Shown: positions 1 to 64,000 of the stretch, piece after piece | How positions within the stretch are numbered: position 1 is the stretch's first letter | Layout: each line of letters begins with the position of its first letter | Assembly: GCA_016218825.1 (NCBI GenBank) | Contig: JACRCV010000099.1 | Coordinates: 1-64,000, forward strand | Direction of reading: 5' to 3' | Source: Deltaproteobacteria bacterium | Lineage (GTDB): Bacteria > Myxococcota > XYA12-FULL-58-9 | Length of the DNA stretch: 64,000 bases | Program-made: the position numbers and the translations under genes | Notes under the pieces: generated by a model | Databases searched by the model: none | Told to the model about the DNA's origin: nothing | Seen by the model: only the letters and a program-made list of their open reading frames with translations

Positions 1-2
1 CG

Positions 3-683
3 CCGTCGCCGACCCCGGCCGTCGTACCCGCAGAGCCGCCGCCCGCGGCCGACCCCGTGCCGAAGACGGCCGAGGTGGTGGTCGCGGTCGCGCCGGCGGA
101 GGAGAAGCCGGCCGCGGTCGAGGCGCCGCCGCTCGCGCCGCCGCCCGCGCCGCCGGCCCTGACCGTGGGCGCCGTCGTCCGCGGTACGAGCGCCGCCGGC
201 GAGCCGGGCGCGGCGATCGGGGTGCGCGGCGCGTACGGGCTCAACCACCGGCTGTCGGTCGGCGCCGCCGGGTTCGTGACCGTCTGGGATCCGCGGGCCA
301 GCGCGTTGAGCTACCGCAACGCGCGCTACTTGCGCTTCTACTACCTCGGCCTCGAGCTCGGCTACGCGGTGACTCTGCCCGACCCGCTCGGGCTGCGGCT
401 CCGGGGCCTCGTAGGCGCGGGCGGCGTGACCCACCACTCCTACCACGCGAACGACGTGAGCGCGCCAACTCAGGCGTTCGTGGTGGCCGAGCCCGGGCTC
501 GAGCTGTACTGGCCGATCCTCGACAAGCTCACGGTCGCCGCCGGCGTCGGCTATCGCTGGGCCTGGGGCGCTGACTTCGCTCCGAGCTTACGCGCGGTGC
601 GCACGGCCAACGGCGAGACGACCATCGACGGCGCTCTGCAAGGCGTCACCCTGGACTTGAGCGGGACCTTCGAGCTCTGGTGA
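3..683 (+). CDS. Outer-membrane beta-barrel-like protein, 5' end outside window
   Basis: The reading frame is open from the first bases of the window, so the true start lies upstream. The visible N-terminal part is a Pro/Ala/Val-rich linker of about 55 residues. It is followed by about 170 residues of alternating hydrophobic and polar stretches rich in Gly, Tyr and Trp, ending in Leu-Trp after an aromatic-rich strand, as outer-membrane barrels often do. The gene at 39338-40192 has the same layout (signal peptide, Pro-rich linker, barrel), so this may be a second member of that kind of envelope protein. No enzymatic motif is visible. A first GTG in the window occurs at 57, but it lies inside the linker and is unlikely to be the start. 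Function unknown; a surface or periplasm-facing role is inferred. Confidence 0.6.
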   Translation, partial: PSPTPAVVPAEPPPAADPVPKTAEVVVAVAPAEEKPAAVEAPPLAPPPAPPALTVGAVVRGTSAAGEPGAAIGVRGAYGLNHRLSVGAAGFVTVWDPRASALSYRNARYLRFYYLGLELGYAVTLPDPLGLRLRGLVGAGGVTHHSYHANDVSAPTQAFVVAEPGLELYWPILDKLTVAAGVGYRWAWGADFAPSLRAVRTANGETTIDGALQGVTLDLSGTFELW

Positions 684-751
684 GCGCGCTCAGACGAACC
701 ACCCTCGCGAATCGGATAGACACCCTGCGTGCCTCTGGATAACGTTCGAGG

Positions 752-3700
752 GTGATGAAGATACGATCGCGGGAGGTCGGGTCGTGGCTTCCGGCCGTGG
801 AGGGCGCGGCGCTCGAGCCGAAGAGCGACGTTCGCCCGGGGCCGGGGGAAGACGTTCTCGAGAAGGCCGCGCTCGGCGGCGCCGAGAGCACCCTGTCAGC
901 CGGACTCACGCCACAGGCGATCAAGAACGTCCAGGAGATCGTGACGACGCTGGTGCAACGGAGCAACCTCGAAGCGGCCCTCGAGTCGCTGGGACGGGCG
1001 CGGGAGGCCTTGGGCGACGCCGGCGCAGCGGCGACGCTGATCCAAGCGAGCGAACGGGCGGGCGCGTGGCGGGCGAAGAGCGACGCGCCGAGCGCGGTCG
1101 TCGACGAGGTCGAGAGAATCTACCGCCAAGACCCGCACCTCGCGCCTCTCGTCGGCGGCGTTCGCGCCCAGCTGCAGAAGCTCATGCCGGGTCTCGCGGG
1201 CGAGACGGGCCGTGGAGGGCGTGTCGGTTGGAGCCCGCTGCCGCTGCAAGCTTGCCGCGCCGCCCCCGGCCGCCCGGCCGCCGATCTCGCGCTCGCCGGC
1301 TTCGACGAGCGGGCGCTGGAGCTGGATCTTGGGCCGCACACGATGCGCGACGTCTCGGCGTACGTTCGTCACCAGTTCGGCAGCGAGATCCTCCGCGACG
1401 TGGTCTCCGGCGCCGCGAGCTTCGAGCTGCACCTCGGTCTCGCCGACCAGGCGTTGGCGTCGGCCGCCGAGCGCGGTCTGGTGGTGCTCGGCGAGATCCA
1501 CCCCTTCAAGTCACCGCGCACGAAGCGCATCTTCGCCGCGGTCGATCCGAACGACGGCCGGCGTCGCTATCTCATCAGCGACGTCGCCGGCGACTACAAC
1601 GCGCTGCATCTGCAGATGTGTCTGCGACGGGCGGGCGTGCCCGAGGCCGGCCTGCGTCGCTATGGCACCCCCGCGGCGACCTGGCACACCGTGCGCGAGT
1701 CGCTGCGTGCCGGCCTCGCGGCGCTCGGCTGCGTGCCGGAGCGGGCGTGGTTGGGCTACTTCGAGCAGCTCAAGACGTCGCTGATGCGGCGCGAGCGCTC
1801 GGTGCGCATCGTCCAGTCGCTTCGCGATCACCTCGGGCCGGACTACGTTCGGGAGCTTGGTGCTCGGCTGCGAGCAGAGGCGACGTCGGCGCCGGCGGCG
1901 ACCCGCGCCACCTACGCCGGCCTCGTGAGGCAGCTCGATGCGCACCAGGACCTCGACAGCCTGCGGCCGGCGGCGGTGTTCGGCAAGGCCGCCCGGGCGA
2001 TGGCGGTGAACGATCTCGAGTTGCTGCTCGTGGAAGGCCACGTCTCCCTCCCTGACAGCGCCGTGCTCGGTGAGATCCTTCGAGCCGGCGCGGTGAAAGA
2101 CAGCCTCCTCGAGCCGGGCGACGACTGGCTGGTGATGCGCTCCGAGGTTGATGCGGTGCGGATCGAGATCGCCAAGGTTACCGACGACGACCGAGAGGCT
2201 CGCGGCCTGCTGGCGATCAGCAACCCGTTCCAATCCTTCTACGGCGATCTCGCCGCGGTGATGGTCGAAGAGCTCGCGCGCGCTGGCGTCAAGGAGTTCT
2301 ACGTCGCGGGCTCGGCCGGCGGACTCGGGAGCTCGGCCCTGGGCGACGTCAGTCTCCCTACCACGCTGGTGTCGGCGGACGGCGAACGGCGGACAGTCGA
2401 CAACGTCCTTGTCGCCGAAGCGGCGCCGGACGCGATCCCCGCGCTCAAGATCGGGACTGTTCATGGCGGCGTCGTGTCGCCGGTGGAAGAGACCGTCCAG
2501 TGGCTCGAGAGGATCGGTCGCGCCGGGGTAGAGGCCGTCGACGTCGAGGCCCTGCTGGTGGCCGACGCGCTGAGCAAGATCGAAGGCGTCCGGCTGGGCA
2601 TGGGCCACGTGATCACCGATCTGCCGGGCGGCAAAGACACCCTCGACTTTCCCAACCGGGCGAACAAGGGGCAGGCGGTCTCGCGGCTGCTCGATCTGCA
2701 GATCAGCGCCGCCCGCATTCGGCGGGCCGGTCACGTGGACGTCGGTGAGCTCGGCCGTCGGCTGCAACGCGCCGCGCCGCGCTGGCGCGAGCTCTTGGGC
2801 GCCGAGGTGCGCCTCGACCCCACGCTGCGCGAGATCGAGCGCTGGGCCGCGCGCCTGGAGCGGGCGACGACCTTCGATCGCATGGCGCTGCAGGCCGAAG
2901 GTCAGGCCCTGTGCAAGGACCTGGGGGAGGCCGCGCAGGCGCTGGCTCGCGAGCCCATCGGGCGGGTCGCGACCGAGCTCGCCGAGATGCTTCACGACTA
3001 CCTGCCGCCCTCGCCGCCGCAGCAGGAGGAGCAGCGCTCGTCGTTCATCAAGGTCGCCGACTACTTCAAAGCCAAGGACCAGATGCCTCCCGAGCAGGAG
3101 GCCGCGATGCGGGAGCGAGCCCACGAGGCGCTCATCGTCAAGACCCTGCCTTCGGTGATCGCCGCCACCGGCGAGCTCCGGCCGGCGCTCGAGACCCTTA
3201 ACGCCACGGTCCTCGAAGAGCGCCAATGGAAGGACCTGCCGAAGCGCGTCTTCGCCGGCCTCTTCCCGCAGCTCGCCAAGGGCAGGTATCGGGTCACCTT
3301 CCAGCGCTCCGGAAAGTACCGGGCCCCGGCCGCGAAGGATGTCGCGCCGTTGCTCGATATCATCGGTCGCGAGATCAGTGCGGCGGCGCAGACCCCCGGT
3401 GGCGGCGCCCCGGCCGTCGATCTCGCGGCGCTCACCTTCGCCGCGGTCGTGCTCGTCCATCCGTTCATGGACGGCAACGGGCGTACCGGCCAGGGAGCCG
3501 CGAGCTTCGTGCTCGGACGCCTCGCGGGCGAGACCATCGACTTCCCGTTTCCGCGGGCCGTCTGGCGCACCTCGGACGTCTGGAACCGCTATCGCGAGCT
3601 CCAGCGGGCGGTTCGCGAGCACGTTCAAGGCCGCGCCGATGCCGGGCGGCCCTACCTCGAGGTCCTTCGGGAGGTCCTCGGGACGTTGTTCGCGAGCGGC

Positions 3701-3826
3701 CCGGCGGTCCTCGCGGGCCACGAGCCGGACGCCGCCGTTGCCCCCTTCGCCGCGCCCCTCAGGGCGTTGCGGGACGCGATGGCGCTCTTGCCTCGCGTGC
3801 CGCTCACGACATCGGTCGCGGCCTAG
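752..3826 (+). CDS. Fic-domain protein with nucleoside-phosphorylase-like middle domain
   Basis: This 1024-residue protein ends in a Fic domain. The catalytic loop HPFMDGNGR sits at residues 903-911 and keeps the His, the acidic residue and the Gly-Asn-Gly-Arg needed for nucleotide transfer. Fic enzymes normally move AMP from ATP onto hydroxyl groups of target proteins. Residues of roughly 440-640 resemble the purine/uridine nucleoside phosphorylase fold: GSAGGL at 520-525 followed by a Gly-Asp, and VDVE at 596-599 in the place of the usual V-D-M-E. The first 430 residues are not recognised. No signal peptide or membrane helix is seen, so it is probably cytoplasmic or an exported effector. 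Start codons GTG 752 and ATG 755 are adjacent, with GAGGG just upstream. I saw no antitoxin-like small partner beside it. The Fic call is firm; the phosphorylase-like call rests on short motifs. Confidence 0.8.
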   Translation: MMKIRSREVGSWLPAVEGAALEPKSDVRPGPGEDVLEKAALGGAESTLSAGLTPQAIKNVQEIVTTLVQRSNLEAALESLGRAREALGDAGAAATLIQASERAGAWRAKSDAPSAVVDEVERIYRQDPHLAPLVGGVRAQLQKLMPGLAGETGRGGRVGWSPLPLQACRAAPGRPAADLALAGFDERALELDLGPHTMRDVSAYVRHQFGSEILRDVVSGAASFELHLGLADQALASAAERGLVVLGEIHPFKSPRTKRIFAAVDPNDGRRRYLISDVAGDYNALHLQMCLRRAGVPEAGLRRYGTPAATWHTVRESLRAGLAALGCVPERAWLGYFEQLKTSLMRRERSVRIVQSLRDHLGPDYVRELGARLRAEATSAPAATRATYAGLVRQLDAHQDLDSLRPAAVFGKAARAMAVNDLELLLVEGHVSLPDSAVLGEILRAGAVKDSLLEPGDDWLVMRSEVDAVRIEIAKVTDDDREARGLLAISNPFQSFYGDLAAVMVEELARAGVKEFYVAGSAGGLGSSALGDVSLPTTLVSADGERRTVDNVLVAEAAPDAIPALKIGTVHGGVVSPVEETVQWLERIGRAGVEAVDVEALLVADALSKIEGVRLGMGHVITDLPGGKDTLDFPNRANKGQAVSRLLDLQISAARIRRAGHVDVGELGRRLQRAAPRWRELLGAEVRLDPTLREIERWAARLERATTFDRMALQAEGQALCKDLGEAAQALAREPIGRVATELAEMLHDYLPPSPPQQEEQRSSFIKVADYFKAKDQMPPEQEAAMRERAHEALIVKTLPSVIAATGELRPALETLNATVLEERQWKDLPKRVFAGLFPQLAKGRYRVTFQRSGKYRAPAAKDVAPLLDIIGREISAAAQTPGGGAPAVDLAALTFAAVVLVHPFMDGNGRTGQGAASFVLGRLAGETIDFPFPRAVWRTSDVWNRYRELQRAVREHVQGRADAGRPYLEVLREVLGTLFASGPAVLAGHEPDAAVAPFAAPLRALRDAMALLPRVPLTTSVAA

Positions 3827-3909
3827 GATCGCCCGACGCGCGCGGCCGCCCGGGTCGCGATCGGACGACCGCGGGCGCCGACGATCGGCTCCGTGGATCC
3901 CGAGCCCCG

Positions 3910-4530
3910 CTACAGATACTTCTCGATGGTCTTCAAGACGTCGATGCGGTGCACCAGGTCGGTCAGGTAGTAGAGGCGGTCGGTGTCGATGGTGATGGCC
4001 TTCGACGTCTTGTAACGCTCGAACCAGCTCTCGTAGAGGTCGTTGAGGTTCTTCAAGTAGGCGGTCGGGATCTTCTGTTCTTCGGGTCGGCCGCGCAGCT
4101 TGATGCGCTGCCGGATCGTGCGCACCGAGGCCTTGAGGTAGATCATCAGATCCGGGGGCCGCAGCGACGACAGGATCGTCTGGTAGAGGTCCTGGTAGAC
4201 GCCCCAGTCGCGGCCGTTGATGAACTTGCGCTCGTGGAGGTAGGCCGCGAAGATCTCGGCGTCCTCGTAGATCGTGCGGTCCTGCACCACGGTGCGGCTC
4301 ACCCGCCGCAGCTCGAGCTCCTGGTGGATGCGGAACTTATGGGTCAGGAAGTAGACCTGGGAGTGAAACGCCCAGCGCTTCATGTCGCCATAGAAGTCGA
4401 CGAGGTAGGGGTTGGCGGCGTTCGGCTCGAAGAACGGCTCCACCTTATAATGTCGGCAGATGAAATCGACCAGCGTGCTCTTGCCACAGCCGATGTTGCC
4501 GGCGACGGCGATGTAGGTCGGACCTTTCAT
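3910..4530 (-). CDS. Deoxynucleoside kinase
   Basis: The 206-residue product phosphorylates deoxynucleosides to monophosphates in the salvage pathway, in the cytoplasm. It shows the family's P-loop G-N-I-G-C-G-K-S-T at residues 11-19, Glu35 in E-P-N-A-A-N-P, Asp-Arg-Thr at 84-86 (the usual D-R-S position) and an Arg-rich lid around 140-151. Length matches bacterial and mitochondrial dNK/dGK-type enzymes. The start ATG at 4530 follows a GGGGTG stretch; the frame runs open far upstream but that part has no family similarity. Which base it prefers (dG, dA or dC) cannot be told from these motifs. It lies convergently with the Fic gene. Confidence 0.88.
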   Translation of the reverse strand: MKGPTYIAVAGNIGCGKSTLVDFICRHYKVEPFFEPNAANPYLVDFYGDMKRWAFHSQVYFLTHKFRIHQELELRRVSRTVVQDRTIYEDAEIFAAYLHERKFINGRDWGVYQDLYQTILSSLRPPDLMIYLKASVRTIRQRIKLRGRPEEQKIPTAYLKNLNDLYESWFERYKTSKAITIDTDRLYYLTDLVHRIDVLKTIEKYL

Positions 4531-4604
4531 GGTCACCCCGATTGAGCGCGGACCGTAGCACGAGGCGCCCGCCGGAATCCATCGCCCCCAACCGGCCGCC
4601 GCCT

Positions 4605-6431
<1,827 letters not shown>

Positions 6432-6437
6432 TTAATA

Positions 6438-6466
6438 AATATACACATCAAGTCATGTTCCGACAA
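6438..6466 (-). promoter_or_regulatory. Sigma-70-type promoter of the PilZ/sigma-54 activator
   Basis: On the minus strand TTGTCG (6466-6461), a 17-bp spacer and TATATT (6443-6438) form a good housekeeping promoter in the most AT-rich stretch of this part of the window. Only 6 nt separate the -10 from the ATG at 6431, so transcription should begin at or next to the start codon. Prediction from sequence only. Confidence 0.6.
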
Positions 6467-6587
6467 CAATGTTTCGATAGTGTTCCATCATGTTCGGGGG
6501 GCGTCGGAAAATGCCGTTAGGTTGCAGCGATCTCTGGTTGGTACGGAACGTGGATCAAGGTCCTCAACCCTCCACCAGGAGTGCGCG

Positions 6588-7268
6588 ATGATGACGCTGT
6601 CGTTGAGGACGTTTTGGAGCTTCGCGATTTGTCTGTTGTCGGCGGTGAGCGCGTTGGCGGCGGAGGCGGGGGTTGATCCGGAGATCGAGGAGTTCGCGCT
6701 CTTCTTGCGTACCCGCAACGATCCGAACGTGCCCGCCGACATGTCGGTGTGTGCGAAGGCGCCGTTCAAGGCCAACGTCGCACTTGGTGCGTCGGTGTGG
6801 GCGCCGCGCACTCGCGCCAGAGATGCCGGCGTCGTCAATCCGTTTGCCAATCAGGTCGGCACCGGCACCGCGTGCATGCAGATCACGGACCTGCGGATGC
6901 CGCGCTTCAGCCGGGTGCCGGTCTACGCCCACTTCGACCTCGTGGACGGCTCCTACACCGGCGTCGGCGAGTGCCTGGTCACGACCCAGAACTCGCCGGT
7001 CTTCGGCGTGTTCTTGATGGACTGCGCCGCCGACGTGACGAGCGCACCGGCTGACGTGATCGGCGCCACCGCCAGCACCACGACGCTCATCAACCTCTAC
7101 AAGGTGCCGGGCTACGAGACCGGGTCGTACATGACCATCCGTGGGTTCCGCGTCAAGCAGGCCGGCGACGGCGACGGCGACGGCGACCGTCATGACCGTC
7201 ACGGCCGGCACGACGGCGACGTCCAGCGCCGCGCCGACGATCGCGACGACGACGGCCGCGACGACTGA
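6588..7268 (+). CDS. Secreted protein with charged Asp/Arg/His tail
   Basis: The 226-residue product starts with a typical signal peptide ending in A-L-A-A-E and has AGGAG 7 nt before the ATG at 6588. The mature part (about 170 residues) contains four well-spaced Cys and many beta-type segments, but I do not recognise the family. The last 35 residues form an extreme tail of Gly-Asp repeats followed by Asp/His/Arg clusters. The Gly-Asp part is encoded by four perfect GGCGAC hexamers (7164-7187), a tract that can change length by slippage. Asp-rich tails can bind divalent metals, but that is only a possibility here. The ketoacyl synthase gene begins 36 nt downstream, so the two may be co-transcribed. 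Confidence 0.7.
   Translation: MMTLSLRTFWSFAICLLSAVSALAAEAGVDPEIEEFALFLRTRNDPNVPADMSVCAKAPFKANVALGASVWAPRTRARDAGVVNPFANQVGTGTACMQITDLRMPRFSRVPVYAHFDLVDGSYTGVGECLVTTQNSPVFGVFLMDCAADVTSAPADVIGATASTTTLINLYKVPGYETGSYMTIRGFRVKQAGDGDGDGDRHDRHGRHDGDVQRRADDRDDDGRDD
7164..7187 (+). repeat. Four tandem GGCGAC hexamers inside the secreted-protein gene
   Basis: Four perfect copies of GGCGAC encode Gly-Asp repeats in the C-terminal tail of the 6588-7268 product. The unit length is a multiple of three, so copy-number changes would alter tail length without breaking the frame. Confidence 0.85.
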
Positions 7269-7304
7269 GCGTCGGCTGCGACCAGCTTCACCCTGGAGTC
7301 ACCC

Positions 7305-8408
7305 ATGGAATCGTTTCCGTTCAAGATCGCCGGGCTCGCGTCGCGCTTGGGTCGCATCGTGCCGATCGACGAGTGGGCGAAGCGGGTGCCGATCCCGCAT
7401 CGCAGCAAGCCCGACACGGTGCTGTCCGGCGCCGACATCGTCCGCATCCTCGGCATCCAGTCGAAGAGCTGGGACCCGGAGCTGTTTCGCGACTTCGGCA
7501 CCGTCCGCACGACCGCGCTCGCGGCGTTGAAGTCGGCGGGGCTGCCGCCGGCGAAGGTCGACGGCCTGGTGATCGTGACCTGCACGCCCTACGAGGTGAT
7601 GCTCGACCAGGACGCGTTCCGGCTGGCCCGCGAGCTGCAGCTCCCCGATCACGTGGTGCCGATGCAGATCAACGCCGGCTGCGCCGGGCTGCTCAGAGCC
7701 GCGAACCTGATGCGGCGGATGGCGACGCAGAACTTCCTGGTCGTCACCTACAACATTCCGAGCCTGTTCCTGATGGTCGCCGACGACCGCCCGAGCCCGG
7801 CCTATCTCAACAACGGCGATCACCCCTCGGCGGAGACCTTGTGGGCGTCGCCGGCGATCTTCTCGGACGGTGCGGCGGCGGTGGTCTTCGAGCGCGACGA
7901 AGCCCGGGCCGGCGCGATCTCGTACTCGCGCGACGCGATCCGCTTTGGCGACGGGCCCGGGTTTACGAGCCCGCTGGTCACGTTCCTGGGTGGCGGCGCG
8001 CGCTGTCCGCCGGGCTCGGAGCGCTGCGCCGAGCTGAGCTGCTTCGCGATGGAGGGGGAGGCGGTCAAGCAGTACTACGTCAAAGGGATGCTGCTGAACC
8101 ACGCGGACCTGCGCTGGCAGCGGCCGGGTTACGCCGGCGAGGTGCGGCGGCTCTACGTCCACCAGTCGAGCCCGGCGTTGGTGCGCACCTTCGTCGACAT
8201 CGCGCGGCTGGACGCGAGCCGGGTGGCGATGAAGGCCGACCAATACGGCAACCTGGTGTCGGCGAGCACGTTGCGGCTGGTGCACGAAGACTTGGCGCAG
8301 CGGCTGATCGACAACGGCGATGAGATCTGCATCTCGGTGGTCGGCGCCGGGCCCGAGCGGGGCGCGCTCTTGTGCCGGATCGAGACTTGCGAGCCGGTGG
8401 CGCCGTGA
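7305..8408 (+). CDS. 3-oxoacyl-ACP synthase III family protein
   Basis: The 367-residue product is a FabH-like condensing enzyme, which joins a primer acyl-CoA to malonyl-ACP. The catalytic triad is complete: Cys126 in N-A-G-C-A-G, His286 in Y-V-H-Q-S-S-P and Asn316 in Y-G-N-L-V-S-A-S. No acyl carrier protein or other fatty-acid gene lies beside it, so it may be a stand-alone KAS III homologue for a specialised lipid, ketone or signalling product rather than the housekeeping FabH. The ATG at 7305 is preceded by GGAG. The next gene (DUF2378) follows after 50 nt on the same strand. Confidence 0.85.
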   Translation: MESFPFKIAGLASRLGRIVPIDEWAKRVPIPHRSKPDTVLSGADIVRILGIQSKSWDPELFRDFGTVRTTALAALKSAGLPPAKVDGLVIVTCTPYEVMLDQDAFRLARELQLPDHVVPMQINAGCAGLLRAANLMRRMATQNFLVVTYNIPSLFLMVADDRPSPAYLNNGDHPSAETLWASPAIFSDGAAAVVFERDEARAGAISYSRDAIRFGDGPGFTSPLVTFLGGGARCPPGSERCAELSCFAMEGEAVKQYYVKGMLLNHADLRWQRPGYAGEVRRLYVHQSSPALVRTFVDIARLDASRVAMKADQYGNLVSASTLRLVHEDLAQRLIDNGDEICISVVGAGPERGALLCRIETCEPVAP

Positions 8409-8458
8409 TAAGACAACCGACGTCGAGCCGCCGGCGGCGCAGAGGAGGGTAGGTACCC

Positions 8459-9061
8459 ATGACCAGCATCGGCACCTCGGAGGCGGGGGGCTTCGTAAAG
8501 CCGGTCTGGACCGGGAACGAGGACGTCGCCGCGCGGCTCGAAGCGATGCCGAAGGGCGCGGTCGCCAAGGGCATGTTCTTGGCGATGATCGCCGACACCC
8601 TCGCGGAGACCAAAGGGCCGGACAAGACGGTGCCGCGCTACGTCCGCTTCAAAGACTATCCGCTCAGGGATTTCGTCGAGCTCGCGGTGGCGGCGGCGCG
8701 GGTCTGCCACCCGGGGGCGGCGCAACGCGAGGCGCTGCGGCGCTTCGGGCAACAGGTGTACCCGGTGTTCGCCCACAGCATGGTCGGCAACGCGATCTTC
8801 TCCATCGCCGCCCGCGACTGGCCGACGACCCTGCGGCTCGCGGCGCGCGCCTATCCGGTCAGCATCAAGCCCGGCACCGTCGTCATCACCTCGATGGAGG
8901 CGCACCGCGCCGTGATCGAGCTGCGCGACGTCTGGAGCTTCCCGGAGACCTATCAGGTGGGGGTGTTCGAAGGGGCGATGAGCCTGCTCGGGGTCGCGGG
9001 TGAGATCCAGGTGCGGCCGCGGTCGCTGTGTGACACCGACCTGTTGATTACTTGGCGCTGA
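8459..9061 (+). CDS. DUF2378 (TIGR02265) family protein
   Basis: The 200-residue product looks like the DUF2378 family, which is expanded in myxobacteria and has no assigned reaction. Typical features are the K-G-M-F stretch near residue 39, the central R-x-F-x-D-Y/P-x-R-D segment, and a C-terminal half of alternating strands ending in Trp-Arg. It has no signal peptide. GGAGGG lies 9 nt before the ATG. It is the strongest single marker that the host is a myxobacterium or a close relative. Family assignment is from memory of the pattern and should be confirmed with a profile search. Confidence 0.65.
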   Translation: MTSIGTSEAGGFVKPVWTGNEDVAARLEAMPKGAVAKGMFLAMIADTLAETKGPDKTVPRYVRFKDYPLRDFVELAVAAARVCHPGAAQREALRRFGQQVYPVFAHSMVGNAIFSIAARDWPTTLRLAARAYPVSIKPGTVVITSMEAHRAVIELRDVWSFPETYQVGVFEGAMSLLGVAGEIQVRPRSLCDTDLLITWR

Positions 9062-9075
9062 GTGACATGTGTCAA

Positions 9076-9104
9076 TAGACTTAGTCCGGACTAAGTCGTA
9101 TTAT
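9076..9104 (+). promoter_or_regulatory. Promoter and palindromic operator of the toxin-antitoxin operon
   Basis: A perfect 20-bp palindrome, GACTTAGTCCGGACTAAGTC (9078-9097), fills the space between a -35-like TAGACT (9076-9081) and a -10-like TATTAT (9099-9104) that are 17 bp apart. Phd-family antitoxins normally bind such palindromes to repress their own operon. The -10 ends 6 nt before the antitoxin ATG at 9111. Confidence 0.75.
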
Positions 9105-9110
9105 GAGGCC

Positions 9111-9359
9111 ATGGTCAAGCGCAAGACGGCGGTCAACGTACACCAGGCAAAGACCCATTTTTCGAAGCTCTTGGCGCGGGCGGAGCGAGGCGAGCGCATC
9201 GCCATTGCCAGGAACGGGGTGCCGGTGGCGGAGCTCGTGCCCATCGGCGCTGACCGGCAGGCGGCGCGTCATTTTGGCGAGTGTGTCGGGAAGATCGAGA
9301 TCGCCGAGGACTTCAACGCCCCACTGCCGGCGGAGGTCCTCGCGAGCTTCTACAAATGA
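9111..9359 (+). CDS. Phd/YefM-type antitoxin
   Basis: The 82-residue product begins with the classic antitoxin N-terminus: V-N-V-H-Q-A-K-T-H-F-S-K-L-L, then E-R-I-A-I-A-R-N-G-V-P-V-A-E-L-V-P. This is the Phd/YefM DNA-binding fold that dimerises and represses its operon. The C-terminal third would wrap the toxin. An in-frame GTG at 9069 would extend the protein across the promoter, so the ATG at 9111 is preferred even though only a too-close GAGG precedes it. Its stop codon overlaps the toxin start (ATGA). Confidence 0.88.
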   Translation: MVKRKTAVNVHQAKTHFSKLLARAERGERIAIARNGVPVAELVPIGADRQAARHFGECVGKIEIAEDFNAPLPAEVLASFYK

Positions 9360-9742
9360 AGTTGTTGCTCGACACCTGCACGTTTCTCTGGATGGTGGGC
9401 AAGCCGGAGGCGCTCAGCGCCCGGGCGCGCGCGGTGTTGGGGGATGCGACGAACGTGCTGCATCTGAGTGCGGTGTCGTCGTTCGAGATTGCGGTGAAAG
9501 CGGCCTTGGGGAAGCTCACGCTCATGGAGTCTCCCGAGGCCCTGGTGCCGCGGCAGATGCTGCGCAACGGCATCGTGCCGCTTTGCTTGGACCATGTGCA
9601 CGCCTTGAAGGTGCACGCGCTGCCGATGCACCACGCCGACCCCTTCGATCGCCTGCTCGTAGCGCAGGCGCAGGTCGAGCGCCTCACGGTCGTCACCCCG
9701 GATCCGGCGTTCGCGGCCTACGGCGTCTCGGTGTTGTGGTAG
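9356..9742 (+). CDS. PIN-domain toxin (VapC-like ribonuclease)
   Basis: The 128-residue product is a PIN-domain endoribonuclease, the toxin of a type II pair. The acidic metal-binding residues are in place: Asp6 in L-L-L-D-T, Glu44 in S-F-E-I-A, Asp98 (with Asp95) in H-A-D-P-F-D-R-L and Asp116 in T-P-D-P-A-F. Length is normal. The ATG overlaps the antitoxin stop, so synthesis of the toxin depends on antitoxin translation. The pair is most like the Phd/PIN (YefM-VapC) combinations often found singly on chromosomes. Confidence 0.88.
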   Translation: MKLLLDTCTFLWMVGKPEALSARARAVLGDATNVLHLSAVSSFEIAVKAALGKLTLMESPEALVPRQMLRNGIVPLCLDHVHALKVHALPMHHADPFDRLLVAQAQVERLTVVTPDPAFAAYGVSVLW

Positions 9743-9743
9743 G

Positions 9744-10562
9744 TCAGCGAGGGTCCGAGAGCCCGTCGACGAAGCTCGCGAGCGCCTCGTGCGACGCGAA
9801 CAGCCGTGGGACCCCGGCCTTGGCGAGCGCTTCACAGCGCTTGGCGGCCTCGGCGTCGCCGGCCTTGCGATACGACGCCCAGAGGAGCGCCGCCACCGCG
9901 GGGTGGGCTTGGATCGGCTTCGGCAGCGCGGTCGCCAGGCGGATGAAGTCTGCGACCGCGCCGCGCTTGATCGCCGCCTCACAGACGACCCCCAGCGCCT
10001 CGACGTCGGTGGTGCCGCGCCGCAAGAGCTCGTGGGCGGTGCCGAACGCCGCGCCGCGGTTGCCGGACAAGAGCTGCGCCCGGAGCAGCAGGCTCAGGCA
10101 GGCCTCGTCGGCGGTGCCGCCGGCGCGCAGGAAGTCTTCGATCTCGGCCTGGGCCTCGGCCGCTTTGCCGATCCGATGGTCGAGGAAGAACAGCGCCCGG
10201 GTGTTGACCAGCGTCAGGTTGCGCGCCAACGCCGCCGCCGCCGCGTCGAGCTGACGCAAGGCATCGTCGGCGCGGTCCTGTGCCAGGTAGATGGCCGCGA
10301 GCGCGTAGTGGAAACCCGGCTCTTTGGGCGCGAGGGCGAGGCCTTCGCGGAGCAACGTCACGGCCTGGTCCACGTTGCCCGCGGCCATGCTGGTGATCGC
10401 CAAGTCGATGCGGGCCTTGGCGTCGCCGTGCGCCGCCGCGAAGAGCTTCTCGAAGTCGGCGAGCAGCGCCGCCATGTCGCGCTGGCTCAGGTGTTTCTTG
10501 ATGTCCTTCGCCACCGCGGTGGGGCGGCGCCGCGCCGGGTCGACCTTCTTGCGCTTTGGCAT
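9744..10562 (-). CDS. TPR-repeat protein
   Basis: The 272-residue product starts M-P-K-R-K-K and contains several helix-turn-helix pairs with the TPR spacing, for example A-G-N-V-D-Q-A-V-T-L-L-R-E-G-L-A-L-A-P and Y-A-L-A-A-I-Y-L-A-Q-D-R-A-D-D-A-L. It has no signal peptide and is likely a cytoplasmic scaffold. Its ATG shares one base with the stop codon of the preceding gene (TGATG), so the two are probably translationally coupled and may act together. It ends 1 nt from the convergent toxin gene. Confidence 0.75.
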   Translation of the reverse strand: MPKRKKVDPARRRPTAVAKDIKKHLSQRDMAALLADFEKLFAAAHGDAKARIDLAITSMAAGNVDQAVTLLREGLALAPKEPGFHYALAAIYLAQDRADDALRQLDAAAAALARNLTLVNTRALFFLDHRIGKAAEAQAEIEDFLRAGGTADEACLSLLLRAQLLSGNRGAAFGTAHELLRRGTTDVEALGVVCEAAIKRGAVADFIRLATALPKPIQAHPAVAALLWASYRKAGDAEAAKRCEALAKAGVPRLFASHEALASFVDGLSDPR

Positions 10563-11359
10563 CAGATTGGGATCGTGAGCCCGAGATAGAAGTCGGTGCT
10601 GCCGGCTTTCTTCCCGGTCAGGTCGAAGGTCTTGCCGCCGTGGAGATCCAACACGAACGGCAGATCCGACGCGACCCGGAGCCCGGCGCCGAACATGCCG
10701 GTGAGCTGGTCCTCGCCCCTGCTGACCGCGGCGGCGCTCATCACGTACGGTTCCCACATCCCGAGCTTGGGGCCGGCGGTGGCGCCGACGCTCACCGTCA
10801 GGCGGTTCAGGTACTCGGCCTCGACGCGGATGGTCCCCTGGATCGCGTTCGGACCCAGCCCGATCCACTCGCCGTCCTTGGCCTCGATCTGGGCGCTCAC
10901 CGCGGGGAGCACGTGGCCGTTCTCCCCGAGACTCAAACCCATCTTGCCGCTGAAGTTGCCGGTGAACGAGCTGTCACCGCCGCCGGCGAGCCCGGTGAGG
11001 TAGAGAGCCTTGGTGGTGCCCTTCTCGTCCTTGAGGTTCACGAATTCGAGGCCGCGGTTCCAGTACTCTTGGCCGCCCTGGACCCGGCCCACGGTCACAG
11101 CCGCCGAGGTTCTGCCGTGGCCCTGCTTGTCGAACTTCGACTCCTTGTAGGTCGCGGCGATCTCCGCCTCGAAGCTCTGTGCGGGGTTGTTCGACACGCG
11201 CAACGACTTGTCGCTCGAACCGTCGGTGCCGGCGCTGCCGCTCACCGTGACCTGCATCGGGTCGAGGGTCTCGTTGAGGGGGACCTCGGGATCGACGGCG
11301 CGCTTGCCGGTTTCGAACAGGTTGTGCCTGGCCTTCGAGGAAATCTTGTCGTCGCCCAT
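10562..11359 (-). CDS. Beta-rich protein of unknown function
   Basis: The 265-residue product has no clear signal peptide. After a polar N-terminus of about 70 residues it shows a long series of alternating beta-type segments ending in Phe-Tyr-Leu-Gly-Leu-Thr-Ile-Pro-Ile, reminiscent of an outer-membrane barrel. Without a leader, export would need another route. The start ATG at 11359 has GGAGGG upstream. It is coupled to the TPR gene downstream. I do not recognise a family. Confidence 0.6.
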   Translation of the reverse strand: MGDDKISSKARHNLFETGKRAVDPEVPLNETLDPMQVTVSGSAGTDGSSDKSLRVSNNPAQSFEAEIAATYKESKFDKQGHGRTSAAVTVGRVQGGQEYWNRGLEFVNLKDEKGTTKALYLTGLAGGGDSSFTGNFSGKMGLSLGENGHVLPAVSAQIEAKDGEWIGLGPNAIQGTIRVEAEYLNRLTVSVGATAGPKLGMWEPYVMSAAAVSRGEDQLTGMFGAGLRVASDLPFVLDLHGGKTFDLTGKKAGSTDFYLGLTIPI

Positions 11360-11457
11360 GGTCGCGCCCTCCAGCGAGTCTATCGGTGTGCCTCGTCCGT
11401 CCTGTGAATACTACCCAGGATTCTCCGAATCGCGCAACGACGGCGTGGCCGCGGTCT

Positions 11458-12885
11458 TCAGCCCAACCGGCGCCGCAGCACCTCGTTGACGATCTTGGGA
11501 TTGGCCTTGCCGCCGGAGGCCTTCATCACCTGTCCGACCAAGAAGCCGAGGATGTTGGTCTTGCCGGCGCGGTAGGCGGCGACCGAGCCGGCGTTGGCGG
11601 CGAGCACCGCGTCGACCGTGGCCTCGATGCCGGCGGTGTCTACGAGCTGGGCGAGGCCGCGCTCTTTGACGAGCGCCGCGGGCGCGCCCCCGGCCGTTAC
11701 CAGCTCGGCGAACAGGTCTTTGGCGATCTTCCCCGAGATCGTGCCGTCGTCGATCAACCGCACCAGCTCCGCGAGGCTCTCCGGGGTGAGCTTCAGCGCC
11801 GCGAGCGGCTGACCCCGGGCCTCGCGCAAGAGCTCGTTCAAGATCCAATTGGCGATGCCCTTGGCGTTCTTGTGGCCGGCGACCGCGGCCTCGAAGAAGC
11901 GACAGAGCTCGGGCTCCTCGGTGAGGAGGGCGGCGTCGTAGGCGGTCAACCCGAGCGCGTCCACGAAGCGTTCTTTCTTGGCGGCCGGCAGCTCCGGCAG
12001 CGTCGCCCGGGCGGAGTGGATCGCGGCCGCGGTCAGCACCAAGTCCGGCAGGTCGGGGTCGGGGAAGTAGCGGTAGTCGTGGGCCTCTTCTTTGCTGCGC
12101 ATCGCTCGCGTGACCTTGGCCTGCGCGTCCCACAGCCGGGTCTCTTGGACCACCGCGTCGCCGGCCTCGACCACCGCGATCTGGCGGTGGATCTCGAAGT
12201 CGATCGCGGCCGCGACGAAGCGGAACGAGTTGATGTTCTTCAGCTCGGTGCGGGTGCCAAGGGTGGTCGCGCCGACCTTGCGGATCGAGACGTTGGCGTC
12301 GCAGCGCAGGCTGCCCTCTTCGAGGTTGCCGTCGCAGACGTCCAAGAAGCGCAGCGTCCGCCGCAGCTCGCGCATGTAGGCCGCGGCCTCGGCGCCGGAG
12401 CGGATCTGCGGGGCGCCGACGATCTCGATCAACGGCACGCCGCCGCGGTTGAAGTCGACGTAGGAGCGCGATCCGGCGAGGACATCGTCGTGGACGTTCT
12501 TGCCGGCGTCCTCCTCCATGTGGATGCGGAGGATGTCGATGGTGCGCGCGCTGCCCTCGACCTCGAGGTCCAGGTGGCCGTGGGTCGCGAGCGGCCGGTC
12601 GAACTGGCTGATCTGATAGCCCTTCGGCAGGTCGGGGTAGAAGTAGTTCTTGCGCGCCCACTGGCTGCGCTCGTGCACCGTACAGTCGAGCGCCAGCGCC
12701 GCGCGGACTGCCAGCGTCACGGCTTCGCGGTTCAACACCGGCAGCGCCCCCGGCATCCCGAGACAGACCTCACAGGTGTGGACGTTGGGGCTGGCGCCAA
12801 AGGCGGTAGCGCAGCCGCAAAAGAGCTTGGAGCGCGTCAACAGCTGCGCGTGCACCTCCAGGCCGATGACCGCTTCGAAGCTCAT
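11458..12885 (-). CDS. gatB: Asp/Glu-tRNA(Asn/Gln) amidotransferase subunit B
   Basis: GatB activates Glu-tRNA(Gln) or Asp-tRNA(Asn) with ATP so that ammonia from GatA can amidate it. The 475-residue product shows the N-terminal E[11 protein letters not shown] start, a Cys4 zinc site (C-G-C, then C-x-x-C within residues 20-45), the [14 protein letters not shown] motif, and a C-terminal YqeY-like helical domain ending in a conserved [10 protein letters not shown]. The ATG at 12885 overlaps the end of gatA by four bases. The frame extends further upstream but that part overlaps gatA and is not coding. Confidence 0.96.
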
Positions 12886-14351
12886 GGGCGCGCGAGCGGC
12901 GGTCGCCGCCGACTCCAGTCGTGCTCGCGCTCGTAGGCGCGGCCGGCGCGGGTGAGCGTCGCTTCGCTCCACGCCGGGCCGAGGAGCTGCAGGCCGATCG
13001 GCATGCCGTCGTTTGCGAAGCCGCACGGCAGTGACAAACCCGGGATCCCGGCGAGGTTGCAGCCGACGGTGAAGATGTCGGCCAGATACATCTGCAGCGG
13101 ATCTGCGAGGCGCGCGCCGAGGCGAAACGCCGGCGTCGGCGAGGTCGGGGTCACGAGCAGGTCGGCTTTGGCGAAGGCCGCGGCGAAGTCGCGCCGGATC
13201 AAAGTGCGGACCTTCTGCGCCCGGTCGTAGTAGGCCTCGTAGTAGCCCGCCGACAGCACGTAGGTGCCGAGCACAATCCGGCGCTTGACCTCGGGGCCGA
13301 AGCCTCGAGCGCGGGTCTGGAGGTACATGTCCCGCACCCCGCGGCCCGGGTCGCGGCGTAATCCGAAGCGTACGCCGTCGTAGCGCGCCAGGTTGCTCGA
13401 GGCCTCGGCGGTGGCGATCAAGTAGTAGGTGGCGATGGCGTACTCGGTGTGCGGCAGCGACACCTCGACGATGTCGGCGCCCAGCCCGGCGTAGGTCGCG
13501 ATCGCGCGCTCCACCGCGGTGCGCACCTCGGGGTCGATGCCGGCGACGAAGTACTCCTTCGGCACGCCGAGCTTCAGGCCTTTGACCCCGGCCTCCAGAC
13601 CTTCAGTCGCGGAGGCGGCAAGGACCGGTGCCGACGTCGAGTCCTTCGGGTCGTGGCCGGCGATGGTCTCGAGGAGCAGCGCGCAGTCGCTGACGTCCTT
13701 GGTGATCGGGCCCACCTGGTCCAACGAGCTCGCGAACGCGATGACCCCGTAGCGCGACACCCGGCCGTAGGTCGGTTTCAGGCCGACGACGCCACAGAGC
13801 GCCGCCGGCTGGCGGATCGAGCCGCCGGTGTCGGTGCCGAGCGCCGCGAACGCCGAGCCGCTGGCGACCGCGACCGCCGAGCCGCCCGACGACCCGCCCG
13901 GCACCCGGGTCGGGTCCCACGGATTCTTCGCCGGGCCGAAGGCGCAGTGCTCGTTGGACGAGCCCATCGCGAACTCGTCCATGCTCAGCTTGCCGAGCAC
14001 CACCGCGCCCGCGTCTTTGAGGCGGCGCACCACGGTGGCGTCGTAGGGCGCGACGAAGTCCTCGAGGATGCGGGAGCCACAGGTGGTCTTCAGGCCCGCG
14101 GTCAGGAAGATGTCTTTGAGCGCCAGCGGCACGCCGTCCAACGGCCCGAGCCTTTGCCCGGCACGGCAGCGCAGGTCGGCGGCCGCCGCTTGCCGCCTCG
14201 CGCCCTCGGCGTCGATCAGGAGGTAGGCCCCGAGGCCCTTGGTGTCCGCGGCGCGCGCCAGGCAGGCTTCGGTCGCGGCGCTGCTCTCGTGCTCGCCGCG
14301 CGCCAGAGCCCGGCTCAGAGCGGTGAGCGACAGGTCGCAGAGCGCGGTCAT
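12882..14351 (-). CDS. gatA: Asp/Glu-tRNA(Asn/Gln) amidotransferase subunit A
   Basis: GatA is the amidase that releases ammonia from glutamine for the tRNA-dependent amidation. The 489-residue product carries the amidase-signature Ser-cisSer-Lys triad at the expected places: Lys79 in L-A-L-K-D, Ser154 in G-G-S-S-G-G-S and the nucleophile Ser178 in [13 protein letters not shown] codon (14354) directly precedes the ATG at 14351; either could serve. The gene begins just after the gatC stop and overlaps gatB by four bases. With gatC and gatB adjacent, the host evidently makes Gln-tRNA and/or Asn-tRNA by the indirect route. Confidence 0.96.
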
Positions 14352-14354
14352 CAC

Positions 14355-14654
14355 TCACTCGAGGATCTTCGGGACGCCGAAGCCGTCGCCGATCCGCTCC
14401 GGGGCGTTCGCCAGCGCCCGCTCGAGGTCGAGGCCCGGGCGGCTGACGTCGTCGCGCAACGGGGTCGCGAAGCCCACGGCGTGCGCGGTCGCCTCGACGC
14501 CGGTCACGTCGACCTCTTCGAGCTTCGCGACGTGCGCCAGGATCTCGGCGAGCTCCGGCGTCATCGCCTCGGCCTCGGCGTCGCTCAACACCAAGCGGGC
14601 GAGCGCGGCGATCCGCAGCACCTCGGCCTGCACCGGCGGCTTGGGGGTGGTCAT
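14355..14654 (-). CDS. gatC: Asp/Glu-tRNA(Asn/Gln) amidotransferase subunit C
   Basis: The 99-residue GatC clamps GatA to GatB. It has the usual features: V-L-R-I-A-A-L-A-R-L-V-L-S near the N-terminus, a middle H-V-A-K-L-E-E-V-D-V-T-G-V-E, and the C-terminal L-R-D-D-V-S-R-P-G plus N-A-P-E-R motifs. It begins 18 nt after the stop of the upstream TPR membrane protein gene and ends right at the gatA start. Confidence 0.95.
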   Translation of the reverse strand: MTTPKPPVQAEVLRIAALARLVLSDAEAEAMTPELAEILAHVAKLEEVDVTGVEATAHAVGFATPLRDDVSRPGLDLERALANAPERIGDGFGVPKILE

Positions 14655-14672
14655 CGTCGTCCGACTCGGGGG

Positions 14673-16733
14673 CTACTGCCCGAGGTCCTTGAGGGCGCGG
14701 CGCGCGACCTCGGCGTCGGGGCCGTTCGGCATGATGTTCAGGTACTCTTGGAAGTGCTTGATCGCGTCGCGGCGGCTGCCCTTGAGGCGGTACGCCTCGG
14801 CGATGCCCATGTGCGCGTCCGAGAGCTTCGGCGCGTTGGCCAGGACCTGCTTGAAGGTGGCGACCGCGGCGTCCGGCTGCTCCATGTCGACGTAGCACCA
14901 GCCCATGCCGGTCATCGCGTCGGGATCGTCGGGCTCGACGTCCAGGGCCTTCTCGTAGAGCTTGATGGCCTTGGCGGCGCGGTCGGTCTCGCGCAGGCGG
15001 TCGGCCTGGGCGAGGAGCTGGTCGAAGCTCGGCTTCTTCTTGTCGGGCTCGGCCGGCGGCGGCGGCGGCTCGGGGGTCAGAGGCGCGGTGACCGGCGCCG
15101 GGGTGAGCTCCTTCTGCAACGCCAGGGCGCGCTCGTGGTCGGGGACGTCCTTCAACAGCGCCTCGAGCTGCCGCAGCGCCTTGTCCTTGTCACCCTGGGT
15201 CACGTAGGCGCGCGCCAGCTTGTAGCGCGCCCGCTCCAGGGTCGGATCGAGCTCGAGCGCGGCGTTGAAGTGCGCGATGGCGCGATCGGCGGCGGCGGCC
15301 TCGAGCAGCAAGCTCGACCCCAACACATAGCTGAGGCGGGCGTCGACGGGCGCCGCGGCTTTGGCCTGGTCCAAGAGCGGCCGCATCTGGTCGGTCGCTT
15401 TCTTGAAGCGATAGTAGTCGGCCATCGCCCGCAGGCCCGCGGCCGCGGTCGGCTCGAGCGCCAACGCGGATTTTGCGGCGTTGAAGGCCTTCTCGCTGTG
15501 CTCCGAGGCCTCGCGGCGCCGGGTCTCGATCTGCGTCGTCAGGTTGCCGACCTCGGCGTCCGGCGCGCCTTTGCGGGCGTTCGTCAGATCGTCGGCCTCC
15601 TCGGCCAGGTACTCGGCGCGCGCCAGCTCCGCCTCGGCGAGGCCGGCGGCGGCGCCGGCGAGCGACGCGTCGATGCTGATCGCCTTGTTGAAGTTCTCGA
15701 TGGCGCGGTCGATCGCGGCGTAGCTGTCCTTGTCGAGCTCCTTGTAGCCGGTCTTCACGTGGGTGAGCGCGAGCTCGTTCCCTTGCCCCAAGAGCGCCCG
15801 GAACCAGGCCGGCTTCAGGTAGTACGCCGCGCCGGCGCCGCCGCCCAAGATCAGGACGACGAGCAAGAAGACCAACCAGCCCTTGCCGCCGCGCTTGATC
15901 GCGAGCTCGTCGTCGGCGAACGGGGCGCGCATGTTCGGGTCGGTGGTCGGCGTCGGCGCCTGTCCCATCTGCCACGCGCCGCTCGGCTGGTTGAAGGCGA
16001 GCGGTTGCGGGCTCTGCTCCCAGGCGGCCCCCTGGATCGGGTACGACGCCCCGGGCTGAGCGGCCGGCGGATAGGCCATCGGCGCTTGCGGCCCGGTGGG
16101 GTGGCGCATCGGCTGCGGCGCCATCGGCGCGCCGTTTTGGACCACGCCCGGCGGCCAGGCGACCGGGGTCTGCTGCCCCGGCAGCGGTTGCGGCGGATAG
16201 CCGGGTGGGAAGATGCTCGCCGGGATGCCCTGCTGCGGCATTGGTGGTGCTGCGGGATAGAGCCCGGGTTGCGGCATTCCCTGCTGCGCCATCGCCGGTG
16301 CGACGCCGCCCGGGACCATGCCGGGGTGGGCGACGGCGGGGTGGGGCGCCACCTGGGGTACCGCGCCCGGGATCGGGGCCTGCGGCAGCGGCTGGGCCTC
16401 GACCACCTGGAAGAAGGTCGCGAGCTCGGCGATGTCGCCGAGGCGCTTCCATTGTTTGCCGGTCTTGGAGATCACGTCGTCGCGCGACACCTTGCGCTCG
16501 ACGATCCAGCGCTGCAGCGTCGTCAGCTCGCGGAAGGTGAAGACGTTGCCGTTCACCTGGCGGATCGTCCAGTCCTGCGCGACGCCGGTCGCCGCGGGCC
16601 CGAAGGCCGAGCCGGCGCGAAACACCCGAAAGACGTTGCCGCAGGTGCTGCACTTCACCGACAGGCCGGTGTCGGGCACCCGGGCGTCTTCGAACTCGTA
16701 TTCGCTGTTGCAGCGCTCGCAGCGGACGTCCAT
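14673..16733 (-). CDS. Zinc-ribbon / GYF-like / TPR membrane protein
   Basis: This 686-residue protein starts with a MJ0042-type zinc ribbon (Cys5, Cys8, Cys28, Cys31). Next is a GYF_2-like domain (about 55-105, W-T-I-R-Q through W-K-R-L-G-D), then about 170 residues rich in Pro, Gln, Gly and Met, one membrane helix at about 281-302, and a C-terminal half of TPR repeats with a Pro-rich break near 540-560. The layout is common in Myxococcota and suggests an adaptor: zinc ribbon and GYF domain in the cytoplasm, TPRs on the other side of the membrane. It sits between pcrA (21 nt upstream) and gatC (18 nt downstream), so it is probably co-transcribed with both. Exact partners unknown. Confidence 0.8.
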   Translation of the reverse strand: MDVRCERCNSEYEFEDARVPDTGLSVKCSTCGNVFRVFRAGSAFGPAATGVAQDWTIRQVNGNVFTFRELTTLQRWIVERKVSRDDVISKTGKQWKRLGDIAELATFFQVVEAQPLPQAPIPGAVPQVAPHPAVAHPGMVPGGVAPAMAQQGMPQPGLYPAAPPMPQQGIPASIFPPGYPPQPLPGQQTPVAWPPGVVQNGAPMAPQPMRHPTGPQAPMAYPPAAQPGASYPIQGAAWEQSPQPLAFNQPSGAWQMGQAPTPTTDPNMRAPFADDELAIKRGGKGWLVFLLVVLILGGGAGAAYYLKPAWFRALLGQGNELALTHVKTGYKELDKDSYAAIDRAIENFNKAISIDASLAGAAAGLAEAELARAEYLAEEADDLTNARKGAPDAEVGNLTTQIETRRREASEHSEKAFNAAKSALALEPTAAAGLRAMADYYRFKKATDQMRPLLDQAKAAAPVDARLSYVLGSSLLLEAAAADRAIAHFNAALELDPTLERARYKLARAYVTQGDKDKALRQLEALLKDVPDHERALALQKELTPAPVTAPLTPEPPPPPAEPDKKKPSFDQLLAQADRLRETDRAAKAIKLYEKALDVEPDDPDAMTGMGWCYVDMEQPDAAVATFKQVLANAPKLSDAHMGIAEAYRLKGSRRDAIKHFQEYLNIMPNGPDAEVARRALKDLGQ

Positions 16734-16754
16734 GAGATCCTCGCAGTCGCCTCC

Positions 16755-18962
16755 TTATACTCGTTCCACGAATCGCGCGACAATAACCTTGCGCCCCACC
16801 CCCGGAAAATCAATCGTCAGCTTCCGCCGCGGGCCCTCGCCGTCACTCGCCAACACCCGCCCCTCCCCGAACGTGCTGTGGTGCACCCGGGAACCGACCG
16901 CCAGGCCGTCGTCGCTCGCCGGCTCCGGCTCCGGCTCCGCGCCGGGATCTTCCACGAAGTCCTGATGATAGGTGATGTCCCGGGCTAGAGAGGTCGGGTG
17001 GGGGTGGGCGACCCTGCGAGGCGCGGGCGGCTCGGGCGCGCGGTCGCCGAGGTCCAGGAGCTCCTCGGGGATCTCGGCCAAGAACCGTGACAAGTCCGAG
17101 CGCCGCAGCTCGCCGAACACGCTGCGCATCAGGGCCGCCGACAGGTACACCCGGGTCTTGGCGCGGGTGATGCCGACGTACCACAACCGGCGCTCCTCCT
17201 CGTGCGCCGCCTTCTCTTCCAGGCTGCGGCTGTGCGGGAACAGGCCCTCCTCCATGCCGGGCATGAAGACCACCGGGAACTCCAGGCCCTTCGCGGCGTG
17301 CAGCGTCATCAGGGTGACGCTGCCCTGCGATGGATCGAGAGCGTCGACGTCGGTCGCCAACGTCGCTTCCTCGATGAACGCGGTCAGGCTCGGCTCCGGG
17401 GCGGTGTCGACGAACTCGGCGACCGCGGTCTCGAGCTCGTTCAGGTTCTCCAGCCGGTCGCTGGCCTCGGGGCTTGGGTCGGCGTGCAGCATCGCCAAGT
17501 AGCCCGACTCCTCGAGGACGCGCGCCAGGAAGTCGGCGAGCGGCGTCTGGGCGACGTCGGCCCGCAGATTGCCGAGCAGCTCGACGAACGCCGCGAGCTT
17601 GGTGCGCGCCCGGGTCGGCAGGTCGCCGTCGCCGGTCGCCGCCCGGGTGGCCGCTTCGAACAGCGAGACGCCGTGGGTGAGCGCCAGGTCGCTCAAGCGC
17701 TCCAGCGAGGTCTTGCCGATGCCGCGCGCCGGCTGGTTGACGACCCGGAGGAAGTCGGCGTCGGAGCGCGGGTTCTGCACCAGCTTCAGGTAGCTGAGCG
17801 CGTCCTTGATCTCCTTGCGGTCGTAGAAGCGAATGCCGCCGTAGACCGCGTACGGCAGCCGCCGGCGGCGGAGCGCGTCCTCGATCGGGCGCGACTGGGC
17901 GTTGGTGCGGTAGAGCACCGCGAAGGCCTGCGGCACCCGGTCGCCGGCGGCGAGGTCGAGGATGGTGTCACCGATCGCGTCGCCCTCTTCGCGCTCGCTC
18001 TCGAACACCCGCAGCTGCAGCCGGTCGCCTCGGGCGCCGGCGGTGAACAGGGTCTTGCCGAGGCGGGAGCGGTTGTGGGTGATGACGGCGTTCGCCGCCT
18101 CGAGGATGGTCGCGGTCGAGCGGTAGTTCTGCTCCAGGCGTATGATCTGCGCCCCGGGGAACTCGCGCTCGAAGCGCAGGATGTTGCCGACGTCGGCGCC
18201 GCGCCAGCGGTAGATCGACTGGTCGTCGTCGCCGACCGCGGTGATGCTGTGGCGCTCGGTGACCAGGAGCTTCAAGAGCTGGTGCTGCACTGGGTTGGTG
18301 TCCTGGTACTCGTCGACCAGCACGTGGGTCCAGCGGCGCCGCAAGATCTCGCGGACCTCGGGGTCGTGCCGCAGCAGGGTCACGGTGTGCAGCAGCATGT
18401 CGCCGAAGTCGACGGCGTTGGCCTTCAAGCACGCGGCCTCGTACATCCGGTAGACCTCCAGCGCCCGGCGCGCGATCGGGTCGACGAAGGTCGGGGTCAC
18501 CTGCTCCGGGGTCTTGCCCTCGTTCTTCCACTGCTCCAGGCGATGGCGGATGGCCTGGGGCGCTACGACCTCGGTGTCGAGCTTGAGCTCGGCCAGCGTC
18601 TTGCGGATCAGGGTGAGCTGGTCGGCCTCGTCGTAGATCACGAAGTGCGGGTCGAGGCCGACGCCGGCCCCGAAGCGCCGCAACAGCCGGCCGCAGATGC
18701 CGTGGAAGGTGCCGATGTCGAGAGCCCGCGGCTCGATCTCACAGTAGCGCGCCGCCCGCTCCCGCATCTCCCGCGCCGCTTTGTTGGTGAAGGTCACCGC
18801 CAACAGCTGGTCGGGGCGGGCGCGGCGCTCGTGGATTAGGTGCGCGATGCGGCGGGTGACCACGGTGGTCTTGCCGGTGCCGGCGCCGGCCAACACCAAC
18901 AGCGGCGAGTCGCCGTGCAACACCGCCTGCCGCTGGGCCTGGTTCAGGCCGTCGTCGCTCAT
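16755..18962 (-). CDS. pcrA: ATP-dependent DNA helicase, UvrD/PcrA type
   Basis: The 735-residue superfamily 1A helicase unwinds DNA 3' to 5' in repair and replication-fork maintenance. Motifs seen in order: Walker A A-G-A-G-T-G-K-T, motif Ia V-T-F-T-N-K-A-A, G-T-F-H-G, Walker B D-E-Y-Q-D-T-N, motif III G-D-D-D-Q-S-I-Y-R-W-R-G-A, N-Y-R-S-T, motif V T-L-H-A-A-K-G-L-E-F and VI V-G-I-T-R-A-K. The C-terminal 45 residues form the Tudor-like tail (G-S-R-V-H-H-S-T-F-G-E-G) that binds RNA polymerase in PcrA/UvrD. The ATG at 18962 gives the canonical N-terminus L-N-x-x-Q-R-x-A-V; the longer open frame upstream is not conserved. Confidence 0.93.
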   Translation of the reverse strand: MSDDGLNQAQRQAVLHGDSPLLVLAGAGTGKTTVVTRRIAHLIHERRARPDQLLAVTFTNKAAREMRERAARYCEIEPRALDIGTFHGICGRLLRRFGAGVGLDPHFVIYDEADQLTLIRKTLAELKLDTEVVAPQAIRHRLEQWKNEGKTPEQVTPTFVDPIARRALEVYRMYEAACLKANAVDFGDMLLHTVTLLRHDPEVREILRRRWTHVLVDEYQDTNPVQHQLLKLLVTERHSITAVGDDDQSIYRWRGADVGNILRFEREFPGAQIIRLEQNYRSTATILEAANAVITHNRSRLGKTLFTAGARGDRLQLRVFESEREEGDAIGDTILDLAAGDRVPQAFAVLYRTNAQSRPIEDALRRRRLPYAVYGGIRFYDRKEIKDALSYLKLVQNPRSDADFLRVVNQPARGIGKTSLERLSDLALTHGVSLFEAATRAATGDGDLPTRARTKLAAFVELLGNLRADVAQTPLADFLARVLEESGYLAMLHADPSPEASDRLENLNELETAVAEFVDTAPEPSLTAFIEEATLATDVDALDPSQGSVTLMTLHAAKGLEFPVVFMPGMEEGLFPHSRSLEEKAAHEEERRLWYVGITRAKTRVYLSAALMRSVFGELRRSDLSRFLAEIPEELLDLGDRAPEPPAPRRVAHPHPTSLARDITYHQDFVEDPGAEPEPEPASDDGLAVGSRVHHSTFGEGRVLASDGEGPRRKLTIDFPGVGRKVIVARFVERV

Positions 18963-19090
18963 GCGGTGTCGTCCGCTCGCCGGTTTGCCGCGTGCGTTGC
19001 CGTGCGTTGTCGGCGCATGTCGCCGCCTGATACCACGCGGCCGCGGTCGGCGCCTACCCGCGCGGTGTGAGGGGTCGCGACCAGCCGACC

Positions 19091-19116
19091 TTGACAATGG
19101 CGCCGCTGCGCCCACC
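19091..19116 (+). promoter_or_regulatory. Candidate heat-shock (RpoH-type) promoter of the hsp20 pair
   Basis: TTGACA at 19091-19096, preceded by CC, and CCCACC at 19111-19116 are 14 bp apart. That spacing and the C-rich -10 resemble sigma-32 promoters (TTGAAA, 13-15 bp, CCCCAT) rather than sigma-70 ones; no good TATAAT-like box sits at 17 bp. An RpoH-like sigma factor is encoded at 22742-23635. A perfect CIRCE repeat was not seen. Confidence 0.4.
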
Positions 19117-19169
19117 GTACGCGCGGTATCAACGACCATCAACAACCTGACACCCCGAGGAGGTGGACC

Positions 19170-19628
19170 ATGGCTATCATTCGTTGGCGTCCCGAAGCGG
19201 ACGTGTTCTCGCAGTGGGAGCGCATGCAGCACGACATGGCGGGCATGCTGGCCGCGTCTCGACCGTGGGCCGGCGGTGACGAGGCGACCTTCAGGCCCGA
19301 GGTCTACCCGGCGCTCAACATCTACGACGACGGCGAGACCTTCGTCGTCCGGGCGGAGGTTCCAGGCGTCGATCCGAAGAACATCGAGGTCGAGGCGACC
19401 GGTGACACGCTCACGATCCGCGGCGAGCGGGTGCTACCGGAGCCGGGCGCGAACGCTTCCTATCACCGGCGGGAGCGCGATTCGGGCCAGTTCCGGCGTT
19501 CGTTCACGATGCCGAAGCCGATTGACAACACCAAGGTCATCGCCGGCTGCGTCAACGGTGTGCTCGAGCTGCGCCTGCCTTATGCCGAAGAGGCCAAACG
19601 TCGCAAGATCACCGTCAAGGCGCTGTGA
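19170..19628 (+). CDS. Hsp20 small heat-shock protein (first copy)
   Basis: The 152-residue alpha-crystallin-domain chaperone holds unfolding proteins in oligomers. The domain spans about residues 45-150: P-A-L-N-I-Y-D-D-G-E-T-F-V-V-R-A-E-V-P-G-V-D near its start and G-V-L-E-L-R-L-P at its end, matching the A-x-x-x-G-V-L-x-(I/V/L)-x-x-P signature. A strong AGGAGGT precedes the ATG. The second Hsp20 gene follows 14 nt downstream, so the two form an operon. Small heat-shock proteins with different N-termini often co-assemble. Confidence 0.93.
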   Translation: MAIIRWRPEADVFSQWERMQHDMAGMLAASRPWAGGDEATFRPEVYPALNIYDDGETFVVRAEVPGVDPKNIEVEATGDTLTIRGERVLPEPGANASYHRRERDSGQFRRSFTMPKPIDNTKVIAGCVNGVLELRLPYAEEAKRRKITVKAL

Positions 19629-19642
19629 GCGAGGAGACCACC

Positions 19643-20047
19643 ATGGCAACGACAGACAAGAGAGAGCTGGAAGTGACCGAGAAGAAACCGATCGAAGCGA
19701 GCGGCGGCGAGCCGACGCGCCAGGGGATCACCTACACGCCCCAGGTCGACATCGTCGAAGATCCGAACGCGATCACGGTGTACGCGGATCTCCCCGGCGT
19801 CAAGCGCGACGACCTGGTGATCGACGTGCGCGAGGGCGTCTTGTGGCTGACGGCGACGGTCGGCGCCCACCCGGATCATTGGCAACCGGTGCATCGCGAG
19901 TATCAGGAAGGCGGCTACGAGCGGCGTTTCTCGTTGGGCGATCGGATCGACACCGAGAAGATCAGCGCCAAGCTCGAGAACGGCGTACTGGCCCTGGTGT
20001 TGCCCAAGGCCGAGGCGCAAAAGCCGCGCAAGATCTCGATCGCTTGA
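19643..20047 (+). CDS. Hsp20 small heat-shock protein (second copy)
   Basis: The 134-residue product has a short polar N-terminus rich in Lys and Glu, then an alpha-crystallin domain (about 32-134) with Y-T-P-Q-V-D-I-V-E-D-P-N, D-L-P-G-V-K-R-D-D-L and the closing N-G-V-L-A-L-V-L-P-K. The ATG at 19643 has GAGGAG upstream. A GTG at 19625 overlapping the previous stop is possible but less likely. It is divergent in sequence from the first copy, so this is not a recent duplication. It converges with the DnaJ gene, with 11 nt between stops. Confidence 0.92.
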   Translation: MATTDKRELEVTEKKPIEASGGEPTRQGITYTPQVDIVEDPNAITVYADLPGVKRDDLVIDVREGVLWLTATVGAHPDHWQPVHREYQEGGYERRFSLGDRIDTEKISAKLENGVLALVLPKAEAQKPRKISIA

Positions 20048-20058
20048 CCGGCGGCCGA

Positions 20059-21048
20059 CTACAGGCGGATGTCTTCCCGCACCGGCTTCGAGTACAGGGC
20101 GGCCGAGCGCTTGGCAGCTTGGCCGAACACGTCATCTGACTTGTCGGGCATCTGGACCTTGAGGTCGACGTAGAGCTCGCCACGGCTCTTGCCGCGCGTC
20201 AGGCCTCTTCCTTTGAGACGGAGTCGACGGTCGTTCTGGGAGCGCGGTGGAATTCGCATCACGATGTTGCCGCCCGGCGTTGGGATCTCGATGTTGGCGC
20301 CGTTGTAGGCCTCGTCGATGGTGATGGGCAGGCTAAGGAACAGGTCCAGACCTTGGCGTTTGAAGTAGCGGTGCGGCCGGACGCGGGTCTCGATGATCAG
20401 ATCGCCGGCCGGGGCGTTTCCGGTGCCCGCCATGCCCCGTCCTTGGACCCGCAAGCGTGAGCCGTCATCGGCCCCGGGCGGAATTCGGACCGTGACCTCG
20501 TCGGGCGGGTCACCCGGGATCTGCAGGCTAACCGCGGTGCCGGAAATCGCCTGCGCCAGGTCGATTTCGACGATGCCCTCCACGTCTTGCCCCCGCGTCG
20601 GTACCCCGCCGCGACCGCCGTGGCGGCCGCGGTGCCCGTCGAAGCCGCCCATGAACTGGTCGAAGAACGCGCCGAGGTCGAAGGCCTCGGCATCGCCGCC
20701 AAAGCCGCCGCCAAAGCCGCCGGCGAAGGCCGCCGAGGATCCGCCGCGCGTCCGGCCGTGGCCGCTGCCGGCTTCGGCCTGTTGGCGGTAGGCGCGCATC
20801 TTCTCTGGGTCGAAGCCGCCGCGCAGCGCTGCTTCGCCGAATTCATCGTAGAGCTTGCGCTTCTCGGGATCGGACAGCACCTGGTGGGCGACCGAGATCT
20901 CCTTGAAGCGCTCCTCGCTCTGCTTGTTCCCGGGGTTGAGGTCGGGGTGGTGCTGCTTGGCGAGCTTCTTGTAGGCCTTGCGGATCTCGGCGCTCGAGGC
21001 GCGCCGGCCGACGTCCAGGATCTGGTAGAGGTCTTTGGCGGCCGTCAT
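20059..21048 (-). CDS. DnaJ-family co-chaperone, CbpA type
   Basis: The 329-residue product stimulates a DnaK ATPase and delivers substrates. The J domain covers residues 5-69 with His-Pro-Asp at 34-36. A Gly/Phe/Ala-rich linker follows (about 75-140), then two beta-type substrate-binding domains. The Cys-rich zinc-finger region of canonical DnaJ is absent, so this is a class B (CbpA-like) protein. It converges on the hsp20 pair. A sigma-70-like promoter lies directly upstream with the -10 only 6 nt before the ATG and no ribosome-binding site. Confidence 0.92.
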   Translation of the reverse strand: MTAAKDLYQILDVGRRASSAEIRKAYKKLAKQHHPDLNPGNKQSEERFKEISVAHQVLSDPEKRKLYDEFGEAALRGGFDPEKMRAYRQQAEAGSGHGRTRGGSSAAFAGGFGGGFGGDAEAFDLGAFFDQFMGGFDGHRGRHGGRGGVPTRGQDVEGIVEIDLAQAISGTAVSLQIPGDPPDEVTVRIPPGADDGSRLRVQGRGMAGTGNAPAGDLIIETRVRPHRYFKRQGLDLFLSLPITIDEAYNGANIEIPTPGGNIVMRIPPRSQNDRRLRLKGRGLTRGKSRGELYVDLKVQMPDKSDDVFGQAAKRSAALYSKPVREDIRL

Positions 21049-21054
21049 GGGCGC

Positions 21055-21082
21055 AACATAGTACCGTCGCGAATATCGTCAA
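21055..21082 (-). promoter_or_regulatory. Promoter of the cbpA/dnaJ gene
   Basis: On the minus strand TTGACG (21082-21077), a 16-bp spacer and TATGTT (21060-21055) precede the ATG at 21048. The 6-nt gap between -10 and ATG places the likely transcription start on the start codon. Confidence 0.55.
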
Positions 21083-21289
21083 CGTCGACCGTACGTACCT
21101 CCACCGAGCGCGTGGTCCGCGCCCGCGAGCCAGCGCCGGCGTCACGATATGTTGTATTTAACGACTATTGGCGACGACATTTTCTAATAACCGACACCTT
21201 GCCGAAACCCTGGATGGGACGATCGTGGGGGCGACATCCAAAGAAGGCGCTGAAGTCCAACGCATCTAACCATCGGCCGGAGGTTTCCA

Positions 21290-22738
21290 ATGAAGACCCT
21301 GAGCAGACCCACCTACGTAGTCGCGAGCCGGCTGTTGACCGCGGCTGCACTCTCTCTCGCGATCGCCACCGGCTGCGGCGACTCCACCGATGGAGCGGCA
21401 ACGGGCGGTGGGAGCCTGACGAGCCCCACGGTACTGGCCAACAGCCCCTTGAACGGCGCCACCGGCGTCCCCCTCAACGGCAGAGTCAGCGCCATCTTCA
21501 GTGAGGCGATGGATCCGTCGACCATCACCGCATCGACGATCACCTTGAGGAGGGGGGCGGCGGCGATCGCTGGGGCTGTGACCTACACCGGCGTCACCGC
21601 CACCCTCACTCCGGCGACCGTGCTCGCGGCAGACGCGACCTATGCGGCGACCGTCGAAGTCGGGGCCAAGAACCTGGTCGGGACGGCCCTGGCTGGCGTC
21701 CACGGATGGAGCTTCACCACCGGGTCCGTCTTGGACGCGACGCCGCCCACGGTGACAGCCACCGACCCTGTCGCCGGCGCTGTGGCGGTGGTCGTCAACC
21801 GAACCCTGACCGCGACGTTCTCCGAGGCGATGGACCCGACGACGCTGACGACAGCTTCGTTCAAGGTCACCGGGGCCGGTGCAGCGCCGGTGTCCGGTGC
21901 GGTTGCTTACGAGGGCAGGCGAGCGACCTTCAGCCCGCTCGCGCATTTCGCCGCCAACGCGCAGTTCCATGCCGTCGTCACTACCGGCGCCAAAGATCTT
22001 GCCGGCAACGCCCTGGCGACCGATTTCGCCTGGAGCTTCACGACCGGCGCGAGCGCGGCCTTGGGGCCGGACCCGGTGCTGCTCGGTCGGGCCGGAGACT
22101 TCGTGATCCTCGCGAAGTCCGGAATCGATACGGTGCCGACGTCCGCGGTCACCGGCAACATCGGCGTGAGTCCGATCGACTCGACCGCCGTGACCGGGTT
22201 CTCGCTGACGATGGACGCCGGCAACCTGTTTTCGACCTCGACCCAGGTCACCGGACAGGTGCGGGCAGCCGACTACTCGTCGCCGACACCCTCGGGTCTG
22301 ACGACCGCGATCAGCGACATGGAGACCGCGTACACCGACGCAGCCGGTCGGCCGACACCTGACTACACCGAGCTCGGCGCCGGCGAGCTCGGCGGTCTGA
22401 CGCTCGTCCCGGGCCTCTACAAGTGGGGCACGGGGGTGTCGATCGCTACGGACGTGACTCTCGCCGGTGGCGCGAATGATGTCTGGATCTTCCAGATTGC
22501 CGGCGACGTCACCCAAGCCGCCGCTACCCGCGTGAACTTGAGCGGCGGGGCGTTGGCCAAGAACGTCTTCTGGCAGACTTTCGGCCAGCTCATGATCGGC
22601 ACGACCGCGCACTTCGAGGGGATCGCGCTGTGTCAGACCGCGATCATTTTGGGGACCGGCGCGTCGGTGAACGGCAGGCTGTTGGCCCAGACGGCGGTGA
22701 CGCTCGACCAAAACGCGGTCACCCAACCGGCGCCTTAG
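21290..22738 (+). CDS. Lipoprotein with two Ig-like domains and a DUF3494 ice-binding-like domain
   Basis: The 482-residue product has a lipoprotein signal with the acylated Cys at residue 29 (A-T-G-C). Two Big_5-type Ig-like domains follow (about 42-145 and 148-255), each with N-G-x-V/T-x-x-x-F-S-E-A-M-D-P-S/T-T. The last 215 residues match DUF3494, the ice-binding-protein fold: L-G-R-A-G-D-F-V-I-L-A-K-S-G-I near its start, G-N-I-G-V-S-P, G-L-Y-K-W, and the closing G-R-L-L-A-Q-T-A-V-T-L-D. The family binds ice in polar microbes but also occurs in soil and marine bacteria where adhesion is an alternative role. GGAGG precedes the ATG. It converges with the sigma-factor gene, 3 nt apart. Confidence 0.88.
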   Translation: MKTLSRPTYVVASRLLTAAALSLAIATGCGDSTDGAATGGGSLTSPTVLANSPLNGATGVPLNGRVSAIFSEAMDPSTITASTITLRRGAAAIAGAVTYTGVTATLTPATVLAADATYAATVEVGAKNLVGTALAGVHGWSFTTGSVLDATPPTVTATDPVAGAVAVVVNRTLTATFSEAMDPTTLTTASFKVTGAGAAPVSGAVAYEGRRATFSPLAHFAANAQFHAVVTTGAKDLAGNALATDFAWSFTTGASAALGPDPVLLGRAGDFVILAKSGIDTVPTSAVTGNIGVSPIDSTAVTGFSLTMDAGNLFSTSTQVTGQVRAADYSSPTPSGLTTAISDMETAYTDAAGRPTPDYTELGAGELGGLTLVPGLYKWGTGVSIATDVTLAGGANDVWIFQIAGDVTQAAATRVNLSGGALAKNVFWQTFGQLMIGTTAHFEGIALCQTAIILGTGASVNGRLLAQTAVTLDQNAVTQPAP

Positions 22739-22741
22739 GTC

Positions 22742-23635
22742 TCAACCCGGCGGGCCCGCTGCGAGAGCGCTGGGTGTCTTTCGCAGCGGGCACGTCTTTG
22801 CGAGCACCGCTACTCCGATCTTCCGCACGACGTTGGCCTCGATCTGACGGGCGCGCTCGCGAGAGATCTGAAGCCAACTGCCAATCCCCTGCAGCGTCTC
22901 CGGCTCCTCGGTCATCAGGCGGTGGACGACGATGTAGCGCTCCTTGTCGTTCAGAGCGCCCATCGCGCCGGAGACCGCGCCACGCACCTGCAGCCGCTCT
23001 TCGACCGCGGCCAATCGCTCCTCCTGAGAGGCGTCGGGCGAGCGCAAGCGATCCAACTGGGTCTCGCCCGCGTCCTCGCCGATCTGGGCATCGAGCGACG
23101 AGTCGCGGGCGCTGAGCTGGTTCTCCATGTCGACGATGCTCGCCGCGCTCACCGCGAAGCGTTTGGCCAAGAGTTGAACGGCCGTCAGGCCGCCGGCTCG
23201 TGCTTCCCGATCCGCGACCGCGCGCGCGGCGCGCAGCTTGAAGAACAACTTGCGGCGAACACGACCGGTGCCGAGGTTCACCAGCGACCACGAGCGCGTG
23301 ACGTAGGCGTAGATCTGGGCCCGGACCCACCACACCGCATAGGAGATGAAACGAAAGCCCCGCGTCGGATCGAACTTGCGCACCGCCAACAGCAAGCCGA
23401 TGTTGCCCTCCTGAACCAGGTCGGCGAGCGGCAGGTTGTAGCCGCGAAACTCGTGGGCCACCTTCATCACGAAGCGGAGGTTCGCGACCACGAGGCGCCG
23501 CGCGGCATCGATGTCGCCGTGGTGCTGATAGCGGAGGGCGAGCGCCGTCTCCTGCTCGCGGCTCAAGAGTGGGTATCTGCTGACGTCGGTCATGTACCGA
23601 TCGACGGCGCGGTCTTCAATGAGGGCATGAGCCAT
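22742..23635 (-). CDS. rpoH: RNA polymerase sigma factor, RpoH (sigma-32) like
   Basis: This 297-residue sigma factor of the sigma-70 family should direct RNA polymerase to stress promoters. Region 2 lies at about 46-112 (D-L-V-Q-E-G-N-I-G-L-L-x-A-V-x-K-F-D-P then G-F-R-F-I-S-Y-A-x-W-W-V-R-A-Q-I). Residues 126-135, V-R-R-K-L-F-F-K-L-R, match the 'RpoH box' Q-K-K-L-F-F-N-L-R almost exactly. Region 4 with its helix-turn-helix ends near residue 275 and is followed by a Pro/Ala tail. Two Hsp20 genes and a DnaJ gene lie within 4.5 kb, which supports a heat-shock role. More than one rpoH-like gene is common in such genomes, so it may not be the only one. Confidence 0.85.
   Translation of the reverse strand: MAHALIEDRAVDRYMTDVSRYPLLSREQETALALRYQHHGDIDAARRLVVANLRFVMKVAHEFRGYNLPLADLVQEGNIGLLLAVRKFDPTRGFRFISYAVWWVRAQIYAYVTRSWSLVNLGTGRVRRKLFFKLRAARAVADREARAGGLTAVQLLAKRFAVSAASIVDMENQLSARDSSLDAQIGEDAGETQLDRLRSPDASQEERLAAVEERLQVRGAVSGAMGALNDKERYIVVHRLMTEEPETLQGIGSWLQISRERARQIEANVVRKIGVAVLAKTCPLRKTPSALAAGPPG
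22754..22791. terminator. Inverted repeat between convergent genes, possible bidirectional terminator
   Basis: GCCCGCTGCGA (22754-22764) is perfectly complementary to TCGCAGCGGGC (22781-22791), giving an 11-bp stem with a 16-nt loop. It lies inside the last codons of the rpoH-like gene and just past the stop of the DUF3494 gene. There is no clear T-run, so intrinsic termination is uncertain. Confidence 0.45.
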
Positions 23636-23846
23636 GGGCGGTCCTTTCCGGTCTCGCCATTCTTGGACCCATGCCCATCATGCGACTATTAGGAAGTTTC
23701 ATCGGGTTCCATCGACAAACACGACATATGCGGGACCGCGGGAAGACGCGTCGTCGGCCGGTAGGATGCCCCCAGCCGGCGCTGCGGTGCCAGAAGCTGC
23801 AGATTGCCTTTGCCGGAGTATTTCGCCTGCTGATATCACCGGGCGG

Positions 23847-25469
23847 ATGTCCTCGCCTATCGCGGCTGCTGCGGCTGAGCTCGAGCTCCTCGTGACCCGG
23901 GCGGCGCGGCGCGGACGAATCGACCCCGCCGAGCTCGTGCCGGCCTACGCGCGGCTGAAGCCGGGCAATCACCCGCACCTCGCCGATCCACGCCGCGTCG
24001 ACCTCGACGCCTTGGTCGCGGCCCTCAACAGCCTGCCGCCCGGCTTCGTCACCGCGCCGCGGCTGAGCCTCGTGCCCCGCCTCGGCCTGTTCGCGCACGC
24101 GCCGCTTTCGTCCCCGGTGTTTCCCGCCGGCGTGCTCGAGGACCACAGCCTGATCGCCGAGTGCCGCTTCGGCCAGGTGTCGCTCGTCAGCCTCGCGGCG
24201 TCGCTGTGCGTCGTCGTCCACGAGCGCGACAAGGCCCGGGCGCTCCTCGCCGACACCCCGGTCAATCCCGCGAGCTTCGGCGCCGCGGCGTTCGCGCTCG
24301 GCGTCGACGAGCTCGGGTTGCTCGCGGCCAACGAGGCCACCGGCGGGGCGCTGGCCGAGCTCTTCGCCGGCGCCGCGCTCCCCGAGATCGTCGTCCATCC
24401 GGCGCTCTGCCCCGACGCCGTCAAGGAGCGGGCGGTGGCGCAGGCGGAGCGCCGCCTGGCGCTGATCGCCGAGATGGGCTTGTTGCAGCGGCCGATCCAT
24501 CTCTGGCTCGGGAGCCCGGTGCTCAGCGATTGCCTGTCGCCCTACGGTCGAGACCTGCGGCAGCTGCTGTGCGCCTGGGGCGAACGACACCCGGAGGCGC
24601 TCGGCGAAGACCTGGTGCCGCTGGTGACGCCGGTCGGCGAGGACGCCACCTACGGCCTGCTCTACGACTTCTTGCAGAGCGACCCTGGCCTGGTCGCGGA
24701 GCGCGCCGCGGCCGACCGCAGCGTCGGCATCGTGCGCCACCACGACGACGACGGCGCGGCGTGGGAGAGCATCGACCTCGGCCGCATCGACCGGGGCGCG
24801 GTGGACGCGCGGCTCTTGAGCTTTCCGGAACCGGCGCCAACAGCGACCATCCTGCGCCTGCCGGTGGAGATCGAGGACGACGACGCCCACGGGCTGCGGA
24901 CCCTGCTCGCGGCGCTCGGGCCGAGCCTGCGGAGCGTGACGGTGTTGCTGGCCGGCACCGCGCTCTCCGGCCGCTCGGGCGAGGTGTGGCTGCCGCAGCT
25001 CCTGGTGCGCTTCGCCGGCGAGACCAAGCTCTCGGTCCCCGGGGCGGTGACGCTCGCCGCCGACGCGCTCGCCGGCTTCGCCGACGGCGGGGTGTCGACC
25101 GGGGCGGCGCTCGCGGTGACCTCGGCGTCGCTCTTGAACCCCGCTGCGATCATGGAGCTGGCGCGCACCTACGGCGTCGGCGCGCTCAGTGTGGGTGGGG
25201 CGGGGCTGGTGGCGGCCCTGGCGGATGCGCGTTGGAGCGGTCAGCTCGGCGCCGACGTCAGCGTCGCCTGGGCGCTGGTGACGACGGCGGCGGCCCGCAC
25301 CGGGCGGCCGCTGCTGCCGACGTTGGCGGCGCAGTCCGGCGTTGCGGTGGCACGGCTGCGGTCGCTGTTCCTGACGGGTGTCACGGGGCCGGCCGTCGAG
25401 CCCGAACCTGAGCCGGCGTCGCCCGGGAGACGGCGCGGCTCAGGTCGAGGCGTCCGAATCAAGGCCTGA
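23847..25469 (+). CDS. Unknown 540-residue protein
   Basis: I do not recognise this protein. The ATG at 23847 follows GGGCGG, and the coding signal begins there; the open frame upstream has no sensible codon pattern. It has no signal peptide or membrane helix. It is rich in Ala, Leu and Val, with alternating helix and strand segments, a His-His-Asp-Asp-Asp cluster near residue 300 and a basic, Arg/Gly-rich C-terminus after a Pro-Glu repeat (E-P-E-P-E-P). The final 30 nt overlap the convergent PilZ gene. It starts 211 nt from the divergent rpoH-like gene. Confidence 0.6.
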   Translation: MSSPIAAAAAELELLVTRAARRGRIDPAELVPAYARLKPGNHPHLADPRRVDLDALVAALNSLPPGFVTAPRLSLVPRLGLFAHAPLSSPVFPAGVLEDHSLIAECRFGQVSLVSLAASLCVVVHERDKARALLADTPVNPASFGAAAFALGVDELGLLAANEATGGALAELFAGAALPEIVVHPALCPDAVKERAVAQAERRLALIAEMGLLQRPIHLWLGSPVLSDCLSPYGRDLRQLLCAWGERHPEALGEDLVPLVTPVGEDATYGLLYDFLQSDPGLVAERAAADRSVGIVRHHDDDGAAWESIDLGRIDRGAVDARLLSFPEPAPTATILRLPVEIEDDDAHGLRTLLAALGPSLRSVTVLLAGTALSGRSGEVWLPQLLVRFAGETKLSVPGAVTLAADALAGFADGGVSTGAALAVTSASLLNPAAIMELARTYGVGALSVGGAGLVAALADARWSGQLGADVSVAWALVTTAAARTGRPLLPTLAAQSGVAVARLRSLFLTGVTGPAVEPEPEPASPGRRRGSGRGVRIKA

Positions 25470-25823
25470 GTCGGGGTCGGCCGCGTCGCCGCCCCGCTCT
25501 CGGACGATGCGGTCGATCAGCTCCTGAGAGGCGGCGTCGAGGTTGACGAACTCGAGCCCCATGCCCGGCACCGCGTGCGCCGGCGGGTTGACGTGCACGA
25601 CCTTGGCCAACCCTTCGATGAGCTTGGCGCCGTCGGCGAGGCGGAACTGCAGATAGACGAACGCGCCCTTGGGGTACGGATCGGTGGAGCGGATGAACAT
25701 ACCGCCGGCGGAGACGTTGACCGCGAACTCCCGCATGAACTCCTGCAGGTCGTGCAGGCGGAACTGCACCACGAGCTTGAGCGGCAGGCGCGGGTAGACG
25801 CGGCGGTCAGCGGGGGAGTCCAT
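25440..25823 (-). CDS. PilZ-domain protein (TIGR02266-like)
   Basis: The 127-residue product is a single PilZ domain, the usual c-di-GMP receptor. Both binding motifs are present: R-V-Y-P-R (RxxxR) at about residues 8-12 and N-V-S-A-G-G ((D/N)xSxxG) at about 37-42. The short length, the F-I-R-S/T motif after the second site and the V-P-G-M-G-L-E-F ending match the small TIGR02266-type PilZ proteins of myxobacteria, where they influence motility and envelope functions. The gene follows a GNAT gene after 4 nt, so both are co-transcribed. Its 3' end overlaps the neighbouring convergent gene by 30 nt. Confidence 0.88.
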   Translation of the reverse strand: MDSPADRRVYPRLPLKLVVQFRLHDLQEFMREFAVNVSAGGMFIRSTDPYPKGAFVYLQFRLADGAKLIEGLAKVVHVNPPAHAVPGMGLEFVNLDAASQELIDRIVRERGGDAADPDSGLDSDAST

Positions 25824-25827
25824 GCGA

Positions 25828-26349
25828 TCAGCCTCCGGTGGTGGTCAGGTCGAAGTGGTAGCGGACGAGGAGCGGGTGGCCGCCCAACGTCTGCCAGAAG
25901 GCGCGCGCTTCATCGTTCCACACCGCGGTGGAGAGTTGAAGCTCGGTGAGGCGGCGCTGCCGAAACCAAGTGCGCGCCGCGTCCACCAGGGCGCGGCCGA
26001 TGCCGTGGCGCTTCGCCCGGCGCCGCACCGCGATCTCGGAGATGAAGCCGACCTCGGGGAGCCGGTAGATCACCGGGTTCTTCGCCACCCAGCCGACGCA
26101 GAAGCCCTGCAGGCCGTCTCGAGCTTCCGCTGCGAGCACGAAGGCGTCGTCCTTGTACAGCAGCTCCTCGGCCTGGTCCTGCCACAGCGCCGCGGCGGCG
26201 GGCGCGAGCGCGAAGCGGGCGTCGCGGCTCTCGTGGTCGGTCATCATCTCCAGCCAGATCTCGGCGAGCGGCTGCAGATCGCTTGCGGTCGCCGGCCGGA
26301 TCTGCAGCTGCTGTGACGTCGCGATCGACTGCACGTGAACCTCGGCCAC
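25828..26349 (-). CDS. GNAT-family N-acetyltransferase
   Basis: The 173-residue product carries the GNAT acetyl-CoA-binding signature R-R-x-x-K-R-H-G-I-G-R-A-L-V near residue 110 (Q/RxxGxG/A) after the strand I-S-E-I-A-V, and an N-D-E-A-R-A-F-W segment typical of the family's last third. The substrate is unknown. The start is a GTG at 26349; a second GTG at codon 6 is possible. It overlaps nothing and is followed within 4 nt by the PilZ gene. Confidence 0.85.
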   Translation of the reverse strand: MAEVHVQSIATSQQLQIRPATASDLQPLAEIWLEMMTDHESRDARFALAPAAAALWQDQAEELLYKDDAFVLAAEARDGLQGFCVGWVAKNPVIYRLPEVGFISEIAVRRRAKRHGIGRALVDAARTWFRQRRLTELQLSTAVWNDEARAFWQTLGGHPLLVRYHFDLTTTGG

Positions 26350-26415
26350 AGGGTTTCGATGCCGCGCGCCACGTCCATCCTCGACTCTCGGCGCCCAGCA
26401 GTCAACTCGGCGAGC

Positions 26416-27780
26416 TCAGCGGCGCCCGAGGTCCAGCTCTTCGAGGGCTTCGAGCACGGTGGCGACGCCGAAGAGCGGCAGCTCGGGGGGCGGGCCCTTC
26501 CAGCGCTCGAGGTCGACCTTGGGCACCAGCAGGCGGGCGAAGCCCAGGGCTTTGGCTTCGACCACCCGGGCGGCGAGCTGCGCCGAGGCGCGGACCTCGC
26601 CGGAGAGCCCGACCTCGCCGACGACCACGGTGTCGGCCGGGACGGCGCGACCGCGCACCGCCGAGGCCATCGCCAAGAGGACGCCGAGATCGGCCGCCGG
26701 CTCGGCGACCCGCACGCCACCGGCGATGTTGACGTAGACGTCGAGCCCGGCGATGTCGACGTCGGCGCGACGGTCGAGCACCGCGGTGAGCATCGCGACT
26801 CGTTGGCTGTCGAAGCCGACGGTGATCCGCCGCGGCGCGCCGTAGAGCGCCGGGGCGGTGAGCGCCTGCACCTCGAGCAAGATCGGCCGCGACCCCTCGA
26901 GCGCGGTGATGACCGCGGCCCCGGGGCCGTGGGCGCGCTGCGACAGGAAGATCTCGGAGGGGTTGCCGACCGCGCGCAGGCCGTCCTCGTGCATCTCGAA
27001 GACCCCGATCTCTTGCGCCGAGCCGAAGCGGTTCTTGTGGGCCCGCAAGATCCGATACGGGCCGGTGCGCTCGCCTTCGAAGTACAGCACCGTGTCGACC
27101 ATGTGCTCCATCACCTTCGGGCCGGCGATGTTGCCCTCTTTGGTGACGTGGGCGACGACGAACACCGTCAGCCCGCCCTGCTTCGCGAGGTCGAGCAGGT
27201 GCTGGGTGGCGGCGCGGATCTGGGAGACCGAGCCGACCGCGCTCTCCAGGCTCGCGATCCCCACGGTCTGGATCGAGTCGACGATCAGCACCGCGGGTTG
27301 GAGCTCGGCGCGGGCGGTCTCGAGCGCCTCGAGGCTGGTCTCGCCGGCGAGGTAGAGCTCGGGGCTGTCGATGCCGAGGCGGACGGCGCGCAGCTTGATC
27401 TGCTGCACCGACTCCTCGGCGCTGACGTAGAGACAGCGGGCGCCGGCGCCGGCGAGCTTGCCCGCCGCTTGTAGCAGCAACGTCGATTTGCCGATGCCGG
27501 GATCGCCGCCGACCAGCACCAAGGCGCCCTTCACCAGGCCGCCGCCCAGCACCCGGTCGAGCTCCGGGATCCCGGTCGTGCGCCGCATCTCGGCGGCGCC
27601 GGTGACCGCGCTCAGGCGCACCACGGTCGCCGGCGGCGGGGCGCTGACGTCCTTCTTCGCGGTCCCGACCACCTCCTCGACCAGCGACGACCACTCGTTG
27701 CACGCCGGACAGCGGCCGAGCCACTTGGCCTCCTGGTGGCCGCAGGACTGGCAGACGTAGACGGTGCGGATCTTGGCCAC
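26416..27780 (-). CDS. radA: DNA repair protein RadA
   Basis: RadA is a RecA-like ATPase that drives branch migration during recombinational repair. The 454-residue product has the N-terminal C4 zinc finger (Cys10, Cys13, Cys24, Cys27), Walker A G-D-P-G-I-G-K-S-T at about 92-100, the RadA-specific K-N-R-F-G motif near residue 250 and a C-terminal Lon-protease-like domain lacking the protease dyad. The GTG at 27780 is chosen because it gives the standard M-A-K-x-R/K-T-x-Y/F-V-C-Q-x-C-G start. It follows the large unknown gene after only 9 nt. Confidence 0.96.
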   Translation of the reverse strand: MAKIRTVYVCQSCGHQEAKWLGRCPACNEWSSLVEEVVGTAKKDVSAPPPATVVRLSAVTGAAEMRRTTGIPELDRVLGGGLVKGALVLVGGDPGIGKSTLLLQAAGKLAGAGARCLYVSAEESVQQIKLRAVRLGIDSPELYLAGETSLEALETARAELQPAVLIVDSIQTVGIASLESAVGSVSQIRAATQHLLDLAKQGGLTVFVVAHVTKEGNIAGPKVMEHMVDTVLYFEGERTGPYRILRAHKNRFGSAQEIGVFEMHEDGLRAVGNPSEIFLSQRAHGPGAAVITALEGSRPILLEVQALTAPALYGAPRRITVGFDSQRVAMLTAVLDRRADVDIAGLDVYVNIAGGVRVAEPAADLGVLLAMASAVRGRAVPADTVVVGEVGLSGEVRASAQLAARVVEAKALGFARLLVPKVDLERWKGPPPELPLFGVATVLEALEELDLGRR

Positions 27781-27789
27781 GAGTGCGAG

Positions 27790-30108
27790 CTAACGCGCGC
27801 CCGCCGGCCGGCGCATCCCAGGTCGCGACACCGGCGCCGCCCCCGGCTGGGCGACCAGCTCGGTGAGCTTCATCTCGAACTCCTTGATGGCGCGCTCGCG
27901 GTTGGCGCGGGCCACCTCGGGGTCCTTGCGGCCCTGCTCGATCTGATCGAGCGCCTTGCGGAAGCTCTTCGCCGACTTCTTCACCTCGTCCATCTGCGCG
28001 TCGCTGAGCTTCGCGAGCTGTGGGTTCTTGCGCTTGAGCTCGGCGAGGTAGGAGTCGTCACTGCTGCTCGGGGTCGGCGTCGGGATGTCGAGGATCGACG
28101 TGGTCTCCGGCGTCGTGCCGTCGAGCTTGCCGTCGACGTCGTGCATCAAGCGCCGCATGTCGGGGTCGCCGACCGCGAACCGGAACGAGTCCTCGTGGGT
28201 GCGGCCGAGGAGCACGACCGGGTCGACGCTGACCAGGCGCGCGCCGCCGTGCTCGCGCTCGAGGGCGTTGGCGATGATGCCACGCTCTTCGGCCGACAGC
28301 GTCGGCAGCAGCCGGACCACGGCCTGGTACCAGCCTTCGCCCTCGTTGCGCTGCAGCGCGAGCTTGCCGTCTTTGAGGGCGCCGCTCTTGTCCAGGGTCG
28401 TGACGATCGACTGAATCCGATGGGCGCGTTCGAGGTACTGCCGCAAGTCTTCGGGTGCGCTCGCCGGGTTCATCCGCATCACGTAGTCGGCGACCGACTC
28501 GCCGGGCTGTCGCGTGAAGTCGGTTTGGCCCATCGCCTCGGCGAAGACCCGCGCCGCCTTGAGGTCGCCCCAGCTGCAGCCGAGGGTCGGCACCGCGGCG
28601 TACAGCGGGCCGCAGAGGCCACCGGCGCTCAAGCTCAGGGTACGCCCGAACAACCCTTTGGCCTCGGCCGTGGAGGTGGCCGGCGTCAGCTGCAGCTCGA
28701 ACGAGCCGGCCGCGGCGCCCTCGGGGCCGGGCGGGGCCGCCATCGGAATGCGCCAGCCGGTGTTGGCGTTGGCTTCGGGGGTCATCGTGAACGACGCCGG
28801 CTCGAAGCGCGCCGCCGTCCAGATCTTGTTGGCGATCCCGGTCTGCAGGGTCTGCAGCTGTTCGGGGCTCAAGAGCTTCGGCCACGCGCTTGCGCCCTGC
28901 AGCCGGTCGAGCGCCTGCGCGGCGCGGCGCCGCAGATCGAAGCGCAGCACGTGCGCCGCCGGGCTCGGCGCCGGGGCGCCGTCCACCGCCGGGGTCGGCG
29001 GCGTGGTGCGGTCGTACTTCTCCCGTTTGATCTCGGCGACGTACGCCGCCATGCGCTCGGCGCTCGGCAGGTACAGCGGCGTCCGACCGCCCCGGTTCAG
29101 CTCGTAGACGACCTGGGTCATGATCGCGAGCTCGAGCTCGGCGTCCGCCGGCGGCAGCTGCAGCAAGCGCTCGCGATCCGCGAACGCCACCGCGTCCATC
29201 ACGTTTTGGGTGACCTGCAATTGCAGCGCCTGGCCGAAGACCGGCGTTGCGCTCACCTTGGCCGGGTCACACCCCGCCGCGATGACCGCCGCGGCGATCT
29301 CCGGCGGCGGCGTGGCCGGCACCGCTTGTGTCTCTTGTCTGAAGTGGTTGCCCACCAGCCGCGCCAGCTCTTCGAGCTTCGGCACCGCGACGACCGGAGG
29401 CAGCCCGGGGCCGAGATTCACGCGCTTCAAGAGCGCGGTGACGATCGCCTTCTCGTCGCTGCTCAAGGCGAGGCCCGACAGCTCTCGATCGACGAACGTG
29501 CTCCAGGTATCACCGGCCCGCGGCACGCTGACGTGGTAGCCGCCGAGCTGCTTCTCGATGCCGCGCACGATGTCCGCCGTCATCCCCGACGGTGTCTTGG
29601 CGTCGGCGGCCCGCGCGGCGGCGCGATCGCTGTGATACTGAAGGTAGAGCGCCTCCGGCTTCCAGACCGTGATCTTGTCCGGCAACGGCTGGTCTTTGCC
29701 GAGGTTGTTCAGCGCGCGTACGAAGTCGACCAACTCCGAGGAGACGCTGCCGCCGTAGTGCTTGGCCAAGACCTGCGCCAGCGTCGCGCCGGCCTCGACG
29801 CGCAGCGGCGTGCCGGGTTTCAGGGTCTTCACCGGCGCGCTGGCGACCAGGTGGCCGTCGCCGCTCGCCTTGGTCTGCAAACCCTTCTCGAAGCCTGTGG
29901 GCTGCGGCGCAGACTCGTCGACGGCCGTGGGCTTGGCGTCGTGAACCACGACGTCCTGGGGTGGGGTCTCGGTCTTCTGTTGGCCCTGGACCTGGCCGAC
30001 CTGCCGCTCTTCGACCTGCTCGGTCTCCTGCCGGCTGCCGACCTCCTGCTTGCCCGCGACCCCATGGTCTTTGTTGACGACGGCCGGCCTGTTGTTGGTG
30101 ACCACCAT
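27790..30108 (-). CDS. Large Ala-rich protein with LysM-like segments, unknown function
   Basis: The 772-residue product has no signal peptide. The first 90 residues are polar, low in complexity and rich in Gln, Val, Glu and Lys. Two later segments, around residues 100-150 (A-G-A-T-L-A-Q-V-L-A-K-H-Y-G-G) and 205-260 (R-A-G-D-T-W-S-T-F-V), look like LysM repeats, which bind peptidoglycan-type sugars. The rest is mixed helix and strand without a recognised family, and the C-terminal 60 residues are a charged helix. A purine-rich AGGGGAAAAG precedes the ATG. Absence of a leader suggests another export route or a cytoplasmic role. LysM assignment is tentative. Confidence 0.55.
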   Translation of the reverse strand: MVVTNNRPAVVNKDHGVAGKQEVGSRQETEQVEERQVGQVQGQQKTETPPQDVVVHDAKPTAVDESAPQPTGFEKGLQTKASGDGHLVASAPVKTLKPGTPLRVEAGATLAQVLAKHYGGSVSSELVDFVRALNNLGKDQPLPDKITVWKPEALYLQYHSDRAAARAADAKTPSGMTADIVRGIEKQLGGYHVSVPRAGDTWSTFVDRELSGLALSSDEKAIVTALLKRVNLGPGLPPVVAVPKLEELARLVGNHFRQETQAVPATPPPEIAAAVIAAGCDPAKVSATPVFGQALQLQVTQNVMDAVAFADRERLLQLPPADAELELAIMTQVVYELNRGGRTPLYLPSAERMAAYVAEIKREKYDRTTPPTPAVDGAPAPSPAAHVLRFDLRRRAAQALDRLQGASAWPKLLSPEQLQTLQTGIANKIWTAARFEPASFTMTPEANANTGWRIPMAAPPGPEGAAAGSFELQLTPATSTAEAKGLFGRTLSLSAGGLCGPLYAAVPTLGCSWGDLKAARVFAEAMGQTDFTRQPGESVADYVMRMNPASAPEDLRQYLERAHRIQSIVTTLDKSGALKDGKLALQRNEGEGWYQAVVRLLPTLSAEERGIIANALEREHGGARLVSVDPVVLLGRTHEDSFRFAVGDPDMRRLMHDVDGKLDGTTPETTSILDIPTPTPSSSDDSYLAELKRKNPQLAKLSDAQMDEVKKSAKSFRKALDQIEQGRKDPEVARANRERAIKEFEMKLTELVAQPGAAPVSRPGMRRPAGAR

Positions 30109-30413
30109 GACTTTTCCCCTGGTCCAAGGAGAGCTCGCTCACCCTCTCCTATACACCGTCGCGCGTCCGTGTGCCTACACGTCACCCAGTATCCCAAGTT
30201 ATCGGCGCCCACGCCTAGATCGTTGCGTCATTATTCTCCCGCAAGAAGTGGCTGGCACCTGTGAGGGGCACCTGTGAGGCCCCGCAAGAAGTGGCTGGCA
30301 CCTGTGAGGGGCACCTGTGAGGGCGAGGGCTTTCCTCGTGACGCGCCGTGTCACTGGTGGTCGCAAAGCAGCCGTGCTAGGAAATGCTCGGACCATCACT
30401 GACGGAGCAACCC
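30109..30413. other. Intergenic region carrying a tandem repeat
   Basis: This 305-nt divergent spacer lies between the large LysM-like gene and the acyl-CoA dehydrogenase. It holds the repeat described at 30238-30322. AT-rich sequence near 30110-30240 (for example ATTATTCT at about 30229) could contain the leftward promoter. No convincing ORF or RNA gene was seen. Confidence 0.5.
30238..30322 (+). repeat. Tandem duplication, 43-bp period, with internal GGCACCTGTGAG units
   Basis: A 42-bp sequence beginning CCCGCAAGAAGTGGCTGGCA occurs at 30238-30279 and again, identically, at 30281-30322. Each copy contains GGCACCTGTGAG twice, 14 bp apart, so four short units are stacked within about 70 bp. 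CACCTG is an E-box-like palindrome-related core; whether any protein binds is unknown. Confidence 0.85.
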
Positions 30414-32252
30414 ATGCCTGATTTCATCGCCGACCTTCGTGACATCAAGTTCGCGCTCATCGAGCAGGCCGGCATCGAGAAGCTGTTCAAGACCGAGAAG
30501 CACAAGGAGCTCGACCGCGGCACGGTGGAGTCGATCCTCGACGAGGCCTACAAGTTCGCGCGCGAGGTGTTGGCGCCGATCAACGCGGTCGGCGACGCCG
30601 ACGGCGCCAAGTTCGACAAGGCCACCGGCAAGGTGACGCTGCCCAAGGGCTTCAAGGAGGCGTTCGGGCTTTATCGCGAGAACGGCTGGCTCGGGTTCTC
30701 GGCGAGCACCGAGTGGGGCGGCCAGGGGATGCCGTACGCGCTGCAGATCGCGGCGAACGACCTGTTCTTCGGCGCCTGCCTGGCGTTCTGTCTCGAGGCG
30801 CTGCTCACCACCGGCGCCGCGCACCTGGTCGAGACCTTCGGCAACGACGAGCTCAAGAAGATCTTTCTCGAGAAGATGTACACCGGCGTCTGGGCCGGGA
30901 CGATGTGCCTGACCGAGCCGGGCGCCGGCTCCGACGTCGGCGCCTGTCGCACCAAGGCGAAGAAAGAGGGCGACCACTACGCCATCGAGGGCGAAAAGAT
31001 CTTCATCAGCTACGGCGAGCAGGACCTCACCCCCAACATCTGCCACGCGGTGTTGGCGCGCATCGAGGGCGCCCCCGAGGGCACCAAGGGCCTGTCGCTG
31101 TTCCTGGTGCCCAAGGTGCGGGTGAAGGCCGACGGCTCTCTGGGCGAGCCGAACGACGTGGTCTGCTCGGGCATCGAGCACAAGATGGGCATCCACGCCT
31201 CGCCGACCTGCGCCCTGGTCTTCGGCGGCAACGGCAAGTGCCACGGCTATCTGCTCGGCGAAGAGCACAAGGGCATGCGGGCGATGTTCCAGATGATGAA
31301 CGAGGCCCGCATCGACGTCGGGCTCCAGGGCGCGGCGCTCGCCAACGCCGCCTACCAGCTCGCCCTGGCCTTCGCGCGCGAGCGCAAACAGGGCAAGAAC
31401 TTGGTCACCGGGAAGGACGCGACGATCCTCGAGCATCCGGACGTGCGCCACATGTTGATGTGGCAGAAGGCGATCGCCGAGGGCTGCCGCGCCTTGCTGT
31501 TGCGCACCGCGATCTTCGAGGACCTCGCCAACACCAGCGCCAGCGAAGAAGACCGCAACCGCTACAACGGCCTGGTCGAGATCTTGACGCCGATCTGCAA
31601 GGCCTACGCCTCGGATCAGGGCTTCCGCTCCGCCGAGCTGTCGCTGCAGACGATGGGCGGCTACGGCTATCTAAAGGAGTACGGCGTCGAGCAGTACCTG
31701 CGCGACAACAAGATCGCGTCGATCTACGAAGGCACGAACGGCATCCAGGCGCTCGACCTGATGGGGCGCAAGCTGCCGGCCAAGGGCGGCGCCGACTTCA
31801 AGAGCCTCATCACCTTGATGAGCGAGCTGACCCAGAAGTACGCCAAGCACCCGACGCTCGGGCCCGAGGTCGGGATCTTGGCGCAGGCGCGCGACGTGCT
31901 CGTGGACGTGTCGATGTTCTTCGCCGCCGAAGGGGCGAAGAAGCCGCTCTTGCCGGTGCTGAACGCCACGGTCTATCTCGACCTGTTCGGCCAGGTCGTG
32001 GTCGGCTGGCTGCTGATCGAGCAGGCGACCTTGGCGATGCCGCGCTTGGACGCCATCCTCAAGGCCAAGGGCGTGAGCCTCACCGACGCCGCGGCGCTGC
32101 AGAAGCTGTGCGACGCCGACGCCGACGCCAAGTTCTACGCCGGCAAGGTGAAGGTCGCGCAGTTCTACGCCCGCCGCGCGCTGACCCAGTGCGCCGCCAA
32201 GGCCGCGGTGCTGAAGGCCGGCGACCAGTCGGCGCTCGAGGTCGCGCTGTAG
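30414..32252 (+). CDS. Acyl-CoA dehydrogenase
   Basis: The 612-residue flavoenzyme introduces the first double bond of fatty acyl-CoA in beta-oxidation. It has the long (about 600-residue) subfamily layout: an N-terminal helical domain, L-T-E-P-G-A-G-S-D-V-G for FAD and substrate binding, and the catalytic base Glu439 in I-Y-E-G-T-N-G-I-Q-A-L-D. A C-terminal extension (about 470-612) is typical of the acetyl-CoA-dehydrogenase-like C-terminal domain. GGAG precedes the ATG at 30414. It stands alone with no electron-transfer flavoprotein or thiolase gene beside it. Chain-length preference cannot be read from the sequence. Confidence 0.92.
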   Translation: MPDFIADLRDIKFALIEQAGIEKLFKTEKHKELDRGTVESILDEAYKFAREVLAPINAVGDADGAKFDKATGKVTLPKGFKEAFGLYRENGWLGFSASTEWGGQGMPYALQIAANDLFFGACLAFCLEALLTTGAAHLVETFGNDELKKIFLEKMYTGVWAGTMCLTEPGAGSDVGACRTKAKKEGDHYAIEGEKIFISYGEQDLTPNICHAVLARIEGAPEGTKGLSLFLVPKVRVKADGSLGEPNDVVCSGIEHKMGIHASPTCALVFGGNGKCHGYLLGEEHKGMRAMFQMMNEARIDVGLQGAALANAAYQLALAFARERKQGKNLVTGKDATILEHPDVRHMLMWQKAIAEGCRALLLRTAIFEDLANTSASEEDRNRYNGLVEILTPICKAYASDQGFRSAELSLQTMGGYGYLKEYGVEQYLRDNKIASIYEGTNGIQALDLMGRKLPAKGGADFKSLITLMSELTQKYAKHPTLGPEVGILAQARDVLVDVSMFFAAEGAKKPLLPVLNATVYLDLFGQVVVGWLLIEQATLAMPRLDAILKAKGVSLTDAAALQKLCDADADAKFYAGKVKVAQFYARRALTQCAAKAAVLKAGDQSALEVAL

Positions 32253-32426
32253 GCGGCGCGTCAGCGTCGCAGCTCCGGCCGCGCGGTCGGGATGAGGTGC
32301 GCCAGAGCGCCGCGATCTCGCCGAACACGTGACTCGCGCGTTCGGCAGCTCGGCTGCCGTCGCCTCCGCACCGGTTGTGCCGTGGGCGCCGATGCCCTAC
32401 AACCGGACGACTCGGGGAGGGGCTCG

Positions 32427-33026
32427 TTGCTCACGCTCGCGCCAATGATCGCCGTCGTCGCCCTCGCGGGCTCGCCGCCCTTCGTCGCACCCCGGCCCGC
32501 GCGGCTGCCGGCGCTGGTCGCGGAGGCCAGAGAGCCGTCGGCACCGAGGCCCGAGGCACCGGAGTGGCAGGAGGTGGCGCCGCCGGTCGAGGCCGACACC
32601 CACGCCGCCTTCGAGCCCTTGGTCTCGAGCCCGCGCGGCCTCACCGCCGGGCTGCGCCTCGACAGTGATTGGATCGCAGTCAAAGACGGCGTCGGCTCCG
32701 CCCCGGTGATCGCCGCCAACTGGAGCGGTCGCGAGGTCGGCGTCGCCACGGCGCTGACCATCACCCGCCCGATCGGTTGGCGGCTCGAAGGCCGCTTGTA
32801 TCCGTGGCCCCGCGGCGGCGTGCGTCCGTTCGCCGGTCTCGGCGCGGCGCTGTTCTGGCCGGACGTCGCGGTGCGGGCGGTCGCCGGCGGCGAATGGAAG
32901 CCGTGGGGTCCGGTGGTCGTGCAGCTCGACGTCGCCTTCGAGCGCTTCGTCAGAACGTCGCCGGCGTTTCGCAGCAGCGCCCTCGTCGTCGGCGTCGGGG
33001 TCGGCTACAACTTCCTCAACTTCTGA
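32427..33026 (+). CDS. Putative outer-membrane beta-barrel protein
   Basis: The product of about 199 residues begins with a hydrophobic leader (L-T-L-A-P-M-I-A-V-V-A-L-A-G) and a Pro/Ala/Glu linker of about 50 residues. A short barrel-like domain follows, with G-V-R-P-F-A-G-L-G-A-A-L-F-W-P-D and the C-terminal V-G-V-G-V-G-Y-N-F-L-N-F ending in Phe, as outer-membrane proteins do. The TTG at 32427 is chosen because GGGAGG lies 6 nt before it and because it starts the leader; the open frame further upstream is Arg-rich and not coding. Function unknown. Confidence 0.65.
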   Translation: MLTLAPMIAVVALAGSPPFVAPRPARLPALVAEAREPSAPRPEAPEWQEVAPPVEADTHAAFEPLVSSPRGLTAGLRLDSDWIAVKDGVGSAPVIAANWSGREVGVATALTITRPIGWRLEGRLYPWPRGGVRPFAGLGAALFWPDVAVRAVAGGEWKPWGPVVVQLDVAFERFVRTSPAFRSSALVVGVGVGYNFLNF

Positions 33027-33073
33027 GCGTGACCCTGAGCCGTCTTGCGTTATCTTCGCCGCGTGGAGGGACG

Positions 33074-33346
33074 ATGACCGCAAAGAAATCGGAGCGCCTC
33101 TCGGCTGCCTATGACACGCTGAAGCGATTCGGGTTCGATGCCCGGGGCATCGAGTCGCACGCGGAGCTGGTTGCGGGGTTCCAGCCGCTGCGCGAGCAAT
33201 ACAAAGACCAGCCGGACGGACGCGCGGCGACCTACGACACCGCCATTCGCCCGGCGTTCGTCGCGATCGCCAACGGCATCAAGAAGATCCACCCGAAGCT
33301 GCACCGCAACGAGAGCACCCGCATCATTCCGGGTCGCGGGCGCTGA
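33074..33346 (+). CDS. Small hypothetical protein
   Basis: The 90-residue basic protein begins M-T-A-K-K-S-E-R and is predicted mostly helical, with a Lys/Arg-rich C-terminus ending G-R-G-R. GGAGGG lies 3 nt before the ATG. It has no signal peptide. Its 3' end overlaps the convergent Kelch gene by 23 nt. I do not recognise a family. Confidence 0.6.
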   Translation: MTAKKSERLSAAYDTLKRFGFDARGIESHAELVAGFQPLREQYKDQPDGRAATYDTAIRPAFVAIANGIKKIHPKLHRNESTRIIPGRGR

Positions 33347-34454
33347 GGCGCTGCACTTGCTTTGATTCCCGCGCGGGCGTTGCATCCGCGCGCCGCGCCG
33401 CGCGCCGCAGGAGCCCGAGCACCGCGAGCGCCGCGAACGGCATCCCGTCGCCGGTGGCGGCACAGCTCAGGTGCGAGCGCTGTTTCAGGTACTCCCAGGT
33501 GTCACCGAGCGGCGTCGCGTCGGTGACACCGCCGTAGAGGAGCGCGCGCCGCCGGCCGCGGTCGAAGGCCAGGCTCGCGAAGCGCCGCGCCGCCGGGCCT
33601 TGGTCGGGAGTGGTCTCTTCCCAGCGGTCGCCGTCCCACTCCCAGACGTCGCCGAGGTCCGCGTGCTGCGGCTTGTCGCCGCTCATGAAGCGGTACTGGC
33701 CGCCGTGGAGGATGACGCGGGCCCGCTCGGGGTCGTAGACCATGCTGTGGTGGGCGCGCGCCGGCGGTGCCGGCTCCGAGGAGCGCTGGCGCCAGGCGGC
33801 GCCGTCGAAGGCCCAGGTGTCGGCGAAGTACTCGATCCCGGAGTAGCCGCCGAACAACACCATCTCGCCCTGCGCCTCGTCGAAGGCCATCGCCGCGCCG
33901 ACCCGCGCCGCCGGACCGGTGACGTAGATGCTCGTCCAGCTGCTGCCGTCGAAGGTCCAGGTGTCGCCGAGCTCGCCGGTGGGGGTGCTCGGGGTCGAGA
34001 CCCCGAAGCCGCCGAACAGCAGCAGGCGCTCGCGGTCGCGGTCGTAGGCGAGCGCGAACAGCTCGCGGGGCACCGGGCCGCCGCTCGCCAGCTGTTGCCA
34101 GACGTCACCGTCGAAGGCCCAGGTGTCGGAAAGCACGGTGGCGGTCGTGGCGCCGGGGTCGATGTACCAGCCGCCGAACATCACGACCTTCTCGAGGCCG
34201 GGATCGAAGGCCATGCCGCCGTAGGCGCGGGCGCTGGGGTTGACCGCCGGCGACACTTGCCAGCGGCTGCCGTCGTGCTCCCAGACCTCGTTGACCAGCA
34301 TGCCGCCGGAGGCGCCGCCGTAGATCACGACCACGTCCCGCGCTTCATCGTAGGCGACGACCGCGCCGCCACGCGCCACCGGTGACGGCTCCGGCGTCGC
34401 GTGCAGCCAGCGCTCGGAGCCGCCCAACAACAGAGTGACGAGGAGAGCCCCCAT
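33324..34454 (-). CDS. Secreted Kelch-repeat protein
   Basis: The 376-residue product has a signal peptide and about six Kelch-type blades, each with a pattern like M-A-F-D-x-x-x-x-x-x-V-M/L-F-G-G and a following D-T-W-x-F/W-D-G-x-x-W. It should fold as a beta-propeller in the periplasm or on the surface and act in binding. After the last blade a Cys is followed by a hydrophobic stretch (F-A-A-L-A-V-L-G-L-L) and an Arg cluster, like a weak MYXO-CTERM-type sorting signal, though a further 20 residues follow. Confidence 0.8.
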   Translation of the reverse strand: MGALLVTLLLGGSERWLHATPEPSPVARGGAVVAYDEARDVVVIYGGASGGMLVNEVWEHDGSRWQVSPAVNPSARAYGGMAFDPGLEKVVMFGGWYIDPGATTATVLSDTWAFDGDVWQQLASGGPVPRELFALAYDRDRERLLLFGGFGVSTPSTPTGELGDTWTFDGSSWTSIYVTGPAARVGAAMAFDEAQGEMVLFGGYSGIEYFADTWAFDGAAWRQRSSEPAPPARAHHSMVYDPERARVILHGGQYRFMSGDKPQHADLGDVWEWDGDRWEETTPDQGPAARRFASLAFDRGRRRALLYGGVTDATPLGDTWEYLKQRSHLSCAATGDGMPFAALAVLGLLRRAARRADATPARESKQVQRLSARDPE

Positions 34455-34552
34455 CGGTCGCTCATATCACGGCGGCCGCGGCGTTAAAGGGGGCGCCGGT
34501 CTTGGCGCCGGTCTTGGACGAACGCCCGGGGTCCGCAGGTCGACCGCGGCGG

Positions 34553-36841
34553 TCAGTAGATGCTCTGACCGCCGCAGCTGAGCACGAAGAGCGAAAATGC
34601 CGGCAGGCTGACGCTGCCCGTCTGGGTCTCGGTCGTCGACGCGACCGTGGGGGTCGCGCGGCTGTCGGGGCCGGGGGCGCTGTAGAGGTCCCAGGTCGCG
34701 CCGCCGCGGCACACCGAGTCGATCTGCAACTGCTGCGACTCGTTGCCGAGGTTGACGCCGATCACTCGCGCCGCCCGGGTCGTCAGGCCGCTGCTCTTGA
34801 CCACCACCGCCTGCAGCGCCGGGAAGCCGGGGGCGCCGGGCGCCGCGGGGTTGCCGTCCGGGTCGCGCCAGGCGGCGTCGGAGAGCGCCAGCGGGCGGGC
34901 GACGTTCGCGAACCGCGCCGCGCTGCCGCTCTGGAAGCGCAGCGCGTGGGCGATCGCCGCGAACACCGTCCCGGAGAGTGTCAGCGTCGGCCCGGGGCCG
35001 GTGCGGACGACGCGGTAGTTCGGCTCGCCGAGAACGTTGTGGAGCACGGCCATCTCGACGCCCTGCTCGCCGATGAGACGCAGGGTCATCGACGCCACCG
35101 TCAGCGCGTGCGCCCAGGTGCCGGCGATCTCGCTGCCGGTCGACAGGTCGTGGGTGTTGTACTCGGTGAACCACACCTTGCGTTGTTGGGAGCGAATCGT
35201 CGCGATCGCCTGCCGCGCCGCCGCCCACGAGTCGTGCACCAGGAAGAAGGCGCGGGCGTAGGGGTCGGCGCCGGCCAAGCCCGCGTCGCGCAGCGGCACG
35301 TAGTAGTGCAGAGTCACCGCCGCCACCTGGCTCTTGTCGACGCCGTCCAAGACGCTCTGGGTCCAGCCGGGCTTGCCGAGCGCGCCCACCGCGGCGAGGC
35401 GCGCCGCCGGAAACCGAGCCTTCACCGCCGTGGCAAAGCGATTGGCGGTGCGGACGTACTCCGCGACCGTCGGGAACCGGGTGCGGTTGTCGTTCGCCAG
35501 GCTGTCGCCGTCGGCGCTGACCGCGTTTTGCACCCCGGGCAGATAGAGCTCGTTGCCGAGCTCGACCAGTTCTACCGGCATGCCGACGCGGTCCGCGGCG
35601 CCGAGCATCTTGAGCTGCCAGTCGAGCTGCGCGGTGAGGAGGCTTTGATCGGTGGGCTCGAGCACGGTGTCGCGGTAGGTCAACAGGTTGAGCATGAACA
35701 GCGGCGTGGTTTGGGTGTTGTCGATCGCGTACTTGAATTCGGGCACGCCGTTCGCGAACGGCACGTCGGCGCCGCGCGCCGCGAGCCGGTCCATCAGCCA
35801 ACCGTGTCCCTGGCCCGACACCTTGGTCCAGTCGTAGTAGTTGCCGACCGTGCCGCCCGGCAGGCGCAGGGTCGCGGGCGCCGCGGCCCGGACTCCGTCG
35901 ATGAGCTCGGCATCGGTCCAGCCCGGGCCTTTGAAGTTGTTGCCGTTCAGCCCGAGGAAATAGGGCTCGAGCCCGTGCGCGTTGCCGGCGCCGGTCACCG
36001 TCACCACCGGCCGCGGACAACCCGCCGCGGTCAGGGCGCAGCCGTCCGGTACGCAGACCGGCCACAGCGGACAGGGCGCGGCGAAGCACTCGGTAGGTCG
36101 CATCTCGCAGTGCGTGCCTTGGACGCAGGTCACGTTGTCACAGGTCAGGGTGGGGTCCGGCACACAGGCAGGTCGGGGCGGGCAGGGCGTGCCGAAGCAC
36201 TCGGTGGGCGGCATCTCGCAGTGGGTGCCTTGGACGCAGATCACGTTGTCGCAGGTCAAAGGGTCCGGCACGCAGGTGGGCAGCGGCGGACAGGGGGCGC
36301 GGAAGCACTCGACCTGCTGCAGCTCGCAGTGGCTGCCGGGGTAGCAGGTCACCCGGTCGCACGACGGCTCGGTCACGGGCACGCACTGGCCGTCGACGCA
36401 GCGGCCCCGCGTGCCCCAGGTGACGCAGTCGGCGTCGGCGCTGCAGCGGCTCGCTTCCGGTGCGCACGACGAGTGCACCACCGCGCCGTTGACGTAGGCG
36501 CACACCATGCAGTCCGGGTCGGGGATCTCGATCACCTCGCAGACGACCGCGCTCGCGTCACACCCCTGGTCGAGGACGTCGCCGTTGTCCAGCGTGCACT
36601 GCTGGCAGGTGGTGCCGGTCGAGCTGTCGATGCTGATCAGGAGGGTTTGGCACGCCCCACCATACGGGAGCGCGGTGCAGGCGCCGCTGGCGTCGCAGTA
36701 CTGCAGGTCGCCGTTCGCGAGCCGCGCGAGGGTAAGCGTCGTGTCGCCGACCCCGACCTCGCCGAGCGATGCCTCGCCGACGCAAGCCGTAAGGCCGATC
36801 CCCCATGACCACAACAGCGCCCGAAGCATGGTCTGTTTCAT
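34553..36841 (-). CDS. Lipoprotein glycoside hydrolase with three Cys-rich repeats
   Basis: This 762-residue lipoprotein (acylated Cys20 in L-T-A-C) has three Cys-rich repeats beginning at Cys161, Cys197 and Cys234. Each is about 36 residues and has the core C-x-x-V-x-C-x-x-G-x-H-C-E. The C-terminal 500 residues look like a clan GH-A TIM barrel: Glu431 in L-G-N-E-L-Y as acid/base and Glu560 in W-F-T-E-Y-N as nucleophile, 129 residues apart, as in arabinofuranosidase- or xylosidase-type families. A beta-sandwich of about 90 residues closes the protein. GAGAGG precedes the ATG. It probably cuts a polysaccharide outside the cell; the exact substrate cannot be told. No transporter genes lie beside it. 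Confidence 0.75.
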   Translation of the reverse strand: MKQTMLRALLWSWGIGLTACVGEASLGEVGVGDTTLTLARLANGDLQYCDASGACTALPYGGACQTLLISIDSSTGTTCQQCTLDNGDVLDQGCDASAVVCEVIEIPDPDCMVCAYVNGAVVHSSCAPEASRCSADADCVTWGTRGRCVDGQCVPVTEPSCDRVTCYPGSHCELQQVECFRAPCPPLPTCVPDPLTCDNVICVQGTHCEMPPTECFGTPCPPRPACVPDPTLTCDNVTCVQGTHCEMRPTECFAAPCPLWPVCVPDGCALTAAGCPRPVVTVTGAGNAHGLEPYFLGLNGNNFKGPGWTDAELIDGVRAAAPATLRLPGGTVGNYYDWTKVSGQGHGWLMDRLAARGADVPFANGVPEFKYAIDNTQTTPLFMLNLLTYRDTVLEPTDQSLLTAQLDWQLKMLGAADRVGMPVELVELGNELYLPGVQNAVSADGDSLANDNRTRFPTVAEYVRTANRFATAVKARFPAARLAAVGALGKPGWTQSVLDGVDKSQVAAVTLHYYVPLRDAGLAGADPYARAFFLVHDSWAAARQAIATIRSQQRKVWFTEYNTHDLSTGSEIAGTWAHALTVASMTLRLIGEQGVEMAVLHNVLGEPNYRVVRTGPGPTLTLSGTVFAAIAHALRFQSGSAARFANVARPLALSDAAWRDPDGNPAAPGAPGFPALQAVVVKSSGLTTRAARVIGVNLGNESQQLQIDSVCRGGATWDLYSAPGPDSRATPTVASTTETQTGSVSLPAFSLFVLSCGGQSIY

Positions 36842-37196
36842 CACGTCCCACCTCTCCTCGTCGATCGCCCCCACGCGCGAGCCGATGACCCCACCGACCC
36901 GACTCGCGATGTCCGTTGCAACAACAGATCCAACTCCAAGACCGCGTTTTGACGGGTGTTTGAGCGGCACCGGCCCACCGCTCGTCGGGGCCTCTTGCCC
37001 GCAGCTGGGGACATCGAGCCCCGCATCGACCCCTGCCCATGTCGCGTCTGTGACCTCGCTCACGGCAGCGTGTGATCTAGATGAATCGTACAATCACTCG
37101 GTTAGGAGAATGCCGATCTTGGTACGAAGCCTGCAAACTGGCGGGCGCGGCGGTTGTTGGCCGCCGAATAGAATTCTCGAGCCATAGGAGGCGAAG
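36842..37196. other. Divergent intergenic region
   Basis: This 355-nt spacer separates the glycosidase and the small membrane protein. It should hold both promoters. AT-richer sequence around 37070-37135 (for example GATCTAGATGAATCG) is the best candidate for the rightward one, but no convincing -35/-10 pair could be fixed. A CGGCGG/CCGCCG stem with a 7-nt loop lies near 37150-37168. No gene seen. Confidence 0.4.
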
Positions 37197-37673
37197 GTGA
37201 AGCTCACTCGAACCAGGTTGGCGTGTTGCGTGTTGGCGGTGGCGATGCTCGGCGGCACGTCGGCGGCGGGGGCGAGCGCGGGGCCGGGGGCGGCGAGTGG
37301 GGGCGGCGAGCCTTTGGCGTTGTCGCAGGTCATCTTGCCGGCGCGCGTGCTCGTGGCGTTGGACGACGAGGCGGCGCCGTTGCCGGCGAAGGCGGTCAAG
37401 CCCGCGCCGCGGCAGGTGTGTGGTCGCAAGCTCGCCGGGCCGATCGTCACCGCGATCGGTGCGCACGTGATGCTCGCCGGGCTCTACGTCTTCAAGAGCG
37501 ACGAGTCCTTCGACAGCCAGGGCGCGGCGCCGGCGCACGGTCTTTCGAACCGAGATCGGGCGGCGTTGGTGACGCTCGGCACCGGCGCGGCGGTCGCGGC
37601 GGTGGGGGGGATCCTCTGGGCGATTCACGGCAACCAGCAGACCTGCACGACCATCGCCGACGCCCGCGATTGA
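37197..37673 (+). CDS. Small exported membrane protein
   Basis: The 158-residue product starts at GTG 37197 with AGGAGG 5 nt upstream. It has a signal peptide (to about residue 28), a hydrophobic segment G-P-I-V-T-A-I-G-A-H-V-M-L-A-G-L-Y-V-F and a second one, L-V-T-L-G-T-G-A-A-V-A-A-V-G-G-I-L-W-A-I, separated by a polar loop. Two Cys outside the leader could form a disulfide. It is likely an inner-membrane protein with two helices. No family is recognised. Confidence 0.65.
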   Translation: MKLTRTRLACCVLAVAMLGGTSAAGASAGPGAASGGGEPLALSQVILPARVLVALDDEAAPLPAKAVKPAPRQVCGRKLAGPIVTAIGAHVMLAGLYVFKSDESFDSQGAAPAHGLSNRDRAALVTLGTGAAVAAVGGILWAIHGNQQTCTTIADARD

Positions 37674-38228
37674 CGCGAGGGAGGCTACTCATGTCGCTGG
37701 TTCCCCACGTCGAAGGGAGGACGCCATTTGCGCCTCGCGACCCGGTTGCGGGTGCGGGGCTGTTGTTCTCTTCGCCGAGTGCTCCTGACAAGCAGTGCAC
37801 AGCGTCGAGTCCCGAACGGTCGAGCAGCGATCGGGCCGCGGCCGGGAGCAGCGACCGCGCAGCCGAGCGTCCTCGCCCGGGTGCCTCGGCTCGGACGGCG
37901 AGATCTCGAGGGGCGGTGCCGCGGCCCACGTGTCGTGCCGACCGTCAGCCCTGAGCCTTCGACGCGGCCCCACCGTCGCCTCGCCACCTCGGGCTTGCGG
38001 GCGCGGGCTGCGCTGGTGGTCTTGGGTGGGTGGGCTGAGGTGTCCTCAATATGCGTACGTTGCAGAATTCTTGCGGTACGCGATCACGGGAAAAGGCGAG
38101 GCTGCTGCGTCGGCGCGTCGCCGTCGATGACGCGCGCCAAGGAGCCGTGCACCAACGACTGGAACAGAAACCGGAACAGGCCGACAACAGCTGCGCGCGC
38201 CGGCCCAAGGGAGCCAAGTGACCGCCGC
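37674..38228. other. Non-coding or decayed stretch
   Basis: No convincing gene was found in these 555 nt. An 87-codon frame at 37691-37954 has GGGAGG 6 nt before its ATG but encodes a low-complexity Ser/Arg/Pro protein and is probably chance. Codon usage lacks the third-position GC bias of real genes here. Together with the remnant at 38909-39281, the stretch may be the decayed flank of an old accessory island. Confidence 0.45.
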
Positions 38229-38266
38229 TTGCCTAAATACGTAATTCGCGTACATTCATACGTATT
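38229..38266 (+). promoter_or_regulatory. Promoter with two ATACGTA sites upstream of the winged-helix gene
   Basis: TTGCCT (38229-38234) and TACATT (38251-38256), 16 bp apart, form a plausible promoter. ATACGTA occurs at 38237-38243 (spacer) and 38258-38264 (just before the ATG at 38267), exactly 21 bp or two helical turns apart; each contains the palindrome TACGTA. The position fits an autoregulatory operator for the winged-helix protein encoded next. Confidence 0.55.
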
Positions 38267-38887
38267 ATGCGTAACACCTCCTCGCTCCTCGCGCCGCTCT
38301 TCGCCCCGACCCTGCAGCGGGTCCTCGGCGCCGTCCTGCTCCGACCCGAGCGCGACTGGTACCTGAGCGACCTCGCGGCGCACCTGACCGTGCGACCCTC
38401 GTCGCTGCAGCGGGTGCTGGCGGCGCTCACGACCGCCGGCATCCTCCTGCGCCGGACCGACGGCAACCGCGTCTACTACCGGCCGGACCCGGCCTGCCCC
38501 ATCATTCACGAGCTCACGAGCATGATGGTCAAGACGGTGGCGCTCGCCGACCCGCTTCGTAGGGCGCTTGCCCCGCTCGCGCGTCGCATCCGGGTCGCCT
38601 TCATCCACGGCTCGGTGGCCGAAGGCCGCGAGCGCTCTCTGAGTGACGTGGACCTGATTGTCGTCGGCGACGTGGCCAACGCCGACCTCGCGCTCGCGTT
38701 GCGCCCGGCGCAGGAGCGGCTGGGCCGCGAGGTTAGCTTCACCCGATACACGACGGGCGAGCTTGCGGCCAAGGCGAAGGCCAGGCATCACTTCGTCACG
38801 TCGGTATTGCGGAAGAAGCGCATCTTTCTGATCGGTGGTGAGGATGAGCTGGAAGAAGCTGTCGGCCGCCCGGCAGGTGGCGGCTGA
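38267..38887 (+). CDS. Winged-helix / nucleotidyltransferase (MNT-like) fusion protein
   Basis: The 206-residue product has an N-terminal winged helix-turn-helix of the ArsR/MarR kind (about 10-75: W-Y-L-S-D-L-A, S-S-L-Q-R-V-L-A-A-L, G-I-L, Y-Y-R-P-D). It joins a minimal nucleotidyltransferase domain with G-S-V-A-E-G and S-D-V-D-L-I-V-V-G near 110-135, keeping the G-S and D-x-D needed for metal and nucleotide binding. Related domains without the helix-turn-helix act as MNT antitoxins that AMPylate HEPN toxins. Here the fusion suggests a regulator or a stand-alone defence or toxin-control factor. No intact HEPN partner follows; a decayed drmA-like gene does. The start lies 10 nt past a -10-like hexamer without a ribosome-binding site. 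Confidence 0.82.
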   Translation: MRNTSSLLAPLFAPTLQRVLGAVLLRPERDWYLSDLAAHLTVRPSSLQRVLAALTTAGILLRRTDGNRVYYRPDPACPIIHELTSMMVKTVALADPLRRALAPLARRIRVAFIHGSVAEGRERSLSDVDLIVVGDVANADLALALRPAQERLGREVSFTRYTTGELAAKAKARHHFVTSVLRKKRIFLIGGEDELEEAVGRPAGGG

Positions 38888-38908
38888 GCCGACGAGCGAG
38901 GGCCCCAA

Positions 38909-39281
38909 GTGACTACGCCGAGCCCCGTCCGCGGCCACCTCGTGCGCGCCCTCGCCGCCGACCTCGTGGGTCCCCACGACCTCGACAACGACATGGCTGC
39001 CGGCGACCGAGGTCCTGCGCGTGAAGACGCGCGATGCCGACATGTCGAGGTCCGCATCGACGAGCTTGCGAAGCTCGACAGCCCGGGAGCTGTGGACGCC
39101 GCGTTCTCAGCACTGCCCGCGGCCTACGGCGCCTGGATCGCTGGTCACCAGCGCCCGTCTTCAGGCGGCAGGGATTGCCAACGCCCAGGACGCCGTGGCG
39201 TATCTCGCGGGGCTCGACGCGTTGGCGGTTGGCCTACACGGCACGTGCCTGGCTGACCATCCGCCGCCTATCCGGAAGTGA
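38909..39281 (+). pseudogene. Decayed remnant of a DrmA-like (DISARM) helicase gene
   Basis: No single frame is coding, but pieces in two frames line up with my memory of DrmA-type DISARM helicases. From GTG 38909: V-R-G-H-L-V-R-A-L-A-A-D-L-V-G-P, the usual N-terminus. From 38991 in another frame: T-W-L-P-A-T-E-V-L-R-V, a segment that lies hundreds of residues later in intact proteins. From about 39050, back in the first frame: R-I-D-E-L-A-K-L and A-L-P-A-A-Y-G-A-W-I-A. From about 39150, in the other frame: R-L-Q-A-A-G-I-A-N-A-Q to a stop. This implies a large internal deletion plus at least two frameshifts. No drmB or drmC genes follow. Frameshifts are seen; the DrmA name is inference. Confidence 0.45.
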
Positions 39282-39337
39282 ACCACTGCGCGCCCCACGC
39301 CCGTCGACGACGCGCGCCGAGAACCCGCGGCCGGCGC

Positions 39338-40192
39338 TCAGAGCTCGAGGCGGAGCTGCAGCGACGGTCGGAGCGCGAAGCCGGCGGTGATGCTGCTCGA
39401 TTCGCTGCCGCCGTAGATCCTGCCCGTCGCATCCACGCGGTCGCCCTCGGCGGTGGTGTAGGCCGCTCTCAAGATCAAGGTCGAGAACCTGAGGTAGAGC
39501 GCGTCGATGAGCTTGCGGTCCAGGCAGAAGCCGAAGCCGGCGCCGACGGTCCAGGCCGAGCCGCGCTCGACGCCGTCGTAGGGGCCGTCATAGTAGCTCC
39601 GGTCGACGGCTTGCGACAGCCCGGCGTAGCTGAAGCCCGTGACCGCGAACGGTGACACCTCGACCGTGCCGCCCGGGTTCACGACGTTGCGCACGCCCAG
39701 GGACGCGGCCGCGGACCAGGCCGAGTCACTGGTGTTGCCGGAGGCGTCGCGGGCATAGTCGGCGCCGAGCTGCAGCAGAAAAGAGGCGTTCTTCTTGCCG
39801 TGACGCTCCACCATCAGCTGCATCTCCGGTCTGTTGGCCGTCGCCAGCACGACCGCGGGCGCGTCGAGGACCAACAGCAGGTCTCGAAGGTTGTCCGCGA
39901 AGCTGCTCATGCCGACACCGACCGCAAACGACCATCGCGGCCGGGGAGCGAGCTCGGGGACGGCGACCGGCGGCTCGACGGTGGCCACCTTCGCGGGCGT
40001 TTCGGGGGGCGTCGGTGTCGGCACCGGCACCGGCGTCGCGGGCGCGGCCTGGACCTCGGCCGGCGGCAGCTCCCGGTCGACGACCACCGGCTGACTCTCG
40101 CCCTCCGGCGGCGGCTCTTGTGCCAAGACCGCTGCGGCCGGAAACAAGATAGACAAACCGACACAGCTCGCGACGCGAACCCAAGCCATCAT
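39338..40192 (-). CDS. Outer-membrane beta-barrel protein with Pro-rich linker
   Basis: The product of about 284 residues has a signal peptide (to A-V-L-A-Q), a Pro/Val/Thr-rich periplasmic linker of about 50 residues, and a barrel-like domain of about 200 residues ending L-R-P-S-L-Q-L-R-L-E-L. Aromatic and Gly residues recur with strand spacing. GGAGGG lies just before two adjacent ATG codons (40192 and 40189). It resembles the truncated gene at the left edge of the window in layout. It is divergent from the large sensor operon, with 290 nt between, so the two may share a control region. Confidence 0.72.
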   Translation of the reverse strand: MMAWVRVASCVGLSILFPAAAVLAQEPPPEGESQPVVVDRELPPAEVQAAPATPVPVPTPTPPETPAKVATVEPPVAVPELAPRPRWSFAVGVGMSSFADNLRDLLLVLDAPAVVLATANRPEMQLMVERHGKKNASFLLQLGADYARDASGNTSDSAWSAAASLGVRNVVNPGGTVEVSPFAVTGFSYAGLSQAVDRSYYDGPYDGVERGSAWTVGAGFGFCLDRKLIDALYLRFSTLILRAAYTTAEGDRVDATGRIYGGSESSSITAGFALRPSLQLRLEL

Positions 40193-40482
40193 CACCCTCC
40201 AGGTTGGAAATCCCCAGCGCCCAGGTGTCCCAGGAAGCCGGTGCGGGTTCAATCCATGCCGGAGAAAAAGGCCGTCGGCGCCGCGTACTCAAATTGAGGA
40301 CAACCGCCCCGCGCATCGGCCGCGATCGACTGTCGCAGATCGGTCGGTCGCGGCGGTCGTAGAAGCGCGCCGGCGCCGGGCGGCGCGGGCGACCGGGCGC
40401 GCGCGCGGCCCTGTCCGGCCGGACCCGACCGTGGTACTGATTTCGAGTGCCGCAGGGGGAACCCGGAGGCGAGGAGCGGTCG

Positions 40483-43400
40483 ATGTCGAGGCTCACGCGG
40501 TCGGTGGGCGTTGCCCTCGCAGAGCGGCGCGCGGCCCTCACGGCGCCGCTCAACGCCGCTCGATCTCTCGCGGCGTGCCTCGCGATCTCGCTCGCCGCCA
40601 GCCCCGGCCACGCGTTGTCGCCGACCCGGCCGCTCGCGAGCGCCACCGTGCAGCACTGGAGCTCGGCCGAGGGTCTGCCGCAAGACTCGGTGAAGGCCAT
40701 CTTGCAGACCCGGGACGGCTATCTCTGGATCGGGACCGAAGAGGGCCTGGCGCGCTTCGACGGCGTGCGCTTCCACGTGTTTTCGCGCGCCAGCAAGCCG
40801 GCGCTGCCGCACGACTTCATCCGCTCGCTGTTCGAGGACGCCCAGGGCAGTCTCTGGATCGGCACCGACGGCGGCGGGCTGTTGCGCTACGCCGGTGGCG
40901 CGTTCACCACGCTCACCACCAAGGACGGGTTGACGTCGGACTCGGTGTGGGACGTCACCGAGGACCACGACGGCGTGCTGTGGATCGCGACCTTGGGCGG
41001 CGGCCTGAACCGCTACGCCGACGGGGTGTTCTCCCGTATCGGCGTCGACGACGGCCTGGCGTCGGCGGCGGTGGTCGCGCTCACGGTCGCCAAGGACGGC
41101 AGCGTCTGGGCGACCACCAAGGGCGCCGGCCTCGCTCGCATCGAAGCGGGTAAGGTGACGACGATCACCACCCGCGACGGGCTGTGCGCCGACGACCTGT
41201 GGGCGGTGCGCGAGGACCAGGACGGCGGCATCTGGGTGAGCACCGAGGGCAAGGGCGTCTGTCGTTACAAGGACGGCGCGTTCTCGCAGTTCACGACCGC
41301 CGACGGGTTGGCCGCCGACAGCGTCTGGTCGATCTACGCCGACCGCCAGGGCGCGTTGTGGTTCGGGAGCGAGGGCGGCGGCGTCAGTCGCTACGCCGAC
41401 GGGCGCTTCGAGACCTTGTCGACTCGGGACGGGCTCGCGAACGACATCGTCGTCTCGATCGGCGAGGACCACGAGGGCAGCCTCTGGCTCGGGACCTACG
41501 GCGGCGGCCTGGACCAGCTGCGCGAGCGCAAGGTGTCGGCGTTGACCCGCAGGCAAGGGCTCGGCGGCGACACGGTGTGGGCGGTGCGCGCCGCGGCCGA
41601 CGCTGCCTTGTGGGTGGGCTTGGACATCGGTGGCGCGGTGCGCTTCGGCGCCGGTGAGGCGCCGCAGCGCTTCGGGCCGGCGACCATCCCGGGGTTTCCC
41701 GCGACCCCGATTCGAGCGATCGCCTTCTGCCTCGGCGGCCGCACCTACCTCGGCAGCGAGGCCGGCCTGGTCGAGCTCAGCGGCAAGCGGTCGCGAACGC
41801 TGACCGTCAAAGACGGCCTGCCCGACGTCGAGATCCGGGCGCTGTTGTGCGACGCCGCCGACACCCTGTGGGTCGGGACCAAGGCCGGCGGCCTCGCGCA
41901 CTACGAGCGCGGTCGCTTCACGGTGCTCGGCGCCGCGGACGGGCTGAGCTCGCCTTACGTGCGCTCGATCCTCGACGCCAAGGACGGCAGCCTCTTCGTC
42001 GCCACCCCCGAGGCGCTGCACCGCTTCGCGGACGGTCGGCTCACGCGGATCCCGCTGCCGCCGCCATCGGCGCCGATGGAGCTCGGGCCGCTGTACCAGG
42101 ACCCGCAAGGGGCGCTGTGGATCGGGACCTTCGGCGCCGGGTTGTGGCGTTACCAGGACGGCGCGGTGAAGACCGTCGGCAGCAGCCAGGGGCTGTTCGA
42201 CGACACGGTGTTCTCCATCGTCGACGACGGCCTCGGGTTCTTCTGGTTCAGCTCCAACAAGGGCTTGTTCCGGGTGCTGAAGGCCGACCTCGAGGCGGCG
42301 CTCGCCGATCCGGGGCGCCACTTCGACTCGACGCCCTTCACCCAGGCCGACGGCATGCCGTCCTCGGAGTGCGCCGGTGGCGGCAACCCGCCGGCGTGGC
42401 GGGCGGACAACGGCCGGCTGCACTTTCCGACGGTGCGCGGCGTCGCGATCGTCGACCCCGGTCGGATCCCGTTCAACCACGAGCCGCCGCTCGTGCACCT
42501 GGAGCGGGTGCTCGCGAACGGCGTCGAGATCCCGTTTGCCGACGCCGGCCGGGCGGCGGTGATCCCCGCCGGCACCGAGCGGCTGCAGATCGACTTCACG
42601 GCGTTGTCGTTCGCGGCGCCGAGCAAGGTGCGGGTGCGGAGCATCCTCAAGGGCTTCGACGCCGGGCCGCGCGAGAGCTACGAGCAGCGCAGCGCCGGCT
42701 ACACCAACCTGCCGCCCGGGGACTACACCTTCGAGGTCGCGGCCACCAACGACGACGGCGTCTGGAGCCCTCGTCCGGCGACGCTGTCCTTGCACCTCGA
42801 GCCGCACCTCTACCAGACCCGTGGCTTCTTGCTCCTCACCGGCGTCGCGCTCACCGCCCTCATCTACGGGCTCTACGTGCTGCGCACCCGCCACCTGCGC
42901 GCCCGCCGCCGGCAGCTTTGCGCCCTGGTCGAAGAGCGCCGCCGCCTGTTGGCGTCGGAGAAGCGTCGGGCCGACGAGGCGCGCGCCGTGGTCGAGGAGC
43001 AAGCGCGCGAGCTCGCCGCCGCCGCCGCCGAGAAGTCGCTGTTCTTCGCCAACGTCTCGCACGAGTTCCGCACCCCGCTGACGTTGATCATCGGGCCGTT
43101 GGAGCGGATCTTGGCCGACCGCCTCGACGCCGCCGAGAAGCGCGAGCAGCTGGAGATGATGCGCGGCAACGCCGATCGGCTGTCGCGGCTCATAGACGAG
43201 CTCTTGGCGTTCTGCGAGCCGGACCGCAGCAAGCTGATCCTGAGCTGCAAGCACCTCGATCTCGGCCGCTTCCTCACCGCCAGCGTCGATTCGTTCCGGC
43301 CGCAGGCAAAGGCCAAAGGGGTGGCGCTCGAGCTCAACGGTTGCGCGTCGGGCCCGACCACGGTGTGGGCCGACGAGGACAAGCTCGACCAGATCGTCGT

Positions 43401-44949
43401 CAACCTGGTCGGCAACGCGCTGAAGTTCACCCCCGCCGGCGGCCGGGTGACCGTCAGCCTGAAGGGGTTGGCGCACGGCGCCACGATCACCGTCGCCGAC
43501 ACCGGCCCGGGCATGTCGGCCGAGACCCGGGCGCGGCTGTTCTCGCCCTGGCAGGGCGGTGACGGCGGGGCGGCGCACGTCGGCACCGGGCTCGGGTTGG
43601 CGTTGGTCAAGGAGCTCGTCGATCTGCACGCCGGCCAGATCTCCATCGACAGCGAGCCCGGCCACGGCACCCGTGCGTGCGTCGAGCTCCCCGCGGTCGT
43701 CGCCGACGCCGAGACCCCGGTCGCGGCGCTCGGCACCGGCCACGTGGGGTCGCCGAAGACCGCGCTGCAGCTCAGGGACGGGCGCGCCGACGCCGAGGAG
43801 AAGGACCTGGTGCGGCCGAACAGCCCCCGGATCCTGATCGTCGAGGACAATCGCGACATGCGGCTGTTCGTCAGCGCCGTCCTCAAAGAGGAGTATTCGG
43901 TGCACCGGGCGGCCGACGGCGAGGAGGGCTGGCAGCGGGCGCAAGAGCTCGGCCCCGACCTCATCGTCTCCGACGTCACGATGCCGTGGCTCGACGGCTA
44001 CGGTCTGTGCGAGCGCTTGCGGGCGCACCCGCCGCTCGCCGAGGTGCCGGTGTTGCTGCTCACCGGGGTCGCGACCGCGCAGCTGCGGGCCGCCGGGCTC
44101 GCCGCCGGCGCCACCGACTATCTCGTCAAGCCCTTCGATCCCCGCGAGCTCTCAGCCAGGGTGAAGAACCTGCTCGCGGCGCGGCAGCGCACCAAAGATC
44201 TGCGGCTCCTGTACCAGGCGCTGCACACCGCGGCCGGCACCCAGTGGCGGACGTTGATCCAACACGAGCGCATCGGCCGCTACGTGTCGAAGAAGCTCCG
44301 CCGCCGCATCCTCTCCGAAGACTCGGCGACCGAGTCGCTGGCGTCGACACGCAAGGTGGTGACGGTGTTCTTCTCCCACCTCGACGGCTTCGACCGCCTG
44401 GTCGGCACCATCCGCGCCGACGTGGTGCAAGACACCCTCAACCAGTACCTGAGCCGGATGGTGGAGCTCATCGACCAATACGGCGGCACCCTCGACAAGT
44501 TCATGGGCGACGGGGTGATGGTGTTGTTCGGTGCTCCGGACGAGCTCGAGCCCAAGGACCAGGCGCAGCGGGCGCTCCACATGGCGGTGCACATGTCGCG
44601 CGCCCTCGAGGAGCTCTGCCGGGGGTGGGGGCACAGCACGCCGGCGTGGGCCCAGATCCGCGCCCGGATGGGCGTCAACCAAGACTACGTCACCGTCGGC
44701 AGCTTCGGCTCGTCGACCTATGCCACCTACTCGGCGCTGGGCGGTGGCGTGAACCTGGCCAGCCGCTTGGCCTCCGCCTGCAGCCCCGGTCGGATCATGG
44801 TGAGCTACCGGGTGTACTCCCAGACCCGCGCCGACTTCGCGTTCGCGCCGCTCTTCGAGCGCGGCTTCAAAGGCTTCGCCCGGCCGCTGCGGGTGGCGGA
44901 GCTCGATCCGCAACGGCCCCCGGCCTCGGCCGCGGACGGACGCCGATGA
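40483..44949 (+). CDS. Sensor protein A: beta-propeller hybrid histidine kinase with class III cyclase domain
   Basis: The 1488-residue protein has a signal peptide, about 12-14 reg_prop propeller repeats (W-I-G-T-x-G-G-G-L-x-R-Y), a Y_Y_Y domain (about 700-770) and a membrane helix (about 781-801). These are followed by a kinase HisKA with His860 in V-S-H-E-F-R-T-P-L-T, an ATPase domain (Asn974/Asn978, D-T-G-P-G-M, G-T-G-L-G-L), a receiver with acceptor Asp1164 in S-D-V-T-M-P, and a class III cyclase domain (about 1290-1480). In the cyclase the first metal Asp is replaced by His1299 (F-S-H-L-D-G-F). The second, Asp1343, the base-reading Lys1339 and the transition-state Asn1424 and Arg1428 are present. 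It is thus a 'C2-like' half. GAGGAG precedes the ATG; the stop overlaps the start of gene B. Confidence 0.9.
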   Translation: MSRLTRSVGVALAERRAALTAPLNAARSLAACLAISLAASPGHALSPTRPLASATVQHWSSAEGLPQDSVKAILQTRDGYLWIGTEEGLARFDGVRFHVFSRASKPALPHDFIRSLFEDAQGSLWIGTDGGGLLRYAGGAFTTLTTKDGLTSDSVWDVTEDHDGVLWIATLGGGLNRYADGVFSRIGVDDGLASAAVVALTVAKDGSVWATTKGAGLARIEAGKVTTITTRDGLCADDLWAVREDQDGGIWVSTEGKGVCRYKDGAFSQFTTADGLAADSVWSIYADRQGALWFGSEGGGVSRYADGRFETLSTRDGLANDIVVSIGEDHEGSLWLGTYGGGLDQLRERKVSALTRRQGLGGDTVWAVRAAADAALWVGLDIGGAVRFGAGEAPQRFGPATIPGFPATPIRAIAFCLGGRTYLGSEAGLVELSGKRSRTLTVKDGLPDVEIRALLCDAADTLWVGTKAGGLAHYERGRFTVLGAADGLSSPYVRSILDAKDGSLFVATPEALHRFADGRLTRIPLPPPSAPMELGPLYQDPQGALWIGTFGAGLWRYQDGAVKTVGSSQGLFDDTVFSIVDDGLGFFWFSSNKGLFRVLKADLEAALADPGRHFDSTPFTQADGMPSSECAGGGNPPAWRADNGRLHFPTVRGVAIVDPGRIPFNHEPPLVHLERVLANGVEIPFADAGRAAVIPAGTERLQIDFTALSFAAPSKVRVRSILKGFDAGPRESYEQRSAGYTNLPPGDYTFEVAATNDDGVWSPRPATLSLHLEPHLYQTRGFLLLTGVALTALIYGLYVLRTRHLRARRRQLCALVEERRRLLASEKRRADEARAVVEEQARELAAAAAEKSLFFANVSHEFRTPLTLIIGPLERILADRLDAAEKREQLEMMRGNADRLSRLIDELLAFCEPDRSKLILSCKHLDLGRFLTASVDSFRPQAKAKGVALELNGCASGPTTVWADEDKLDQIVVNLVGNALKFTPAGGRVTVSLKGLAHGATITVADTGPGMSAETRARLFSPWQGGDGGAAHVGTGLGLALVKELVDLHAGQISIDSEPGHGTRACVELPAVVADAETPVAALGTGHVGSPKTALQLRDGRADAEEKDLVRPNSPRILIVEDNRDMRLFVSAVLKEEYSVHRAADGEEGWQRAQELGPDLIVSDVTMPWLDGYGLCERLRAHPPLAEVPVLLLTGVATAQLRAAGLAAGATDYLVKPFDPRELSARVKNLLAARQRTKDLRLLYQALHTAAGTQWRTLIQHERIGRYVSKKLRRRILSEDSATESLASTRKVVTVFFSHLDGFDRLVGTIRADVVQDTLNQYLSRMVELIDQYGGTLDKFMGDGVMVLFGAPDELEPKDQAQRALHMAVHMSRALEELCRGWGHSTPAWAQIRARMGVNQDYVTVGSFGSSTYATYSALGGGVNLASRLASACSPGRIMVSYRVYSQTRADFAFAPLFERGFKGFARPLRVAELDPQRPPASAADGRR

Positions 44950-47900
44950 TGCGCCGCGCGCTGGTCGCCGCCGTCGTCCTGGTCGGGGTCGCTTCGAGCG
45001 CTGCGGCGTGGGCGCTGTCGCCCGACCGGACGCTGACCCAATACGTCCTCGACGTCTGGCAGGTGGAGCAGGGCCTGCCGCAGAGCTCGGTGTGGGACAT
45101 CGTCGCCAGCGGCTCGGGCTACTTGTGGCTGACGACCGACGAGGGCTTGGCGCGCTTCGACGGCAATCGCTTCAAGACCTTCGACCTGCGCAACACCCCG
45201 GCGCTCGGCACCCGGGCGGTCAGCACCCTCTTCGAGGCCAAAGACGGCACGCTGTGGATCGGCACCTGGGGCGCCGGCCTGGTGTCGTACAAGGACGGCG
45301 TCTTCACGCCGCAGGCCGCGGCCGCCAAGCTCGACAACGTCGAGATCAACGACCTGACGCCGGACCCCTACGGCGTCGTCTGGGCGGCGACCAGTCGGCA
45401 CGGGGTGCTGCGCTACGAGCGCGGCGCCGCGACCGCGATCACCACCGCGGAGGGGTTGTCGACGAACAGCATCACCAAGGTGTGGGTCGATCGGGCCGGG
45501 CGGCTGTGGGTCGGCACCGAGGACGACGGCGTCGCCCAGATCGCGCTCGGCGAGCGCTCCGCGACCCTGCAGGCGACGTTCTTGCCCGGGGCGCCGATCA
45601 CCGCGTTCTTCGAGGCGCCGCAGGGCGACCTCCTGGTCGGCACCCGGGGCCGGGGCCTGTGGCGGATCGGGGCCGACGTGGCGACCGTCGAAGAGACCCA
45701 GCCGCCGGCGCCGGTCACCGCGATGCTCATCGACAAGGACGGCCGCTTCTTCGTCGCCACCGACGGCGCCGGGGTCTGTCGCCTCGAGGGCAACCGCTAC
45801 GTCTGTCTCGGCGTCGACGACGGGCTGTCGAGCATGCGGATCGCGTCACTCTGCGAGGACCAGGCCGGCAGCCTGTGGGTGGGGACCAAGGACGCCGGAT
45901 TGGCGCGGCTGCGCGAAGGCCGGGTGGTGTCCTACACCACGCGCGAAGGGCTGGCGCACAATCAGGCGCGCGTCGTGCTCGCGGCCGCCGACGACTCGAT
46001 GTGGGTCGGCACCCTCGGCGGCGGCATCAGCCGCTTCGCGCGCGGTCGGGTCGCCGGACACTTCTCGCGCGCTGACGGCCTGCCGGGCTTGATGGTGCGC
46101 GCTCTGCAGCAGCGCCGCGACGGCACGATCTGGATCGGCACCTTCGACGGCGGCCTGGCGCAATACGACGGCCGGCGTTTCACCGCGGTCACCAAGCCCG
46201 CGGCGCTGGCGTTGGTGCAGGCGTCGTCGTTCGCCGAGGACGAGCGCCGGACGTTGTGGATCGGGACCTACTTCAACGGCCTGTTCGAGACCGACGGCCA
46301 GGTGGTCAAGCATTGGGGTGCGGCCGAGGGGCTTTCCAGTGACCGCATCCGCGTCCTGCTCGCGGGCGCCGGCGGCGCGTTGTGGATCGGCACCCACGGC
46401 GGCGGCCTCGATCGGTTGCAGGCAGGAAAGGTCGAGGCGGTCGACCTGGGCGCCGACGTCCTGCACCCCATCGTCTACGCGCTGTTCGAAGATCAGGAGG
46501 GCGCGCTCTGGGTCGGGACCGGCGGCGCCGGCTTGCTGCGCCGAACGCCCTCGCAGCTGGCGCGGGTGACGACCGCCGACGGCCTGGTCAGCAACACCAT
46601 CTATCAGATCCTCGAGGATGAGAGCCGCGACCTGTGGATGTGCTCGAGCCGCGGTATCTTCAAGGTCCGGCGCGCCGAGCTCGAGGCGTTCTTCGCCGGG
46701 CGGCTGTCGCAGGTGCACGCCGACGTCTTCGGGCGCTCCGACGGGGTGCAGAGCTCGCAGTGCGGCGGCGGCTCGCAGCCCGCCGGCGCGGTGGACGGCG
46801 CCGGGCGGGTGTGGTTCCCGACCTCCAACGGGGTGATCGTCGTCGATCCCGCCGCCACCAAGGCGCCGCGGGCGTCGCCGACCGTGGTCATCGAGCGGGT
46901 CGCCGCCGACGGTGTCGACTACAGCGCGGCGGCGGTGGGCGAGCTCGCCGCCGGCACCCGCGATCTGGAGCTGCAGTACACCGCGCTCGGCCTCGCGGCC
47001 CCGGAGAAGGCCCGGTTCCGGCACCGGCTCGAAGGCTTCGACCACGACTGGGTCGACGCCGCCGGCGGTCGCACGGCGCGCTACACCAACCTCGACTCGG
47101 GCGCCTACCTGTTCGAGGTGGCGCTGCAGGACGACACCGGGGCGCCGTCCGCGACCCGGGCGCAGGTGGCGTTCAGCGTCCGGCCGCAGCTGCACGAGCG
47201 GCGCGCCTTTCAGATCTTGCTCGCCGCCTGTCTCTTGGCGCTCGGGGTCGCCGGCTATCGGACGCGCTTGCGGGCGTTGCAGCACGCCGACCGGGTATTG
47301 GCGCGCCTGGTGGAGGAGCAGACCCGGAGCTCGTACGAGGAGACCCGCCGCGCCGAGGCGGCGCGCGCCACGATCGAGGCGCAGTCGGAGCAGCTGCGCG
47401 AGATCGAGCGGCGCAAGATGTCGTTCTTCGCCCGGGTCTCCAACGAGTTCCGGACGCCGCTGACCCTGATCATGGGGCCGCTCGAGGGCATCCTCGCCGA
47501 CCGCTTCAACACCGCCGAGGAGCGCGAGCAGCTCTACATCATCTTGCGCAACAGCCGGCGGCTGCTGCGCCTCATCAATCAATTCCTCGATCTCTCGAAG
47601 ATCGAGCAGGCGCAGATGGGCCTGGCGTGTCGCGCGGTGCAGCTCGACGAGTTCCTCAAGGGGGTCATCGAGTCGTTCCTGCCGTTTGCGCGCCGCAAGA
47701 GCATCGAGCTGAAGCTCTACGTCGAGGGCGAGCTCGGCCCGGTGTACGCCGACCCCGAGAAGATGGAGAAGGTGTTCTTCAACATCCTGTCGAACGCCGT
47801 CAAGTTCACGCCGGTTGGCGGCAAGGTCGCGGTGATCTTGCGCGACCGCGACGCCCAAGTTGAGGCGCTGGTGCGCGACAGCGGCCAGGGGATCCCGACC

Positions 47901-49307
47901 GCGGACCTGCCGAAGATCCTGACGCCGTTCGCGCTCGTCGACGCCGCCGAGGGCGGCGACCACGAGGGGACCGGGATCGGGCTGTCGCTCGCGCAGCAGA
48001 TCGTCTTGATGCACGGCGGCAGCATCGGCATCGACAGCGTCGCCGGGGTCGGCACCGACGTGAAGGTCAGCCTGAAGAAAGGCACCGCCCACCTGCGGCC
48101 GCAGCAGCTCGTCGCCGACGCCGCCACCCGTGACGTCGCCGACATGCCGGCGCGGGCCGCGGTGGAGATGGCCGGGCCGCGCTGGGAGCAAGAAGACGTC
48201 GAGCCCGGACCGACCGGCGACGGTGAGACCGTGCTGGTGATCGACGACGAGCGCGACGTCCGCCGCTACCTGAAGAGCGTGCTCCAGGAGCACTACACCG
48301 TGTACCTCGCCGCCGACGGCTTGACCGGGCTCGAGCGGGTGAAGGAATTGATGCCGCACCTGGTGATCTCCGATCTGCGGATGCCGAACCTCGACGGCCT
48401 CGAGCTGGTCCAGGCGCTGCGCGACATGCCGGTCGCCCGGCACATCCCGGTGTTGATCCTCTCGGCGCACACCAGCGAAGAGAGCCGCCTCGAGCTCTTG
48501 AACCGGGGCGCCGACGACTACCTGGCCAAACCGTTCGGCTGCGAGGAGCTGCTGCTGCGGGTGCAGAACCTGCTGTCGGCGAGGCGTCAGGAGCGCGAGC
48601 TGTTCGGCGCGGCGCGCGCCCTCGAGGAGAAGATCAAGTCGCAAGGCGTCGCGCTCGAGCGCGGCCAGCGCTTCGCGCAGTACGTCGCCGCCGGGGTGCT
48701 GGAGCAGGCGGCGGCCACCGACAGCTCCTGGCAGCTCGCCACCGAGCGCCGCGCGATCACCGTGGTCTGCACCGACCTCAGAGGCTTCACCGCGCTCACC
48801 GACAGCATCGAGCCGGAGCTGATCGAGCGCATCTTGAACGCCTACCTCGCGGCGATGATCCGGCAGATCGACCATCACGGCGGCACCCTCGACCGCATCA
48901 TGGGCGACGGCATGACGGTGTTGTTCGGCGCCCCGTGGCAGATGGCGCCCGAGGCGCAGTGCGAGCAAGCGGTGCGAATGGCGGTGGCGATGCAGCAAGA
49001 CCTACGGGCGCTCGGGGCCGAGTGGCTCGAGGAGGGCCTGGACCACAGCATCGAGCTGCGCATCGGCATCCACCACGGCCAGGCGACGGTCGGCAACTTC
49101 GGCACCCCGGAGCAGATGGCCTACGCCGCCATCGGCACCAGCGTCAGCCTCGCGCGGCTGCTCGAGACCACCTGCACCCCGGGACGCGTCCAGATCTCGA
49201 GGTCGGTCGCCGCCCTGCTGCAAAACACCTACCCCCTCACCCCCGCCGTCGAACGCGACTTCGGCCCGGGCCTCGGCAACCTCGAGGCCATCGAGGTCGT
49301 CTCGTAA
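44946..49307 (+). CDS. Sensor protein B: paralogous propeller kinase-like protein with complementary cyclase domain
   Basis: The 1453-residue protein repeats the architecture of protein A: signal peptide, propeller repeats, Y_Y_Y domain, membrane helix (about 755-773), kinase-like module, receiver (acceptor Asp1143 in S-D-L-R-M-P) and class III cyclase domain (about 1268-1450). Two features are reversed. The phospho-acceptor His is Asn833 (V-S-N-E-F-R-T-P-L-T), although the ATP-binding boxes N-I-L-S-N-A, D-S-G-Q-G-I and G-T-G-I-G-L-S are intact. In the cyclase both metal residues, Asp1277 (T-D-L-R-G-F) and Asp1321 (M-G-D-G-M), are present. The Lys is Arg1317, the Asp/Thr is Ala1394, the Asn is Ser1401 and the Arg is Leu1405, so this is a 'C1-like' half. 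Its ATG overlaps the stop of gene A as ATGA, giving coupled, near-equal synthesis. Confidence 0.9.
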   Translation: MMRRALVAAVVLVGVASSAAAWALSPDRTLTQYVLDVWQVEQGLPQSSVWDIVASGSGYLWLTTDEGLARFDGNRFKTFDLRNTPALGTRAVSTLFEAKDGTLWIGTWGAGLVSYKDGVFTPQAAAAKLDNVEINDLTPDPYGVVWAATSRHGVLRYERGAATAITTAEGLSTNSITKVWVDRAGRLWVGTEDDGVAQIALGERSATLQATFLPGAPITAFFEAPQGDLLVGTRGRGLWRIGADVATVEETQPPAPVTAMLIDKDGRFFVATDGAGVCRLEGNRYVCLGVDDGLSSMRIASLCEDQAGSLWVGTKDAGLARLREGRVVSYTTREGLAHNQARVVLAAADDSMWVGTLGGGISRFARGRVAGHFSRADGLPGLMVRALQQRRDGTIWIGTFDGGLAQYDGRRFTAVTKPAALALVQASSFAEDERRTLWIGTYFNGLFETDGQVVKHWGAAEGLSSDRIRVLLAGAGGALWIGTHGGGLDRLQAGKVEAVDLGADVLHPIVYALFEDQEGALWVGTGGAGLLRRTPSQLARVTTADGLVSNTIYQILEDESRDLWMCSSRGIFKVRRAELEAFFAGRLSQVHADVFGRSDGVQSSQCGGGSQPAGAVDGAGRVWFPTSNGVIVVDPAATKAPRASPTVVIERVAADGVDYSAAAVGELAAGTRDLELQYTALGLAAPEKARFRHRLEGFDHDWVDAAGGRTARYTNLDSGAYLFEVALQDDTGAPSATRAQVAFSVRPQLHERRAFQILLAACLLALGVAGYRTRLRALQHADRVLARLVEEQTRSSYEETRRAEAARATIEAQSEQLREIERRKMSFFARVSNEFRTPLTLIMGPLEGILADRFNTAEEREQLYIILRNSRRLLRLINQFLDLSKIEQAQMGLACRAVQLDEFLKGVIESFLPFARRKSIELKLYVEGELGPVYADPEKMEKVFFNILSNAVKFTPVGGKVAVILRDRDAQVEALVRDSGQGIPTADLPKILTPFALVDAAEGGDHEGTGIGLSLAQQIVLMHGGSIGIDSVAGVGTDVKVSLKKGTAHLRPQQLVADAATRDVADMPARAAVEMAGPRWEQEDVEPGPTGDGETVLVIDDERDVRRYLKSVLQEHYTVYLAADGLTGLERVKELMPHLVISDLRMPNLDGLELVQALRDMPVARHIPVLILSAHTSEESRLELLNRGADDYLAKPFGCEELLLRVQNLLSARRQERELFGAARALEEKIKSQGVALERGQRFAQYVAAGVLEQAAATDSSWQLATERRAITVVCTDLRGFTALTDSIEPELIERILNAYLAAMIRQIDHHGGTLDRIMGDGMTVLFGAPWQMAPEAQCEQAVRMAVAMQQDLRALGAEWLEEGLDHSIELRIGIHHGQATVGNFGTPEQMAYAAIGTSVSLARLLETTCTPGRVQISRSVAALLQNTYPLTPAVERDFGPGLGNLEAIEVVS

Positions 49308-49531
49308 CCCGCCCTGCGGACGACCCGTCCCCGCCTCTCCACCATACAAAGGACGCGCCGTCCACCAGCGCCCCCGACCGCCCCCGCGGCCGGTCTCCGC
49401 AGGGGCTCGAAACTCACTGAAACATCAGAGGAAAGTCTACTGGCGCGCGCGCCCGGGACACCGCAGGCCGGGTCGGAGGCCGGGTATGTGGCTTGCATAC
49501 ATGTAGGATGCTGCAGAAGTGGAGGCGCGCG

Positions 49532-51709
49532 ATGCCGATGGGTGACGGTGGAAAAGTCTATCGAATGTGGATCGGGGTGGCCTTGGTGCTGGCAACCTCG
49601 GTGACCATTGGTTGCAGCGGATCGGCGGGGGTACTGACCGGCAGCAAGGACGCGCCGGACGCCCATCCGGGCGGGGACAACGACAACCCGTCCGAAGACC
49701 CCCTGCAGGCCGACGCCAAGACGGCGGACCACGACCGCGCGGTTGCCGACCGCGACGGCGGCGACGCGACGGTGGTGGAGGTGGTGCCGCCCTCCAACTG
49801 GGACGGGGTCTGGGACGTCTCCGGGCACGACGGGCGCGGGGCTTACACCGGTCAGGTCGAGATCAGCAGGCACCCGGGCGAGCGGCGCTTCACCCGGGTG
49901 ATTCAATACACCGGGCTCACGGTGGAGGACGGCCGCGAGCTCTGGTGGCTGTGGCAGAGCCCGGTGAGCGTCAGCGACAGCGCGCTGACGACCGCGGTGA
50001 CGCTGCAGCGCGGCGCCTTCGTCCGGGCCCGGGGGACGCTGACGCGCAGCATCGCCGAGCCTCCCGACGTCGTGACGGGATCGGGGGCGCTGTTGTCGCC
50101 GACCACCGCGAGCGCCGACTTCGCGGGGCCGGGGGTCGCGGCGCACGACACCTGGTCGAACCGGCGGGCCTCGACGACCCCGATCTTCGCGGGCATCGAC
50201 CGGGTGCTCAAGCCGACGCACGCGCCGATCCCACCGGCGACGCGCGACGCGCTCTTCGAGGCCTTCTCGTCGTCGCCGTCCACCGGCGACTACGCCGGGT
50301 TCTACAACCGCCCCGAGGTGCTGCCCTACGTCGACAACCCCGAGTTCAAGGCGGCGCAGCACGGCCTCTTCGTCGATCGCACCGACCTGGACTTCTACCG
50401 CGCGCACCCGAACGCGCTCCGGGTCGTCAACAAGGTCGTCGACGACATCAGCCTGCTCGAGACCCTGTCGCGCGCCAACGCCTTCAAGGACACGCTCGCC
50501 GCCAAGGCGGCGTTCTTCGACGCCGAGATGCGCACCAAGTACATCGACCCCGGCGGCGGCATGGTGGTCTCCGGCTACGTCGCCGGCGCGCCGCCTTTGC
50601 GCTTTCCGGGCGGTGACGCGGCGCTGTGGACCGGCTGCTACGTCGCCTCGCAGGCGTTCCGCTTTCAGAGCACCGGCGACACCGCGGCGTACGACCACGT
50701 GGTCCAGGGCGTGACGTCCTTGATGACCCTCCAGGACATCACCGGCGATTCGACCCAGTTCGCGCGCACCCTGCGGCCCGCGACCGGCGCCCTGACCGAC
50801 AACTGGTACGCCGGCGCCGGGCCGTTCGCGAGCCTCGAGTGGAAGGCCGGCGGCAACAACGACATGGTGAAGGGGATGTTCTACGGCTATCTGACCGGCT
50901 GGCTGACGCTCTGCGACCCGCCGACCGCGAGCACCGCGGCGCTGTGCGCCCACCTCGCCGCCAACGTCGAGACCTTGGCGAGCGACGTGCCGGTGGCGAA
51001 GGCGCAGACCCGGGTGAACAGCCTGTTGTCGAGCTGGCTCGCGGCGCTCGTGACCGGCAGCTACTCGTGGTTGTCGAAGGCCGAGGCCCAATGGGTGTTC
51101 TGGGAGGCCTCGGGGCTGCACTACATCTCCGGCGGCACGCCGGTCGACCTCACCACCTATCAAGACCTGCCCTTCGTCATCGACTCGAGCGGCACGCACC
51201 TGAACTTCGTCAGCTACACGACCCTGATGCTCCTCGCTACGCGGAAGCCGCTGCCGCTGCACCCGAGCGCCAAGAACGACATCCGCGCCGGCATCGAAGC
51301 GACCTGGGCGAGCCTGCACGCGCAACGGCTGGCCCTCTGGGGTCTCGCGGCGGCGGCGTTCGCGTCCGATCCCGACCCGGAGGCCCTCGCAGACGCCAAG
51401 CTGCGTCTGCGCGAGGTGTCGTGTCCGAAGACCCGGGCCGACGTCGACCTGCGGGTCGATCCGGCCTTCGTGATGTCGCCGTTCCCGAGTCTGCCGTGGA
51501 AGCGCGATTGGGATCAGGCCGGCGGCGACGGCCGGACCCAGGCGCTTCGCGGCGTGCCGCTGTTCGAGATCGGCTTCGACGACTACATCTGGAAGAACGG
51601 CGCGCTCGACTACAGCATCAACAGCTCCTGGCGCGAGGTGCCCGGCACCGACTTCGTGCACGCCTACTGGTTCGCGCGTCGCTTCGGCCTGCTGCAGTCG
51701 ACCGACTGA
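49532..51709 (+). CDS. Large lipoprotein, possibly an alpha/alpha-toroid domain
   Basis: The 725-residue product is a lipoprotein with Cys28 in T-I-G-C, after a leader starting at ATG 49532, which has GGAGG 6 nt upstream. An Asp/Gly/Ala-rich stretch of about 60 residues follows, then about 110 residues of beta-type sequence, then a long helical region (about 240-720). The segment A-L-W-T-G-C-Y-V-A-S-Q-A-F-R-F-Q-S-T-G-D and repeated helix-loop-helix units resemble the (alpha/alpha)6 toroid of sugar-processing enzymes. It lies 224 nt downstream of the sensor pair in the same direction. Since reg_prop/Y_Y_Y sensors often detect glycans, it could be a target or partner of that system; this is inference. 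Confidence 0.65.
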   Translation: MPMGDGGKVYRMWIGVALVLATSVTIGCSGSAGVLTGSKDAPDAHPGGDNDNPSEDPLQADAKTADHDRAVADRDGGDATVVEVVPPSNWDGVWDVSGHDGRGAYTGQVEISRHPGERRFTRVIQYTGLTVEDGRELWWLWQSPVSVSDSALTTAVTLQRGAFVRARGTLTRSIAEPPDVVTGSGALLSPTTASADFAGPGVAAHDTWSNRRASTTPIFAGIDRVLKPTHAPIPPATRDALFEAFSSSPSTGDYAGFYNRPEVLPYVDNPEFKAAQHGLFVDRTDLDFYRAHPNALRVVNKVVDDISLLETLSRANAFKDTLAAKAAFFDAEMRTKYIDPGGGMVVSGYVAGAPPLRFPGGDAALWTGCYVASQAFRFQSTGDTAAYDHVVQGVTSLMTLQDITGDSTQFARTLRPATGALTDNWYAGAGPFASLEWKAGGNNDMVKGMFYGYLTGWLTLCDPPTASTAALCAHLAANVETLASDVPVAKAQTRVNSLLSSWLAALVTGSYSWLSKAEAQWVFWEASGLHYISGGTPVDLTTYQDLPFVIDSSGTHLNFVSYTTLMLLATRKPLPLHPSAKNDIRAGIEATWASLHAQRLALWGLAAAAFASDPDPEALADAKLRLREVSCPKTRADVDLRVDPAFVMSPFPSLPWKRDWDQAGGDGRTQALRGVPLFEIGFDDYIWKNGALDYSINSSWREVPGTDFVHAYWFARRFGLLQSTD

Positions 51710-51837
51710 CGGGCGTGGTTGCCGCGCCGCTCTGAGGCCCTATCTTGTGATCGTCGTTGGGGCTCGGCCGGGCGTGGGGAGCGCCACGGCGGCCAGTCAC
51801 CGGCGCTCGGACCGGTAGCCCCGGCGGCGAGGCGACG

Positions 51838-52704
51838 ATGACCGCCTTCCGGGTAGGAACGAGCGGCTTCAGCTACAAGGAGTGGCGCGGGATCTTCTAT
51901 CCCGAGGCGCTGCCGGAGCGGCTCTTCCTCGGCTTTTACGGCGAGCGCTTCGCGACCGTCGAGATCAACAACACGTTCTATCGCATGCCGGCGCCGGCCC
52001 TGCTCGCCAAGTGGAAGGCCGAGGTGCCGCCGGCCTTCATCTTCGCGCTCAAGGCGCCGCAACGCATCACTCACTACAAGCAGCTCGCGGACGTCGCCGG
52101 CGACGTGCAGCAGTTCTTGGAGGTCAGCGCCGGCCTCGGTTTGCAGCTCGGGCCGCTGTTGTTCCAGCTGCCGCCCTATCTGCGCCGAGATCTCGGCAAG
52201 CTCCGGGCGCTGCTGGCGCTCGTGCCGCCCGCGCGTCGGGTCGCGCTCGAGTTCCGCCATCCGTCGTGGCACGACGCCGAGACCTACGCCGTGCTCCGCG
52301 ACCACGGCGCGGCCCTGTGCCTGGCGGACACCGACGCGATGCCGGAGGCGGCGCCGGTGGTGTCGACCGCGCCGTGGACCTACGTCCGGTTGCGCCGCGA
52401 GCACTACAACAAGGCGGCCCTCGCGTCGTGGGCGCACGACCTCGAGACCTTCACCGAGGCCTTCGTGTTCTTCAAGCACGAGGAGCGCGGCGCCGGGCCG
52501 GCGGTGGCCGCGGCGTTCGCGGCGCTGGTGGGGGAAGAGCGCCTCCCGGCGCCGGTGGCCGCGGCGGTCCGGCCTGCGGCTCTCAGCCCGGCAGGCGCGC
52601 CGCCAGCCGTTCGAGGGCCGCGACGAGGTCGGGCTCCTCGGTCAACACCGGCCGCAGTGGATCGCCCAGCTTATCGAGCCGCCGCCGCGACGTGCGGATG
52701 GTGA
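51838..52704 (+). CDS. DUF72 (YecE-like) family protein
   Basis: The 288-residue product shows the DUF72 TIM-barrel pattern: V-G-T-S-G-F-S-Y-K-E-W-R-G-I-F-Y-P near the start, the E-I-N-N-T-F-Y-R-M-P motif, F-I-F-A-L-K-A-P, and A-L-E-F-R-H-P-S-W in the middle. The reaction is unknown. The family's usual C-terminus comes near residue 235; the last 40 residues are Pro/Ala/Arg-rich and run over the 3' end of the convergent ligD (122-nt overlap), so they may have arisen from loss of an earlier stop. Confidence 0.88.
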   Translation: MTAFRVGTSGFSYKEWRGIFYPEALPERLFLGFYGERFATVEINNTFYRMPAPALLAKWKAEVPPAFIFALKAPQRITHYKQLADVAGDVQQFLEVSAGLGLQLGPLLFQLPPYLRRDLGKLRALLALVPPARRVALEFRHPSWHDAETYAVLRDHGAALCLADTDAMPEAAPVVSTAPWTYVRLRREHYNKAALASWAHDLETFTEAFVFFKHEERGAGPAVAAAFAALVGEERLPAPVAAAVRPAALSPAGAPPAVRGPRRGRAPRSTPAAVDRPAYRAAAATCGW

Positions 52705-55105
52705 ACGCCGCGGGGTCGAGCTTCGGGCCGACCTCGCGCCAGGTCAGCGGCATCGACACCGGCGCTCCGGGGATCGGTCGCACCGCGAACGGCGCCACCA
52801 GGAGCCGGCCGTGGCCGTTCTGGCCGTAGTCGAGGTAGACCCGGCCGCGGCGCGCCGCGAGCGGGCGCGTCGTGGTCGCGATGTCGGGGTGGCGGCGCTC
52901 GACTTCGCGCGCCAAGATCTCGGCGAGCGCGCGCCCCTGCTCGTAGGTGCAGCGCCGGCCGAGGGGAATGAGCACGTGCAGGCCGCTCTGGCCGCTGGTC
53001 TTCGGGTAGCTCGGCAAGCCCACCGTGGTGGCGAGCTCGTAGAGAGCGCGCGCCAGGGTGACGACGTCGGCGAAGGGCGCGCCCTTCGGGTCGAGGTCGA
53101 GGATGCACCAGTCGGGGGCAGCCAGCGTCGCGACCCGGCTCGACCAGATGTGCAGCGGGATGGTGCCGAGGTTCGCGAGGTAGGCGAGCGCGGTGGCGTC
53201 GTCGCAGACGAAGTAGTTGATGTCGCGCTCGGTGTCGCCGCTCCAGAGGCGCTCGGTTCGGATCCAGCTCGGCACGTAGGTCGGCGCGTCCTTTTGGAAG
53301 AACGACTTGCCGTCGATGCCGTCGGGGTAGCGGGTCAGGACCACCGGCCGGTCGCTCAAGTACGGCAGCAGCTCGGGGGCGACGTCCTGGTAGTAAGCGA
53401 TGAGATCGCCCTTGCTGTAACCCTCGGCCGGCCAAAAGACCTTGTCGAGGTGAGTGTAGGGGACGACCTTCACCTCTGGCTCGGGGCGAGGCGGCGCCGG
53501 CGGCGCGTCGCCGGTCCGGGGGTCGAGGCTGCAGTCGGCGAGCGGCTTGTCGTCGCGCACGCGCAAGAACACCGGGTGGCGCAGACAGCCGTCCGCGGTC
53601 CTCTCGGCGTAGCGAACCTCGCACGCGAAGCGCGGCGTGACCCAGACGTCGGCTCGGGACACTGCGCCGACCGCGCGGCAGGCGGGGCGGGCCCGGACGT
53701 CGGCGCGCAGGCGCTCGAGGAGCGCTTCGCGGTCCCGCTCGGTCATCCCGGTGCCGACCTTGCCGCACCAGACGAGAGCACCGTCGACGTAGGCGCCGAG
53801 GTGCAGCGCCCGGGCGCCTACAAGCCCGCGGCCGGGCTTGGCGTAGCCGACCACGACGAAGTCGGCGGTGGTGAGGGCCCGCACCTTCAGCCAGGTCTTC
53901 TGGCGGCCGGGGCGATACGGGCTGTCGGCGCGCTTCGCGACGATCCCTTCGAGGCCGAGCCGGGTCGCGGCGTCGTAGAGCTCCCGGCCCCGGGTCTCGA
54001 CGTGGGCGACGAAACGTACCGGGCCGAGCGCCGGCGCCACCCGCGCCAAGAGCGCTTTGCGGGTCGCGAGCGGCAGGTCGCCGAGGTCGAAGCCCTCGAG
54101 GGCCGGCAAGTCGAAGACGAAGTAGGTGGCGGGGTGCAAGACGCTCAGCGCCGCGATGTCGGCGGCGCGCGTCTGATGGGCGCGCTCGGCGAGGAGCTCG
54201 AAGCTCGGCCGGCCGGTCGCGTCGGTCACCACGATCTCGCCGTCCATGACCAGCCGGTACGGCAGCGTCGAGAGCGCCAGCGCCACCTCCGGAAACAAGT
54301 GGGTGGCGTCGCCGCCGCGCCGATACCGCAACCGCACCTCCGGGTCGCGGCTCGCGAGCAGCCGGAAGCCGTCGTACTTCGGCTCGAACAGCCAGCCGGC
54401 GCGGGAGAACGGCGCGGCCGCGGTCTCGGCGAGCATCGGCAAGAGGGCGTCGAGCGCGATCGGCCGCGGCGTGGCCCCGAGGGCTCTGGCCTCGGCCGCG
54501 AGGTCTCGGGCGAGGGTCGTCGCTCGGGCGCGCTCTTCGATCGTCAGGCCCGAGAGCACCGAGGGCGCGGGATAGCTCATGCGGTCCAGGTCGGGGGGCG
54601 CGAAGGCGTCGGGCTTCTTGATCAGCAGCCAGTCTTTGCCGGTTCCGCGTTTGCCGCCGGTGCGGACCAGGGTCCAGAGCCCCTTGAGCTTGTAGCCGTG
54701 CAGCGTGAACAACAGCTTGCCGAGGGTGACGCCGGCCGCGGGATCGGAATGCGGCTCGAAACGTCCTCGGTCCCACAAGATCGACGCGCCGGCCCCGTAG
54801 TTGCCGTCGGGGATCACGCCTTCGAAGTCGCCGTAGGCCAGCGGGTGGTCCTCGACGTGGGCGGCGAAGCGCTTCTCGGCCGGGTCGGCGGCGGGGCCCT
54901 TCGGCAGCGCCCACGAGGCCAGGACGCCGCCGATCTCGAGCCGCAGGTCGTAGTGGAGCATTCGGGCGTCGTGCAGGTGCACCGCGAAGCGCAGCGGCCC
55001 GGCGCCGATGGTGGCGGCGGGCGGGGCGAAGGGCTCGGGGGTGCGGCCGGCGGCGCGTTTGCCGCGGTAGGCGGCGAGGCGCAGATCGTGGTTGGCGCGG
55101 CTCAT
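52583..55105 (-). CDS. ligD: Non-homologous end-joining DNA ligase D
   Basis: LigD repairs double-strand breaks with Ku. The 840-residue product has the domain order phosphoesterase (about 15-170), ATP-dependent ligase (about 200-510; nucleotidyl-acceptor Lys243 in K-Y-D-G-F-R) and primase-type polymerase (about 545-835, with D-L-D-P-K-G and H-I-W-S-S-R). This is the Pseudomonas-like order, not the mycobacterial one. The ATG at 55105 is preferred because the following A-Y-R-G-K-R-x-x-G-R-T-P-E-P is the standard LigD beginning; a longer frame to 55180 would run into ku. Only 22 bp separate it from the divergent ku start. Confidence 0.94.
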   Translation of the reverse strand: MSRANHDLRLAAYRGKRAAGRTPEPFAPPAATIGAGPLRFAVHLHDARMLHYDLRLEIGGVLASWALPKGPAADPAEKRFAAHVEDHPLAYGDFEGVIPDGNYGAGASILWDRGRFEPHSDPAAGVTLGKLLFTLHGYKLKGLWTLVRTGGKRGTGKDWLLIKKPDAFAPPDLDRMSYPAPSVLSGLTIEERARATTLARDLAAEARALGATPRPIALDALLPMLAETAAAPFSRAGWLFEPKYDGFRLLASRDPEVRLRYRRGGDATHLFPEVALALSTLPYRLVMDGEIVVTDATGRPSFELLAERAHQTRAADIAALSVLHPATYFVFDLPALEGFDLGDLPLATRKALLARVAPALGPVRFVAHVETRGRELYDAATRLGLEGIVAKRADSPYRPGRQKTWLKVRALTTADFVVVGYAKPGRGLVGARALHLGAYVDGALVWCGKVGTGMTERDREALLERLRADVRARPACRAVGAVSRADVWVTPRFACEVRYAERTADGCLRHPVFLRVRDDKPLADCSLDPRTGDAPPAPPRPEPEVKVVPYTHLDKVFWPAEGYSKGDLIAYYQDVAPELLPYLSDRPVVLTRYPDGIDGKSFFQKDAPTYVPSWIRTERLWSGDTERDINYFVCDDATALAYLANLGTIPLHIWSSRVATLAAPDWCILDLDPKGAPFADVVTLARALYELATTVGLPSYPKTSGQSGLHVLIPLGRRCTYEQGRALAEILAREVERRHPDIATTTRPLAARRGRVYLDYGQNGHGRLLVAPFAVRPIPGAPVSMPLTWREVGPKLDPAAFTIRTSRRRLDKLGDPLRPVLTEEPDLVAALERLAARLPG

Positions 55106-55120
55106 CACCATACCTATATT
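55092..55120 (+). promoter_or_regulatory. Promoter of ku, overlapping the ligD start
   Basis: TTGGCG (55092-55097), a 17-bp spacer and TATATT (55115-55120) precede the ku ATG at 55128 by 7 nt. The -35 lies inside the first codons of ligD. On the other strand the same AT patch reads TATAGG (55118-55113), 7 nt before the ligD ATG, so both genes may use one melted region. Confidence 0.55.
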
Positions 55121-55127
55121 GGGTCGC

Positions 55128-56108
55128 ATGCCGGCGCGCGCCATGAGCTCGGCGACGTTATCGTTCGGCCTGGTCGCCATTCCGGTGAAGATCTACTCGG
55201 CCTCGGCCGCCTCCGAGGCGGTGTCCTTCAACCTGCTGCACAAGAAGTGCGGCTCGCGGGTCAAGCAGCAGTACATCTGCCCCACCGACGACGGCGCGGT
55301 CGTCGAGCGCGACGACATGGTGAAGGGCTACGAGTTTCAGAAGGGCCACTACGTCACCTTCACCGCCGACGAGCTCAAGGCGATCGAGGAGGAGGCGACC
55401 CAGGCGATCGAGATCACCGAGTTCGTGCCGGCGGCGACCGTCGACCCGGTCTACTTCGACAAGGCCTACTACCTCGGCCCCGAGAAGGGCGGCGACAAGC
55501 CCTACCGGCTCCTGATCGCAGCGATGCAAGAGACCGGCCGGGTCGCGCTCGCGAAGTACGCCGGCCGCGGCAAGCAGTACCTGGTGATGGTGCGCGTCAA
55601 GGACGGCGCGCTGGTGATGCAGCAGCTGCACTACGCCGACGAGGTCCGGCCGTCCTCCGAGGTGCCGGTGCCCACGGCGGCGGTGGGCGACACCGAGCTG
55701 CAGCTCGCGGTGCAGCTGGTGTCGCAGATCGCCAAGGACGAGTTTCACCCCGAGGCGTACCACGACGACGTCAAAGAGCGGCTGCTCGGTCTGGTGCAGA
55801 AGAAGATCGAAGGCCGCGAGACCACCATCGCCGCGCCCGAAGCGCCCAAGGCGCAGGTCATCGACCTGATGGAAGCCTTGAAGGCGAGCCTGGGCCAGAC
55901 ATTCAAGGGTGGAGCGAAGGCCGGTCCCCGGGCCGCCGAGCCGACGCCGGCGACCCCGACGCCGCGCGAGGTGACGACTCTGAAACCGGTGCCGAAAGCT
56001 GCACCGGCGGAAGGTGCGCCGGCCCGCAAGCCGGCCAAGCGCGTCGAGCGCCTTCCCGGTGCGGCGCCGTTGCCGGCGACCGGCAAGGCCCGCTCGCATC
56101 CGCGGTGA
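55128..56108 (+). CDS. ku: Ku end-binding protein
   Basis: Bacterial Ku forms a ring on broken DNA ends and recruits LigD. The 326-residue product has the canonical start S-S-A-T-L-S-F-G-L-V-A-I-P-V-K-I-Y, then F-N-L-L-H-K-K-C-G-S-R-V-K-Q-Q, the G-Y-E-F-x-K-G-x-Y-V motif and a core ending near residue 240. The last 75 residues are a Lys/Pro/Ala-rich tail like those that contact DNA and the ligase in other bacteria. ATG 55128 and ATG 55143 are both possible; the first fits the promoter spacing. There is no ribosome-binding site. Confidence 0.95.
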   Translation: MPARAMSSATLSFGLVAIPVKIYSASAASEAVSFNLLHKKCGSRVKQQYICPTDDGAVVERDDMVKGYEFQKGHYVTFTADELKAIEEEATQAIEITEFVPAATVDPVYFDKAYYLGPEKGGDKPYRLLIAAMQETGRVALAKYAGRGKQYLVMVRVKDGALVMQQLHYADEVRPSSEVPVPTAAVGDTELQLAVQLVSQIAKDEFHPEAYHDDVKERLLGLVQKKIEGRETTIAAPEAPKAQVIDLMEALKASLGQTFKGGAKAGPRAAEPTPATPTPREVTTLKPVPKAAPAEGAPARKPAKRVERLPGAAPLPATGKARSHPR

Positions 56109-56159
56109 GTGAGGCGACGCGACATTGCCGTCGGCGCCGCCGGCATCGGTGGTGCGGAC

Positions 56160-57440
56160 TCAGGGCGCGCTGGCGCTGCCCATGGAAGGCGGCGGGGAGA
56201 AGTTCCCGGCGCAGACGCACCCGGTGATGGTGTTGACCCGAATGCGGCCGGCGCCGCCGCCGCCGCCACCCGCCCCCACCGCCGCCGTGCCGCCGATACA
56301 GCCTGTGATTTCGTCGTAAGAGCCGCCGTTCTTGCCGTCCCCGGCGAGCACCGAACCGGCGCCGCCATCACCGCCGCTCGTATGGCCGTACAAGCTGCAG
56401 CCGTAGCCGTCGTTTCCCGCGCCGCCGGTCGCGGCGTTGAGGCTCAGCTGCCCGTCCTGTCCAGGTTGGCCCGAGCTCTCGCCGTAGGACCCACCGCCGC
56501 CGCCGCCACCGCCGTTCGCAGCGATCGTGCCCTGTACGATGACCTGCGCCGCCTCGAGCAGGACCGCGCCGCCGCTGCCGCCGCCGGCGCCCGCCAGATC
56601 TGCAAAGGTCCAGCGACCGGCCGATCCACCACCGCCGCCGGCGTGAATGTCTCCGGCGATCGTGATCGAGACGCCGGCGCTGACTTGCAGCGCTCCTCCT
56701 CCGCCTCCGCCCGCGTTGGCCGAGTCTTGCCCGTCGCACCCGCCGATGAGCGGCACGAGGCTCGGGCTGCCGTAGGTGTCGAGCGGATTCCCGCCTCCCT
56801 TTGAGGCGAACACGCCACCCGCGCCGCCGAAGCTGTAGCCGGTTTGGGCGGGGACGACTTCGCGGCTCGCCCCCGGACCCCGCGTCGGCCCTTGGGCGGC
56901 GACGCTGAGGAGGCTGTTCACGGTCACCGACCGCCACGCGTAGATGACGAGCGCCCGCGCTCCGGTGACCACCAACGAGCCGATGGTCAGCTCATCCATG
57001 CGGCACACGCACGCCTCCGGCACGCTCGCCGAGTCCGAGACGGTCACCGCCTGGCACGCACCCAACACCGAGCCGGCGGCGCAGTCGGTGTCGGTGTCGA
57101 ACGTGCCGTTCGGTGGTCCGACGACGAGGCCGGTCGGCAGCAGCTGTCCGAAGTCCCGAGCGTTGGCGGGCACGATCCCGGCGCCACAGCACGCCGGCCC
57201 GCAACAACCGGCGGCGCCACAACGCCCGGGGTCGCACGACGCCGAACCACCCCCATCGGCGGTCGCGTCGTGGTCCGACGGCGCCCCCGCGTCGGACCAG
57301 GTGTCGGTATCCGATCCGTCGTTGTCGGACGGCGCGGCCGGTTTCTGCGGCGTACGGCCACCGCCGTTCCAACCGCAGCCCACCAAGGCGGCAGAGATCG
57401 AGAGCGACAGCACAGCGTTGAGCAGCGTCGACGTCGTCAT
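56160..57440 (-). CDS. Gly-rich lipoprotein with parallel beta-helix-like repeats
   Basis: The 426-residue lipoprotein (Cys22 in L-V-G-C) has an Asp/Ser/Gly linker and a Cys-dense segment (about 70-90). About 270 residues of repeats such as A-G-G-G-G-G-S-G-G-A-V-L-L-E-A and V-I-V-Q-G-T-I-A-A-N-G-G-G-G-G follow. The V-x-I-x-G-x-I/V-x-A-x-G-G-G spacing is that of right-handed beta-helices in surface proteins of myxobacteria. GAGGAG precedes the ATG. It lies downstream of the FadL-like gene (37 nt), probably in one transcript. Likely on the outer surface; no enzyme motif seen. Confidence 0.75.
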   Translation of the reverse strand: MTTSTLLNAVLSLSISAALVGCGWNGGGRTPQKPAAPSDNDGSDTDTWSDAGAPSDHDATADGGGSASCDPGRCGAAGCCGPACCGAGIVPANARDFGQLLPTGLVVGPPNGTFDTDTDCAAGSVLGACQAVTVSDSASVPEACVCRMDELTIGSLVVTGARALVIYAWRSVTVNSLLSVAAQGPTRGPGASREVVPAQTGYSFGGAGGVFASKGGGNPLDTYGSPSLVPLIGGCDGQDSANAGGGGGGALQVSAGVSITIAGDIHAGGGGGSAGRWTFADLAGAGGGSGGAVLLEAAQVIVQGTIAANGGGGGGGGSYGESSGQPGQDGQLSLNAATGGAGNDGYGCSLYGHTSGGDGGAGSVLAGDGKNGGSYDEITGCIGGTAAVGAGGGGGGAGRIRVNTITGCVCAGNFSPPPSMGSASAP

Positions 57441-57477
57441 GGGATCTCCTCACAAGTCGCCGCAGCGCGACCGGTGC

Positions 57478-58845
57478 CTACTTGAGGCTCGCGGTCGAGC
57501 CCAGCATCAGCATCACGGATTGGGACGTCGCGTCGGTCACCACCGGTGCCGCTCCCGCTCCGTAGCCGAGGATCTGGCCGCGGCCGCGCGCGTACACCAG
57601 CGCGAGCCACGTGGTCGCGAGCTCGCCGGCGTAGCCCATGCCCAGGGTGAGGCCGACGCGCGACAGCCGGGTCTGGTAATACTCGGACACGGCGCGCTCA
57701 GGGGTGGCTGACAGGTCGGTGAAGAGGCCCGCCTGGGCAGCGAGGGCGTCGGTCACCTGGTACGAGCCGCCCAGGTTGACGTTGATCGCCGGGGCATAGA
57801 CGTTCCCTTCTTGGATGTTCACGGCGCGGCTCGGGTCATCGATCTGGCCTCCGGGAAACGTCGGTGGCAGCGACACCTCGCCGTTCGGTCCGGCACGGGT
57901 CACGTAGTCCCCGGTGCCGGACGTCAGCCGCAGGTCGAGGGCCGCCGAGAACGTCGCCGGCGCCACGTAGGCCACGCCGGCGGCGAGTCGCCACGGCTGG
58001 CGATAGTCGAGGTACGGCTTCGTGACCTCGACCCGGTCGACGTACGCCTGGTTGTTGGCGGTGTCCACGACGCTGTGGGCGTGAAGCACGGAGCCGCGGC
58101 TGTAGACGGTGCGAACCGGCGAGCGCAGGGTCAGGCCGACCCAAAGCCTGTCGGTGACAGCGACCTGCGCCCCCAGCTGCACCCCGAGCGCCGCGGCCAA
58201 CAGCTCGTTCTTGCGCGCGGTCGAGGTGTCGTAGGTGGAGCCGTTCGCGTATTCGGTGAACACCGTGCTGATGAAGGAGTCGTTTTCGAGGTGGATCGCG
58301 GCCGCGGGGGCCACGCCGACGCAAAAACGGCCGTCCAGACAGGCGCCGTAGCCGGGAACGATCCAATAGGTCTTGGACTCCGACTGCACTCGCGCCCGCA
58401 TCTCGAGCAGGAGATCCTCGGCGGGCAGTTGCAGCGCGCCGTCGAAGAGATCGTAGTCCGGGACCACCACCGACAAACCGATCCCGTGCGTCAGGCCGAG
58501 AGCCACACCCAGAGGCTTGACGTAGGCGAAATCAGCAGGGAAGACATCCACCGACGTCGAGCTGAGGCTGCCCTTGATCGGCAAGCCGCCGCTGCTGTCG
58601 TTGACGTAGGCCGGAACGCTCTCGGTCGTCAGGCCGTAGGCGCTGACGCTCGCCGACACGCCTTGTTGTGTCAGGCGGCCGAGCCCAGCAGGGTTGTGCC
58701 AGGCGTCGGTGCCGGCGCCGACCGCCACCCCACCCATGCCCTGTATGCTCGCCCCCACCGGGTAACGCTCGGGGTTGCCGGGTCTGGCCTGGGCGAGCGA
58801 CAGCACCCCGAGGTAGACGAAGACGCCGGCCGCCGCTGTTCTCAT
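57478..58845 (-). CDS. FadL/OmpP1-type outer-membrane transport protein
   Basis: The 455-residue product has a signal peptide (to A-Q-A-R-P) and the N-terminal FadL-type motif G-A-S-I-Q-G-M-G-G-V-A-V-G-A-G-T-D-A-W-H-N-P-A-G-L, the 'N-P-A' hatch of the long-chain hydrophobic-compound channels. It has a barrel of expected length with L-R-S-P-V and a Phe/Leu-ended last strand. It would pass fatty acids or other hydrophobic compounds through the outer membrane. GGGAG lies 6 nt before the ATG. The Gly-rich lipoprotein gene follows. Confidence 0.88.
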   Translation of the reverse strand: MRTAAAGVFVYLGVLSLAQARPGNPERYPVGASIQGMGGVAVGAGTDAWHNPAGLGRLTQQGVSASVSAYGLTTESVPAYVNDSSGGLPIKGSLSSTSVDVFPADFAYVKPLGVALGLTHGIGLSVVVPDYDLFDGALQLPAEDLLLEMRARVQSESKTYWIVPGYGACLDGRFCVGVAPAAAIHLENDSFISTVFTEYANGSTYDTSTARKNELLAAALGVQLGAQVAVTDRLWVGLTLRSPVRTVYSRGSVLHAHSVVDTANNQAYVDRVEVTKPYLDYRQPWRLAAGVAYVAPATFSAALDLRLTSGTGDYVTRAGPNGEVSLPPTFPGGQIDDPSRAVNIQEGNVYAPAINVNLGGSYQVTDALAAQAGLFTDLSATPERAVSEYYQTRLSRVGLTLGMGYAGELATTWLALVYARGRGQILGYGAGAAPVVTDATSQSVMLMLGSTASLK

Positions 58846-59039
58846 GGTGTGCTCCCCGAGTCGCGCCCGCACAGGAACCGCGACGAGCGACGACCCAATA
58901 GCATCCGGTATTCACTCGAACAAGGTACGGGCTCCACGCGCTGCATCCGGCATCGGGCCGACCGTGACCCGGTTGAGGACGAGTCGAGGTCGACGAACGG
59001 GCTGCGGCTGCCGATGGCGCGGGTGTCGGCGCCGGCTGC

Positions 59040-60185
59040 TCACTGGCAGCGACAGCGCGTCCAATCGATCTGGAAGCCGTCGCAGGCGTAGAGGGTGGTG
59101 CCCGGCAGGTTGTCGTACATCACCGTCGCACAGGTCCCGGACCCGGCGACGCACATTTCGTTCGGTACATAGTAGTAACGGTAGGCGCCGTTGGTCCCGG
59201 CGGCGTCGACGCCGATGGAAGCGCAGGTGCGGCCGCGGTCGGTGCACAACGCCGTACACGGTCGTCCGGTCTGGCTGTTGACGACCACGCAGGTTCCGGT
59301 GACCGGGCTCCCGGAGGCGCAGCCGCCGGCGCCGTCGCAGTGGTCGTCGGCGGTGCAGCCGTCGAGGTCGTCGCAGTCGACGTCGGTGCCCGGGTAGGTC
59401 TCGGTGCAGGCGCTGGTGCCGTTGCAGCTCTGCTGCAGGCGACACTGGCCCGGGTAGCTCGTACAGGTGATGAGCGTCCCGGCGCACTTGCCGTCGGCAT
59501 CGCATTGGTCGGTGTGGGTGCAAAGCTCGCTGTCGTCGCACCCCACACCGGGATCGGTCGTGCCATCGCAGGCCGCGCCCGTGGACGTGAACCGGCAGGC
59601 GTCGCAGGCCACGGTGCTGCAGCGCCTGCCGTCGGCGCTGCAGGTGGCGTCGCCACACTCGCACTGACCGATGCCGCAATCGTCGGCCACGAGGCAGGGA
59701 CCCGCGACGTCGACCTTGCACAATCCGGCGTAGCACGATCGGACGCCGTCACAGCGATCCGGGTCGTCGACCGCGTCCGGGACGCCGAGGCCGGGGGTGC
59801 ACTGCAGGCCGCCGTCGAGATGCTCGCAAGGATCGCACGCGAGCTCGGCGCAGAGCCGGCCGGCGCACGCGGGGTCGGCGCACTCACAGGCGTCGCTCGC
59901 GCACTCGCTCGCAGCGCCGCAGGCCACCCCGACCGCGAGCTTGGGCGGCAGGGTGTCGGCGGCCCCGCGGCCGTCGGCGGCCGTGCGGTCGTCGGCGGCT
60001 CCGCGACTGCCACAGACCCCCTCGGTGCACGACCACCCCGCGGGGCAGTCGCTGTCGACGTTGCAGGGCAGCTTCGTGGCATCCACGGTGTGCACCAGGG
60101 GGCGGCATGCGCAGAGGGCGAGCACTGACGCCGTGAGCATCGTGCCATGGGCAACGCCGCGCGGTATCGGAAATGACGGCACCAA
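59040..60185 (-). CDS. Cys-rich exported lipoprotein
   Basis: The 381-residue product has a hydrophobic leader with L-C-A-C, so it is probably lipidated. More than 40 Cys follow, spaced in C-x-x-x-x-C and C-x-C-x-x-x-x-C patterns with Asp-rich loops (for example D-A-V-D-D-P-D-R-C-D and D-V-D-C-D-D-L-D-G-C). These look like calcium-binding, disulfide-tied modules of the type common in myxobacterial surface proteins. The start is TTG 60185 or GTG 60182, supported by GGGGGAGG just upstream; ATG 60140 would cut off the n-region only. It follows the dockerin-bearing gene after 16 nt and is probably its operon partner. Confidence 0.75.
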   Translation of the reverse strand: MVPSFPIPRGVAHGTMLTASVLALCACRPLVHTVDATKLPCNVDSDCPAGWSCTEGVCGSRGAADDRTAADGRGAADTLPPKLAVGVACGAASECASDACECADPACAGRLCAELACDPCEHLDGGLQCTPGLGVPDAVDDPDRCDGVRSCYAGLCKVDVAGPCLVADDCGIGQCECGDATCSADGRRCSTVACDACRFTSTGAACDGTTDPGVGCDDSELCTHTDQCDADGKCAGTLITCTSYPGQCRLQQSCNGTSACTETYPGTDVDCDDLDGCTADDHCDGAGGCASGSPVTGTCVVVNSQTGRPCTALCTDRGRTCASIGVDAAGTNGAYRYYYVPNEMCVAGSGTCATVMYDNLPGTTLYACDGFQIDWTRCRCQ

Positions 60186-60201
60186 GCGTGCCTCCCCCGG
60201 T

Positions 60202-61761
60202 CTATTGTCGCGCCGGGCAGTTCATTGTCGAGCTCAAGCCCGAGGCGATGCGCAACACCACGACCGCGTCGCCGACGTCGTACGCGCCGGAGTTGTTGAC
60301 GTCGCAGATCGCGAGCGTGCAGGCGCTCGACAGCTCGACAGCAGCGCGCTGGACGGCGGTGGCGTCGGCCGAGGTGACATAGCCGTCGCCATCGACGTCG
60401 CCGCAGCAAGCGCCGGTATAGGGGCAATGTGAACAGTCCGCGATCACCTCAGGGGTTGGCGTGCCCGAGGCCAAACAACAATCGCCCGGGCAGATGCCGC
60501 CGACCTCGTGACCGTTGCAGACGCCGTCGCCGCAGACGGTACAGGCCCCGGCGCCGTTGCAGGTCTGGGCGCCGCAGCTGTTCTGGGAGTCGTTCGCGCC
60601 CTCGGCGACCGGGGAGTTGCACGCGCCGAAGCCGTTGCAGTTCATGCAGGTGGCGCAGTAGGTCCCGGCCGCGGTCTTGCCGTCGTCGGGGCAGAAGGGG
60701 CTGCCTCCGGTGCACACCTCTTTGGGGTCGCAGGCGCCCCCTTCGGCGCGGCACTCGGTGCCGATGGGGCTGTAGCTGTTGCCCGGGCAGGCGCCGGCGG
60801 AGCACTTTTCGGCGGGGTCGCAGATGCCCGCGGACGCACGGCACTCGGTCGTCGACGGCGCGTCGGCGTAGACGATGCAGTCGGCGATGCTGTTGGCGGC
60901 GCGGCACTGGCCGAACGCCTTGCAGCGGTTGCCGGTCGTACTGTCGAAGTCGCTGTAGGTGCGGCAGGTGCTGGAGAGGCCGGCGCAGACGATGGTGCCG
61001 CAGTCGGCGTCGTCGGCCGGCATCTCGTTGCACTGGCCGTCGGCGCCGCAGGCCTGGCAGACGCCGGAGCAGGCGCTCTCGCAGCAGACGCCGTCGACGC
61101 AGTAGCCGGTCGCGCACAGGCCGCCGTTCAGGCCGCAGGACTTGCCGGGCTTGAGCTTGCAGCTCGGGGGGCCGACCTCCGGCGTGGTGCAGACGCCGTC
61201 GTTGAGGCTGGTGATCGTACAGTTCTGATTCACCCGCGCCGCGGCGTCGTGCACGCACACCGCCTGCGGGTCGCAGGCGTCCACCGTGCACTGGTTGTCG
61301 TCGTCGCACTGCGAGAGCTCGGTGCAGCCGACGCAGGCGCCGGCGTGGTCGCAGTGGCCGGTCCACTCGGTCCGCGGACCTTCACCTGCGAACGGACAGT
61401 CGGGCTGCGGCTCACCGCTCTCGGCGGGCCAGAGCGGCGCCCCGTGGCACGCGCCCCCCTCGCAATAGACCACGTAACAAAGCGATGCCGACCTACACTC
61501 GACGTCGGCCGCGCACTCGCCGGCGCCGGCGCCGCACACCTGGGTGTCGGTGCAGCGCTGGTCTTTGGGACACTCGGCGTCGGTGTCGCACACCTGGGTG
61601 CACACGCCGTCGAGGCACACGGCGCCCTGGACGCAGGCTTCGGTGCTCATGCACGCGCCGCCGATATCGACCGGCTCGCCGGCGGGCGCCGTGACGCCGC
61701 CGATACAGGCACTCGTTCCCAGGGTCCATCCGAGCAGGAGCGTGAAACGGTGGGTTGACAT
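60202..61761 (-). CDS. Cys-rich lipoprotein with C-terminal dockerin-like domain
   Basis: The 519-residue lipoprotein (Cys19 in T-S-A-C) has about 430 residues of Cys-rich modules with Asp-containing loops. Its last 65 residues are a dockerin-like pair of EF-hand loops: D-V-D-G-D-G-Y-V-T-S-A-D-A and D-V-N-N-S-G-A-Y-D-V-G-D-A, each followed by the usual helix. Dockerins bind calcium and plug into cohesin modules, so the protein may assemble with a partner on the cell surface; no cohesin is visible in the window. It starts 7 nt after a TATACT box with no ribosome-binding site. The Cys-rich gene at 59040-60185 follows. Confidence 0.8.
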   Translation of the reverse strand: MSTHRFTLLLGWTLGTSACIGGVTAPAGEPVDIGGACMSTEACVQGAVCLDGVCTQVCDTDAECPKDQRCTDTQVCGAGAGECAADVECRSASLCYVVYCEGGACHGAPLWPAESGEPQPDCPFAGEGPRTEWTGHCDHAGACVGCTELSQCDDDNQCTVDACDPQAVCVHDAAARVNQNCTITSLNDGVCTTPEVGPPSCKLKPGKSCGLNGGLCATGYCVDGVCCESACSGVCQACGADGQCNEMPADDADCGTIVCAGLSSTCRTYSDFDSTTGNRCKAFGQCRAANSIADCIVYADAPSTTECRASAGICDPAEKCSAGACPGNSYSPIGTECRAEGGACDPKEVCTGGSPFCPDDGKTAAGTYCATCMNCNGFGACNSPVAEGANDSQNSCGAQTCNGAGACTVCGDGVCNGHEVGGICPGDCCLASGTPTPEVIADCSHCPYTGACCGDVDGDGYVTSADATAVQRAAVELSSACTLAICDVNNSGAYDVGDAVVVLRIASGLSSTMNCPARQ

Positions 61762-61768
61762 CTCGACA

Positions 61769-61774
61769 AGTATA
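61769..61774 (-). promoter_or_regulatory. -10 box of the dockerin lipoprotein operon
   Basis: TATACT on the minus strand (61774-61769) is a near-perfect -10. The ATG begins 7 nt later at 61761 and no ribosome-binding site is present. No good -35 was found at 16-18 bp. Confidence 0.5.
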
Positions 61775-61931
61775 CACGGTGCGGCGACTTCGGGCTCGAC
61801 AACTCCGGGTGTCGTCGAGAGCTCCAGCGCTGAGCCGGGCGCCACCGTGCACGAGCGCCGCCGCCTGGACTCGCGACCGTGCGGTGCCCACCTTACGTGC
61901 TCTCGGTCGAGCGCCGGGGGAGGAGGACGCG

Positions 61932-63098
61932 ATGTCCGAGTACGACTACCTCATCATCGGCGGCGGCATGACCGGACGCGCGGCCGCGAGCGGCATCCGC
62001 GAATACCAACCGGCGGCCAGCATCGGGCTCATCGGCGACGAGGGCCATCGGCCCTACAAACGACCGCCGCTCTCGAAGGCGCTGTGGAGGGGCGAGCCCG
62101 AGGCGAGCGTTTGGCTCGACCCGGTGCCCGGCGTCGAGCTGCTGCTCGGGCGCATCGCGGTATTCATCGACCGGGGTCGCAAGCGCGTGGTGGACGACCT
62201 GGGCAAGGCGCACGGGTATCGCAAGCTCTTGCTGGCGACCGGCGCCAGACCGCGGCGGCTCGGCGCCGGCGACGACGGGGTCATCTACTTCCGGTCCCTC
62301 GACGACTTCTGCACGCTGCGGGCGCTTGCGGCAGGGAGCCACGTCGGCGTGGTCGGGGGCGGCTTCATCGGCACCGAGCTCGCGGCGGCCCTGGTGACCA
62401 ACCAGATGAAGGTGACGCTCTTCTTCCCCGAAGCGAACGTCGGCGCGCGCCTGTTCCCGTCGGGGCTCGCCGAGTATCTCACCGGCTATTACCGGCAGAG
62501 GGGCGTGGACGTCCGCCCGGGCGTCCGGGTCACGGGCGTGGACCGCGGCCGCCGGGTGCTCTTTGACGGCGGCGGGCTCGACGTCGACGCGGTCGTCGCC
62601 GGGCTCGGTACGGTCGCGAACGACGGTTTGGCGCGGGCGGCCGGACTCGCGGTCGACGATGGGATCCTCGTCGACGAGGGCTTGCGCACCGATGACCCCG
62701 ACATCTTCGCGGCCGGCGACGGGGCGCGCTTCGCGAACGAGCTCTTGGGCGCGCGCCTGCGCGTCGAACACGAAGACAACGCGCTGACGATGGGGCGGCT
62801 GGCGGGCGCGGCGATGACCGGTCAGCCGGTCAGCTACCGGCACTTGCCGTTCTTCTACTCCGACCTGTTCGACCTGGGCTACGAGGCGATCGGCGACGTC
62901 GATGCGCGCCTCGAGGTGGTCGCCGACTGGAAGACCGAGAACCGCGAGGGCTGTCTCTATTATCTCCAGAACGGCCGGGTGCGCGGCGTCGTGACCTGGG
63001 GGATCTTCGGCCAAATGGACCAGGCGCGCGCCCTCATCGCCGAGCCCGGCCCGCACGACCCCGCGAGCCTCGTGGGCCGGCTGCCCCGCGTCAGTTGA
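61932..63098 (+). CDS. FAD-dependent NAD(P)H oxidoreductase (ferredoxin/rubredoxin-reductase type)
   Basis: The 388-residue flavoenzyme has the FAD-binding G-x-G-x-x-G at the N-terminus (L-I-I-G-G-G-M-T-G-R-A-A-A), a second G-G-G-F-I-G-T-E-L-A site for NAD(P)H near residue 140, and the closing D-I-F-A-A-G-D FAD motif near 260. The redox-active Cys pair of glutathione or thioredoxin reductases is absent. The family (also monodehydroascorbate reductase and AIF-like proteins) passes electrons to ferredoxins, rubredoxins or quinone-like acceptors. The start has GGAGGA 5 nt upstream. No ferredoxin gene is adjacent, so the acceptor is unknown. Confidence 0.88.
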   Translation: MSEYDYLIIGGGMTGRAAASGIREYQPAASIGLIGDEGHRPYKRPPLSKALWRGEPEASVWLDPVPGVELLLGRIAVFIDRGRKRVVDDLGKAHGYRKLLLATGARPRRLGAGDDGVIYFRSLDDFCTLRALAAGSHVGVVGGGFIGTELAAALVTNQMKVTLFFPEANVGARLFPSGLAEYLTGYYRQRGVDVRPGVRVTGVDRGRRVLFDGGGLDVDAVVAGLGTVANDGLARAAGLAVDDGILVDEGLRTDDPDIFAAGDGARFANELLGARLRVEHEDNALTMGRLAGAAMTGQPVSYRHLPFFYSDLFDLGYEAIGDVDARLEVVADWKTENREGCLYYLQNGRVRGVVTWGIFGQMDQARALIAEPGPHDPASLVGRLPRVS

Positions 63099-63191
63099 GG
63101 CCTCAGACCTACACCACACCACCTCCAGCAGCGGCCGGGTTCCCAAGTAATTCGCCTGCGCCGACGAACCGGCAAAACCTGGAGGTCTCCC

Positions 63192-64000
63192 ATGAAGCGC
63201 TCGTTGACCCTGCTGTTGCTGGTTTCGTCCTATTCCTGCGCGATTACGTCCGAAGAGGCGACCCGGCCCGCGGTCGGCGAGGCGCCGGAGCCGGCGGTGC
63301 CGGACGACGCCCGGTCGGAGGACCGTGGCCCGGCGAGCGACCGGGGCGGACGGTACGCGACGCCGCCGGCGGGGGTCGCGACCGCGCGCGGGTTCGAAGA
63401 GCGGCGGGAGCTCGCGCCGCCGACCGAGGCGCAACCGCGCCCGCGCCCGCCACCCGCGGCCAAGTCGCAGGCTCCGGACGACGGTTCTTGGGGTCCGTCG
63501 ATGAAGGACAGCGCGCCGGCCGCAGCGCCGGAGTCGGCCGCGCCCGCGCCCGCGCCTGCGGCACCGTCAGCGGGTGTTGGCGGCATGGCCGCGGAGTCCC
63601 GGAGCGCCGAGGCGATGGACGAGCCGGCGCCGGTGCTGCGGTCGGGCGACAAGGCCGGCAAGGCGTTTTCCGGGCGGGCGCGCTCGATCCCCGCCCCGGA
63701 GCCCGAGGTCCGCCCGGGGCTCGGCACCAGCTGGGGCGAGACCCGGTACTCGTCGGTCTCCGAGGTGGCGTTCGAGCGCGACAGCTATCGGCCGAGCTAC
63801 ACCGCGTCGCTGCACTACGACAACGAGCGCGGCGCGGCGGCGCTCGCCGGCTCGGGGCTCGCCGCCACCACCGCCCGGGTGGGTCTCGGTGCGGCGCTGA
63901 CCCTGATCTTGCAGAGCGACGACGGTCGGACGCTGCCGGCGTACTACGGCCACGGCCACACCGTCGCCATCGGCGCCGACGGCCAGCACTACTCGATCGT
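63192..64000 (+). CDS. Lipoprotein with Pro/Ala-rich linker, 3' end outside window
   Basis: The frame opens at ATG 63192 behind GGAGGT and runs to the end of the window without a stop, so the gene is cut off. It has a short lipoprotein signal with Cys16 (S-Y-S-C), about 150 residues of low-complexity Pro/Ala/Glu/Arg sequence and then a folded-looking part (W-G-E-T-R-Y-S-S-V and Y-T-A-S-L-H-Y-D-N onward). It is likely an outer-membrane or periplasmic lipoprotein. No family could be assigned to the visible part. Confidence 0.7.
   Translation, partial: MKRSLTLLLLVSSYSCAITSEEATRPAVGEAPEPAVPDDARSEDRGPASDRGGRYATPPAGVATARGFEERRELAPPTEAQPRPRPPPAAKSQAPDDGSWGPSMKDSAPAAAPESAAPAPAPAAPSAGVGGMAAESRSAEAMDEPAPVLRSGDKAGKAFSGRARSIPAPEPEVRPGLGTSWGETRYSSVSEVAFERDSYRPSYTASLHYDNERGAAALAGSGLAATTARVGLGAALTLILQSDDGRTLPAYYGHGHTVAIGADGQHYSI

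Follow-up and report, generated by a model that had tools for sequence, protein, structure and literature searches.

Two overlapping genes of a Deltaproteobacteria bacterium, here termed A and B, encode sensor hybrid kinases whose C-terminal class III cyclase domains have lost catalytic residues in opposite halves of the cyclase site. Together, the two proteins can therefore supply the residues of one complete site and no more. B has also lost the phospho-acceptor His of its kinase half, which A retains. With moderate confidence, these features suggest that A and B may form an obligate heterodimer that has a single cyclase site and a single phospho-His. Both genes lie in a window of 64,000 nucleotides (contig JACRCV010000099.1) from a draft genome of 6.54 Mb in 121 contigs.

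Architecture and genomic context of the gene pair

Gene A (40483..44949, + strand) encodes a protein of 1488 aa that consists of an N-terminal region, a Reg_prop propeller, Y_Y_Y, one TM, HisKA, HATPase_c, a receiver, and a class III cyclase. Gene B (44946..49307, + strand) encodes a protein of 1453 aa with the same domain order. The starts that were used are ATG 40483 for A, which is preceded on its 5' side by GGAGG/GAGGAG, and ATG 44946 for B. The ATGA gene overlap that was described in the initial annotation is present as ATGATGA, where the stop of A (TGA) occupies 44947-44949 and B starts at 44946. The interval drawn around the pair in that annotation (44290-49307) covers B but cuts off most of A, including its sensor, kinase, and receiver.

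The Pfam order Reg_prop, Y_Y_Y, HisKA, HATPase_c, Response_reg, and Guanylate_cyc is common to A and B. In both translations, a hydrophobic segment sits between Y_Y_Y and HisKA. The two proteins align collinearly from end to end with 36% identity over 1434 residues, and by this alignment they are full-length paralogues. The periplasmic-type Reg_prop beta-propeller region of A (PF07494) was placed at 40615..42402 (+ strand), with approximate limits. The HATPase_c domains of A (43372..43695, + strand) and B (47751..48080, + strand) both exhibit the N, G1, and G2 boxes. The receiver domains of A (43831..44163, + strand) and B (48231..48563, + strand) have Asp1164 and Asp1143, respectively. With Reg_prop, Y_Y_Y, HisKA, HATPase_c, and receiver in order, both proteins are hybrid histidine kinases with a Reg_prop sensor (HTCS-like). 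However, HTCS-like hybrid kinases have an AraC-type regulator as output, whereas A and B have a cyclase output instead.

The genes around the pair were dropped as a functional clue since no CRP-like or cyclic nucleotide gene was found among the ten neighbours scanned. A 738-aa lipoprotein-like protein with no Pfam match is encoded immediately 3' of B (49493-51709). A 304-aa protein, also with no Pfam match, is encoded divergently from A (39338-40252, - strand); a signal-peptide-like start and an outer-membrane-like C-terminus were read in it by eye. LigD, an 865-aa protein with three activities, and Ku are encoded by divergent, overlapping open reading frames (52583-56108) just downstream of the pair, beside a DUF72 gene; they constitute a bacterial end-joining locus.

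Catalytic residues and predicted folds of the cyclase domains

According to a structural study of the mycobacterial cyclase Rv1625c, bacterial class III cyclases carry all catalytic residues in each chain and form homodimers with two sites (PMC4174876). Neither A nor B has the complete set per chain that characterises this usual bacterial homodimer. When the residues are listed in the order first metal Asp (Me-a), Lys, second metal Asp (Me-b), base residue, Asn, and Arg, A reads H-K-D-S-N-R and B reads D-R-D-A-S-L.

The cyclase domain of A (44353..44844, + strand) has a broken metal half, where His1299 (CAC, 44377..44379, + strand) replaces the first metal Asp and Asp1343 (Me-b) is kept. The base/transition-state half of A is intact (K1339, S1417, N1424, and R1428). 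The cyclase domain of B (48750..49232, + strand) has an intact metal half (D1277 and D1321) and a broken base/transition-state half (A1394, S1401, and L1405). The codons of this half of B, read at 49125..49160 (+ strand), are GCC for A1394, AGC for S1401, CGG for R1404, and CTG for L1405.

All catalytic residues and residue numbers quoted in the initial annotation (H1299, K1339, D1343, S1417, N1424, and R1428 for A; D1277, R1317, D1321, A1394, S1401, and L1405 for B) proved to be exact, and the complementary losses that it described are real. Its reading of R1317 in B as a loss of Lys did not hold. Arg is the commonest state among the closest relatives (DRDTNR in 7 domains), and R1317 is no loss because Arg at the 'Lys' position is usual in the propeller-sensor cyclase subfamily. 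It is the Lys of A that is unusual at this position.

The residue columns were confirmed by homology to the solved homodimeric class III cyclases CyaB (3r5g) and CyaC (1wc1). The losses in B are not alignment slips since there is no indel near the lost Asn and Arg, and the spacing from the Asn to the PGR motif is equal in A and B. R1404 stands one residue before the lost Arg of B and might compensate slightly for it.

The cyclase domains of A and B were modelled as monomers with AF2 from four-sequence alignments. Both models exhibit the class III fold, with mean pLDDT values of 85.2 for A and 76.7 for B. Together with homology to Guanylate_cyc (PF00211), these predicted folds place both domains among the class III nucleotide cyclases. 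The best fold match of both models is CyaC (1wc3). A C1/C2-like preference of A or B in the fold searches was considered and dropped as both models best match the same bacterial homodimers (CyaC/CyaB).

The residues of the pair correspond to a C1/C2-type split, where both metal Asp are found in one domain (B) and Lys, Asp/Thr/Ser, Asn, and Arg are found in the partner (A). On residues alone, H1299 of A facing A1394, S1401, and L1405 of B would give a dead mirror site. A also has base-reading residues of the adenylyl type (Lys with Asp/Thr/Ser), namely K1339 and S1417, which point to ATP.

Asymmetry of the kinase halves

The HisKA domain of A (43033..43212, + strand) has the phospho-acceptor His860 (codon CAC 43060) in the sequence FFANVSHEFRTP. 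In the HisKA domain of B (47418..47609, + strand), this His is replaced by Asn833 (AAC, 47442..47444, + strand) in the sequence FFARVSNEFRTP. The His of the DHp region is kept in A and in three single-gene relatives of the same build (L243, L246, and L249), and it is absent only in B. A dimer of A and B would carry a single phospho-acceptor because A has H860 and B has N833.

The kinase of B lacks the His but has retained the N, G1, and G2 boxes and the receiver Asp, so its HATPase_c domain could phosphorylate A in trans. The two proteins thus resemble a FasBC-type kinase pair, in which one member has an ATP-binding domain but no phospho-acceptor His and the other member keeps the His. The loss of the DHp His in B is a second, independent asymmetry of the pair, and it supports a mixed A/B pair.

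Survey of 148 cyclase domains

The rarity of the losses was surveyed in 148 distinct cyclase domains from all loci examined in which all six positions were aligned. Similarity to A and B was the main route by which these domains were collected, and the part from the host genome came from an unbiased PF00211 search. D-K-D-T-N-R was found in 119 of the 148 domains and D-R-D-T-N-R in seven. The Me-a Asp is kept in 145 domains, the Asn in 145, and the Arg in 144.

Loss of Me-a was observed only in A and in the second (C2) domains of two ADCY10-like fused proteins of the host (E-K-H-T-N-R), so that the substitutions besides that of A are Glu only, in C2 halves of split cyclases. Loss of the Asn was observed only in B and in the first (C1) domains of the same fused proteins (D-H-D-V-H-A and D-H-D-V-H-E). 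Outside the fused proteins, Me-b is lost only in the upstream member of a tandem pair from Acidobacteriota (L244). In this sample, every domain that lacks a metal Asp or the Asn belongs to a pair. This rarity outside paired domains supports a mixed A/B pair.

The two ADCY10-like proteins of the host (L096, G000:C68:217-4710, - strand; L097, G000:C21:6658-10440, - strand) have tandem cyclase domains in a single chain followed by AAA_16, and TPR_12 was also detected in L096. The best PDB match of L096 is human ADCY10. Both proteins represent a bacterial fused C1/C2 split: the metal Asp are retained in C1, where Asn and Arg are gone, and the metal Asp is missing from C2, where Lys, Thr, Asn, and Arg remain. 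Three other surveyed domains (L214, L219, and L220) have Ala at the base-reading position and are otherwise complete (DKDANR); an altered substrate choice is possible for them.

Under uniform random loss, a complementary outcome is expected in 2/50 cases (five positions, with 1 and 3 losses) or in 2/90 cases (six positions, with 1 and 4 losses). If structural constraints make losses group by half, the chance of the complementarity of A and B rises to about 1 in 2. By a whole-motif conservation score, A and B fall in the lowest tenth for all segments tested, with no opposite half-by-half decay. Half-by-half decay of the surrounding motifs was thus ruled out as extra support.

Relatives and phylogeny

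No orthologous A/B pair was found in the same genus, in the same family, or in 195 genomes of the phylum that were searched with A (58 of them also with B). None was found on GTDB contigs in two scans, the second of which used weak patterns, or on plasmids. In the phylum, the best matches are HK-receiver-cyclase proteins whose sensors differ and whose sites are complete. In four relatives, conservation of the A/B region at the DNA level is absent save for patches, one of which lies over the Ku end of the query.

Among 396 Acidobacteriota genomes, nine have propeller-sensor cyclase relatives, eight with one copy in the stretch examined and one with a tandem pair. No propeller-type member was found among those examined from 399 genomes of the phylum of G200. 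The members of the subfamily in Acidobacteriota consist of three single genes of the full A/B architecture (L243, L246, and L249), shorter propeller-cyclase genes, and a tandem pair of short forms (L244).

L243, L246, and L249 are the closest full-length relatives of A and B (35-38% identity). They exhibit the same order of Reg_prop, Y_Y_Y, HK, receiver, and cyclase, but they are single genes with complete sites, retaining both metal Asp, Thr, Asn, and Arg, and with an intact DHp His. Since these relatives are complete, the common ancestor was most likely complete, and A and B most likely both lost functions after duplication. L249 (G423:C183, 9042-14906, - strand) is a 1955-aa protein in which a GAF-like region, inserted between Y_Y_Y and HK, and Ser/Thr kinase motifs in the C-terminal part were also read by eye, so that it probably carries a histidine kinase, a cyclase, and a Ser/Thr kinase in one chain.

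The L244 pair (G638:C253, genes 3304-6516 and 6468-9635, + strand) is the only comparable tandem pair that was found, and its loss pattern differs from that of A and B. Its upstream member reads D-G-E-S-N-R, with Glu in place of the second metal Asp and Gly at the Lys position, and its downstream member is complete (D-R-D-T-N-R). The L244 pair is an independent duplication because its two members group with each other in the tree (support 93/95). A and B form long branches, and support for grouping them as sisters is weak on the propeller region (63/62), with no resolution on the kinase-cyclase region.

Proposed heterodimer

The pair would have arisen when a propeller-sensor hybrid kinase-cyclase was duplicated in tandem long ago. 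The two propeller sensors would lie outside the cell, and the coiled coil and DHp helices would pair A with B. His860 of A would serve as the single phospho-His and would be phosphorylated by the ATPase domain of B, of A, or of both. The phosphate would pass from His860 to one or both receivers, which would alter the packing of the C-terminal cyclase heterodimer. In the one working cyclase site, B would contribute D1277 and D1321, and A would contribute Lys1339, Ser1417, Asn1424, and Arg1428. The product of this site would likely be cAMP. The mirror site, which is composed of the metal half of A and the base half of B, would be dead and may serve as a regulatory pocket.

We infer the dimer, the direction of phosphotransfer, the catalysis, and the product from the sequences, domain order, residues, predicted folds, and rarity of the losses. 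The reading given in the initial annotation is partly supported as a whole; the obligate heterodimerisation, inactive homodimers, and ATP substrate that it proposed are likewise inferred from sequence here. The kinase asymmetry and the survey strengthen the heterodimer, and the absence of orthologous pairs, the motif-wide score, and the Arg of the subfamily weaken it. The intact predicted folds and the unusual Lys of A also speak for it, and the different pattern of the L244 pair, the weakly supported sister relation of A and B, and a possible metal-binding role of His1299 speak against it. A doubly obligate form, in which the kinase has one phospho-acceptor (in A), the cyclase has one composite site, and the dead mirror site is free for regulation, is suggested more tentatively, at somewhat below an even balance.

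The low scores of A and B everywhere, with no contrast between halves, are the main reason for caution. They would also fit two pseudo-enzymes, in which the cyclase domains are decaying or have no role beyond dimerisation or nucleotide sensing and make no cyclic nucleotide, and in which kinase signalling is kept with A as the kinase and B as a His-less modulator, like RetS/GacS or DivL. The long branches, the phospho-acceptor His also gone from B, and an arrangement kept in no orthologous pair in the genomes searched point the same way. However, the predicted folds and most motif residues are intact in both domains, one complete site, and only one, remains across the pair, and isolated decay is rare, with no unpaired domain among the 148 having lost a metal Asp or the Asn. 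Two pseudo-enzymes are thus considered rather unlikely.

His is a possible metal ligand, and metal binding, for example of Mn2+, may persist at His1299. A could then be active as a homodimer if His1299 and Asp1343 bind Mn2+ or Mg2+ well enough, or it could act with B as an accessory pseudocyclase and pseudokinase that tunes it. Asp1343 and the Lys, Ser, Asn, and Arg are all present in A, which also has the only phospho-acceptor His of the pair. An active A is nevertheless improbable, since Me-a is Asp in nearly every surveyed domain and otherwise Glu only in C2 halves, and in split cyclases the metal Asp come from the C1 half (PMC4174876). We give very little weight to a consensus or assembly error that would make A, B, or both ordinary homodimeric cyclases. 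The key codons are each one base from the canonical ones (CAC against GAC in A; AGC against AAC and CTG against CGG in B), which also counts against the heterodimer, and the species is represented by a single draft genome. However, B has three independent changes in its base half and a further one at the DHp His, the frames are open with GC3 of 0.94-0.95, and complementary placement in halves is not expected from errors. Besides A and B, 14 open frames of the host genome account for 16 PF00211 matches, among which A and B could find other partners (A with a canonical partner, for example). This is hardly probable since the propeller-kinase-receiver scaffold and overlapping genes are found only in A and B, and the other cyclases examined differ in architecture.

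Comparison with known systems

The heterodimer of A and B would be close in its split to mammalian transmembrane adenylyl cyclases (tmAC), which are C1a/C2a pseudo-heterodimers. It has been reported that in their C1/C2 pair the metal Asp pair comes from one domain and Lys, Asp/Thr, Asn, and Arg come from the other, with one working and one dead site (PMC4174876). B corresponds to C1 and A corresponds to C2. However, the tmAC is one polypeptide with 12 TM helices, whereas A and B are encoded by two bacterial genes and have propeller sensors, kinases, and receivers. The animal soluble guanylyl cyclase (sGC) alpha1/beta1 is similar to A and B in that two separate genes encode divided site residues. 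Its metal Asp come from alpha (D486 and D530) and its Arg comes from the other subunit, and the homodimers are inactive as the residues are shared out (PMC3591389). The sGC differs in that it makes cGMP, has an NO-regulated haem sensor, and has no kinase, whereas the Lys and Ser of A suggest ATP. A and B belong to neither the tmAC nor the sGC family, being encoded by two bacterial genes and built on a hybrid kinase. The ADCY10-type soluble adenylyl cyclases, including L096 and L097, are split like A and B, but a single chain carries both of their domains, with AAA_16 after them and with no membrane sensor or kinase.

Paired sensor kinases like A and B are found in FasB/FasC, RetS/GacS, and the ChrS pseudokinase with HrrS (PMC12675982, PMC9491836). 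In FasB/FasC of group A Streptococcus, FasC gives His246 and FasB gives the kinase domain, and two-hybrid assays exhibit heterodimers but not homodimers (PMC12675982). These systems have no cyclase domain, and their split has been shown by experiment, whereas that of A and B is read from sequence. In chytrid fungi, the heterodimeric rhodopsin guanylyl cyclases NeoR/RGC1 are encoded by two sensor-cyclase genes and are active only as a mixed dimer (PMC8815786). They are eukaryotic and have a light sensor, and RGC1/2 keep all catalytic residues, so that the cause of obligate pairing differs from that of A and B. Since obligate pairing is possible without residue loss (PMC8815786), such loss is not required for pairing, but it would make pairing necessary for activity. 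No report of a bacterial two-gene split class III cyclase was found in the open-access literature.

If the heterodimer of A and B is true, the step from a homodimer to a split heterodimer that has been inferred for animal cyclases would have occurred independently in bacteria. The complete single-gene relatives constitute a close outgroup, so that the order of the losses and the need for pairing are open to direct testing. The dead mirror site would be a candidate for a pocket that, like the forskolin site, serves in regulation. The pair would parallel, in bacteria, the C1/C2 and sGC alpha/beta arrangements of animals, on a hybrid-kinase scaffold that combines the signals of two extracellular propellers. 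It would then act as an AND-gate, where any cAMP needs both sensors.
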